From Punctularia strigosozonata HHB-11173 SS5 (lineage: Eukaryota > Basidiomycota > Agaricomycetes > Corticiales > Punctulariaceae), in the NCBI RefSeq assembly GCF_000264995.1, contig NW_006767445.1, positions 327,255 to 376,202 of the forward strand: a stretch of DNA of 48,948 nucleotides, in the 5' to 3' direction. A program made the position numbers and the translations under genes. The notes below the pieces were generated by a model, which was not told the DNA's origin, searched no databases, and saw only the letters and a program-made list of their open reading frames with translations. Positions 1-48,948 of the stretch are shown piece by piece (within the stretch, counting starts at the first letter, position 1; every line of letters starts with the position of its first letter).

Positions 1-1065
1 CTGTTATGCCTCTGTTGCACAAAACAAGAAAACGACAAGCTGAGATCACGTGATACGTGGGAAAATTGTTGGAGTTTTGTCCTGCGTCGAGGACGGAGGA
101 CAAAAAAATCGACTAAGTGTGGGAAAATACAAATAGGGGCATAGGCTTGAGGAGCGTTCCGGGCGTGTATGCAATATGAACGATACAGTCAGTCTGAGGC
201 GAAGTAAGAGCACACTCTTAATTTGGGATGGCATTGAATCCATGCTGTATGTACACTGATAACTGCAGTATACGCATTGAAATAGCCGGTATCTGGGGTC
301 CCAGCCACAGCACAGCCCTCGCTTAGCCAAATGAACTCGGCAAATGAGCTGCTCACTCTTGCTTTCCATAGGAAGAATTTGAGGACCTGCGGCAATCAGC
401 CGGACGATTCATGCACGACTCCGTCCGCATGCTTCCGTATCTGCCATTCGGCGTCGGCTTCCGCGATTCCCGCACCTTGTTCCGCCCAGTCCGAGCGTCG
501 CGGTAAACATTTTGAATACTTCCGCACCATTGGCAGCAGTGGCACCACTACTGCACCCGGCGTAGATGCGCTCGAACGCCCAGGAACATTCCAAGGCAAT
601 CTCAAGAACACTGCGGGCATGTCGCAATTACGACACCGCACACGATCCGCCAGCTAGCATTCTTGCTCCGACGTAGAAGCACCCACGAGTGGTTATACTT
701 CCGACCCGAGGGGATCATGATACGATCTCCATCGCGTCATAATCAGCAAAGTACCACCGTCTTCATTAGGCGTAATCTCCATCTTTCACCGTCGTGAACG
801 GTGTCCTAGCATCAATCCCATCTATCGCCGAGGGCTTCTTGAAGGCCGAGCTGTCTATGCACCCTCCGAAACATTCTCGGCTTGAGCAGACTCAGTCTTT
901 TCTAAACATATCTCTCGGTTACGGTGCAACAAGAACATGCTCGGGTGCGATGCGTTGCGTTGATAGACGGCAATGCCGACCTTTAAAAGCCCTTCGGTCG
1001 ACGGACGAAGCAACTGCACTACCTGTCTACCAAACGAATCACTCCCGCCGAGAATAATCTCTGTC
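1..1065. other. intergenic, no gene recognised
   Basis: About 1 kb upstream of the adenylate-forming reductase. Reading frames on both strands are short and overlap one another. A plus-strand stretch at about 381-515 reads as a plausible peptide (EEFEDLRQSAGRF...) but has no start, family motif or splice partner that I can name. The last few hundred bases presumably hold the promoter of the reductase; I see no clear TATA box. Confidence 0.5.
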
Positions 1066-4000
1066 ATGCCCGTTGCTATCAACGTTACGTCGCCCCACGG
1101 TTTGAACTCGAAGACGTTCTCTCAACCGCCCCTCAACAACTCGCTGACCGTCCCGGAGCTGTACGACTGGCACCTCGAGCATAGTCCTAACCACCCCACG
1201 TTCGTCTACGCCAGCACTACCAGAGACCGAACGGAAATCACCTTCAAGCAAACCGTCCACGCCATTCATCGCGCCGGTCGCCTGCTCCAGACCCGCCTTG
1301 CTCAGCTTGGAGTGGAGGCTAAAGATGGTAACGCGCCCGTCATTGGTATTTTCGCCAACACCGGTAAGCTCGAGGCACTTGTCCCGCACGACTCCTCTGA
1401 CGCCCCTTGCCATAATTTCAGACAACATCACGTACTATCACACCTGGGTCGGCCTCGTAAGGGCCGGATTTGTGGTCTTCCACATATCGCACCGCAATTC
1501 CGCCGCCGCCGTCGCGCATTTGTTGCAGAAGACGCACGTCGCACACGTCCTCGCCTCGGGAGAACACGGCATAAAATCGGTGCTGCACTCGGCTCTTGAG
1601 ATGGTGGAAACGGGACCCAAGCAGTGGGACGCCTACGTCTCCGACATGCCTGTCTTTGAGGACATCTTTACCGATGAACCTGTGGATCCTCTACCACAAA
1701 GGAAGTTCGGGCTCGATGATGTCGCGTTCTATATTCATTCCTCTGGTGCGTTCATGGATTACCATTGCCCTTTCATGGACATGACGTTGAACACTGTAGG
1801 CTCCACCGCGTTTCCCAAGCCGCTGGGCTGGACCCATGACACTTGGCTGACCAGCGCGAATGCCTTCCGTACGTCTTCATATACACATGCGAGTTTCGCT
1901 GATATCTTCGCCCCGTAGTTCACTCCAAACAGGACTTATGTGGTGAGATTCTCAGCTGCCATGCGATCCCTATGTTCCACGCTATGGGCATCTCTGCGAC
2001 CATGTTCACCGTACGTGCTTATCGTTTTATCCTTGGGTGGTCTGCTGACGTCATCGCAGGTTTACTGTGGCACGATCCTCTCCGCCGCGAAACCTCAGCA
2101 TCCTCCAGCACCGGTTACCCCGGAGGCGACGTGGGAGGGGTGTATGATCACGGGTTCTCAGTACCTTTTCAGCGCGCCGCTATTCGTCGAAGTCAGCCAT
2201 GTTGCTATATGGGGGAGGGAACGGATTGACTTATCTTTGCATACAGACATGGGCACGCGATGCCGACAAAGTTTCGGTGATGAAGAAGCTGAAGGGCGTC
2301 GTGAGTACCTGACGTTCGATAACCACGAGTACAACGCTCACGCAGACCCAGGTGTACGGCGGGGGACCGCTTGACAAGGTTATTGGAGACCATCTTGCGG
2401 AGCAAGGCGTGAACATCTACAACCTCTACGGCTCCAGTGAAAGTGGCCTGAAGCTCCCCATCATCTGTGGTGAGTATTCTCCGCGCCTGCACGACCAATT
2501 ACCGCGGGCTGACCGTCGTATCCCAGCCCCACCCGGCAAGGATTGGGATTTCTTTGAATTCCTTCCCACCACACATCCGGAATTCCTTCCTTACGACGAT
2601 GGTTCCTATGAATTAATCATGGTCGTAAGTAAACACGGGTTGTTCTTAATCCATGTTACAGGGCTTAATCCCCCTTTCAGGACTGTGAAACACATCACCC
2701 GCTCGTCCTCAACACCGACTGGAATGGCATCAAGGCGTACGCGACCAATGATCTCCTTGCCCCTCATCCCCAGAAGAAGGGGTTCTGGAAGGTCGTTGGC
2801 CGAACGGACGACCAGATCATGCTCTCTAGCGGCGAGAAGGTATGAATTGCGCAGCTTCAGCACACCGATTGCTAACTCGGGCACACTAGACAAACCCGGG
2901 TCCGTTGGAGAACATCCTTCGCCAAGACCCTCACATCCAGCATGCTGTCATGTTCGGTCGCGGTCGCTTCCAGAACGGCGTCATCGTCTTGCCACGGCCC
3001 GAGTTCGCGTTCGATCCTTCCAACGAGCAGCAGCTTGCCGCCTTCCGTTCTGCGATCTGGCCCACCGTGGAGCGCATGAACGCCTTCGCGCCCCAGCATT
3101 CGCGGTTGTTTAAGGAAATGATCCTGGTGGCTTCTCCCTCGAAACCTTTCTCGTTCACGGGCAAGGCCACTGCCCGTCGGCATGCCATCATCAAGGACTA
3201 CGAGCCGGAGATCGAGGCGTTGTACAAATCGGTCGAAGAGTCCGCGCAGGGCGATATCCCCTTACCAGCCGAATGGAACGCGACGACCGCGAAGGAATTC
3301 GTGAGGAAGATGGTGCAAGGCGTGCTCGAGCAAGAGCTGAATGACGATGACGATTTTTTCGAGTACGGGTGTGACAGGTACGCAAACCGCGTCTCTCCAT
3401 GCTTCCCCGATTCTGACGAGACATTCACAGTCTACAAGCCACTTGGATCAGGAATACCCTCACGCGCGCGTTGCGTGATGTTGGCGCAAGCGCCGCCCGT
3501 AGTATCCCATTTGATCTGGTGTATCAAAACCCGACTATCACAGCCCTCTCGAACTTCGTCACGCAAGCCGTTCCTTCGCCTGTCGACGAACAGGCAGCGC
3601 GGGTGCGCAAGGCGAAGGAGATGGCGGAGCTCGTGGAGAAATACTCCAAGGACTTCCCTGCGCACACCGGCACGGCGACGTCGTCGCCTGACGAAGGCCA
3701 GGTGGTCATCCTCACCGGTACCACTGGTGGTCTTGGATCGACGCTGCTAGCAGAACTGTATGCGTCGCTGGCCGTTCGGAAGGTGTACGCGCTCAACAGG
3801 CGCTCGTCGAAGGGTGAATCCATCAAGGACCGTCAACGTCGCGGACTGCAGGATCGCAACTTGGACGAGAGCCTGGTCGACTCTGAGAAGGTTAGCATAT
3901 TGGAGTGCGACATGACTTTGCCGGATTTCGGTCTTGAAAAAGACGTCTTCGAGGAGGTGAGTCAACTACTTCTCTTTTGCATCGGACTTTATCTAATGGC

Positions 4001-5072
4001 ACGTTTCAGATGCGATCATCAACCACGACCATCATTCACAACGGTAAAGAATCGCAATCATCATTATGAATCGCTGTGCTGATTGTCTCTTTAGCATACC
4101 GCGTGGATTTCAACGTGTCGCTCTCCTCGTTCGAGCCTCAATTGCTCATCGTCCGACGCTTCATCAACTTTGCTCTTTCATCCCCTCGCTCCGTGCCCCC
4201 CTCAATCCTGTTCACGAGCAGCGTTTCCGTCCTTCGAAGTAAGCACTTAATCTGCCTTGCCTGCAGTATTCAAAACTGATTTATCCCTAGACCTGGAGTT
4301 GCCGGAGCCAGCCAAAGAGGATGTTGTGGAAGATCCCTTGGTCGCGGTCGGCAATGGTTACAGCGAATCGAAGTGGGCCTCCGAGCGAATCCTCGGGAAC
4401 GCATCCGCCGCTGTGCCATCTCTGCGCACCATCGTGATTCGCGTCGGCCAAATGAGCGGAGGAGCGACCGGTGATTGGAACGCTGCGGAATGGCTCCCCT
4501 CGTTAGTTGCATCAGGGCCCGTCGTCAAGTGCTTGCCCGACCTGAAATCGGCAAGTAGTCATCGCTTCAACGCTTGAGGATGAGGATAAGCGCTAACTGA
4601 TTTGCAGGTCGTTGCATGGATACCGCTTGACGCAGCCGCCAAGGCCATGCTCGACTTCTCCCTCGCCGATGCGCAAACCGTCCCGCCCGTCCTGCACCTC
4701 GCACATCCGCACCCTGCTCCCTGGTCCCAGATTATCGGTCACGCCGCCAAGCGTCTAGGCGTCCCGCTCGTATCTTACGCCGATTGGGTTCAGGCGCTCG
4801 AGGCGGACCTCAAATCCGCGTCAAAGTCGGAGGTGGAGCACATGCGCGAGAATCCTGCACTGCGGCTCCTACCGTTCTTCCAGACCGTAGGGAAGAGCCC
4901 GCTCATCAGCGAGGACCACCCTGGATTCGAGGCAATGGCGATTACGCTTATGGATATGGAGAAGGCAAAATCGGTGTCACCCCTTCTCAGGACTTTACCA
5001 TCGCTCGGGCCCGAGGATGTCGATCGCTGGCTCGCGTACTGGAGCCGGGTTGGTCTATTGCCCGCCCAGTGA
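1066..5072 (+). CDS. adenylate-forming reductase (NRPS-like, A-T-R)
   Basis: Multi-exon gene for a cytosolic enzyme that activates a carboxylic acid as an adenylate, loads it on a phosphopantetheine arm and reduces it off with NAD(P)H. The N-terminal adenylation domain shows SSGSTAFPKP after removal of an intron at about 1746-1799, and YGSSESG near 2430-2450. The carrier domain has the attachment serine in CDSLQATW, split by an intron near 3378-3430. The C-terminal reductase has the nucleotide loop TGTTGGLG (about 3715) and the short-chain-dehydrogenase pair GYSESK (about 4355). The start ATG was chosen because it opens the first exon reading directly into the adenylation domain; the stop follows VGLLPAQ. 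All three domains look complete. Fungal relatives reduce aryl acids, aminoadipate-like acids or amino acids; the substrate cannot be read here. The convergent MFS gene lies about 630 bases downstream. Confidence 0.88.
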
Positions 5073-5705
5073 ACGCCTAGTGTAGCGTACGGACAACGTA
5101 ATCTAGTATTGTGATGTTGACGGATCGAGTTTTCGGATCATAATAGTCCAGGATCTCTTTCTCGCCAGCAACGGTGCTGAACACCCTATCCTGAGGAGCG
5201 TATTAACCAGATGCGACAGTCACCGAAGCTGCAACGAGCCTTCGTCCGCAAAGGTAGACTATATCTGTAATGCAGTCGGTCGCCGAGACCTTGTAGAAGT
5301 GATAACCGTAGTTGGAAAGCGATGCGTTCGAACCGTACTTGTCATCTCTTGGGCTTTTCCCTAGTGTATACTGACATGCAAGTGGTTGTTATCCCTAGTG
5401 CTACCTCGTTTGCGGGGGCCAAACTGTCAGCGGAGGTGACGACGATAGTTTGAATCCGATTGAGAGCGTCTTAGCATCATCTCGACTTTGTGGGGTATTC
5501 TCATTTCTCGCACTTTCTGATTAAGTGTATGTTTTCTCGCGAGTGATTCGGATCCCTCGAGTCTGAACACGTACAAATACAGGATGTGTTTTCATTATAA
5601 GATTGAATATGACATAGCCATCCATCCAGTCGGCGTGTTTGTTCCACAACAAAAAAAGAACATCGAAAGTCCTTCAACTCCATATAGTGTAGGTACACCC
5701 TTCGC
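5073..5705. other. intergenic between convergent genes
   Basis: Spacer between the 3' ends of the adenylate-forming reductase and the MFS transporter. It should contain both 3' untranslated regions. I see no further gene or repeat. Confidence 0.6.
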
Positions 5706-8288
5706 TCAATCGTCGCGAGCGTACTTGCTCGCCTTGCGTATCCTCTCGCCATATATCCAGAACAACCAAGGCCTGCGATACATCATCAACCGTCGGTCCT
5801 GAAACGAAAAACAGCGAGGAAATCAAGTACTCACGCGGGGCATCCGATGACGATCGCGGCAGCGGCAAGGATCGAGTCGCCCTTGCCGTACCCTAGCGCC
5901 TTGTACATCGCGGGCGCGAAGAGCGGGAAGCCGAAGCCGGCGAGCGAGCGGAGGCACGACACGGCCGCGAGCGCGCTATCAAATTATACGTCGTCGGTTA
6001 GCCCAGGAGGCCCACTGACGAAACGTTGAAGGAACGAACCTGGCAGCGTGCAACGTGAAGGCGTCGATGACGTACGTCTGTATACTCTGGAAATTGAGGA
6101 TCTGCCCGGCGCCGACGAACGCGATGCCAACATCCGCCACGATCCAATGCCACCTCTCCTGAACGGCCCATCCGGTGAGAAACAGCCCGATGGGCTGCAA
6201 GATCGTTCCCGGCACCATCGATGCTACAGATACGACCACGATGATCAGACCCTTCATCGCAGTCGCGCATACAGATATGTGCGGGAGCACCAAACTCACG
6301 CAAGCGATACTCCGGTCGGCCTTTACCCCCGTTCCGATTCGTGAAGTAGAGGTATATCCGGTCCAGCAAGCGCGCGTTGATCTGCGACGCGCCGGTGAGC
6401 CCGACCCCGAGCGCGATGTAGTGCAAGCCCGCGATGCCGACACGTTGGTGGTATATGCCTTGGAAGATGTCGGGGATGGTCGTCAAGAAGACTGGGTATC
6501 GCGAAAAAGACGATCAATAGGGATGAACGACAATGCACGCAACGGAGCGACGTACGATAGAGCGTGCCGTAGATGAAGGCCATGTACACGCCCAAAAGCT
6601 GGATGATCGGTTCGCGCGCGAAGAGGAGGAACGGACGCGTGAGCGCGCGCTGAAAGATCACTTTCCACCTACATCCGTCAACGATAAGTCAGGTCAAAGA
6701 CCTGGGGAACAAAGGAAGGGAAGAAAAAGACGTACGTGCGATCGACACCCTCGAACTTGGTCCGTACTCGCCGCCGTTTAGGGCCGACTTTCTCGGCGTC
6801 CTCAGCGTCGAGCTTCTTCTGGCTGCTGTGGCCGTACATCTCTTTCCTGATCTTCGCCGCTTTCCGTTCGAGGAGGACCGGGACGTACGCTGCGTATATG
6901 CGTCAGCAACAGCGAATAACCAGCATCATCGTGGGATGGTATCGCACGGACTTTCTTGTAAATAGATCAAGCCTAAGCATTGTATCGCACCGTCCATGAT
7001 CGAAGTCGACCAAAACTAACGGAATATATGCGCATATTATCAGGATTCCTGTCCGACAACTGGAAGATGAAGAAAAGAGGAAAGCGACTTACGACCCATC
7101 TCCACGTGCTCTTCTCCGCGATCCACGCGCCGGCGATGGGCCCGACGACGGGACCGAGCAGCGGTGCGAGCGAGTACACGGCTATCGCCTGTCCGCGCTG
7201 CGACGTGTCCCAGCAGTCGCCGAGCACGCCGCCACCAATCGAGAGCGGAGCGCTGCCGCCCAGGCCGGCGAGGAACCGGAAGGCGATGAGCATGCCTGTC
7301 GATGTCGACCAGCCGCAGACAAGATTCTGGTCATCGCAGAGGGAGGCATCAGCTGACAGTGGAGACGGGAGGGGAGAAAGGAAGGGAGAGAGCGTACCCA
7401 GACGAGATACCATATATTGGCGAGCTGTAGCACACGACTTCGACCGTATATTTCGGATAGTGGGCCGAGGAACAGTGGGCCGATAGCTGTGGGTGTTGAG
7501 TCCTAAGCTTTCTTGCACATAGACTTGGGGAAAAGGACGTACCGTATGCAAGAACGAACACGCTTATCGACATGGCGAGCACGACGGAGCTAGTGATGCC
7601 GAACTGCTCCGCTACCTGTCCCGCGGCTGGGGCGATCATGGAAGACGAGACGGGCGAGATGAACGTGAAGGCGGACACGATCACCGTCGCGGCCCATTTT
7701 CGTCTAAAGGTCCAACTGTGCGTAAAAATGGTATGAATATATGCGCATATATTCGGAAGGCGGGGGGAGAGGGCGCGTACTTTCGCGGGTTATGAGGATC
7801 GTCCGGGCCATCCCAGTCCACGATAATGTCCCCCTCTTCTTCGTCGCTCCCGCTTCCTCGTTTCCCTTTCTCTGATATCACTCCGCCTCCTGGAAAAGAA
7901 AGTTGGTTAGGCCGGCACGTCATACGGATAGGGCAGGGAACATACCTCGCCGCGCATCGTCGTCGTCTGGATCATCTCCGCCGCCCTCGCCAACAGGCTC
8001 TATCCCGTCCGCGAGCGCCTCGTCCTCCAGTTCTCGCGTCGCGTCCTTGACGTCACTTCGTAGGGGTTCGTCCCGTAGAGTGGGCGTCTCCGACACAGGC
8101 CGTGAACCGCTGGCTGTTTCTTGCTGGCCCAGGTCGCGCATTATTCGGTCGTACATAGTGGAGGAGGGCGGCATGCGTGACGTAGAAGTGGTCGAGCCCG
8201 AGCTCGAAGATGATGCCGCATCAGGCTTTGTCGAAGTCATGAGAGGACCGTATCGTTCAGGGACCTGCGTTCCCTTGTTATCGACCAC
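5706..8288 (-). CDS. MFS transporter, DHA1 (drug:H+ antiporter-1) type
   Basis: Multi-exon gene for a membrane transporter. An acidic, Ser/Asp-rich cytosolic N terminus of roughly 130 residues ends in DWDGPDDPHNPRK, typical of fungal polyamine/drug MFS proteins. It is followed by transmembrane segments, a motif-A-like loop (GPLSEIYGRS), the QRGQAIAVYSLAPLLGPVVG segment, a long charged central loop, and the second half with the LFAREPIIQLLGVYMAFIYG helix. The last exon, entered at an acceptor in gtatcgcag, gives APWLFWIYGERIRKASKYA and the stop at 5706-5708. The start is the first in-frame ATG (MVDNKG); an ATG 16 codons later is possible. It converges on the adenylate-forming reductase and might export that enzyme's product, which is inference. 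The relatives known also export fungicides and polyamines. Confidence 0.85.
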
Positions 8289-9360
8289 CAGTTATTCCGT
8301 CGTGAAAAAAGTGTCGTCTCAGATCTCAAGGGCAGAAAGTGGTACGATGCAAAGGAGCAGCGCGCGGCTGATCCAGAAACGGTGCGGCATGTTGGATTCT
8401 GGCTCTCTTTTGAGGCAGCGATGCGTTCATCTGGGAAGGTTGCCGCTCGGGAGTCGGGAGGGGTCATCCTGGCCAATCAGAAACCGCTCCGATAGCAGCG
8501 GATTTATGCCGATAGATCGGCATCCAGATCATCGGAACAGAGGGACGGAAGATTGCGTCCGGCGATGTCATCATATGAATTTGACTGAGAGCCATGACCG
8601 GTGACCCAACGCATCGAGTTTGCCAACTTGAACTGTGAGCGGGTACTTTGGACCGCATCGTCAGACTCAAACTGTTCCTAATGATATCGAAAAGTGCCAG
8701 AATCGCAACTCACTTTGGCGTGTGAATGAATCCGCACTTTATTCATAATCTCAAGAGTGGAGCGACGAAAAAACCCTGTAGGCCACGGTGGCTGCGGTAA
8801 GTATATCGAAAGACCTTTACGTTCTTGCTGATGCGCAGCTGAACGGGAAGGTTCGTCTTCGGCGGGACGGAAATGCAGGACTTGTGATGGCCCATGGCAT
8901 GACGGGCCACAGAAATGCACACAAGGCTGTCAGTGCTTCTATAAGTGTGAGCAGTAAGCAGGATATATGTGTTACATATATACGATCTTCAACACCAGGA
9001 CAAGAGCAGCGGATCCAAAATCAGGCAAGGACGAATATTCCTAGCGTGGCCCGACGGACGTCTGTTCAACGCTCAAGCGTTTTGACCCTACAGTACTTAA
9101 CTATTTCATTGTCACTGCGCGAACGCCGTGTTCAGGCCTTACATGAGGAGGAAGAATGTCGTACGCTTTCGTACGGTTCCCCAGTCCCCGCGGTCTTCGT
9201 CGTCTTCCGTTTTTTTTTTCGCCCTGTCCCATCCATACTTCGCATTTGCTCTGTTGGACATACTTACAGGATCTGCACGAGACTCAGGCAAGATGATTAA
9301 AGAATAGTGAGCATTATTTTGTGGCCTATATGCGAGGATATTACACGCGTATCTTACCAG
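8289..9360. other. divergent intergenic region
   Basis: About 1.07 kb between the 5' ends of the MFS gene (minus) and the F-box gene (plus), so it should hold both promoters. Open frames here are short and lack motifs. No repeat or RNA gene was recognised. Confidence 0.5.
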
Positions 9361-10955
9361 ATGAACAGCTTTAGCACGACCACTCCCCTACAAGACGTCC
9401 ACTACAGGCGTGCATTCAGTGACGAACGCGATCGCATTGACTGCGAGGTTCAGGACCTTCTTCGAGAAGTAAACGCACTGGTTTCGCGTATCAGATCTCT
9501 GCGCCAGCGCCGCAACGAACTGGAGCCTGTCTTCCGTTTGCCCTCCGACGTCGTGTCTCGCATTTTTCGCTTGTACAAGTCAGCTCAATACGAGGATAAA
9601 TTCCCCTCCGGCTACGCGTACTCTCAAGTATGTCAATGCTGGCGACAAGTCGCGCTCAACACTCCCGCCCTCTGGTCCGCCGTTCCTCGCAAGACCGTGG
9701 AGTTGACCCGCACCTTCCTTTTGCGGTCACAAAAAACTCCTATATCCTTCTCCGTGAACGGGCGTAACACCTCCCAAGACGCGATCTCTGCTGTTCTTTC
9801 CCATTTGGATCGCATACAGACGTTTGATCTGTCCACGACACGTAACCTCGTCATGAAGAATTCGGCGAGTCTCTCTCAGGCAAGCCCGCTTCTCGAACGC
9901 TTCTCCATGTGGAGCAGCGATCATCAGCCCGACTTCCCGACGATTTCCTAGGCTCATTCGCTCCCCGGCTTCGCCATCTCCACCTATCCTGCGTTTCGCT
10001 CAAGTGGGACTTGCTCTTCTGCCAGCACGTTGCCGAGAAGCTCACATGTCTGGAACTGCGCTTCATCCCAGCCGATTCTCTTCCGTCTACAGGAGCGCTC
10101 GCGACTGCACTTACGTCCATGCCTTGTTTGAAAAAACTCGTCGTAGCATCCGAGGAACCGTGGGGCAACGAGTCGCCAGGCATGTCCTGCGAAGTCGTAG
10201 CGATGGAACACCTTGAAGTGCTCGACCTATCTGCATCTGGACCTTACATCTGCTGTCTGTTGTCCTATCTTCGGGTTCCATTCACTGCCGCACTATCGCT
10301 CACGCTCCAGCTTTCAACGCAATCATGCTCAGTCTCTTCCTTGATACAATTCCTCAAGAATCATTGGACCTTTCGAGACGACGGCGAGCCCGTATGGAGA
10401 TTAATTTACCACGAAAACGACGACAACACGTTTGTGCTCACGGCATATGCGCCGGACGGACCTTACCCCCCGGGCTTGCGTTTGACCGTCCCCCATGCCT
10501 GGGACTTCATACTCAGCCGAGTTATCCGCGAGATGTCTACGGACAGCGTGCAACGGCTGGTGATGTGGCTCGTTTCGGACCACACAGATCCGGCTACCCT
10601 CAGACGCCTCCTCGAGAAGTGTTCGTCCACGACAGTACTGGAGCTTCCGACTCGCCTTGCCTTCGAAACCGTCATACCTCTTCTTGTTGCCCCCACATCA
10701 GGTCCTGAACTGCTTCCGAAGCTGCGGTGCATAGATATGGACCTGGAAGAGGAGGGCGAACCATCCCAGGGTGCCATTCGCGAACTACAGTTCCTTATCA
10801 TCAAGAGGTGTGTGGCCCGTGTCGTCGGGGACAACAGGCCGAGACTGCCCATTTACCTGAATATCATGGGTTCTTGGACGATGTCTCACGAGGATCTCGA
10901 CACACTTTTTCTTGTAGCTGGCGGTTCAGAGTATGTAAGACTGGATGGGATTTAG
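9361..10955 (+). CDS. F-box/LRR-like protein, with an apparent frame break
   Basis: The first part (9361 to about 9950) begins MNSFSTTTPLQD, has a charged coiled segment (EVQDLLREVNALVSRIRSLR) and then an F-box (FRLPSDVVSRIFRLY, then QVCQCWRQVAL and TPALWS). Such proteins act as substrate receptors of SCF ubiquitin ligases and are greatly expanded in mushrooms. The second part (about 9909-10955) lies in another frame and carries the leucine-rich-like C-terminal region (RLPDDFLGSFAPRLRHLHLSC onward). The two halves are clearly one protein, but the frame changes by one base between about 9905 and 9950 and no intron of workable length fits. The gene is either a young pseudogene or carries a sequencing indel. 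Coding potential is otherwise continuous to the TAG at 10953-10955. Confidence 0.75.
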
Positions 10956-11428
10956 TATCTGAGAGGTGTCTTTACGAGACTTGTACACAGTTCGAACTCA
11001 AGTTGACGTATCTTGCTCCGTTTGTCGCTTTACGTATTGTTATCCTCTTTTTATCAGAGCAATACCAGCCTGAGGTCTTGGACGTTCGTTGCTCCATGTT
11101 CGTTAGGACGCGTCTCGAGATCATCGACTTTTTTCGCATCGTATTGATATAACAACGGGCTCCTATGCGTGGGACTGCCGGTCGGCAGTATCGGACTTTC
11201 GTAAATGGTCTCAATAGCCTCTTGCTCGTTCTTCATGAATATCGCTCATCCAGTCCAGAATCTATACATACAAGCTTGGATCCTATTCGAGATTTAATGG
11301 CCTACAGCTGTATGCCCGACCCAGAAGATGAATTCCTACGCGCCCGCGACCACGTCTTCATGCAAGTATGGCGGCGCTGGTACTATGATCTCACTTGTCA
11401 ACGACAAGTATTATATCTGAGGAGCACA
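10956..11428. other. intergenic between convergent genes
   Basis: Spacer between the 3' ends of the F-box gene and the P450 gene. No gene or repeat recognised. Confidence 0.55.
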
Positions 11429-13879
11429 TCATGCCGAACCCGATGAGACCAAAGAAACGCTAAGCGGCATTTGCGGCGATGCCCTTGCGACCCCTTTCAC
11501 ATAGGGTGTTTGACCAATGCCGATACGCCAGTCAATTTGCGCTGCGTCGGGTGTGAAGCAAAAATGTTCCAGCAGGACGGATAGAACCGTTTCTGTTGCC
11601 ATACGGGCTGGATTAACTGGATTAATTCGACCACATTGTGCACTTACTGATCTCAAGTTCCGCAAATTTGAATCCTCTGCGATGAAAAGCGTGAGTGGTA
11701 TGTTTTTGAGTTATGAAGCTCACAGCGGCGTACATGCATGCGCGGCCCCCTCCTGCGAAGGTAAGTCTGCACTTATCCATAAGTTTATGATATGGTATGA
11801 AACAAGGGAGCTCACAAATGCGAATAGACTCCAGGTATCTTGGCGTTGACGACGCTGTCCGGTAACGGCTCCAACCAGCGCTCGGGACGCCATTCGTCAG
11901 CGTCTGTGCCCCAAATAATCTGAGACCGGTTCACGGCCGCGATGCCGATGATGACTGTCTGGTTCTCTCGTACAGGAAGCTCGGTGATGATTTGCCCGTT
12001 GGTAAGCGTAACCGGAAACATGAGTGGCAAGACAACGTCTGCTCGGGCTCTGGAGGTCCCTATATTCAATGCGACAGAAATACAGGCGCTGTTTCGCTCA
12101 CGTTCTTTGAATCACCGTTGTCGGTGCCCAGCTAGGATATCGCGGATTTAAATAAGCGTTTGTCTTCCTCGATATTGTTAACTTACACTCGTAATGTTTC
12201 CCTGCATACAGCGTCAAGATAGGCTATGCGATTATGAAGAATAAGTTCCACATCCCATGATTCGTAACCGTGCAGCGCTCACGCAATGTCACCAGTTTAT
12301 CGTAGTCTAGCTTTCCGTGCGTGCGACGTGCATCTGTGATCTCTCGACGGAGCTTCTCCTGCTCTTCTAGATGAAGGGAAAGGCACCACAGTATACGGGC
12401 GAGCGCGTTTCCAGTGGATTCCTTGACAAAGAAGAAATGAATAAATATAGCAACGAGTTCGTGAATATCTTACGTGTCCCGCGAAGAGAAGTGTGTTCAT
12501 TTGTGCAAGTAGCTCTTCTTCATCTAGCTGCTCTTTCTTTGAGACATTCATGTTTGCGTTCACTTTGATCATTCGAAAGTAAGGAGCCGTAGCGTGAAGG
12601 AGCGCTCGGAACATACACAAGATACTCATAATATCCTTTCCTCGTCCCGTTTGAGTAGAAGCCATCTCTTCGCCGGCAGAAAGTGCATGCTTTTTATGAG
12701 TAAATATATCCTTGCTCGTGCGATCCATAATCGCAACGACATCGCGAATTTTGGCGATGCGTTTTGATGGAACCTTCGCAGCTAAAAACCGCTGAAGTCG
12801 CGTAGGTAATACCTGGATTAGGAAGACAAGGAGCATGCGATAGGGCAAGAGCGGAAAAAGGACGGGCCTAGAACGATTATGAGCACGTCATACCTTGGCC
12901 TCGATGAGATACATACAGGAGGCTTCTGGTAGCGTTAGCATATTCGTTTTCCACTTCCTCATCTAGTGCTTGGAATGTGTACCCCAGCCCGCCAACACCG
13001 ATATGTTCAAGGGATGTCCGTGACATCCACTGTAGCATATCAATTTTCTTGCTTCCATCCTGGGTTCTGGTCATCAGGCGGTCGGCTAGCTGAGACCGTT
13101 CAGACCCCAGATCAAAACGGGTATTGCAGTGCTCACTTGTTCTGCAATCTCATGAGATATGCTTGCAAGCCCGCGCATATGAGCAAGAGAAAACACAGGA
13201 TTCAGCAATTTCCGCTGTCTATGGAGCTTGTGAGCTTCGTCTCCATTGTTCATCCTAGGGAGCATACTTTCGGTGGGCCTCTCCTATCACCCGACAGAGT
13301 TTATCACCGCTTGAGCTACAGTGCAGAGAACGGAACGGCGCACCATGGGTAGACAACAGTCCAGGCCCGAATATCGCACGATTCTGACTGCGTACCACCA
13401 CATCAGCACGGTCTGCATACTATGAGTCCGCAGATTCAGGCTCACGCAACAAAACCGGAGGTTTCCTCGAATAGTTGTCCATCCTTAACCAAAACGTGAT
13501 GCAAGGCACGCGGGTCCGTGATGTAAATTTGCTCGTCCTAAGCCAGGTGACCGTCGCTTGAGCTTATGCACGAGAATTGAGCAGATGATAACGCACACCG
13601 ATGAGACCATTGATACGGACAGCGCTCCCGTATATACGCGGCAGCATCAGATGGTAGTCCAACGCCCAAGGAGAGAATAGTTTCTTCATGTGTCCTGGTC
13701 CGTTGATAAGATATTCGCACACGATCGTGCAGATATGAACACTTACCTGTCACGAAAGAGGGAGAGGGTGGACCAGGGAGTTTCTTAATGGCACATTTGG
13801 TCGCTGAGCGAGAGTATAATCGCCAGATCGCCACAAAGGCGGAACAGAGAGACGCGACGAAGAGCAGAGTGAGGTCCAT
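11429..13879 (-). CDS. cytochrome P450 monooxygenase
   Basis: Intron-rich gene for a membrane-anchored, haem-thiolate monooxygenase. The N terminus has a hydrophobic anchor (MDLTLLFVASLCSAFVAIW) followed by the proline hinge LPGPPSPS. The I-helix motif is FAGHESTG (about 12465), the K-helix ExxR is ETLR (about 12190), and the PERW motif is DEWRPERW (about 11885). The haem loop FAGGGRACIG is split by an intron; its cysteine lies near 11742-11746, and the exon after it gives FKFAELEIK and then TVLSVLLEHF. The stop follows SLVSSGSA. All hallmark motifs can be joined in frame, so I regard it as functional. The I-helix has Ser where most P450s have the second Thr. The substrate is unknown; it lies in the same 14 kb as an adenylate-forming reductase and a transporter. 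I do not assign a CYP family. Confidence 0.88.
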
Positions 13880-15059
13880 GGGTCGTTGGTAATCTATGAT
13901 AACGAAGACCTTGATATACTGACCGCCACCCAGTGGGCGATTCTGTGGGTACCTCAGCGCTGCGATCTGCACCTATATGCACACATGGATCACGCGATCC
14001 TCGCAGAAAGCCTGCAGCTTTCCGGCCGGCTTTCATATCTCCTGCTTCGTAATCGGTTCCATTTTCGTTTAAGATTGGCTTAGCTTCTGCGTGCATGCTT
14101 GAGTGCCGAGCTATCGGATCTCATATCTTCACCTGGAGAAACGATCCACAAAAACATGCTTGCAGGACGACTGCTTTATCTGCGATACCCTGAGCGAGCG
14201 CTCAGATGCCTGTTGCCCTGTTGGGCGGGTTAGATAATGAGGTTTTGGCCCGGTTATCCTTGATTCACCGAAGCCTCAGCATCGGACAGCTTATCTGTGG
14301 GCGTACCTGCAGTATAGATCTAAGCAACGCGGCAAGATAGCAGCAAGGGCAAGGGCATACTCATTGGGAAGAGTGTATTACGCAAAGATGGCGTAAGCCA
14401 GCCCTGCTCCTATTCAGGTCATCTGACATTGGTTCAAACCTCCGATATCGTACATCGGAAGATGGTATCGGCAATGATGCTTGTATGTGCTCGGTGAGTG
14501 TGCTGCGATAATCACGTTCATCGTCGCAGACACTCACCATCCATTCGCGGAGCGTGTCCAGGCATCCTAACGCTTCGTGTCACCCGCGGTTTCCAAGTTC
14601 GCCGCGGACGAGCTTTACAAACGGCGGTGAGTCCACCCCGGGACAAGACGCTAGCAGTATGAGGCAACATTGATGGCGACGACGACTCTGTCACCGGGTT
14701 TGCTGGGCATATGATCTATGAGTCCACACCATGCTCGTTTTGCGAGAAGTTGCGCCTGTATACTGTATCGACTCCTGATGGCATCCCAGATCCGCGATGC
14801 TTGCGGAGCGAGAAGATCGAGTGCAACTAGTCATAATTACGTACGCGCGTGAGACGCGTTCAAATACGCACGTCGGGTCGAGATCATAACCTATTAGGCA
14901 GGCTGTATAAAATCGCATGATACCTTCACAGATGCGGTGAAAGGGGAGGCTTTCCTGCATTAAGTCTAAGGGGGACGAGTACATATGATACACATGAACG
15001 ATTGCGATAAGGGTATGCATGCGATAACTAGCCGAGACAGTAGGACAGTGACAGGTACC
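13880..15059. other. intergenic, unresolved coding traces
   Basis: 1.2 kb between the P450 start and the RNR stop. At about 14570-14830 the plus strand has exon-like frames (for example FAADELYKRR before a gtgagt donor, and ESTPCSFCEKLRLYTV), which may be remnants of a gene, but I could not join them into a model. The P450 promoter should lie in 13880-14200. Confidence 0.35.
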
Positions 15060-18000
15060 TCAGCCCGAGCACATCACACATGCATCCTTGTTCTCCAAAG
15101 AGCACATTAACTTCTCCTGCTCCAGCTCGCGCTCTTTCTGACGCTGCAGCGCCGCGGCGAACGCAGGATCCTGTGCGGCCGCAGCTTGCGTGCGCTCGTC
15201 GAGCGAGACGGCTTCGGCCGGGACGTCATTCTGTGCCGTGCTGGACGCAGCTAGGGATTGAGGTGCAGCATCGATCGGCGCGACTGCCGGTGCAGCATCC
15301 GACACCTCCGCCTTAGGTTTTCCCTTTTCCCTGCCCTCCTTCGCCGCTTGGAGCACCTTCTGGTCAACCGTGAACTGAATCGCGTTCGCCGCGGGGCGCG
15401 TACGCAGATAGTACATGCCCGTCTTCAATCCTTTCCGCCAACCGTAGAAGTGCATGCTCGTAAGCTGACCCATCGTTGGCGCCTGGAGGTGAACGTTGAG
15501 CGACTGAGATTGGCAGATGAACGCGCCGCGGTCCGCGGCCATGTCGAGCACGACCTTCTGGGAAAGCTCCCAGACGGTCTTGTAGATCGCCTTGACGTCG
15601 TCCGGGATGCCGATGATGGACTGGATGGAGCCGTTGTTCGCGATGATCATGTTCTTCATCTGGTCGTCCCAAAGCTTGAGTTCGACGAGCTCGCGGAGAA
15701 GCCAGGGGCAGACGACTTGGAACTCGCCCGCGAGCACACGACGAGTGTAGATGTTACTAAGCCATACGTTAGCATCAATTCGGGAATGGAACCCGTGTGT
15801 GCTTACCTCGTATACGGCTCGAAGCATTCGTTGAAGCCAAGGATTTGGCTGGTTGACGCCGTCGGCATCGGCGCCAGCAGCAACGAGTTCCGTAGACCCG
15901 TCCTCGTGATCTTCTCCTTCAACGACTTCCAGTCCCAAAGGTCGGTCGGCGTCACGCCCCAGAGGTCGTACTGTAGCTTGCCCTGTTGTGCGGGACTGCC
16001 CTCCCACGTTTCGTACGGTCCATCGCGCTCCGCAATCTCGCTCGACGCCTCGAGCGCGGCGTGGTACAGCGTCTCGAAAATCTGCTTGTTGAGCTGCTTT
16101 GCCGCAGGCGAGTCGAACGGCATGCGGAGCATCATGAACGTGTCGGCCAGGCCCTGAACGCCAAGGCCGACCGGCCGGTGGCGCATGTTCGAGCGACGCG
16201 CGGACGGGATCGGGTAGTGGTTCACGTCGATGACGCGGTTGAGGTTGTAGGTAACGACCTTGGCGACCTCGTGCAGCTTCTTGAAGTCGTAGGTCTTGGT
16301 AGACATGTCGACAAATGAGGGGAGCGCCATCGACGCGAGGTTGCACACGGCCGTCTCCTCTGGTGAGGAGTACTCGATGATCTCTGTGCAGAGGTTAGAA
16401 GACTTGATGGTGCCCAAGTTTTGCTGATTGGACTTCGCTGAAGAGGATGTCAGGCGGAGTGCGACGAGAAGGCTCGCAAAGACTGACAGTTGCACGCATC
16501 CTTGTAGAGCATGAATGGCCCGCCAGTCTCAATCTGCGCCTCCATGATCGCATACCAGAGCTTCTGCGCCGGGATGGTCTTCTTCGCCCTGCCCTCCTTC
16601 TCGTACCTCTCAAACAAGGCCTCGAACTCAGGTCCCCACACTTCGTGCAGCCCCGGTGCTTCGTTCGGGCAGAACAACGACCAGTCGCCGTTAGCCTCGA
16701 CCCTTTTCATGCTGCCTCGTCGTTAGCTTCACGCAGCAATGAAATCAATAAGAATATACTCACAAAAGATCTGGTATCCAGAGCGCGTAGAATAAGTCGC
16801 GCGCGCGAACCTCCTCCTTTCCGTGATTCTTGCGGAGGTCAATGAACTCGAAGATGTCGGCGTGCCATGGCTCCAGGTAGATTGCGAATGCGCCGGGGCG
16901 CTTGTTACCGCCCTGGTCGACGTACCGGGCAGTAGAGTCGAATGCCCGAAGCATGGGTACGATACCGTTCGAGTACCCATTCGTGCCAGCGATATATGAT
17001 CTGCGAATAGGAATGTCATCAGGCAGGACTTAACCAAAGCGCGATCAGATTGACTCACCCCGTTGCACGAATGTTGTGGATGTGCAGTCCGATACCACCC
17101 GCGGTCTTGCTGATCATCGCGCAGTTCTTGAGCGTGTCATAGATACCTTCTATCGAGTCGTCCTGCATCGCGAGCAGGTAACAGCTGGACAATTGCGGCC
17201 GGGGGGTCCCGGCGTTGAAAAGCGTCGGCGAGCCGTGGTTGAAGTACTTCTGCGACATGAGGTCGTAAGTCTGAACAGCGCGTTTAATGTCGGCGCCGTG
17301 AATGCCGACGGCGACTCGCATGAGGAGGTGTTGGGGGCGTTCGGCGGGACGGCCGTTGAGTTTGAGTAGGTACGAGCGCTCCAGCGTCTTGAAGCCAAAG
17401 CTGAGTCGACTGGTCAGCCCGGTTCCAAGAGGGAAGGATAGGGACGAACAAGTTGTACTGGAAGTCGCGTTCGTATACAACAGCGGAGTCCAGAGTGGCG
17501 GCGTTGGCCATGACGATGTCATAGGTTTCTTGTGAGATCAGTCCTGCGGGCTTTCCCGTCTTGGGGTTCACTACCGTCTGCTTAGCCAACTTTGCCCATG
17601 AAGTCGACGATGAAGTGACACACCATATTCATACAGATCCTTGACGACTTCGGAGAACTTGTTCTTGGTCTCCTTGTGCAAGTTCGAGACAGCGATGCGA
17701 GCAGCGAGGATAGCGTAGTCGGGGTGCTTGGTGGTAAGGTATGCCGCTGTCTCTGCAGCAAGATTCTAGAGGAAAGAGTTAGCTGGGGTGAAATCGGTAG
17801 GGACGAGGCATGACGGACGTCTAGTTCGATGGTCGTGACTCCAGGATAGACGCCGGATATGACTTTCTGCGCAATCCTGCAGAGCGCAGAGAATTATCAG
17901 CAACTATAAGGCGCCAATTAAGAGCGCTCTTACTCGACTGCATCTACATGATCAGTGTCCAGACCGTAACACAGTTTCGCTATGCGCTTCGTGATCTAGG

Positions 18001-18228
18001 TCCGCACGAATCAGCCAACATGAAGACCGATCAGCTAGCGAATGGCGCACCTTATCAAACTGTACGATCTCCTTCCGTCTGTTCAACCACCACATCGACT
18101 GAGTATATCGTTGCGAGATAGGCCTTAGAACACATACCCGTCTAGCGGCAATTTTTCGGTTAGTCAGCCCGCGCAGACATATGGAACTAAGAAACGGTGT
18201 GCCCACCTCTCTTGAAAACATAAGCCAT
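15060..18228 (-). CDS. RNR1: ribonucleoside-diphosphate reductase, large subunit (class Ia R1)
   Basis: Reduces ribonucleoside diphosphates to deoxyribonucleotides for DNA synthesis, as a complex with the small subunit. The N-terminal ATP-cone reads [18 protein letters not shown] across four-, 22- and 28-nt exons. Catalytic features: the redox cysteine in PQLSSCYLL, the thiyl/active-site segment [10 protein letters not shown], the partner cysteine in [11 protein letters not shown], the tyrosine pair in [13 protein letters not shown], and the C-terminal swinging-arm CxxC in DACVMCSG just before the stop. Domain order and content match fungal R1 proteins, with an Ala/Pro-rich, low-complexity linker before the tail. 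The start ATG at 18226-18228 is followed after 22 nt by a canonical donor. Four ACGCG motifs 100-145 bases upstream suggest G1/S control. It is the most conserved gene of the window. Confidence 0.96.
18138..18141 (-). other. RNR1: predicted 4-nt micro-exon of RNR1
   Basis: The four bases ACGG (minus strand) sit between an acceptor ctag, preceded by the branch-point-like TGACTAAC, and a donor gtatgt. Including them joins exon 1 (18207-18228) to exon 3 (18051-18078) in frame and rebuilds the family-conserved KRDGRKE. Skipping them shifts the frame. Confidence 0.75.
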
Positions 18229-18325
18229 TATTGCAATTGAAGAGGTCTATGTGAAGGAGGAGCGGCTGAACGGGCGGGCGTGGATAGCAGAGACAGCAAG
18301 CTGCAGAGAGTAATATACAACCCGA

Positions 18326-18371
18326 ACGCGCCTTACGTAAAGCGCGTCTCATGTGGACGGGCGCGTCGCGT
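18326..18371. promoter_or_regulatory. cluster of ACGCG (MBF/MluI-box-like) motifs
   Basis: Four ACGCG cores lie in 46 bases: 18326-18330 (plus), and CGCGT at 18343-18347, 18362-18366 and 18367-18371 (the last two in tandem). They are 98-143 bases upstream of the RNR1 ATG. In yeasts MBF binds ACGCG-type boxes to drive ribonucleotide reductase genes at G1/S; use of the same mechanism here is inference. Confidence 0.5.
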
Positions 18372-18649
18372 TGACCGTGTTTGTGTCTGCTTGCTCCGGC
18401 TTGGGTCGCATCCCTCCCCGCGACCAGGAGTCCACACCTTGCCGACAACACAGGTCCAGTGTACTCGGTGCGTTCATCTGGACAGCTACGTGGCCAAACA
18501 TACAAATACCTAAGCAGTTCTCGCTGCGTGAAACAATAGCGACCAGATATGGATGGCCAGGGAATGGCATTAATAAAACGGCCATTCGCGCAATCATATT
18601 TTGAAACATAGCACTAAATGTACGGGGCCGCATCCATATCGACATCCTT

Positions 18650-19394
18650 TCAGAATTTTCTCAGCTTGACATGCACCACCTTCGTTTCGCCCAAGCTCTG
18701 CATCTCGTCGATCAGAGGCTTGCCTTGCGGGTTGCCCTCGATCGCTTGCTGATGCGCCTGCCAACATATCGGTCAGCTAGATTTTTAACAACTGAGATCG
18801 GATCGCCTACTTCAACGCTCGGCCACCCCACCACCACGGCATAAACGCTCGAGTCGTTCACCTCCTTGGCAAACGCCGACGCCGCCATGAACTGCCCGAT
18901 GACCCCAAAAATCTCCACCAGCCGTGCACCGTTCTCGGGCGACGTAACCTTTTGTACGGCCACCTCTGTGACGGGATGCGTTAACGCCGCGGCGGTCCCC
19001 TTCTCGCGCGTCTCGCTCAAGGCGGGGAACGGGAAGAGATAGAAAGATGGCGGTGCGAAGGGAACTGCGAGCTCGCGCCCGATCTGGGCGAGCGGCTCGT
19101 GCAGCTCCGACTTGGCGAAGTCCGTGTAGGCTTGCGCAGAGTCCCATTCTTATGATCGCGGAAGAAAGGAACACATCGATGAGCCTGTGGTGCGTTACGA
19201 CGTGGCCGAAGAGACATGCCGGAAAAGATCCAAATGACGGTAGTCCCTTCCGGACCTGGTTCGATTTGTTCGCCCCTGTGCTGTTCCAGGAGGCCCGGGG
19301 CCTTGGCAATCCCTGCCAAAGCTTGGTCGACGGCTTGTGGATTCGTCCTGTAAGCATCCGAGGCAGGAATCGAAACGACCATAGTGACGGTCAT
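18650..19394 (-). CDS. dimeric alpha-beta barrel protein (ABM-like)
   Basis: Gene with about three exons. Exon 1 starts MTVTMVVSIPASDAYR and runs into GLLEQHRGEQIEPGPEGTTV, then an intron of about 70 nt. Exon 2 resumes with WDSAQAYTDFAKSELHEPL and continues to VVVGWPSVE, after which a short intron leads to the C terminus (QQAIEGNPQGKPLIDEMQ, stop at 18650-18652). A beta-strand-rich half with WxF/WDS and a repeat of the same pattern (VVVGWPSVE...HQQAI) fits the ferredoxin-like antibiotic-biosynthesis-monooxygenase fold, which acts on quinols and haem or only as a stress protein. No signal peptide is visible. Assignment to the fold is moderate; the reaction is unknown. It is tandem with RNR1 but probably unrelated in function. 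Confidence 0.65.
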
Positions 19395-20331
19395 CTTGGT
19401 TTATTTCGTGGTTGCGTGTAGCGAGGAGATGTGCTGGGAAGGTGATCGTAACTGAGTCAGATACAGTGCGTGTATATGGGTGGCTTTGCGCCGTACCGTA
19501 ATGATTAGCTACGGGTGAGTAGTGGAAGTTGGACGATGGGCAGCGTAAGCTACGTCATAGCCGTCCCTTAAGTACGGCCTACGAGACGCCCGGTCTGCGG
19601 CCGTACCGTCCCATTGGCCGCCTTCAGTTTCAACCGCGATGCGCTGTCGTTTTCGAGACGGGTTGGTCTGGTTCGAGTGCTTCAGGCGTTTGTGATATAC
19701 GGACGGATGACGGCCGTCGACCACAGCGTTGAGAACGCGAGCTGGAAGGACACGATGTCCGGCGCAGCGATATTCGTGTAAGGTGAAGGCGAATCGTGTT
19801 GAGGGCCAGGGGGGGAACACTTGCGGGCAACAAGGCACGAATGTCTTGAATCGACCTTTTCCTGTTCTAAGCAAGGCGTGGCTTGCGGGAATGACGCGGG
19901 ATTGACATGATGTGGCAGGATCAACGAAGATCGATGGAGAGGCTGGTGAAGGAGCATGACGCCTGATTAGGTGACACGGGAATGACGCAGAAAGCAAGCT
20001 ATAGGCAATTTGAGGTTGAAGGCGGTCCCTGATGAATTGCATGATGGATTTCATGTGGGAGTAGCTAGGTAGATGCCGAGTGGCGGAGGGGAAAGCGCGA
20101 TTCTGACCGACGACGGTGGATCTTGCTGGGAGCGATTGCCCGCATACGTGCATATAGACGTCGTGCCGATGAAGACCTCCTCAATGGATCCATCTATGGG
20201 ACGTTCTCAGACACTCCTTTAACCAAGCTGCCGAAGATAAGAAACACCCACCAACTCGAACACGGCGCTCAAGGTCCTCGCTACCACACAACGACCTCAT
20301 CCTCCATCGCCTGGGAAACGCCATCCTCGAC
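19395..20331. other. intergenic, about 0.9 kb
   Basis: Upstream of the alpha-beta barrel gene and downstream of the Cir_N gene. A 214-codon open frame on the minus strand (19509-20153) has Pro/Ser/Arg-rich, motif-free content and no splice or family support, so I treat it as fortuitous. Confidence 0.45.
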
Positions 20332-21407
20332 TCATCTCCTATCGCGCCATACGCCTCCACCTCCGCGTTCTCGGCCTCGCCGAGCCTCTTCGACTTCCTC
20401 CCTATTGAACACATCCCGATACCCTCCGTAGCCCCCGTGCACTGTCGACGGCGTCTCGCTCCCCCTCATTTCCCTCTTCTTCCGCTCGATGAGCGCCAAC
20501 GCTCTCGCCCTCTCCGACGATTCTCGTGTCTGTCGCTCCGTCACCGAGTCTTTCGGCAGCTTCGGAGTATCTCTCGTGGATGCTGGCGGAGGCGGCGGCG
20601 TGGGCCGGCGTTTATCGCGGTTGTAGCGCGGCCGAGATGGTGGTAAGGTAGGCATCGAGGAAGAAGAACCCGACCGGGAAGAGAGAGTGGTATTGATGAA
20701 CGTCAACGGGTCAGCCGCGGACTGCCGAGCGAGGTCTCGGTTGCGTCGCCCCTCATCAATCTCTTTTTCCACGTCTCGGGATTTGGAGGAGTACCAAGGA
20801 TTGAGATCTTTCTTCGAGGGAGCGAGGGCAACGCCTTTCTCGTCTTCCTTTTCTGCTTCTTTAGCCTTGTCTTTCGGAGTGCGGTGCTTCGTAGACGCGG
20901 ACGCGAGGGCTGCAGAGATTTGTTGCTGTAGAGTGTCGGTGAGCAGTACGTCCTTCAAGCAAGGCAAATGGGAGGTCGCGCCGCAGCAGAAGACAGCCTA
21001 GGTAGGTAGGTAGGTACTAGCATACATACTTGTTCCAAGTCCTCGAAGAAGTTTATGTGTCCGCCACTGGTAGGCAAACCGCTGGTGCTCGCCTCAATCT
21101 CGGCTCTCCGGCTACCCTCCAGCGCCTTCATCAGCTCCTCCTCCTCTCTCTTCGGCTTCTTCTCGTTCAGTCCAGCACGTTCGCGAAGCAGCGATATCCG
21201 GGCTTCGGCGTCCTGTAACCGCCACTCATGAGCTCCGGCCCACTGATCCACACAGCCAAGAGACGTGGTACGAACCGCCAACATCATGCGCCCTTCCTCC
21301 TTTGCCTCGTTAAGCCGCGCCTCTTCTTCATCGCGCTTGACACGGGCGATATTATCCCGGCGGTAGGGATGGTACGACTTGTGGTGTGCGATGTTTAGCT
21401 TGCCCAT
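20332..21407 (-). CDS. Cir_N-domain protein, LENG1-like
   Basis: Three-exon gene for a charged, probably nuclear protein. The N terminus MGKLNIAHHKSYHPYRRDNI followed by ARVKRDEEEARL is the Cir_N signature found in CBF1-interacting corepressor and leukocyte-receptor-cluster member 1 relatives. After an intron near 21215-21275 come EARISLLRERAGL and a Glu/Lys-rich stretch, then INFFEDLEQ before a second intron near 20970-21030. The long last exon has KDLNPWYSSK (the NPW segment of this family), Ser-rich and proline-rich linkers, a coiled basic region (ARALALIERKKREMRG) and a Gly/Arg-rich end. No catalytic residues are expected; relatives are linked to splicing complexes. Start is the first ATG and matches the family N terminus exactly. 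Confidence 0.82.
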
Positions 21408-21512
21408 CCTTCGCAGACTGCGAGAACAAAGCCTGTAATGCTCTCAGCAGATAGCAGCGCGTCATGTCGGCATATTGACAAACTGAAAGACAATCCCTGC
21501 AAAGAGGTGCGG

Positions 21513-22315
21513 TAACTCCTGGTGGCTCAGTCGTTGGGTTGAGAGTCAGAGTCAGAGGCGAGCGCAGGCTGCAAGCGCCCTGGAATCATTAAGCACATGA
21601 CTTCGTAACTGTAACTAGAGGAAGCCCGCCATTCCACCTTCGCGGAGTCTACATCTATGTACATTGGCGCCTATTCCTTTATATTCAATACCAGCGGTAC
21701 CTAATGACAATCTCAACAGGGTCGGCCGGGAACGTGCGCTCGCTTGCGGTCAAAATTTGTGCAGGGCGCCGCTGCCAAATTCGAGTGTCGTTCAAGTAGC
21801 GGTCGGCTTGATTCGTGAAATTTCGGAGCTGGTCGTTCCGTCCCGGACCAGGCGGGTGCATTTGTGGATCAAAGAGCTCCTTGAGGCACGCATAGAGCGG
21901 GCGAGCCAAGCCCAGGTTCGTGCGGTACGGACCGTTGTCACAGGCCACCGCCTCCAGCGCGGGCATCATGGTGCTGCAACCGCGACCAGACCAGTACCGC
22001 TCGAGGGCGTCGTCCGGGAAGAGTGTGGTCACGAAGCCCATGTGGAACGTCGCCGAGCAATCTGTCATGACCAAGCGCTGGACGTTGGGAGAGTGGGACA
22101 GGAAAGTTTGTACCACATCCAACCGTGCGTGGATGCCAGACAGGCTGAGGTATCGAACAGAGGAGAGCGATATGTAACGACCAGAAGCGTGCGCATCGTT
22201 GCTGACACTCGCATTCACTAGGTGCATAAGGAGAGGTGTTGAATCCACTTCGATCCCGTTGTCGGGGTCAGGAGACCGGATGGCGCAGAGTCGAAGGTCC
22301 TTCATAGCAGGCGCG
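21513..22315. repeat. left copy of an 803-base duplication flanking the N gap
   Basis: Same sequence as 22539-23341, offset by 1026 bases, as judged from the identical translations and matching ends. It contains a truncated copy (21685-22305, minus) of the F-box/LRR-like gene at 22711-23692. It stops at the first N, at a point that continues uninterrupted in the right copy. This is what overlapping contig ends look like when scaffolded without merging. Confidence 0.9.
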
Positions 22316-22538
22316 NNNNNNNNNNNNNNNNNNNNNNNNNNNNNNNNNNNNNNNNNNNNNNNNNNNNNNNNNNNNNNNNNNNNNNNNNNNNNNNNNNNNN
22401 NNNNNNNNNNNNNNNNNNNNNNNNNNNNNNNNNNNNNNNNNNNNNNNNNNNNNNNNNNNNNNNNNNNNNNNNNNNNNNNNNNNNNNNNNNNNNNNNNNNN
22501 NNNNNNNNNNNNNNNNNNNNNNNNNNNNNNNNNNNNNN
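22316..22538. other. assembly gap (223 Ns)
   Basis: Run of N bases between the two identical copies. Confidence 0.99.
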
Positions 22539-23341
22539 TAACTCCTGGTGGCTCAGTCGTTGGGTTGAGAGTCAGAGTCAGAGGCGAGCGCAGGCTGCAA
22601 GCGCCCTGGAATCATTAAGCACATGACTTCGTAACTGTAACTAGAGGAAGCCCGCCATTCCACCTTCGCGGAGTCTACATCTATGTACATTGGCGCCTAT
22701 TCCTTTATATTCAATACCAGCGGTACCTAATGACAATCTCAACAGGGTCGGCCGGGAACGTGCGCTCGCTTGCGGTCAAAATTTGTGCAGGGCGCCGCTG
22801 CCAAATTCGAGTGTCGTTCAAGTAGCGGTCGGCTTGATTCGTGAAATTTCGGAGCTGGTCGTTCCGTCCCGGACCAGGCGGGTGCATTTGTGGATCAAAG
22901 AGCTCCTTGAGGCACGCATAGAGCGGGCGAGCCAAGCCCAGGTTCGTGCGGTACGGACCGTTGTCACAGGCCACCGCCTCCAGCGCGGGCATCATGGTGC
23001 TGCAACCGCGACCAGACCAGTACCGCTCGAGGGCGTCGTCCGGGAAGAGTGTGGTCACGAAGCCCATGTGGAACGTCGCCGAGCAATCTGTCATGACCAA
23101 GCGCTGGACGTTGGGAGAGTGGGACAGGAAAGTTTGTACCACATCCAACCGTGCGTGGATGCCAGACAGGCTGAGGTATCGAACAGAGGAGAGCGATATG
23201 TAACGACCAGAAGCGTGCGCATCGTTGCTGACACTCGCATTCACTAGGTGCATAAGGAGAGGTGTTGAATCCACTTCGATCCCGTTGTCGGGGTCAGGAG
23301 ACCGGATGGCGCAGAGTCGAAGGTCCTTCATAGCAGGCGCG
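22539..23341. repeat. right copy of the 803-base duplication
   Basis: Begins directly after the gap with taactcctggtggctcagtc, the same bases as at 21513. It extends into the complete 5' part of the F-box/LRR-like gene, so this is the copy to trust. Confidence 0.9.
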
Positions 23342-23692
23342 GTCGTGTTGGCCAAGGTTTGCAATGCGCCGTCGACGTTGGAATAAACGATCGACAACGT
23401 ATTCATGCGAGGGAGGAAGACCTTCAGCTCGGCCATGTGGTCAGGATGCGACGGCTGAACCTGGTCAAACTCGATGTATTCTAGGTTTGGCGCGTATATG
23501 GAGAGCGCCTTGATTGCCTCCGTCGAAGGTCCCCGCCCCACGCGAAGCGACCTTTGCATTCCTGGAGCCCTTGGGTACACGGACTGGCAAGAAATATTAG
23601 TCCTTTGTGGTGCGCACCGTAGTAACGAACAGCGGACTGACCTGATTTGGTGTGTCAGGGGGAGGTGGACCGGATTCCCATGGAGAAGACAT
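22711..23692 (-). CDS. F-box/LRR-like protein lacking a visible F-box
   Basis: Two-exon gene. Exon 1 starts at an ATG at 23690-23692 and gives MSSPWESGPPPPDTPNQ. A 58-nt intron with donor gtcagt and acceptor ttgccag then joins it to SVYPRAPGMQRSLR and 280 further residues. The long exon has irregular leucine-rich segments (NLEYIEFDQVQPSHPDH, VRYLSLSGIHARLDVV, NVQRLVMTDCSATF), like the C-terminal half of mushroom F-box proteins. I find no F-box before it, so the protein is either a shortened family member or has a further upstream exon that I missed. A partial copy lies left of the assembly gap. The next gene, an F-box protein on the same strand, is about 400 bases upstream. Function beyond possible substrate binding is unknown. 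Confidence 0.65.
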
Positions 23693-24093
23693 TCTTGTAC
23701 CGCCGTCTGCGAGTTGAGATATTATTTCACGGCTAGGCTTGATCTCGCAGTGATAGTGGACGGTGTATATTACACTCGTCTGCTGAGCCTTATATGCCTC
23801 ACCGTGTGGCCCAGCCATACCCCATGGTGGGCTCTCTTGCGCGGTGGGGCCTTGGCCTTGCCAATTGCTGGGTGGGACTTCACGCAAGAATGTATGTGCC
23901 CGTGGATTTTCGCTGCGTCTCAGCGCCGGAGAGCCACGGCGATGTGTGCACTGAGTGGAAGGGTCTTAGCGACAATTTCCCCATTTTCTCACTTACCGTC
24001 GATCAAAACGAATATCTTCCGACGATGTATAGGATACCATTCCTTGTGCCATATGGTACGCACAGCAACCTGACTCGTGGAAAACATGATACT
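23693..24093. other. intergenic, 0.4 kb
   Basis: Short spacer between two minus-strand F-box-type genes. No gene or repeat recognised. Confidence 0.5.
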
Positions 24094-25566
24094 CTACCAC
24101 GAACGACACGACTCATGCCAAGCCCAGTCATTGATATCGGTGGCCGTAGCATATCTCTCTGCCAATTCTTCCCCAGTCATATTGTACCGACGAGGATCTG
24201 CACGGACGAATGACACGTCAACCAGGACCCGCAGCTCATCCACAAATCCAGGAGGGTAATGACCCTGTGGTTCCTCCTTACTGCGGCGGAGAAGCTGTAC
24301 CCGTTGCAAGCAGTTGTTGGCCACCCTGGATGCGACCATATCCAGGAAATGTCCCATCTCGTGAGCGTCCGGATCGAACGCGCAGTCAAAGGTGAGGACC
24401 TGTAACTCCGGACACACCACGAAACCGGTCTTGTAAACATCCAGCAGACGGACCCAGTTGGTGGCCTCACATTCCCATAGCGTGAGATACCGAAGATCTG
24501 GCATGAACAGGAGAACGTTGTTGAAGAGAAGCGGATGGCTATGGGCCCAAAGGCCTTTGATGGTGAGGTTTCGCAGACAGACGTACGGAAGACGACGGCT
24601 GGAGTCGAGGCATCGGCTCAAATGAATTAACGTCGGCGTCCAACCCACGTCTTGTAGCTCTGTCTCAACGTCGATAAGCTGGGAAACGTGCAATGCCTTC
24701 AGCGCCGGTGCTTCGATGGTCCAGAGCACGGCGCTGGTGACGTTCTCTAGGGGAGATTCGACATGAAGGTAGTAGAGTGAATTGAGGACCAAAGACTGCG
24801 CATCCTGTTCTCGAAGCGATCCAAGGGATTCCTTCACACCAGTGAATCCAAGGCTGAGGCAACGAACATTTGGTGACTGCTGGGTAGCGAAGCGAACCAT
24901 CTGTAGAGCTTCCTCGACGCGAATCCCTCCAGGAACTCCCAGGTGCAGAGCAGTGAGTGCATGCATCGGCGCGATCCCATAGCGAGAAAAGCGTTGGTCC
25001 ATGCGCACAACGGACAAGGGCGGGAGAGACATTCTGTCCAAGATCTGGAGTCGCGGACGATCAAGCCACTCGATGTCGCCTGGGTCATCGTACCAACGGG
25101 AGAAGTCCGACATCCACAGCTCGCGAAGGACAGGGAGACGAGCGTCCAACAGGGAGCGCATGATCGCAAGGATGCCCTCATCGCGCCTGGAGAAGACACC
25201 GAAGGTCCTCAATCGATGGAAGTGATTATGTAGCGACGTCATACAGAGAACAACTGCCGCTGCTACATGGTCGCCGGGCGGGGGAGGCAAATCGTCAGGA
25301 TGGCTCAGAGCCACAGTGACGCAGATCGGTCGAGAACGCGATAGTCGAAGCCAGCGGTCCAGGTGCACGACGCAGCTTTGTGAAAGCGTGTTGACATAGA
25401 TGTAGTTCCAGAATTGGGAGTCGCTCTCGATTATATCGTGCCATCGTTTGCAGACTCCAGTTAGGTGATAAACGGGGGATTCAAGAGAGTGGTGATAAAG
25501 AGCGAATATGTTTAGAAGCATTTCTGTTGGAAGAGAGTGGATGGTAGCGCCGACATGAGGCGTCAT
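24094..25566 (-). CDS. F-box protein with LRR-like C-terminal region
   Basis: A single open frame of 490 codons. An F-box lies near residues 8-55: IHSLPTEMLLNIFALYHH, then LTGVCKRWHDII and SQFWNYIYV. It is followed by repeats of hydrophobic/leucine-rich character (LPVLRELWMSDFSRW, APALKALHVSQLIDV, MPDLRYLTLWECEA). It is predicted to be a substrate-recruiting subunit of an SCF ubiquitin ligase; the target is unknown. A likely extra exon upstream (about 25657-25725, reading YEPVNQASERSLAPEDR) has a good acceptor and donor, but joining it at the nearest acceptor puts it out of frame. The true N terminus is therefore uncertain, and I use the ATG of the long frame. Confidence 0.8.
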   Translation of the reverse strand: MTPHVGATIHSLPTEMLLNIFALYHHSLESPVYHLTGVCKRWHDIIESDSQFWNYIYVNTLSQSCVVHLDRWLRLSRSRPICVTVALSHPDDLPPPPGDHVAAAVVLCMTSLHNHFHRLRTFGVFSRRDEGILAIMRSLLDARLPVLRELWMSDFSRWYDDPGDIEWLDRPRLQILDRMSLPPLSVVRMDQRFSRYGIAPMHALTALHLGVPGGIRVEEALQMVRFATQQSPNVRCLSLGFTGVKESLGSLREQDAQSLVLNSLYYLHVESPLENVTSAVLWTIEAPALKALHVSQLIDVETELQDVGWTPTLIHLSRCLDSSRRLPYVCLRNLTIKGLWAHSHPLLFNNVLLFMPDLRYLTLWECEATNWVRLLDVYKTGFVVCPELQVLTFDCAFDPDAHEMGHFLDMVASRVANNCLQRVQLLRRSKEEPQGHYPPGFVDELRVLVDVSFVRADPRRYNMTGEELAERYATATDINDWAWHESCRSW

Positions 25567-26608
25567 CTCCGGGGGGAAGTACTTGTCGTCCCGGATCGCC
25601 GATTCGCGCTCTACAGAACGATGTCAATCCGCTTGACCGCGTTGGAAAGGAGAAAAACCCACCTATCGGCGATCAGCAGCTGACGGTCCTCTGGAGCCAG
25701 GGATCGCTCCGACGCCTGGTTGACCGGCTCGTATCTGCAGTTGATTGAATTTCGATGAGGCGCAACCAACAGACATACATATACTCCAAACCACAATCTT
25801 TTGTCGCATACTGTGGCGACAGCGTCGTTACCTCCTCAATTGTTGGATTCCCGGCATCGCGCTGCAGATCAAGTGGACAAAGGTGTACACATCCTCCAGA
25901 TAACAGGGTCGGCAAGGCAGCGCAAGCGATAGTAGAGCTCATGCGAAGGAGATGCAGAATCGGGCGGACAATGCTGCTGAAAGCTTCATCGCCTTGAACA
26001 CGTTGCGCGACTATGGAGCTCCGGAGGGGTGGCGACGAAACTTCCAGATGGGAAGCCTGTTGGAGATCTTGCGCTCTCTGTTGCAGACGCGGCATTGTCT
26101 GATTGTGAAGGTGGGTGTAGACAACGCCCCGTAACAACGCCGGCGAAGGAGGGGCATGAGTCACGAAATCGTGAGAGAGTAGCAATCGTTACGATGCCCT
26201 CTCTTCGAGGCTCGATCCCGACTGCCATTCCCTGGGCATGCCATGATACACGTCGCATCGTCTCGCACGGGACCATAGAGATTCGCAGGGACAAGGGTGC
26301 ATCGACACTTCGTGGAGGCACTCCTACTCTGACATACCCGAGTCGAGACCATAGTCGTGGTGTCACAAGTGTGCACGAAGAGTGACTCACACCTTTAGTG
26401 TGCTCGACCTCTGGAGGAAGATAACGGAGGCAAATACGGTGCAAGCTCCACGGATATCGACGTGAACATCCGCGAAGGATAGAATACGAGTTCCTATTGT
26501 TCACGTCACGTGAAGAAAAAACAGTCCGTGAACACCAATGAATGGAGTTGTTGCATATGCATCGCTCTCGCGTTGCTAACAGCGCAATTCTGTGACCAAC
26601 CGATGTGA
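25567..26608. other. intergenic with possible 5' exons of the F-box gene
   Basis: 25567-25870 may hold one or two noncoding or out-of-frame exons of the F-box gene just described. 25990-26500 has only overlapping short frames on both strands with no motif. The 3' end of the small secreted protein gene follows. Confidence 0.4.
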
Positions 26609-26972
26609 TTAGGCGGAGCTACTAGTCGGGACCGGAGCGGACTGGGTGTAGGTGACGAACTCCGTCGTCTGCGTCAAGTAGGGTGCGTGTGTCATGGCAG
26701 TGTTCCTGACGCGCGCCATACTGCGATGAACGTCAATTCTGATCGGCGAACAGAAGATTCACGGCGCATAAGTAGAAGACACGTACGTGAACGTGCGGGG
26801 AGTCTGATTAGCGGCGTCAGTGGTGATGGTCGTGTCTGCCTGCGGGTTCTGAAAAGAGTGGAAGCGTTGTCAAACGGACTGAAGCTATGAACGCGGCGGT
26901 AAGGAGACGAACGGGAACCGCGAAGGCAACGACGGCAGAGGACAAGAGGGCCAGAGAAACCTCGAACTGCAT
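26609..26972 (-). CDS. small secreted protein, copy 1 (77 aa)
   Basis: Three exons (26913-26972, 26787-26848, 26609-26720) with donors gttcgt and gtacgt and acceptors ttcag and cgcag. The product has a signal peptide (MQFEVSLALLSSAVVAFAVP; cleavage likely near AFA-VP). The mature part of about 59 residues begins NPQADTTITT and ends SAPVPTSSSA. It has no cysteine, is rich in Thr, Ser, Ala and Pro, and contains the segment HAPYLTQTTE. It resembles no family I know. Exon lengths (60, 62 and 112 nt) and intron phases equal those of the copy at 40345-40702, and 55 of 77 residues are the same. The mature part is the better conserved, which argues that both copies are real genes under selection. The role is unknown. 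A TATA-like box lies about 100 bases upstream. Confidence 0.85.
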
Positions 26973-27690
26973 GCTCTGCAACGAGGATAGTATAAGTAGT
27001 AGCGAACGTCGGTAAGATCTCTGGTCTTGAGGGGGGAGAACTGGGTGGAATGTGAGCGTGTACAGGTTTTTATGGACCCACTTCCAAGCCTGTGTGCCTT
27101 TGCACGGCAGCCGGACGAGAATTGCGCATCCGCGCGACGTGCGCTCAAACTCGCGCCAAAGCTCGGTAGTGATGACGTTTCACCAGGGGCAAGGCTCTGC
27201 GACAACGGGGTTGGCCTGAGGAGGGCCAAAAAGCCGCCTCACCGAAGTCGGCCGGTCGGCGCGACATACGAAGGGCCCGCCGCGCTGATGTCCAACAACG
27301 AAAGATTTCATGATCTAACGTTCTAAGGACGCGAACCATCGTCGTCCCCGCAACGTTACATATCGACCTCTTCCTGGGCTCAGACACGGTGGATGGCGAG
27401 CAGCAAAGTTGCGCGACAAATAAAACCCCGTCAATTCTTTCGCGAGAAATTGGAGAGCTGCTTGTTGGCTGCCCGAGCGTAAGTACGAGACCTGTCTCGT
27501 CGGTCAGAAGCAAGAGGTGGCAGGAGCTCGGAGATCGCATCGTGTGAAAGCTGCGCAAAGCGTTCACGTGGGCGTCGCGCGAATCCTCCCTTCTCTGTGT
27601 TTCACACCAACGGGTTCATTGGTCCTTCAACTGCCTCGCTGTCGACTGGCCTCCTCACAGACACTAGCCTTGACTCCCGAAATATATTGG
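26973..27690. repeat. upstream block of duplicated segment, copy 1
   Basis: Contains patches similar to 40703-41890. Examples are the TATA region (gagcgtgtac...), a tgcctttgcacggcagcc block at about 27092, the gggccaaaaagccgcctc block at about 27219 and the gcctcctcacagacactagcc block at about 27650. The order is the same in both, so the duplication of the small secreted protein gene carried more than 700 bases of upstream DNA. Confidence 0.65.
27068..27074 (-). promoter_or_regulatory. TATA-like box of small secreted protein, copy 1
   Basis: Minus-strand CATAAAA, about 96-102 bases upstream of the ATG. The aligned position in copy 2 has TATAAAG. Confidence 0.5.
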
Positions 27691-27844
27691 TCTCCCGCTA
27701 TATCGGCATTGCACTGAGCCACGCAATCTCATTCCATAAGTACACAGAACATACACCACTTGCATTCGATTAGAAATCCAAGGGGAGTAAAAGACGAGTC
27801 CAATCCATTCGATTCCTTCGCAAAAGTATACCCGGTCAAGATCA

Positions 27845-28888
27845 TCAGATCGGGTTGCCGCTGGCGTCAATCGTCATGGGCGGAATACTGATACTGTCGA
27901 CCTTCCAGGTAATGCCACCATCGGGAGTGTATAGATCCGTGGCAACCACTCCGGCGCCCATTCCAAGCGTTTTGGGGAAGGTGTAGTCGGATGCAGAGAG
28001 TACGATACTCGTGTTCAGGTAGTACTGTGATAGCACGATCAACGTCTGCGCACGAAGCCAAGGACACTGGTTGAGAGCATACCTGGGTGCTCCGGGCGCC
28101 GGTGCACTTTTCTTGGCATTCGGTGCCGGTTCCCCATCCTCCCTGGATCAATGGACCATCGTCTAGCATCAATGCTTGTAAGTTTTCAAATCAAGCGAAG
28201 TGTATAACCATCTCTTACAGCTCACTTGGGTCGATGTCACTGTGCCGTTGATAGTCACGGTTTGGTCCCATGTGATCTTGTCGCTACGCAGCTGCGTACC
28301 CACAAAGTTAGCATTCGTGCAAACGTAGACTAACGACACCGAAACATACCTTGTAATGAATGTGAATCTGATCAGTGGGCTCTACGGGGACATAGGGCCC
28401 TGACCACTGGCTCAAGACGCCGTTGATGTATCTGAGAGCGAGTCAGCCCACCTGCTTGCTGCGAGACACTAGGGAGAACTTACCCAAAGTAGCTCGCCGC
28501 GGAACACCACTGGTTGTTTCGCGCGCCGCAGCTGAATACGAGAATCGTGAAATCGGTATACCCAAGATTGCTGACGTGTACCTACTAAGCTTGCATATTC
28601 TTCGCAGAGTCAGCTCCGGCTTGGATGAGGCCACTGGTGGCGTTGCTGATGCCAGGCCAAAGAAACAGGTAGCTGTGGAAGAGTACGAACATTGCATTTG
28701 CGATCAAGGGCGATCAAAACTTACTCCTCATTATCCGGAGGGGGAGTTCCAGGGATCAGAACTGTGCTCGCTTCGATTATGGACGAAGTCTTGGCGGTGG
28801 GCCCGAGAGAATAGGCAGCTCCCCATGTGTCTGCTTTGACGACAGTCGCCAGTATACCGGAGACGACGAATGCGAGGAGCACCTGCAT
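27845..28888 (-). CDS. secreted protein of unknown function, beta-rich
   Basis: Intron-rich gene. Exon 1 gives a signal peptide (MQVLLAFVVSGILATVVKA) and the mature start DTWGAAYSLGP. After a gtaagt intron comes YLFLWPGISNATSGLIQAG, then exons with NNQWCSAASYFG, INGVLSQWSGPYVP, TVTINGTVTSTQVS and PLIQGGWGTGTECQEKC. The last exon ends ISIPPMTIDASGNPI before the stop at 27845-27847. The Trp-, Gly- and Asn-rich pattern suggests an extracellular beta-sandwich of the concanavalin-A-like kind, as in some fungal wall or polysaccharide-binding proteins, but I cannot name the family. Potential N-glycosylation sites (NAT, NGT) and cysteines fit secretion. A TATATAAG box lies 71 bases upstream. Confidence 0.75.
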
Positions 28889-30629
28889 AATGTACTTGAT
28901 GATTCACGTTATGAATAGGACGAGAAACCTGTCTTGCTACGGACGCCGCTCGTCGATGCTTATATACTTGCTGGACGAGTATACGCTACCGTCATAGGTA
29001 GCGGGTGCATGCGGTAGCGCGTGGTTCGGTTTTGCCGATACCTGGACAGAAGTTGGTACTTTTGATCGGCGTCAATAGTCAGGCGGGCTCACGAAAGCGC
29101 TCGCTTGGGGGCGGCGACGCTCGCAGGATTATCTAAGGTTATTTATAGCAAGACGTTGGCGTTAGTATATACTCATTCGTCTTCGGAAAAGCATCATAAC
29201 GTACTGGGCTGCAACAACATTATGTGAGTTGTAGCCCCCTTGGCGCTAATAAACATCGCAAGGGTCGCCACATCTAATCCAGAATATTATCAGCAATCTC
29301 AGAATCAACAGGCTCAGAGCGACCCATTACTCCCGAAGCTCGAGCATTTCGGCTCCCGGAGCGCCGGGGTCCGACGGCCCATTTCGAAGCAACCAGACAT
29401 CACGTCATCAGGCCCCCAACGACTTGCGTGAAGCCTATCGCCTTCAGAGATGCGACTATAAAGTTGTGAAGGAAGCTTGGGTGGTCAACCTTTAGAACCT
29501 CAAGATGACCTCCCATAACGAGGGGCCACATGATCACCGGGGTTTTGCTGGCGAAGGCCGAGCGGAGCGACATGTGTGAGCTGGTGTTCTCGACAACGAG
29601 TCCGTACTTGATCCGCAAGGGTAAACTGATCATCGACGAGTGCAAAGACACCGCGCCATAACTGGTGGGAACGCTCAGCCCATGCGATATCTTGTTCCGT
29701 ACCGCGTGGCCACCGGTCGTCCTTGATGGCATCCCGAGTCTCGTTGCAAGGAATTGGTGCACCGTTATGAAGCCAACCGTTCGGGGCATGGACAGATGAG
29801 GGAAGATGTCATATACAGAAAGTCAGTATCCGACGCAGAAGGGCGAATTGTATACGGTCGAAGTCGAATCTCGGGCAACCAGTAAGATCGACACACTGAC
29901 CGAGAAGCATCCTCCGTCCTGCGAATATAGCGGCCTGACCTGCGAGGAGTAGGTAACAATGCTCTGGTTACGTCGCGATCGATCCATTCTGCGTCTTCTT
30001 CGGTCCAATGTCTCGGTGGCTGTCTGAGGCTCTGCCTCAGCGTACCAAGTCGTGCTCGACCAAGTAGAAACATTGTGTTCCTCGCGCATGTTATAGTGCA
30101 TGTTATAGACAGCGTGCCGTTACGGATGAGTTCGGCGTAAGTCGTCGTTGCGGTCAAATTGCGCCGTTTTAAATTTTGCATGCAGGATCTGACGTCGACA
30201 TCAATGATTTCACCTGACATAACCTTCTCACGGTAAGTTCGATCAGTTGCGGCCCATTGATATGCCTTTGATGCACCCTGTTTCGCTCAAAGATCATCCT
30301 GCTTACCCCCACATGGATGCCGAATGTCTCAGCTAGTCGCTCTTTCCTCCCCCCCGCCGTTCAGTTGTTGCATCCTGAAGCTCGCAAAGTTCTGCCAAAC
30401 CATCGGCCGAGTTCCACTCTACACATGGCGATATCCCAACATACACCAACACACCATCGACCCGCTTTGAATCCGCCGAGCTCTTGGTGTGCGCGCCCCG
30501 CGATGCACGGCGAGCGCGAGGCGTGGACGTGTTCTCTCCACCTCGGTCACCCGAAGCCGGTCGACCCTGGGTCTCGGTTGGGGAACACAGCCGATTACGT
30601 CGCCGCGCACTTCCGCCGCACCTCTCGTT
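28889..30629. other. intergenic, about 1.7 kb, no confident gene
   Basis: Minus-strand frames of 129 and 151 codons (29400-29789 and 29765-30220) read partly like protein (for example FASKTPVIMWPLVMGG) but share no motif I recognise and could not be spliced into one model. They may be a decayed gene. Both flanks should hold promoters of the divergent secreted-protein genes. Confidence 0.35.
28959..28966 (-). promoter_or_regulatory. TATA box of the secreted beta-rich protein gene
   Basis: Minus-strand TATATAAG, 71 bases upstream of the ATG at 28888. Confidence 0.55.
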
Positions 30630-30635
30630 TATAAG
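30630..30635 (+). promoter_or_regulatory. TATA box of the cysteine-containing secreted protein gene
   Basis: TATAAG about 54 bases upstream of the ATG at 30684. Confidence 0.5.
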
Positions 30636-30683
30636 AGTGATCGCAGCTCGTTGACCTCTTGGCGAAAGCTTCCCCGCGTCAAC

Positions 30684-31515
30684 ATGCTCAGCGTTGTCCG
30701 CATCGTCGCTTTCTGCGTTATCCTCGTCGCGTCCATCAATGGCCTCCCCACCGGTGCGCGTCCGCGCGCCGGCGGATATCCCATCATTCCGGGCGACAAC
30801 GGGTCGTGTGCGAAGATGGGTCAACTGTGCGCCAGCAATATTGGTGATAACTACAACTCGATAGTTGCCGAAGGTGCGTAGTTCCGAGTTATGACCCCAG
30901 GTTTCAAGTCCTTAGTCGGAGTGCAGGAGGAGAGTTCGGAGTGTCAAGTCACTGTTTATTGAGCTCCATGTGCCAGCAAATGTTCTACAACGGCACCGTC
31001 GACGACTGGATCCAAACGTACTTCGGATTCCGCAGTGATGACAGTACGGCATCTGGAAGCTACAGCAGGAAGGCCGCGAAGTTACCCGAGAACGTGAGTT
31101 CGGCCAACCATGCTTCATGGCTTATCCCAGATTGAGCGATATGGGTCTAGCTTTATGCTGCGCTGTTATCTTCGGACGAAACAACAGCTACGCAACAGTC
31201 CTTCATCGATGCTTACAACTCCACCCTGGCCGCAGCAGGCGGTCCCTACCCAGCGTAAGCTCTTCGACTGGCGTACCCTCTCGTTTCACCTACTCATACC
31301 TGGCCAACCTCATCAGCGTCTCTTACGTCTCCGAGATTTGGACTCGTATCTCTGCATGGACCGTCTCCTGCTCATCCTTCGAGGTCTCGTACGACTCACT
31401 CGCAGATTGGGTACGTAAACAATTCGTAGTTTGATATGAGCATACTTATGCAGTCACTGACACCGGCTAATAGTTGCAATTGTCTTCGACCGAACCTGGC
31501 TCAACCACTTGCTGA
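30684..31515 (+). CDS. small secreted cysteine-containing protein (182 aa)
   Basis: Five exons: 30684-30873, 30927-31093, 31199-31254, 31317-31410 and 31474-31515. All join in frame with GT-AG sites. The product has a signal peptide (MLSVVRIVAFCVILVASING), then PTGARPRAGGYPIIPGDNG and a domain with paired cysteines (GSCAKMGQLCAS, SSHCLLSSMCQQMF, TVSCSS), ending in STTC at the stop. Six cysteines lie outside the signal peptide. YNGT and YNST are potential N-glycosylation sites, and two tryptophan-containing segments (VDDWIQTYFGF, SEIWTRISAW) look structural. I do not recognise the family. It may be a wall or apoplastic protein; no catalytic motif is visible. Nearby genes are also secreted, suggesting an extracellular-function cluster rather than an operon. 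Confidence 0.78.
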
Positions 31516-33024
31516 AAGTGCCCCGGTGCTCACGAAAATATAAACGTTCCTATCAGACAGAACATTACTAGTGATGGACTATCAGATACGGTCGCAGACA
31601 CTGAACGACGGCCATTTTACCATAAGAATACTCATACTTCAGCTACTGAGAGATAGTCATCGATCCTGGCCGGACGGCAGGATCCACAACGCCTTGTTAC
31701 AACCTCGAAGTAATGCTAATAACGAAACTTCTCTGCGTCGTGTCCTTGTACGTTAACATCCCCTTCGCCACGTCCTCGGCATTTCCCTCAAGCTCAGTTA
31801 GACAAGCCCCCCGGATGCGTTTTGCTGATAAACGCCAAGTGTTTGAGGTTATTCGAGAATCTCGATAGTCGTTATTCTCTATACCTGAGCTCAAGGACGC
31901 CGCGGTCAGTGGTCACCAAGCGTGGCGAGCGTTCTGCCGGGAAAAGCCGGGCAGCTCTCTTTTCTCTCCATCGACGGCGCTCGCGTTGCGTGCACAAGTC
32001 GCGTTTTCTGCTTGTTTTCTGCACCAAGGAGAGATGGTTACACACTCCGCTGAATACGAACTTTGCTCTCCGTCATCCTCTCGAGCACTAATCTCCCCGC
32101 CCAGTACTCATCAATCTACTTGCTCAGAGATGACTGGTGGACTTCACATTGCAAATGATCACTTATGGGTCACGAATGCCGACACCGCAGGTCAGCAGAC
32201 CACCAACGCACCCACGGATGACCTTCTCGACCCCGCGCCTCCGCAGGGCCATCCCCACAAACCTATATAACGCAGCAGGCCCATCTCCGTCTCCATTCAT
32301 CCTCCTCATGCAGGCGCTCCTCGTCAGCAGGTACGCGGGGGGCACGTATACGAGGCGGAGACGGAGTTCGGGGGCGTCTTGTTCGCGCGCCGTGCAGTGA
32401 TGTTCGCAGCTTTTTTCTACGAAAAGCGTGCGCTGCGTCGCAGATTGACTGTTCCACATCCATACTGCACAATGCTACATATGTCGGTCGACGACCTAAG
32501 GAGGGAAACGAGTGCAACAAGACGCAGCATGGCCATTACGCAATCTCCTCGAACCCAGATTCCACGCACATGGCGCGCCCCGCGTTGTCCCGCACTAACG
32601 CAGGGTCGTGCGCTCTTATAAAAGGAGCCCGACCCGGCGCTCGCACGATCCCCTCAACATCCTCCCAGCCAAGGTACGTCCACTCCTGAACCAGTGGGAC
32701 GCAGGGCGAGTCATAAACTGGGACAGACCGAGCGAAGGGACGCTTCGCAGACGCTGAGATCAATCGATCAACATATATGTGGTCACTCGGTGGATCGCTT
32801 GTCGCTGCGTTCGTCGTACATGACTCATGTGTGCCCCCTCGTGCGCTAGCGCTGTGATCAATCTGCATATGCGTGTACGTGCCCCTGCGAAGTAACTTTA
32901 TTCATCGCGCGACCGCGGTCCCATGCGCCGCCCGCTTCAGTTCACAAGATATACTCATGTCGGTTTGATGTTCACCCCCTCGCTCCTCCGATCTCCTGCT
33001 CGAACATCAGACGCACTGCTTACG
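31516..33024. other. intergenic, 1.5 kb, promoter of the DUF6593 gene
   Basis: 31516-32580 has only short overlapping frames. The 3' part carries a clear TATA box (32617-32623) and then a pyrimidine-rich start region, with a gccaag|gtacgt junction that could be the donor of a 5'-untranslated intron of the DUF6593 gene. Confidence 0.4.
32617..32623 (+). promoter_or_regulatory. TATA box, probable promoter of the DUF6593 gene
   Basis: TATAAAA followed by a G+C- and C-rich leader. It is about 400 bases before the ATG, which requires a 5'-UTR intron; a gtacgt donor lies about 55 bases downstream. Confidence 0.45.
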
Positions 33025-33951
33025 ATGGTCTACAACGAGGCTGCAATGGACTCCCAGGTGACGCTGGGTGTCTTCGGCACATCCGCCATCACCCTCGTCG
33101 ACCCGCCGGCGCAGGGCGACGTCGTGCTCATCTTCGCGCCGGACAACATGCGCAACTCGGGGGTGCACCGCGTCGGGTCCCCGAACGAGCGCTTGTACAC
33201 CGTGCAGTCGAATCAAGACCTGACAGTGACCGAGCTGCGGGATGCGCACGGGCTCGTCGCGAAGATCGAGTATCGGACGATGCTGCCTGATCAAGTGTCG
33301 TTGCGAAGTCGCGGGTTTAAGCCCATACGGATGAGCAGCTGGTTGAAAGAAGTCGGCTCGAAGTCGTAGTACGTGCCCGCTCGTCCGTTCAATCTGCAGC
33401 ATGTTACATGATCAAAACAGCGTCGTGTTCGAGGCGAAGGGGGCGAAGTATCTCTGGAAGACGAGTCGCACGGGGCAGGTTAATGTAAGTGATCATGAAG
33501 CAACTTCGAATTCGAAGGGGAGACGCCTTACGGCGATCCGCCGAGCTGATCCTACCTGCTTCCGCTAATCCCTTCTTCCCTATGAATTTACTAGTGCTAC
33601 GGCGAGACGCCCGGAAGTTTGCAACCGATTGCGTGGTACGACTCGACGCGGTCAGGGCCACGCCAGCGCGCTCTCCAACCGACCGAAGCAGAAGCAGGCT
33701 GCGGCCACCTCCATCTGACGAACGCTGCTTCCCATGTCCAGTGAGCCTCCACGAACCTTATCACTGCTATGATATTTTCGCCCGAACATCGGTCCCCGTA
33801 CGATTGTCGTGCTGACGCTTTATGCTGAGTTGATGATGCATGTAGGGACGATCTGGTTGCTTCGCTGCTGGTGGTGCAAATGCGGGCGTGGCTGAAGCAG
33901 GACCGATGGGCCAAAGTCGGGACGGGATACGGATATAGCACGAGCATGTGA
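33025..33951 (+). CDS. DUF6593-type protein (219 aa)
   Basis: Four exons: 33025-33368, 33421-33484, 33595-33740 and 33846-33951. The protein has the pattern of mushroom-specific DUF6593 proteins: an N-terminal beta-rich part (SAITLVDPPAQGDVVLIFAP), an IEY segment after a charged turn (LVAKIEYRT), a WLK segment, FEAKGAKYLWKTSRTGQ, and a C-terminal helix (DDLVASLLVVQMRAWLKQ) ending YGYSTSM. These proteins are probably intracellular and have no known function; no signal peptide is seen. ATGs at 33025 and 33046 are both in frame, and I use the first. The frame is open further upstream but that part reads as non-protein. Confidence 0.78.
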
Positions 33952-35496
33952 ACGCATTTCGAGAGGTCTTCTCCTTCTTCAAATTGAGACTGATCTTGGT
34001 ACGTGTACCAGATTCATGGCTTGACGGTCGATTTCGACCGTAATACTCGTCCAGGGTCCTTCCTTCGATCTTCATTGAAGCTCCACTCCAAACGATTGCG
34101 ATGTTTCGCGGTAACATCACTACTACCCACGCAAGTTATAAACGTTACAGCCGGCGATTTTGCTACGAAGCTTAATCCGGCGTCGCTGCGTAGACGTTGC
34201 GTCACTTGACCCTCTCACATGGGAGTTTAGAAGTAGGAAGACGACCCGCTGCAATATAAAAGGGCGGCTGAAACGCCCGGTTCCCCCCACATTCGTCCCG
34301 TGTCAAGCAGGTGCGCTGCGTCCCGTCTCCGGACGTCACGGCAGCGCATCTTTATACGGAAGGGGCAGAACGAGCTAGACATACATTCACCCGCGAGAGA
34401 ACCGCTTTTCTCCAAGCCTCGTGGTGTACAATTGTTCTAACATAGGCGTTCCGGGACGGCATGGTTGCGGTTTTGTAACGGATGACTTGCGTGCTCGTTT
34501 CGTGAACGGATCGACGGTGGTGCTGTATGTGGTCCGACGTATGCATTAAGGTGAAAGACACTCCTGGCCGTGAGATCCCCGGCCAAACTGTCGGGCTCTG
34601 TGGGTACACAAGGTCGGATGGGCCAATGGCTCCGGAGTGAAGGTGCCTAGATCATCATAAATCAGACTTCTGAGTTTAGCCGCGGCGGCTCGCTGCCGTC
34701 GCGTATAAAACCTACAACTTTCTCTCGGCCGCCTCTCGCCATCCCGGCCAAGGGACGTCCCGTCCTCTACACCTTAACGGACGGAACGTGAGTTATCAAA
34801 CGTACCAGGAGAGAGCGTATTCGACGTGCTTGATTGTCCCTGCGGCGGATCGCATAGCCGTAGGGCGTTTCTGCACGGCCGTACATTCTGCGTTGGCGCA
34901 CCACTCACTCTGTGCGGGCTGGGCGCAGGTGACTCGATCTCGGTGGAAGATGAACAGCAACGGCGGTTCTAAATTACAGTAGCACCGCCCTCCGTGTATC
35001 TGATAGAGTACGCTTGCGGATGTTGTATAGAAAATTGCTGGCGGCCAATGTTCAGGTTGGGCTCGGAGCGGCTGGCGAATAACCAGGGTAACGAGATCTC
35101 GCAGCAGCGCGGGGGTGATGAAAACTGGTGTAAAATATTCTGCTGCAAGTTGGAAGCTCCTGTAGCGCCACAACGATGAAGTCGTCGTCTGATCATGATC
35201 GTGTTTCAGGCCAAGGAAACGGAAGGGACGGGAGGAAGGGAGATCGACCTTGCGGCTTGATCGGAGGAAGACTTCCCACGGTCAAAATGGACGGTGGCAA
35301 AAGCGTTTCTCCCGCCGCGTTTTGCCTCCGTCAGATTTCCGCTCCCCTTCGCCCCGCGCCATCCCGGCTATCAGCCCGTCCTTCTAGACCCAAGTCCCCA
35401 TTCGGTCCGCCGCCGTCGTGTTATATTAATGCCTGGCTCGCGCCGTCCTCGTTGCTGCAACCCCTCCTCTCCTTCCTCCACGTCCTCTTCCGAATC
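33952..35496. other. intergenic, 1.5 kb with two promoter-like modules
   Basis: No coding region could be supported. TATAAAA boxes at 34255-34261 and 34704-34710 are each followed by a C-rich leader, and the second by atcccggccaagggacgtcc, close to the leader of the DUF6593 gene promoter (32650-32690). They may be promoters of lost duplicates or of noncoding transcripts. The final 100 bases are the promoter of the DUF6533 gene. Confidence 0.4.
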
Positions 35497-37564
35497 ATGA
35501 GCGCGGCCGAGATCAAGGAGCTCGAGCATATTGTGTCCGTTGCGCAGGCGAGTGATCGGACGCCTACGTGCACGGTCTCCTGTGGCTCACGCGCGATGCG
35601 CTATTGCAGACATACGTAGCATGTGAGATTATCCTCCAGCTTGCCAAATTCAATGCGGGACTGAAGAGGGGCCGCTGCGCGTACAGGCACGACTAGCATC
35701 TTGGTCTGGGACTGGTTGGCGTGTCTACCGCAGGAGGTGCGCCGTCGTCTCATCGAGCCATCGGCCTGCCCGCTCAGCGCCGACTTCTCCGCATATATGC
35801 AGTACCGATACATCTGGAAATCGAGATGGACGCCCATAAAATGCCTGTACCTGATGGTGCGCTACTACACGTTCGTGGTGCTGGTCGGTGAGTGCATCGC
35901 TGGAGGTCGCGAACATGCCGTTGGGCTGACTTGCGCCACCAGTGACGGACGTCTGTGAGTCGCCCATCCGAGAACACCGCATACCATTAGGCTGAACTCA
36001 GTGTCCGCTTTCGTAACGAAGGGTTCTTCGCGAGCTGGAGCGAAGCGTGCGTGTTCCATTCACGATTCATTGGGGAGAGACAGTGCCGTGTCATCTAACT
36101 TCCCATGTCTCGCAGAGACTGCGCGCGGGACCTGCGCATATTACCGGGTATGGCCGTCCTCATCGACTTTTGCGTCGAACTTGGTGAGCGACTTGCCGGT
36201 TATTCTTGTTCTCAATTATGGGTCTGGCTAAAAATGGTACCCGCCTTGCCGTAAACCGCAAACAGTGCTCGCGCTTCGGTAAGCTACATACTCCCGTTCC
36301 CGTTGGGCTCAACGCTCTCCACACCCGCGCTCATCTCTCGCATCGTGTTTGCAGGGTCTTTGCGCTCTACGACCACGACAAGCGTATCGCCGCGCTTCTC
36401 GGCACCCTCCTCGCCGCCTTCCTCGGGGTCATGATAGCGGTCCCCATCCTCGCCTTCGACTGTGAGTGTTCTTCGAGATCCGGCCCAGATAGGGTTCACG
36501 ATGAATGCCGGGGCTCACGGCAACTCGGCTTGTCCCGCAGACACGAGGCTACCGTCATGGCCGGGTCCATGTTTAGGTGCGAGCTTGCCCTTTGTGCTAA
36601 TGTGGTCAGACGCTTACCCCGTTCGTCGCTGGTTAGTAACGGGAAAGGCGTCGATAGCCGGCCCCAAGTTCATCATTGCGTTTTACGCCGCGCCCATGTG
36701 AGTCCTCATCTCAATATATCCTTCTGGGGACGACTGGGTTTCGACCTAAGACAATTGCATGGCTGACGGGCGTGTACATTACCGTTCAGGGCGTTCGACT
36801 TCACCGTCACGGCCCTCACTCTTTATCGCGCGTTTTTCCACGTCAGCCTCAAGCACACTAGTTCATCGCTCATCAAAACCTTCATCCGCGACGGTGTATT
36901 CTACTTCCTTGCTATATCCACGCTCAATCTGTGAGTGGCATGGATCAAACTTCCACGGCCGATGATTGACGAGCCTCCATGCTACTTGTAGCATCAATGT
37001 CATCTTCTTCGTGTCCGTGCCGATTCGTCGTCAGCCGTGTGTGTTTGCATTAAGCCCGTCGTTCCTCACAGCCAAAGAAACAAATCCATACAATCCCTCA
37101 ACGCGCCCATGAGCATCCAACTCTCCACGGTCCTCTCATGTCGTCTGTAAGCCCCGCGCTCTCATTCTCATACTCACCCTTTCCTCATCCACTCACGGTG
37201 ACTATCGTCGTCCTCCCGCAGCATCCTCAACCTCCGCGCTACGCGCGACCGCCATCCGTCCGTCAAAAAGTTCAGCAGCACCCTCCAAAAATGGGTCGAC
37301 GACTTCCACATCACGCAGCCGTCGGATACGATGGCGTCGGGCATGACGCTCGCGAGCCCGATCCGCCGCCACGCGCGCGGCCCCGTCTTCGCGCGCGACC
37401 CGATCGAGACCGAGACCGCGGGCGTGATGGTGCGCTTCGAGGACGAGCTCGACCCGCCCGAGGCCGACTCGGAGCGCGGCTCGCACAGGCGAAACTCGAA
37501 AGACCGCGTGTGGGACGGGTCGACGGATACGACCGCCGGCTACGCTACGCCCGACGCGAAGTGA
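35497..37564 (+). CDS. DUF6533 multi-pass membrane protein
   Basis: Intron-rich gene for an integral membrane protein of a family abundant in Agaricomycetes. The DUF6533 core is built from small exons: MSAAEIKELEHIVSVAQ (35497-35547), a 13-nt exon (35610-35622) giving TYVA, ILVWDWLACLPQE (35687-35736) and YIWKSRWTPIKCLYLMVRYY (35803-35887). Then come VVLVVTDVC, an exon with ARDLRILPGMAVLIDFCVEL, a second 13-nt exon (36266-36278) giving VLALR, and FALYDHDKRIAALLGTLLAA. Later segments include PFVLMWSDAYPV, IIAFYAAPM, FDFTVTALTLYRAFFHVSL and the last helices, then a hydrophilic C-terminal tail with TTAGYATPDAK before the stop. About seven transmembrane helices are expected, suggesting a receptor-like topology, but the ligand or role is unknown. 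Intron 1 appears to be of the GC-AG type. Confidence 0.8.
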
Positions 37565-38138
37565 AGTGAAACTCGGACTGTCAGCTTGCCCCTCCGCCAA
37601 CCGACCGACCGACCTGCCGCACCCTCCACTGACTACGTCGACCGACCGCCCGCTCTGACATATCATCTAACGCAATCTCTTCCTGGATCAACTTCAACCC
37701 ATCAATCGCAATCCCCGCCGTTCGTAAGCTGTAGAAATCGATTCTTGTTCAGTTTTGGCTTACCGTCTGCGCTGTATATACTACTCACTACACTCTGGCA
37801 CTTGTACTGGATCTCTTCTTTTTAGTAGTACTAATCCTGCTCGCTCGTTCCCTCGTCATTATAACCTTTGTCGCAATGCTATCGGTTATGCTTTCGTTGG
37901 CGCTGTCGCTCTCGTAGCTCGCTGCACTATGTATGTACACGCTGTTGAGCGCTTGCAGCCTCTTGCAGCCACCGGCGTCGGGAATTGCCGTGTTTGTCTC
38001 GACTTTCGCGCTCGCCGCATCTTCTCGAGTGGCTCAAGCCCGAAGAGCGACATAACCACTTGGCTTGACCCTGCGCAACCCTTGTATCAGGACAAGGGAG
38101 GGGTAGACCGTCATCTCGGCCCTTGCTCGCCTTGCCGG
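37565..38138. other. intergenic, 0.57 kb
   Basis: Spacer between the DUF6533 gene and the protoporphyrinogen oxidase gene, both on the plus strand, holding the terminator of the first and promoter of the second. T-rich runs occur at 37730-37860. No gene seen. Confidence 0.5.
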
Positions 38139-40033
38139 ATGCCACCGAGCCACATCGCTGTACTTGGAGGCGGGATCTCAGGCTTATCCGCCGCGCATCA
38201 CCTCGCGCGGCGCTATCCGACAACGCTCATCACTCTCCTCGAGAAGGTCAGTATCGTACGAGGCTCGTGCCCAAATGCATCGCAGCTGATTGCGTCTTAG
38301 CCAGGACTCCCGACTTGGAGGATGGATACGCAGCGAGCGAATGCGAGTCAGCGACGGGGCGGGTAACAGCGCCAGCGTGTTGCTGGAGGTGGGGCCGAGG
38401 CATCTGAAAGCGCCGACGAGGTCGCGCTTGCATTCGGCGTACGTGCTGGAATTGGTATGTTCACCATCGCTCGGCGTCGGGAGGACGGCGTGTTGACGAA
38501 GTGTTACAGGTGAACCAGCTCGGCATAGAAGACGGCATCGTGAAAGGACCCATGCCCGGTGCTCCTGATGCCATGCAACTCGTGTCCATGCCCGCCGTCA
38601 ACGCCAACCCCTCAACCCCCGCCGAACTGATGCTGCTCCCCGACCGCTGGTCGGATCTGGACCCTTGGGAGCATCCGAGCCACCGACTCCTGATGCGCGC
38701 CGCCTTTTCCAACGTCGCCAACGGGACCCGACACCATAATTACGACCTCGGTAATCTTTCCAAGGCCGGCCGCTGGTTGAAGGGGCGCTCCGCGTCCCTC
38801 CTTGATGAAAACGTGCAACAATACCTCGAGAAGCGGTTCAAGAACCCGGTCGTGGCCGATATTCTCGGCACTGCGGTCGTGCACGGCGCCCTGGCCGCCG
38901 ACGCGCGCTTCCTCAGCGTGGCGATCGCCTTCCCCGACGTGTATCGCTTAGAGCGCCTCGGCGTCGGGAGCGTCGTGCGCGGGCTGATACACGAGCGCTC
39001 TTTCCAATATCTATTTGGATCCCGATATTCGAAGAAGCATATACCGGGCGAGCTGGCGCGGCATGGGCTCGATACCGGGGATTTACCTGAAAGGTTACAG
39101 GACACGGCCGTCTTCTCCTTCAAGCAAGGCCTCGCGACGTTGACAGATGCGTTGGAGCACGCGTTGCTCAGATGCGAGAACGTCCGTCTACTGAAAGGCG
39201 CCGCTGTGGATCACATCAAGGGTCACGGCCGGGGCGAATTCCTCGTACGTTTCTGTGCACCGTAATGGATGGGATGCAGAACCGACCTCTGACCCAACAT
39301 TTTGCCCTCTTATCAGATCGGCATAACGCCGGACAAGAAGCGGAAGCAGCCTTTCCCGCGAATGGACTCGCCTCCCGTCTCCCATCTCATCTCCACCGTC
39401 CCGATCCCCACCCTCGAGCGCCTATTCCAGAACGGGGACCGCAACCCGAACGACGGCAAGATATTCTTCCCATGGACCCAGCCCGGCTCGAATCACTTCC
39501 CTTACGCCTCCGTCGTCGTCGTCAACCTCGTCTTCCCGCCCTCCGACACGCCCCTCCACCCGCCCGGCCTCGGCTTCCTCGTACCCCGCCCGGCCAACGG
39601 CTACGACTCGCTCCCGAACCGGGGTATCCTCTCCGTCTCCTTCGACTCGCGCAACGTCGGGCCCGCGCAGGACTACGCGCTCGGCGAGAAGACGCGCGGC
39701 GAGGTGGGCTCGTCCCGGTTCACGAAGATGAGCGTCATGCTCGGCGGGCCGTTCCCGCTCACGCCCGCGCTCGTCGACCCGCCGACGGTCGTGCGGAACG
39801 TGTCGACGTACCTCGGCCGCGACCTGCCCAAGCCCGTGCTGTCGCGCGTGCACATCCTCCCGAGGTGCTTCCCGGCGTACACGCTTGGCCACAGCACGAA
39901 GGTGCAGCATGTACAGAAGGTGGCGCGCCCGGCGAAAGTGGCGGTCGTCGGCGCGGGCGTTGCGGGTGCGGACGTGGACACCTGCGTTGCGGTGGCAAGG
40001 GCCGCTGCACTTGGTAAATGGCTAGACGAGTGA
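38139..40033 (+). CDS. HEM14: protoporphyrinogen oxidase
   Basis: FAD enzyme of the inner mitochondrial membrane that oxidises protoporphyrinogen IX to protoporphyrin IX, the penultimate step of haem synthesis. The first exon gives the dinucleotide-binding GGGISGLSAAHHLARRYP and the second DSRLGGWIRSERM, as in the family. Further conserved parts are LLEVGPRHLKA, a long middle exon (VNQLGIEDGIVKGPMPG; GTAVVHGALAADARFLSV; GSRYSKKHIPGEL; VFSFKQGLATLTDALE), and after a 79-nt intron the C-terminal exon with ISTVPIPTLERLF and SVMLGGPFPL. The C terminus runs through KVAVVGAGVAGADVDTCVA to the stop. Introns were placed at EK|DSR, LEL|VNQ and EFL|IGI. The gene appears complete, with the start at the first ATG preceding the FAD motif. 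Haem from this pathway would serve P450s such as the one at 11429-13879. Confidence 0.9.
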
Positions 40034-40344
40034 TATGTATATCGCACGCTATGCTCCCGATGTGACATACTGCACTTCGCATTTTTTGTTGTTATGATGA
40101 CGTGCTCGACGATGTTCTTCCTCGCACATCGTCTGTCGACCGATTCGAACAGATCAGGAAAGAACGTCTGCGCAATTCAACGAGCCTCAAGGACGGAATA
40201 TGGTAATCATCTCAAACAGTATCACCACCGCTTGCGCGGCCCCAACGAAGGTCCCATTCAAAAATAAAAAGTTCGCGAACATAAATAAAGCCCTTCTCGC
40301 ATCGACACCCTGCTGACCCTTCGTCACGGTATCCGACGACGCGC
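40034..40344. other. intergenic, 0.3 kb
   Basis: 3' spacer between convergent genes (protoporphyrinogen oxidase and small secreted protein copy 2). No gene seen. Confidence 0.5.
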
Positions 40345-40702
40345 CTAAGCGGACGTGCTGGTTGGGATCGGCGCGGACTGAGTGTAGGTGATGATCTCCG
40401 TCGTCTGCGTCAGGTAGGGCGCGTGTTGAAGGACGGTGTTCCTGACGCGCGTCATGCTGGTATAAAACACCGAGTTAGTCTGGCGAACGTTTGATGCGTG
40501 GTGTGAGGCGGTAGACGTACGTGAACGTGCGGAGGGTCTCGAGGGCGGTGTTGGTGGTGATAGTCGTATCTGCCTGCGGGTTCTAAGAGGGGGGAGAGCG
40601 TTATGAAGTCGACCGAAGACGAAGCATGGCGTCGAGACGAACGGGGACGGCAAACGCAACGGCGGCGGAGGCCAAGATGATTGAGGCGATCTTGAGCTGC
40701 AT
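40345..40702 (-). CDS. small secreted protein, copy 2 (77 aa)
   Basis: Three exons (40643-40702, the 62-nt middle exon, and 40345-40456), phase-matched to copy 1 at 26609-26972. The signal peptide is MQLKIASIILASAAVAFAVP. The mature part starts NPQADTTITT, includes HAPYLTQTTE and TYTQSAP, and ends PTSTSA. It has no cysteine. Differences from copy 1 lie mainly in the signal peptide and the middle of exon 2, and most are conservative elsewhere. Introns are diverged in sequence but use the same donors (gttcgt, gtacgt), which supports real splicing. No known family is recognised. A TATAAAG box lies about 100 bases upstream, and a MITE-like element lies 530 bases upstream. The laccase gene follows 1.7 kb away in the opposite orientation. 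Confidence 0.85.
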
Positions 40703-40798
40703 GCTCGGCAAGGTCGATATGGATGTGGTAAGGCGAACGATGGGAAGATCTCTGCTTTCGGGGGCGAGAACTGGGCGGAAGTTCGAGCGTGTACAAGT

Positions 40799-40805
40799 CT
40801 TTATA
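40799..40805 (-). promoter_or_regulatory. TATA box of small secreted protein, copy 2
   Basis: Minus-strand TATAAAG, about 97-103 bases upstream of the ATG at 40702. The equivalent position in copy 1 is CATAAAA. Confidence 0.55.
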
Positions 40806-41233
40806 CAGGCGGACCCCCTTCTTTCGGTATTTGTGCTCTAATCGTTGAGAGCGACTTCGCGTTCCTTGGTCTCGCCTTTTGCGCGTGCTGAGCGACCCTG
40901 TGCGCCTTTGCACGGCAGCCGAAGGAGATCGCTCAAGCGCTCACCGAAGTTCGGGTCTGATGGTGTTTCAGAAGGAGATCGGGTACGAATATGAACTGCG
41001 GCGACATGATCGTCGTAGGACGGGCCAAGAAGCGCCTTACCAAAGTGGGTTTCCCGGCCCGACGCACGGAGGAGGCCGCCGCGCTGATGCGCGACGACGA
41101 CCTTGTCCTGAAGGAGCGAGGATGACTTGAGCGCCTGAGAATTTGGCCCGTCGGCATGATATGAAAGGTTACGAACCCCTGGTAAGCGCCAGCAAACCGC
41201 TGATATGAAGGTGATCCGCAGAGCGGACGCACA

Positions 41234-41356
41234 CATCAGGAAAAATCGGATTTGCTAAAAGCCTCCTAAAATGTACTAAAATGTGCTCATTTAGTAGTTT
41301 TAGAGGGTTTCGGTACCCAATAAGCGACTCTTTCGATAGTCCGATTTTTCCTGATG
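41234..41356. mobile_element. MITE-like element with 17-bp terminal inverted repeats
   Basis: 123 bp flanked by perfect 17-bp inverted termini: catcaggaaaaatcgga at 41234-41250 and its complement at 41340-41356. The interior is A+T-rich and itself imperfectly palindromic (ctcctaaaatgtactaaaatg against ctctaaaactactaaatg). No open frame and no convincing target-site duplication. The paralogous block near 27.3 kb lacks it, consistent with insertion after the duplication. Confidence 0.6.
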
Positions 41357-42287
41357 CAGATCTCGGATCAGGGTTACTGACAGAACCTGTCAGAAACCCG
41401 GATCGCGGAGCAGGAACTACAAAGTCAGGTTGAATCGCCGAGACGATGACCGCATACTTTATCGGCCGCCGGCTGGCCAGGTCGTCGTTGTCTCCGCAAA
41501 CATCAATCGACCTCTTCCCCGGACGCGCTGGACGCCGAGTCCTGTGCTTTAGTTCGGATTGCAACGGTGCCGCAGCTTCCTGCGGCGGATACAGCCCTGT
41601 CGATCCTTCCGCGCACAAACCAAAGCTGGTCCATGGCTGCATGAGCAGGATAAGATAATCAAAGACGCAAAGCTGTTACGCGTCTCTCCCGATTGATGCG
41701 GTTTGCTGTCAGGTGGAGCGAAGGTAAGTCCGCGCATCGCATCGTGCGAAAGACTGCGCAAATCGCTTCTTTCTTGTGCGTTCTCACGTTTCCTACCTCT
41801 CCCTTGAAGTCTGCACCGACGGATTGATCGGACCGTCAATTACCTCACTCCGTTCAGGGGCCTCCTCAGGCACTAGCCCAGGCCACCGAGCGATATGCGC
41901 GTCTTCGGATCACCGTCCATTGTCGTCGGCACGTCGCACTAACGCGACCCAAGCCATGCCCGTCATGCGTCCGTGTGAACGCATATGGGGCTCATGAAGA
42001 TCGGAAAGCCGAGGAAACGATTATCGCACCAGGATCGCATTCGTCACTGCAGTGGCATTGTATCTGCGGGCCGCCGTAGGGAAGCCATTGCCCTCTTCCC
42101 GCCTCCGAAGCCTTGCGAACGTCGCAACCTGCTTCTCACGTCGCGGCGGCCCCGGGTACGCGAGTCGGACCGCAGCCTGACGCCCGAGCGACTCGACGGC
42201 AAGTGCGTGATGACCCTGCGACGTTCAGGAATTGCAAAGTCCGGCGCTGCTGTTCCTATGCTGATGCCTGCAGAGATCGCCTCCAGG

Positions 42288-42294
42288 TATAAAG
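42288..42294 (+). promoter_or_regulatory. TATA box of the laccase gene
   Basis: TATAAAG, 77 bases upstream of the laccase ATG. Confidence 0.6.
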
Positions 42295-42364
42295 GGATGC
42301 GAACCGGCAGGAACTTCCAGCAGCGAGAAGTCACTCGGTTCCTCTCCCTCGAAGTTTCTCTAAG

Positions 42365-44547
42365 ATGGTCTCTCGCTTGCAATCCTTGGTCCCTCTCGCT
42401 CTTGCTGCCCGAGGTGTATTTGCCTCGATCGGCCCCGTCACCGACCTCAACATCGTGAGCGCCATCCTTAACCCGGATGGCTCCGTTGAGAGAGGGTAAG
42501 TCAACTCGTCTCGGGAAGACTGAACGATCCATCTGACTTGTAATCCTGCAGTGCTGTTACCGCTGAGGGTGGCGCCGTTGGCCCGCTCATCGTCGGCAAC
42601 AAGGTAATTCGCTACGCAGTCGTTTCCTCTACAATACTCACGCGAAATCGTAGGGCGACAACTTCCAGATCAACGTCGTTAACTCGTTGAGCAACAGCAC
42701 CATGTTGCTGACCACTTCCATCGTGAGTCGTTCACCTACGCTCTAGCTTCGCCATCTGACAGGCTTCACAGCATTGGCACGGCATCTTCCAAGCTGGCAC
42801 AAACTGGGCGGACGGTCCCGAGGGCGTGAACCAGTGCCCCATCGCATCTGGAAATTCGTTCCTCTACAACTTCAACGTCCCCGACCAAGCGGGCACCTTC
42901 TGGTACCACTCCCACGATGGTACGCAGTACTGCGACGGTCTTCGTGGGCCGTTGGTTGTGTATGACCCCAGTGATCCGTACCTGGACGACTACGACGTCG
43001 ATGACGGTCAGCTACTACCACGATCTACTCTCTTCGAGACGTGCTCATTCGTATCCCAATTTCAGAGAGCACGGTCATTACTCTTTCTGACTGGTACCAT
43101 GACGTTGCTCCGACTATCGGTGAGTCTTCATATGAGCCATACGCAGGCCGTTTCTGAACCAGGTTATCTCATAGCTTTCGGGTGAATAACACCTTTCATG
43201 ATTCAATTTCGCTCAGACGCGCTGACATTTGGGACAGTACCTCTGATGCTACTCTCATCAACGGCCTGGGCCGCTTCTTCGACGGCACTAACGTCAACGA
43301 TGCCGACCTCGCGGTCATTAGCGTCGAGCAGGGCAAGCGCTACCGCTTCCGGTGAGATGACTTGGTCTATATACCGGGCTCCTCGGCTCATCACTTTCCT
43401 CGCATAGTTTGATTTCTATCTCTTGCGACCCCAACTTCACGTTCCAGATCGATCAGCACAACTTCACGGTTCGTCTTGCCCTTGTCCCTGCCATACTTGT
43501 CAGCTCATGTTGCTGCTACAGATCATTGAGGTCGACGGTGTCAACCACGAGAAGCTGACGGTTGACTCCCTTGTCATCTTCGCCGGCCAGCGCTACTCGA
43601 TCATCCTCAACGCTGATCAGCCCGTCGACAACTACTGGATCCGCGCTGACCCGAACAACGGTAACACGGGCACTGACTTGGGTCTCAACTCGGCCATCTT
43701 GCGCTACGTCGGAGCTAACGAGACCGAGCCCACCACCACCCAGGATACCAGCGCCAACCCTCTCGTCCAGGGCGATCTCGTGGTAAGCATCCTGCTTGTA
43801 ATTTGTGATCGCTCGAGCTTATCGATCGGCTCAGCCCCTCGAGAATCCCGGTGTGAGCGGCGGCGACGATACCAAGTGCGTTGACTGCGCCGACTACAAC
43901 CTCCACCTCGACTTCACCTTCAATGGCACTTTCTACACCAACGGTTTCAGTGAGCACAGTCGACACCACTGTAGGGTTTCACGGTATTGACCCGCCATTC
44001 ACAGCTTGGACGAGCCCCACCAGCCCGGTTCTCCTCCAGATTCTCAGCGGCGCGACCTCCGCCTCGGACCTCCTCCCTGCCGGCAGCCTCTACGCCCTCC
44101 CCGCCAACAGCTCCATCCAGCTCTCCATGGCCGCCGGCGCCCTCGCTGGAAACCCCCACCCCTTCCACTTGCACGGCCATACCTTCGACGTCGTCCGCGG
44201 CGCCGGCGAGACAACCTATAACTGGGACAACCCCCCGCGTCGCGACGTCGTCTCCCTCGGCGACGACGCGACGGACGGTATCACCAACAACGTCACCGTC
44301 CGCTTCACGACCGACAACGCCGGCCCCTGGTTCCTCCACTGCCACATCGACTGGCATCTGGGCACCGGCCTCGCGATCGTCTTCGTCGAGGACTTCGCCG
44401 ACATTTCCACCACCGAGTCCCCCAGCACCGCCTGGTCGGACCTCTGCCCCACCTACGACAGCCTCACCGCCGACCGTACGTGATCGCTCCTCCGATATCG
44501 CAATGACCTATACTGACAAGCGGACAGAACTCGGTGGCATCAACTAG
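42365..44547 (+). CDS. laccase (multicopper oxidase)
   Basis: Secreted blue copper oxidase that couples one-electron oxidation of phenols to reduction of O2 to water, used in lignin attack, pigment or detoxification. Signal peptide [20 protein letters not shown], then [13 protein letters not shown]. Four copper signatures are present: [15 protein letters not shown] (about 42773), [19 protein letters not shown] (about 42895), [13 protein letters not shown] (about 44160) and [18 protein letters not shown] (about 44325). The residue ten after the copper-1 cysteine is Leu. Splicing restores [51 protein letters not shown] and TWTSPTSPV. The C terminus is DQLGGIN. A 7-nt exon (43175-43181) is needed to keep frame between two introns. 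Second-signature residues after HSH (DGT) differ from the usual LST. The gene looks complete with about ten introns. Confidence 0.95.
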
Positions 44548-45727
44548 ACTCTCGTTTCAAACAAGAAGAAAGAACAGCATTCAAAGCATACTGGTTTGGG
44601 CTTGAAGCAGTGGCGAACTTTCATATTTCTCGAAGTCATAATGGGTTGATTGGTGCAACTATGTTTATTCTTCAATATCTATATACATGACTCGTGAAAT
44701 GCGACCGCGTTCGTTCGTTACCTTCACACCGTTTTGTGCGCTATCTCTCAATCACCACCGCGATCGTGTTATGAGCCTTCCCAGGACTCCGTCACCTACT
44801 TACCGGCGTCTACACTCCTACAAAAACGCGAGTTCCGGTGGGTGTCTCTTATTCCGTCTTGCTTCGCATGGGCAAGCCCCACGCCATACATAGAGATATC
44901 CGCTGTTGTCAGCTCCTCGCATACGGAGCATGGGTGAACTCGTTCGGCACCGGTCGTGATGGCGTCTCTCCGGAGGATAATTGCTGTGAAGACTGTACGC
45001 GTACGGGTAGCCCGGCCCGCCGTAGAGGTCGCTGGCATCGACCGACGAAGCGCCGTTCAATGCTGGACGGTCTTCAGCTCGAGCACCTTCCACTGATGAT
45101 CCGTCGCCAAACTCGTACTTGCAGTCAGATGCCCATGGCCAGCATAGATATCCGAGTCGTGCGCGGAAAAGCCCCGGTGTACCTTCTGCCTTCTTCGACG
45201 TCGTATAGAAACGTGCAGAACTTGTACAGGGCGAATTGCGACTGTCGGGGAAAGCGGATTTTGGATAGACATTCTGGTTGGTAGAAACAGTGCGTGATGC
45301 GCGAAACACCAGGGAGCAGTTCAGCGTCGAATGTTGTTGGCGAAGAGCAAGAGCCTATCGGAGGGTCTCGCGGCCCGATGCCACACTTCTATCTTTTCGA
45401 CCGCGACCTACCTTTCCGCAGAATCATCATGGAAGCTAGCCGCAGAAGACAACGACAAATTTACTTCAGCAGTTCGACCTTTCAGCGATGCTCATATGGC
45501 TGCATGAGGCGCGATGGACGATATTTCGGGACCATTTCGGATTATCGTCACCAACACAGTTCACAACATTGTCAGTATGTGGTCATCAGCCTCATATCCC
45601 CATCTGCCCTTTCGGAGGTACGGAAACTGATAGATAAACATCAGAACATAAATGGCAGAAGCACACTCTCGGATGAACCACTCCCATGTCATGGTCACCT
45701 GAAGACGAATCGAGCTCGCTGCGAAAG
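44548..45727. other. intergenic, 1.2 kb, no confident gene
   Basis: Minus-strand frames at about 45057-45309 (for example GHGHLTASTSLATDHQWKV) read a little like protein but have no start, motif or splice partners I trust, so I call none. The esterase promoter is at the right end. Confidence 0.4.
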
Positions 45728-45733
45728 TATAAG
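45728..45733 (+). promoter_or_regulatory. TATA box of the CBM1-esterase gene
   Basis: TATAAG, 73 bases upstream of the ATG at 45801. Confidence 0.5.
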
Positions 45734-45800
45734 ACACATCCGGCACAATCTCGTCCTCTAGCAACACAAGGTCGCTTTCCCTTCCTCCACCTCTGACGCC

Positions 45801-47135
45801 ATGCACAGGATTCTGGCTGCTCTCGCTGTTCTCATGCCCCTCTTGGGCTCGGTCGCCGGCCAGTCGCAGGAGTGGGGCCAATGCGGAGGTATAGGGTGGA
45901 CCGGCGCCACAACTTGTGGTAAGTTGTGAAGCCAGACTCATCCCAACGCTGGGGCTTACGGATTGCAGTCGCCGGCACAACTTGTACCGAGCTCAATTCG
46001 TACTACTCGCAATGTTTGCCCGGAGCTGCCAGCTCGACGGTGCCCACGTCCACAGCGCCGGCGTCCTCGTCCGCCTCCAGCACCGGCACCGCGACTGGCA
46101 GCGCCCCGACTGGCCTTAGCTCCATCCCAGCCTCGACGCTCTTCCAGATCAACAACTTTGGCACGAACCCGAACAACGTCGCGATGTACGTCTACAAGCC
46201 GGCCAAGGTCGCCTCCAACCCGGCACTCATCGTCGCCATCCACTGTGCGTCCTTTTCTATACTATCCTTCTCGGGATTGTGATGCTCATCCCCTGTATCT
46301 GCGCTCGTTCAGACTGCTCCGGCACGGCGCAGGCGTATTACAGCGGATCGCGGTACGCGCAGCTCGCGGAGACCTACGGCTACCTCGTCCTCTTCCCCTC
46401 CTCGCCGCACTCGGGCACGTGCTGGGACGTCTCCTCCGACGAAACGCTCACCCACAACGGTGGCTCAGACTCGCTCGGCATCGTCTCTGCCGTGCGCTAC
46501 GCTATCGCGAACTGGGGCGTCGACTCCAGCCGCGTGTTCGCCGCGGGCACGTCCTCCGGCGCGATGATGACGAGCGTGCTCGCCGGCGCGTACCCGGATG
46601 TGTTCGCCGCCGGCGTTGTGGACTCTGGCGTCGCGTTCGGGTGCTTTGCGCTCCCCGGCCAGCCGGACGACTCGTGGAACTCGCAGTGCTCGACGGGTGA
46701 GCTGATCCTCACGGGCGCGCAATGGGTAAGCGTAGGATACATTAGACGCCGTATCATCCCTTTCTGACCTCCAGGCTAGGCGCAAAAGGTGTACGCCGCA
46801 TACCCAGGCTACACCGGCCAGTACCCCAAGATGCAAGTCTGGCACGGCACCATGTGCGCCTTCTCTCCTTTCGCCCCTGTCCTTCCCGGCTGACACGTTG
46901 ACTGTTCAGCGATACCACGCTCTACCCCCAGAACTTCTGGGAAGAGATCAAGCAGTGGACGACTGTGTTCGGCTACCCGAGCACGCCGGTTACCAACGTC
47001 ACGGAGTCGTATCTCCCTACAGGTTACTCCAACTCGACGTTTGGACCGCGCTTCCAAGCCATCCTGGCGCAGAACGTCGGGCACACGGTGCCCCTGTTTG
47101 AGCAGCAGTACTTGCAGTTCTTTGGGCTTGCGTGA
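45801..47135 (+). CDS. CBM1-CE1 esterase (acetyl xylan / feruloyl esterase type)
   Basis: Secreted plant-cell-wall esterase. Signal peptide [20 protein letters not shown], then a cellulose-binding CBM1 ([16 protein letters not shown], with the second half [19 protein letters not shown] in the next exon) and a Ser/Thr/Ala/Pro linker. The catalytic domain starts at [14 protein letters not shown] and has the PHB-depolymerase-like CE1 fold: [34 protein letters not shown], and the nucleophile in [10 protein letters not shown] (GxSxG). The probable acid is Asp in [12 protein letters not shown], entered through a short intron, and the His is in [12 protein letters not shown]. It removes acetyl or feruloyl groups from xylan while CBM1 tethers it to cellulose. 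The gene appears complete. CBM1-bearing enzymes are typical of white-rot and litter fungi and rare in brown-rot fungi. Confidence 0.93.
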
Positions 47136-48597
47136 GGGCGTAACGTCGAGGACAGCGGAACGGCTCTGCTTTGACATCTTCTGGAAGGGCAGTTGATGGA
47201 TGGATGTACTCGTATGTTGTGTGTTTTGGAGTCAATTCCAATGCCATCTTATATGACTCCAGGAGGCCCTTGAGCGGCTTCCTGCCTTACCGCGCAATCA
47301 GCGAGATAGATCGACATGGTGTGCAATTGACATGTATTATGGCATGTACGGAGTGTGCATGTCTGTCCGATCGATGTCCGAGTTCCCCGAGAACGATTCA
47401 GTTAACTGTTCACGTGGAAATCAGTGCAGGCGCAGCTGTGCGCGCTCTCTCAAGTCCTCCCCTTTCACTCCGGTTGATTCCCTCAGGGTATGCACAGGGT
47501 CCTGCGAAGTTCGACTATACCAACGATCATCAAATATATATATGCACTGGACCTTTGGCCACGATTTTCGGATATCCGTCTGAACAGCAATAACTTGGAG
47601 CTCTACAGCATGAAGCACAGCTCGTCGAGCGTAAATGATTATTAGAAGCGATTCTATCAAGAGCTTCCACCTCTCCCCCCGTAACGTGTCTAAGAAAGCG
47701 GCCTATCGTACATCATGAACATGTGGTACCGCACGAGCTGCAGGAACTTGTCGACACTGACGCCCTCTCGTTCGTCACCGGAACCGACAGCACCTTCTCG
47801 GGACGGGCCGAACATGGCTACACACTCGGCCAGGCCTTCAAACGCACGCTCGGTTTGGTGAAGGCTCTCCCGGCGCTGCCGCAGTTTCTGACAGTACCCC
47901 GACTGAAAGCGTGGAGGAGGAGGAAGGAGACGACGCAAGGCGTCCTCAATCGCAGGGGCATCCGGGTGCGATTTCAAGACGGACAGGATCTATGCTTACC
48001 GGAGGACGCCACGTACGACGTGTGTATCCAGATCGGTTGGCATACTCAACCACCCCTCCACTTATGATTTCTGCAATTCAGACGGGCCAAGATTGTTCGA
48101 TGTCAAGCTTGTACCATGGGATACTCGTTATGGTGAGTAACAGTGTTATTGATTATGTACGTTCGCTGAAGCTCTTCGCAGGCTTGGCGTATCTCTTCGA
48201 TGCGGCGCCACGGAGCTGATGACCAGCTTACATACATATCGACCCTGTGCCCATGGACGTTTACATCGTATGGGACATTCCATTGTTACTACGAAGATAT
48301 GATGTCCGTGTATCAGTATGCGATGTCATCTCACATCGTGCAAAGTGTCGCCGAGTAATGCGCACGATAGTTTAGGCTCAAAGCTGAAGGGCGAGGCACT
48401 ACGCGATAGAGACCCCCGTAGATACAAGCAACGAACACTGTTCATCTAAACCCCACAAACTTCGTAGAAGTAAGGTCGAATCAACGCATGCTAAGCACAC
48501 GCGGAATACATCACACAAAGGCCGGGATGTGTGTCTTTCTGGATGAGTTCATCTCAACGAGGCTTCGGAGCGGCGAGTGACAGAGCGGGAGCAAGAG
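47136..48597. other. 3' region with unresolved coding traces
   Basis: Opposed frames at 47690-47977 (minus) and 47723-48067 (plus) both read as plausible protein but neither shows a family motif. On the minus strand, WRRIEEIRQACEELQR at about 48150-48215 looks like a coiled-coil exon that might belong with the 47690-47977 frame, but in-frame stops block my joins. It could be a decayed or misread gene. Confidence 0.35.
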
Positions 48598-48768
48598 CTA
48601 GAATGTACGCAGTACAGTTAGCTTCACACTGCGTAGGGATAACGAGCAGGTCTATTCATGTACCTAGAATGTACGCAGTACAGTTACTGAGGTACAATGA
48701 GCAACAATTAACTTAACGAGAGAATGAATCAACGTACGCTTCACACTGCGTAGGGATAACGAGCAGGT
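48598..48768. repeat. two short direct repeats
   Basis: A 23-bp sequence beginning ctagaatgtacgcagtac occurs at 48598-48620 and 48664-48686, and a 31-bp sequence beginning gcttcacactgcgtagggat at 48621-48651 and 48738-48768. They are exact and interleaved. This looks like a small local rearrangement or the edge of a repeat family; no element is identified. Confidence 0.7.
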
Positions 48769-48948
48769 GAAGCGACGGATTTGCGAACGCGATGCTTAAG
48801 TGAGCGACGGCGGGCCGGAGGCCAAGAATATGATAAGAAGGACCATGTGGGCGCACCGGGCGCCTTCGCGATGCGAGGGGTATCATCAGTGCTTTGCACC
48901 GATTGGATCTGGAGATCCGAACCTAGACCTTCGACACTCCCCCTCAAG

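Follow-up and report, generated by a model that had tools for sequence, protein, structure and literature searches.

Small cysteine-free, putatively secreted peptides encoded head to head with laccases in Punctularia strigosozonata

Two split genes and a laccase in the window

The window analyzed here is a 48,948-bp stretch of the P. strigosozonata HHB-11173 SS5 genome (contig C13, NW_006767445.1, positions 327255–376202). It contains two short minus-strand genes, each predicted to encode 77 residues in three exons. The first, W26, lies at 26609–26972 (exons 26972–26913, 26848–26787, and 26720–26609), and the second, W40, at 40345–40702 (exons 40702–40643, 40582–40521, and 40456–40345). Exons are 60, 62, and 112 nt in both genes; introns are 64 and 66 nt in W26 and 60 and 64 nt in W40. 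All four introns are GT-AG, in phases 0 and 2, and each translation ends at a single terminal stop; the splicing is predicted from the DNA. The two proteins share 55 of 77 residues and their coding regions 181 of 234 bases. Coordinates, exons, phases, and identity were re-read exactly as a preliminary description of this DNA had given them. The exons align without insertions or deletions and both introns differ in length, and the upstream DNA shows patchy likeness to about −700 in W26 and −1175 in W40.

Both precursors begin with a hydrophobic, signal-like N-terminus (called from the hydrophobic stretch only, without a predictor), in keeping with the proposal that they are of the secretion type, and neither mature part contains a cysteine, as had also been claimed. 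Their C-terminal ends are TSTSA and SSSA. The preliminary description had recognized no family, and we too found no Pfam family with the window peptides (best E-value 0.14) and no relative in a profile search of PDB sequences (a single match, E-value 1.9, to a phage protein; the entry for the solved laccase small subunit was possibly outside the set searched). It had also set aside pheromones and hydrophobins, and the C-terminal CAAX and the cysteine pattern are indeed absent.

Head to head with W40 lies a plus-strand gene at 42365–44547, an approximate model with its start set by homology and its stop by eye. It matches Pfam families PF00394 and PF07731, carries the copper motifs, and matches PDB laccases with E-values down to 2.9e-62. 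Its domains, copper motifs, and nearest solved relatives place it among the laccases sensu stricto. A TATAAA lies upstream of it at 42288–42293. The 1,662 bp between the two ATGs (40703–42364) contain a MITE-like insertion with 26-nt inverted arms (41234–41356). Counting this insertion, the element is found at no fewer than 41 genomic places, and the other copies are 91%–97% identical.

Elsewhere in the window there are pieces of an adenylate-forming reductase (2352–4082; AMP-binding_C_3 and NAD_binding_4), a piece of an MFS transporter (6973–7551), and, beside an F-box-like gene, two 803-bp copies that are 100% identical (21513–22315 and 22539–23341), which are either a very recent tandem duplication or an assembly artefact.

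The codon pattern of W26 and W40 indicates purifying selection. A pairwise codon model gave an omega of 0.20 for the whole coding sequence (likelihood ratio test against 1, p = 7e-6), 0.21 for the mature part (p = 4e-4), and 0.19 for the signal exon (p = 0.035). NG86 estimates are dN 0.17 and dS 0.63, and the differences at codon positions 1, 2, and 3 number 19, 8, and 26. The dN/dS comparison suggested earlier thus bears out the selection that had been proposed. The argument originally offered for it, conservation of the mature part over the introns, is weak, because base identity in the exons (41/60, 50/62, and 90/112) is not clearly above that in the introns (44/58 and 37/63 aligned columns, gaps free).

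A family of at least seven genes

The preliminary description took W26 and W40 for a pair. A search of the genome (33.57 Mb in 32 contigs) shows at least seven such genes, of which the window pair appears to be a divergent branch; the searches covered this one fungal genome, and the family count is a lower bound. The search with W40 gave a weak match (E-value 0.04) at C13:57.4 kb; manual reading showed a gene of two exons there that shares the first intron of W40. The protein of this gene, M57, used as a query, returned four further genes with E-values of 2.1e-14 or better: M98 and M202 on the same contig (C13:98 kb and C13:202 kb), MC3 (C3:1.71 Mb), and MC1 (C1:4.60 Mb). Two more core queries led to these five core genes again, with anything else at no better than 0.04. 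Further weak matches to the core query (L022–L024) had E-values of 0.04–1.3. Two weak matches, L009 and L010, were rejected on a six-frame reading, which found no signal-plus-intron design. The last exon of W26 as a query returned only the window pair. In a scan of prokaryote and viral contigs for the peptide pattern, 24 and 52 stretches matched and none was confirmed as a relative.

All seven genes encode a signal-like hydrophobic N-terminus that is followed at once by a phase-0 intron of 51–68 nt. A second intron is present in the window pair and absent from the other five. M202 (L014, C13 202.7 kb) has a GC-AG intron with donor GCAAGT; the other six have GT. The mature parts are 55–62 aa long (5.7–6.6 kDa), contain no cysteine in any member, and consist to 40%–44% of Thr, Ser, and Pro. 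Conserved aromatics are found as T[WY] in all seven and as HAP[WY] in five, and a single N-glycosylation sequon occurs among the seven mature parts, in W26. Thr at positions i and i+2 is more frequent than in shuffles for four peptides (reached by at most 12 of 1,000) and not for MC1, W40, or W26; a hydrophobic-moment test for beta strands gave no signal in any of the seven.

A TATA-like element lies 88–111 nt before the ATG in 7/7 peptide genes (5/7 by the strict pattern), where about 0.01 per gene would be expected in the 24-nt slot. In W40 it is a TATAAA at −103 (40800–40805, minus strand), and in W26 a CATAAAA at −102 (27068–27074, minus strand), admitted by a pattern widened after looking. 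The seven promoters share 6-mers above chance and 7- and 8-mers at about the chance level. We also observed, post hoc, no CCAAT/ATTGG in the 400 bp before six peptide genes, where shuffles give 3.8.

The window pair is probably related to the core five, if remotely. Neither W26 nor W40 came up in searches with core members at E-values up to 10, and the single search linking W40 to the core is the match at 0.04. Nevertheless, when the two window peptides were locally aligned with the five core peptides, nine of the ten comparisons beat all 5,000 composition-keeping shuffles and the tenth scored above all but one. A profile comparison of the two groups gave a probability of 65 and an E-value of 5.9e-5, from few rows. 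Kinship is also consistent with the shared first intron, TATA-like element, and laccase neighbor. Four core members (MC1 left out) gave omega values of 0–0.13 over 47 codons in six pairs, each with p ≤ 4e-5 by the codon model; synonymous change is saturated in most pairs, so only the direction of these values is reliable.

Pairing of peptide genes with laccases

Peptide genes of this family are paired with laccases. When flanks were compared, a divergently transcribed laccase was found 5′ of six of the seven peptide genes, an informative feature that the preliminary description had missed. With one conserved laccase region as the query, eight places matched strongly and five multicopper-oxidase loci more weakly; a second region recovered all eight of the strong places and four of the weaker five. 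These eight laccases make up six loci on three contigs, and there is a peptide gene at every one of the six. M57 is paired with the laccase at C13:60 kb (2,202 bp from ATG to ATG), M202 with that at C13:200 kb (1,897 bp), W40 with the window laccase at C13:370 kb (1,662 bp), and MC3 with that at C3:1.72 Mb (2,523 bp). Two laccases are present at the locus of M98 (C13:94.9 and 105.9 kb; 2,654 bp) and two at that of MC1 (C1:4.601 and 4.605 Mb; 1,834 bp). Stretches of 9.9 kb at the two tandem-neighbor laccases revealed no separate peptide gene for either, and the five other multicopper-oxidase loci gave no peptide relative (best E-value 0.026 in 9.9 kb). W26 is a second copy within the window laccase locus, 15.4 kb from the laccase ATG, and lacks its own laccase.

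The chance that six of seven peptide genes lie no more than 2.7 kb from the start of a laccase is 3e-17 under independent placing, a value that overstates the case because the copies share descent through joint duplication and the loci are not independent witnesses. Among the neighbors listed, the laccase is the only one found at six of the seven peptide genes, and the next shared neighbor is a P450 gene beside two of them, M98 and M202. These P450-like genes lie downstream, at about C13:99–101 kb and 203.5–205.5 kb, and a similar gene is found 13–15 kb downstream of W26 (about 11.4–13.6 kb in the window).

Within the six head-to-head pairs, peptide identities of 34%–86% accompany laccase identities of 61%–92%, and the two sets of distances are correlated (Mantel r = 0.923, a value reached by the observed arrangement alone among 720 permutations). 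Without the window pair the correlation is 0.925 (2 of 120 permutations); with the tandem laccases swapped in for their head-to-head ones it is 0.780 (17 of 720). By these sequence distances, peptide divergence follows that of the adjoining laccase. Joint inheritance alone would suffice to explain such co-divergence, which is no proof of contact.

Possible roles and known systems

The reading that we hold, on an even balance of confidence, is that these are short secreted peptides accompanying laccases, each a partner of the enzyme outside the cell. The peptide would be secreted when its laccase is produced and would then act together with it extracellularly. Its likeliest role there would be that of a small accessory peptide, binding or stabilizing the laccase; otherwise it may be a Thr-rich substrate oxidized by the enzyme. 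W26 is, on this reading, a duplicate of W40 with no laccase of its own. A single-sequence model of the last exon of W40 (37 residues, the first of which comes from the splice acceptor and not the exon) predicts a beta-hairpin with strands at 2–12 and 15–25 and HAPY at the turn; its mean pLDDT is 79.8, the five models ranging from 57 to 80, and we take it as a lead only. Two of the eight laccases are without their own peptide gene and one of the seven peptide genes is without its own laccase, which speaks against a partnership. So do the remoteness of the window pair, intergenic DNA that is conserved among no members but M57, M98, and MC3, the lack of any clearly enriched regulatory motif, and a passage of PMC10741624 by which a laccase sensu stricto is normally a monomer.

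The peptides could instead be independent small secreted proteins (wall or surface peptides, or signals) produced under the same conditions as laccase, with the linkage serving shared induction or chromatin rather than contact with the enzyme. We consider this possible, if somewhat doubtful. The pairs are divergent and every peptide gene has a TATA-like element of its own, as co-regulation would have it, and there is a parallel in the Pleurotus Ssp proteins, which passages of PMC5674062 and PMC10705924 present as secreted and as affecting ligninolytic enzymes, and which are not known subunits. However, six promoter motifs examined in six pairs included none clearly enriched as common to both sides; on the peptide side MRE-like sites numbered 9 against 5.2 expected (23 of 300 shuffles), and the other five motifs were not enriched. 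An intergenic distance of 1.7–2.7 kb would also seem long for one shared promoter.

It is improbable, in our judgment, that peptide and laccase genes are accidental neighbors that were duplicated jointly and have no functional tie. Peptides and laccases rank alike in similarity, as joint duplication predicts, and the DNA between the two genes is also alike, among M57, M98, and MC3 only. Yet the pair has been retained at laccase identities down to 61%–69% and across three contigs, and the other neighbors, among those listed, are mostly unshared.

The boldest alternative, to which we assign very little probability, is a redox role: the peptide would supply the protein moiety of a small agent outside the cell, which laccase oxidizes or cross-links through the conserved aromatics of the peptide. 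Those aromatics and the laccase address fit such a role, and an iron- and oxygen-reducing extracellular glycopeptide is known from a white-rot fungus, according to a passage of PMC10821177 that cites Tanaka 1999. The lone sequon among seven mature parts argues against it, and a tie to that glycopeptide would be a guess. Finally, chance frames in duplicated DNA, which the near-equal base identity of intron 1 and the exons might suggest, are rejected as next to negligible by the codon pattern and omega of the window pair, and by the intact frames, common first intron, and constant TATA-like position across seven genes.

Laccases oxidize lignin-like compounds and are widely used enzymes. Many laccase genes are maintained in such fungi, for reasons that are still sought. 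If a peptide is inherited with every laccase locus, it would point to an unrecognized component of secreted laccase activity. It would be a bigger step, and one we think unlikely to be right, to conclude that in this fungus the laccases sensu stricto, enzymes regarded as monomers in the normal case, have a dedicated partner of ~57 residues inherited per locus, of a second and separately evolved kind, or a laccase-oxidized mediator or matrix substrate. Should it be true, the tiny split genes would be the reason why such a peptide partner has been overlooked. Unannotated small secreted proteins form a large class in fungi, and for these the family offers a lead drawn from gene context.

Among the matches listed from open-licence literature, none describes a peptide linked to laccases in this way, though such a description may exist elsewhere, and matches to the peptide strings included none that was useful. 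Several known groups of small proteins can be set beside the family. Mating pheromone precursors end in a C-terminal CAAX; this identity is rejected, as none of the seven peptides has a C-terminal cysteine. Hydrophobins, with eight conserved cysteines, and cerato-platanins, also with conserved cysteines, are likewise small secreted fungal proteins, but all seven mature parts here are cysteine-free, so membership in the hydrophobins is rejected. The CFP proteins of Beauveria and Metarhizium share small size, secretion, and lack of cysteine; they are set apart by their description as 120–145 aa long and confined to insect pathogens of the Hypocreales. Ssp1–6 of Pleurotus ostreatus are, like these peptides, multi-copy small secreted proteins, tied to ligninolytic enzymes by knock-down, but a passage of PMC5674062 gives them about 18 kDa, and on size (5.7–6.6 kDa in 7/7 mature parts) we reject membership.

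The POXA3/NLAC small subunits of Pleurotus are likewise small secreted proteins tied to a laccase-type enzyme. The POXA3 small subunits are larger than the mature peptides here (55–62 aa). Their partner is an NLAC, with Arg for a conserved Asp and an axial Leu, whereas the partner here keeps the Asp: it is present (SCDP) in all eight laccases, at what we take to be the position replaced by Arg in NLACs. Of the eight, only the window laccase has Leu as the axial residue; the rest have Phe. With the Asp kept in 8/8 partner laccases, we do not file the peptide in the POXA3/NLAC small-subunit family. In that system, small subunits pair with NLAC laccase-like enzymes (a passage of PMC10741624), and the small subunit of the heterodimeric Pleurotus laccase raises stability and activity (a passage of PMC3129051). 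By analogy, the peptides described here may work in a similar way.
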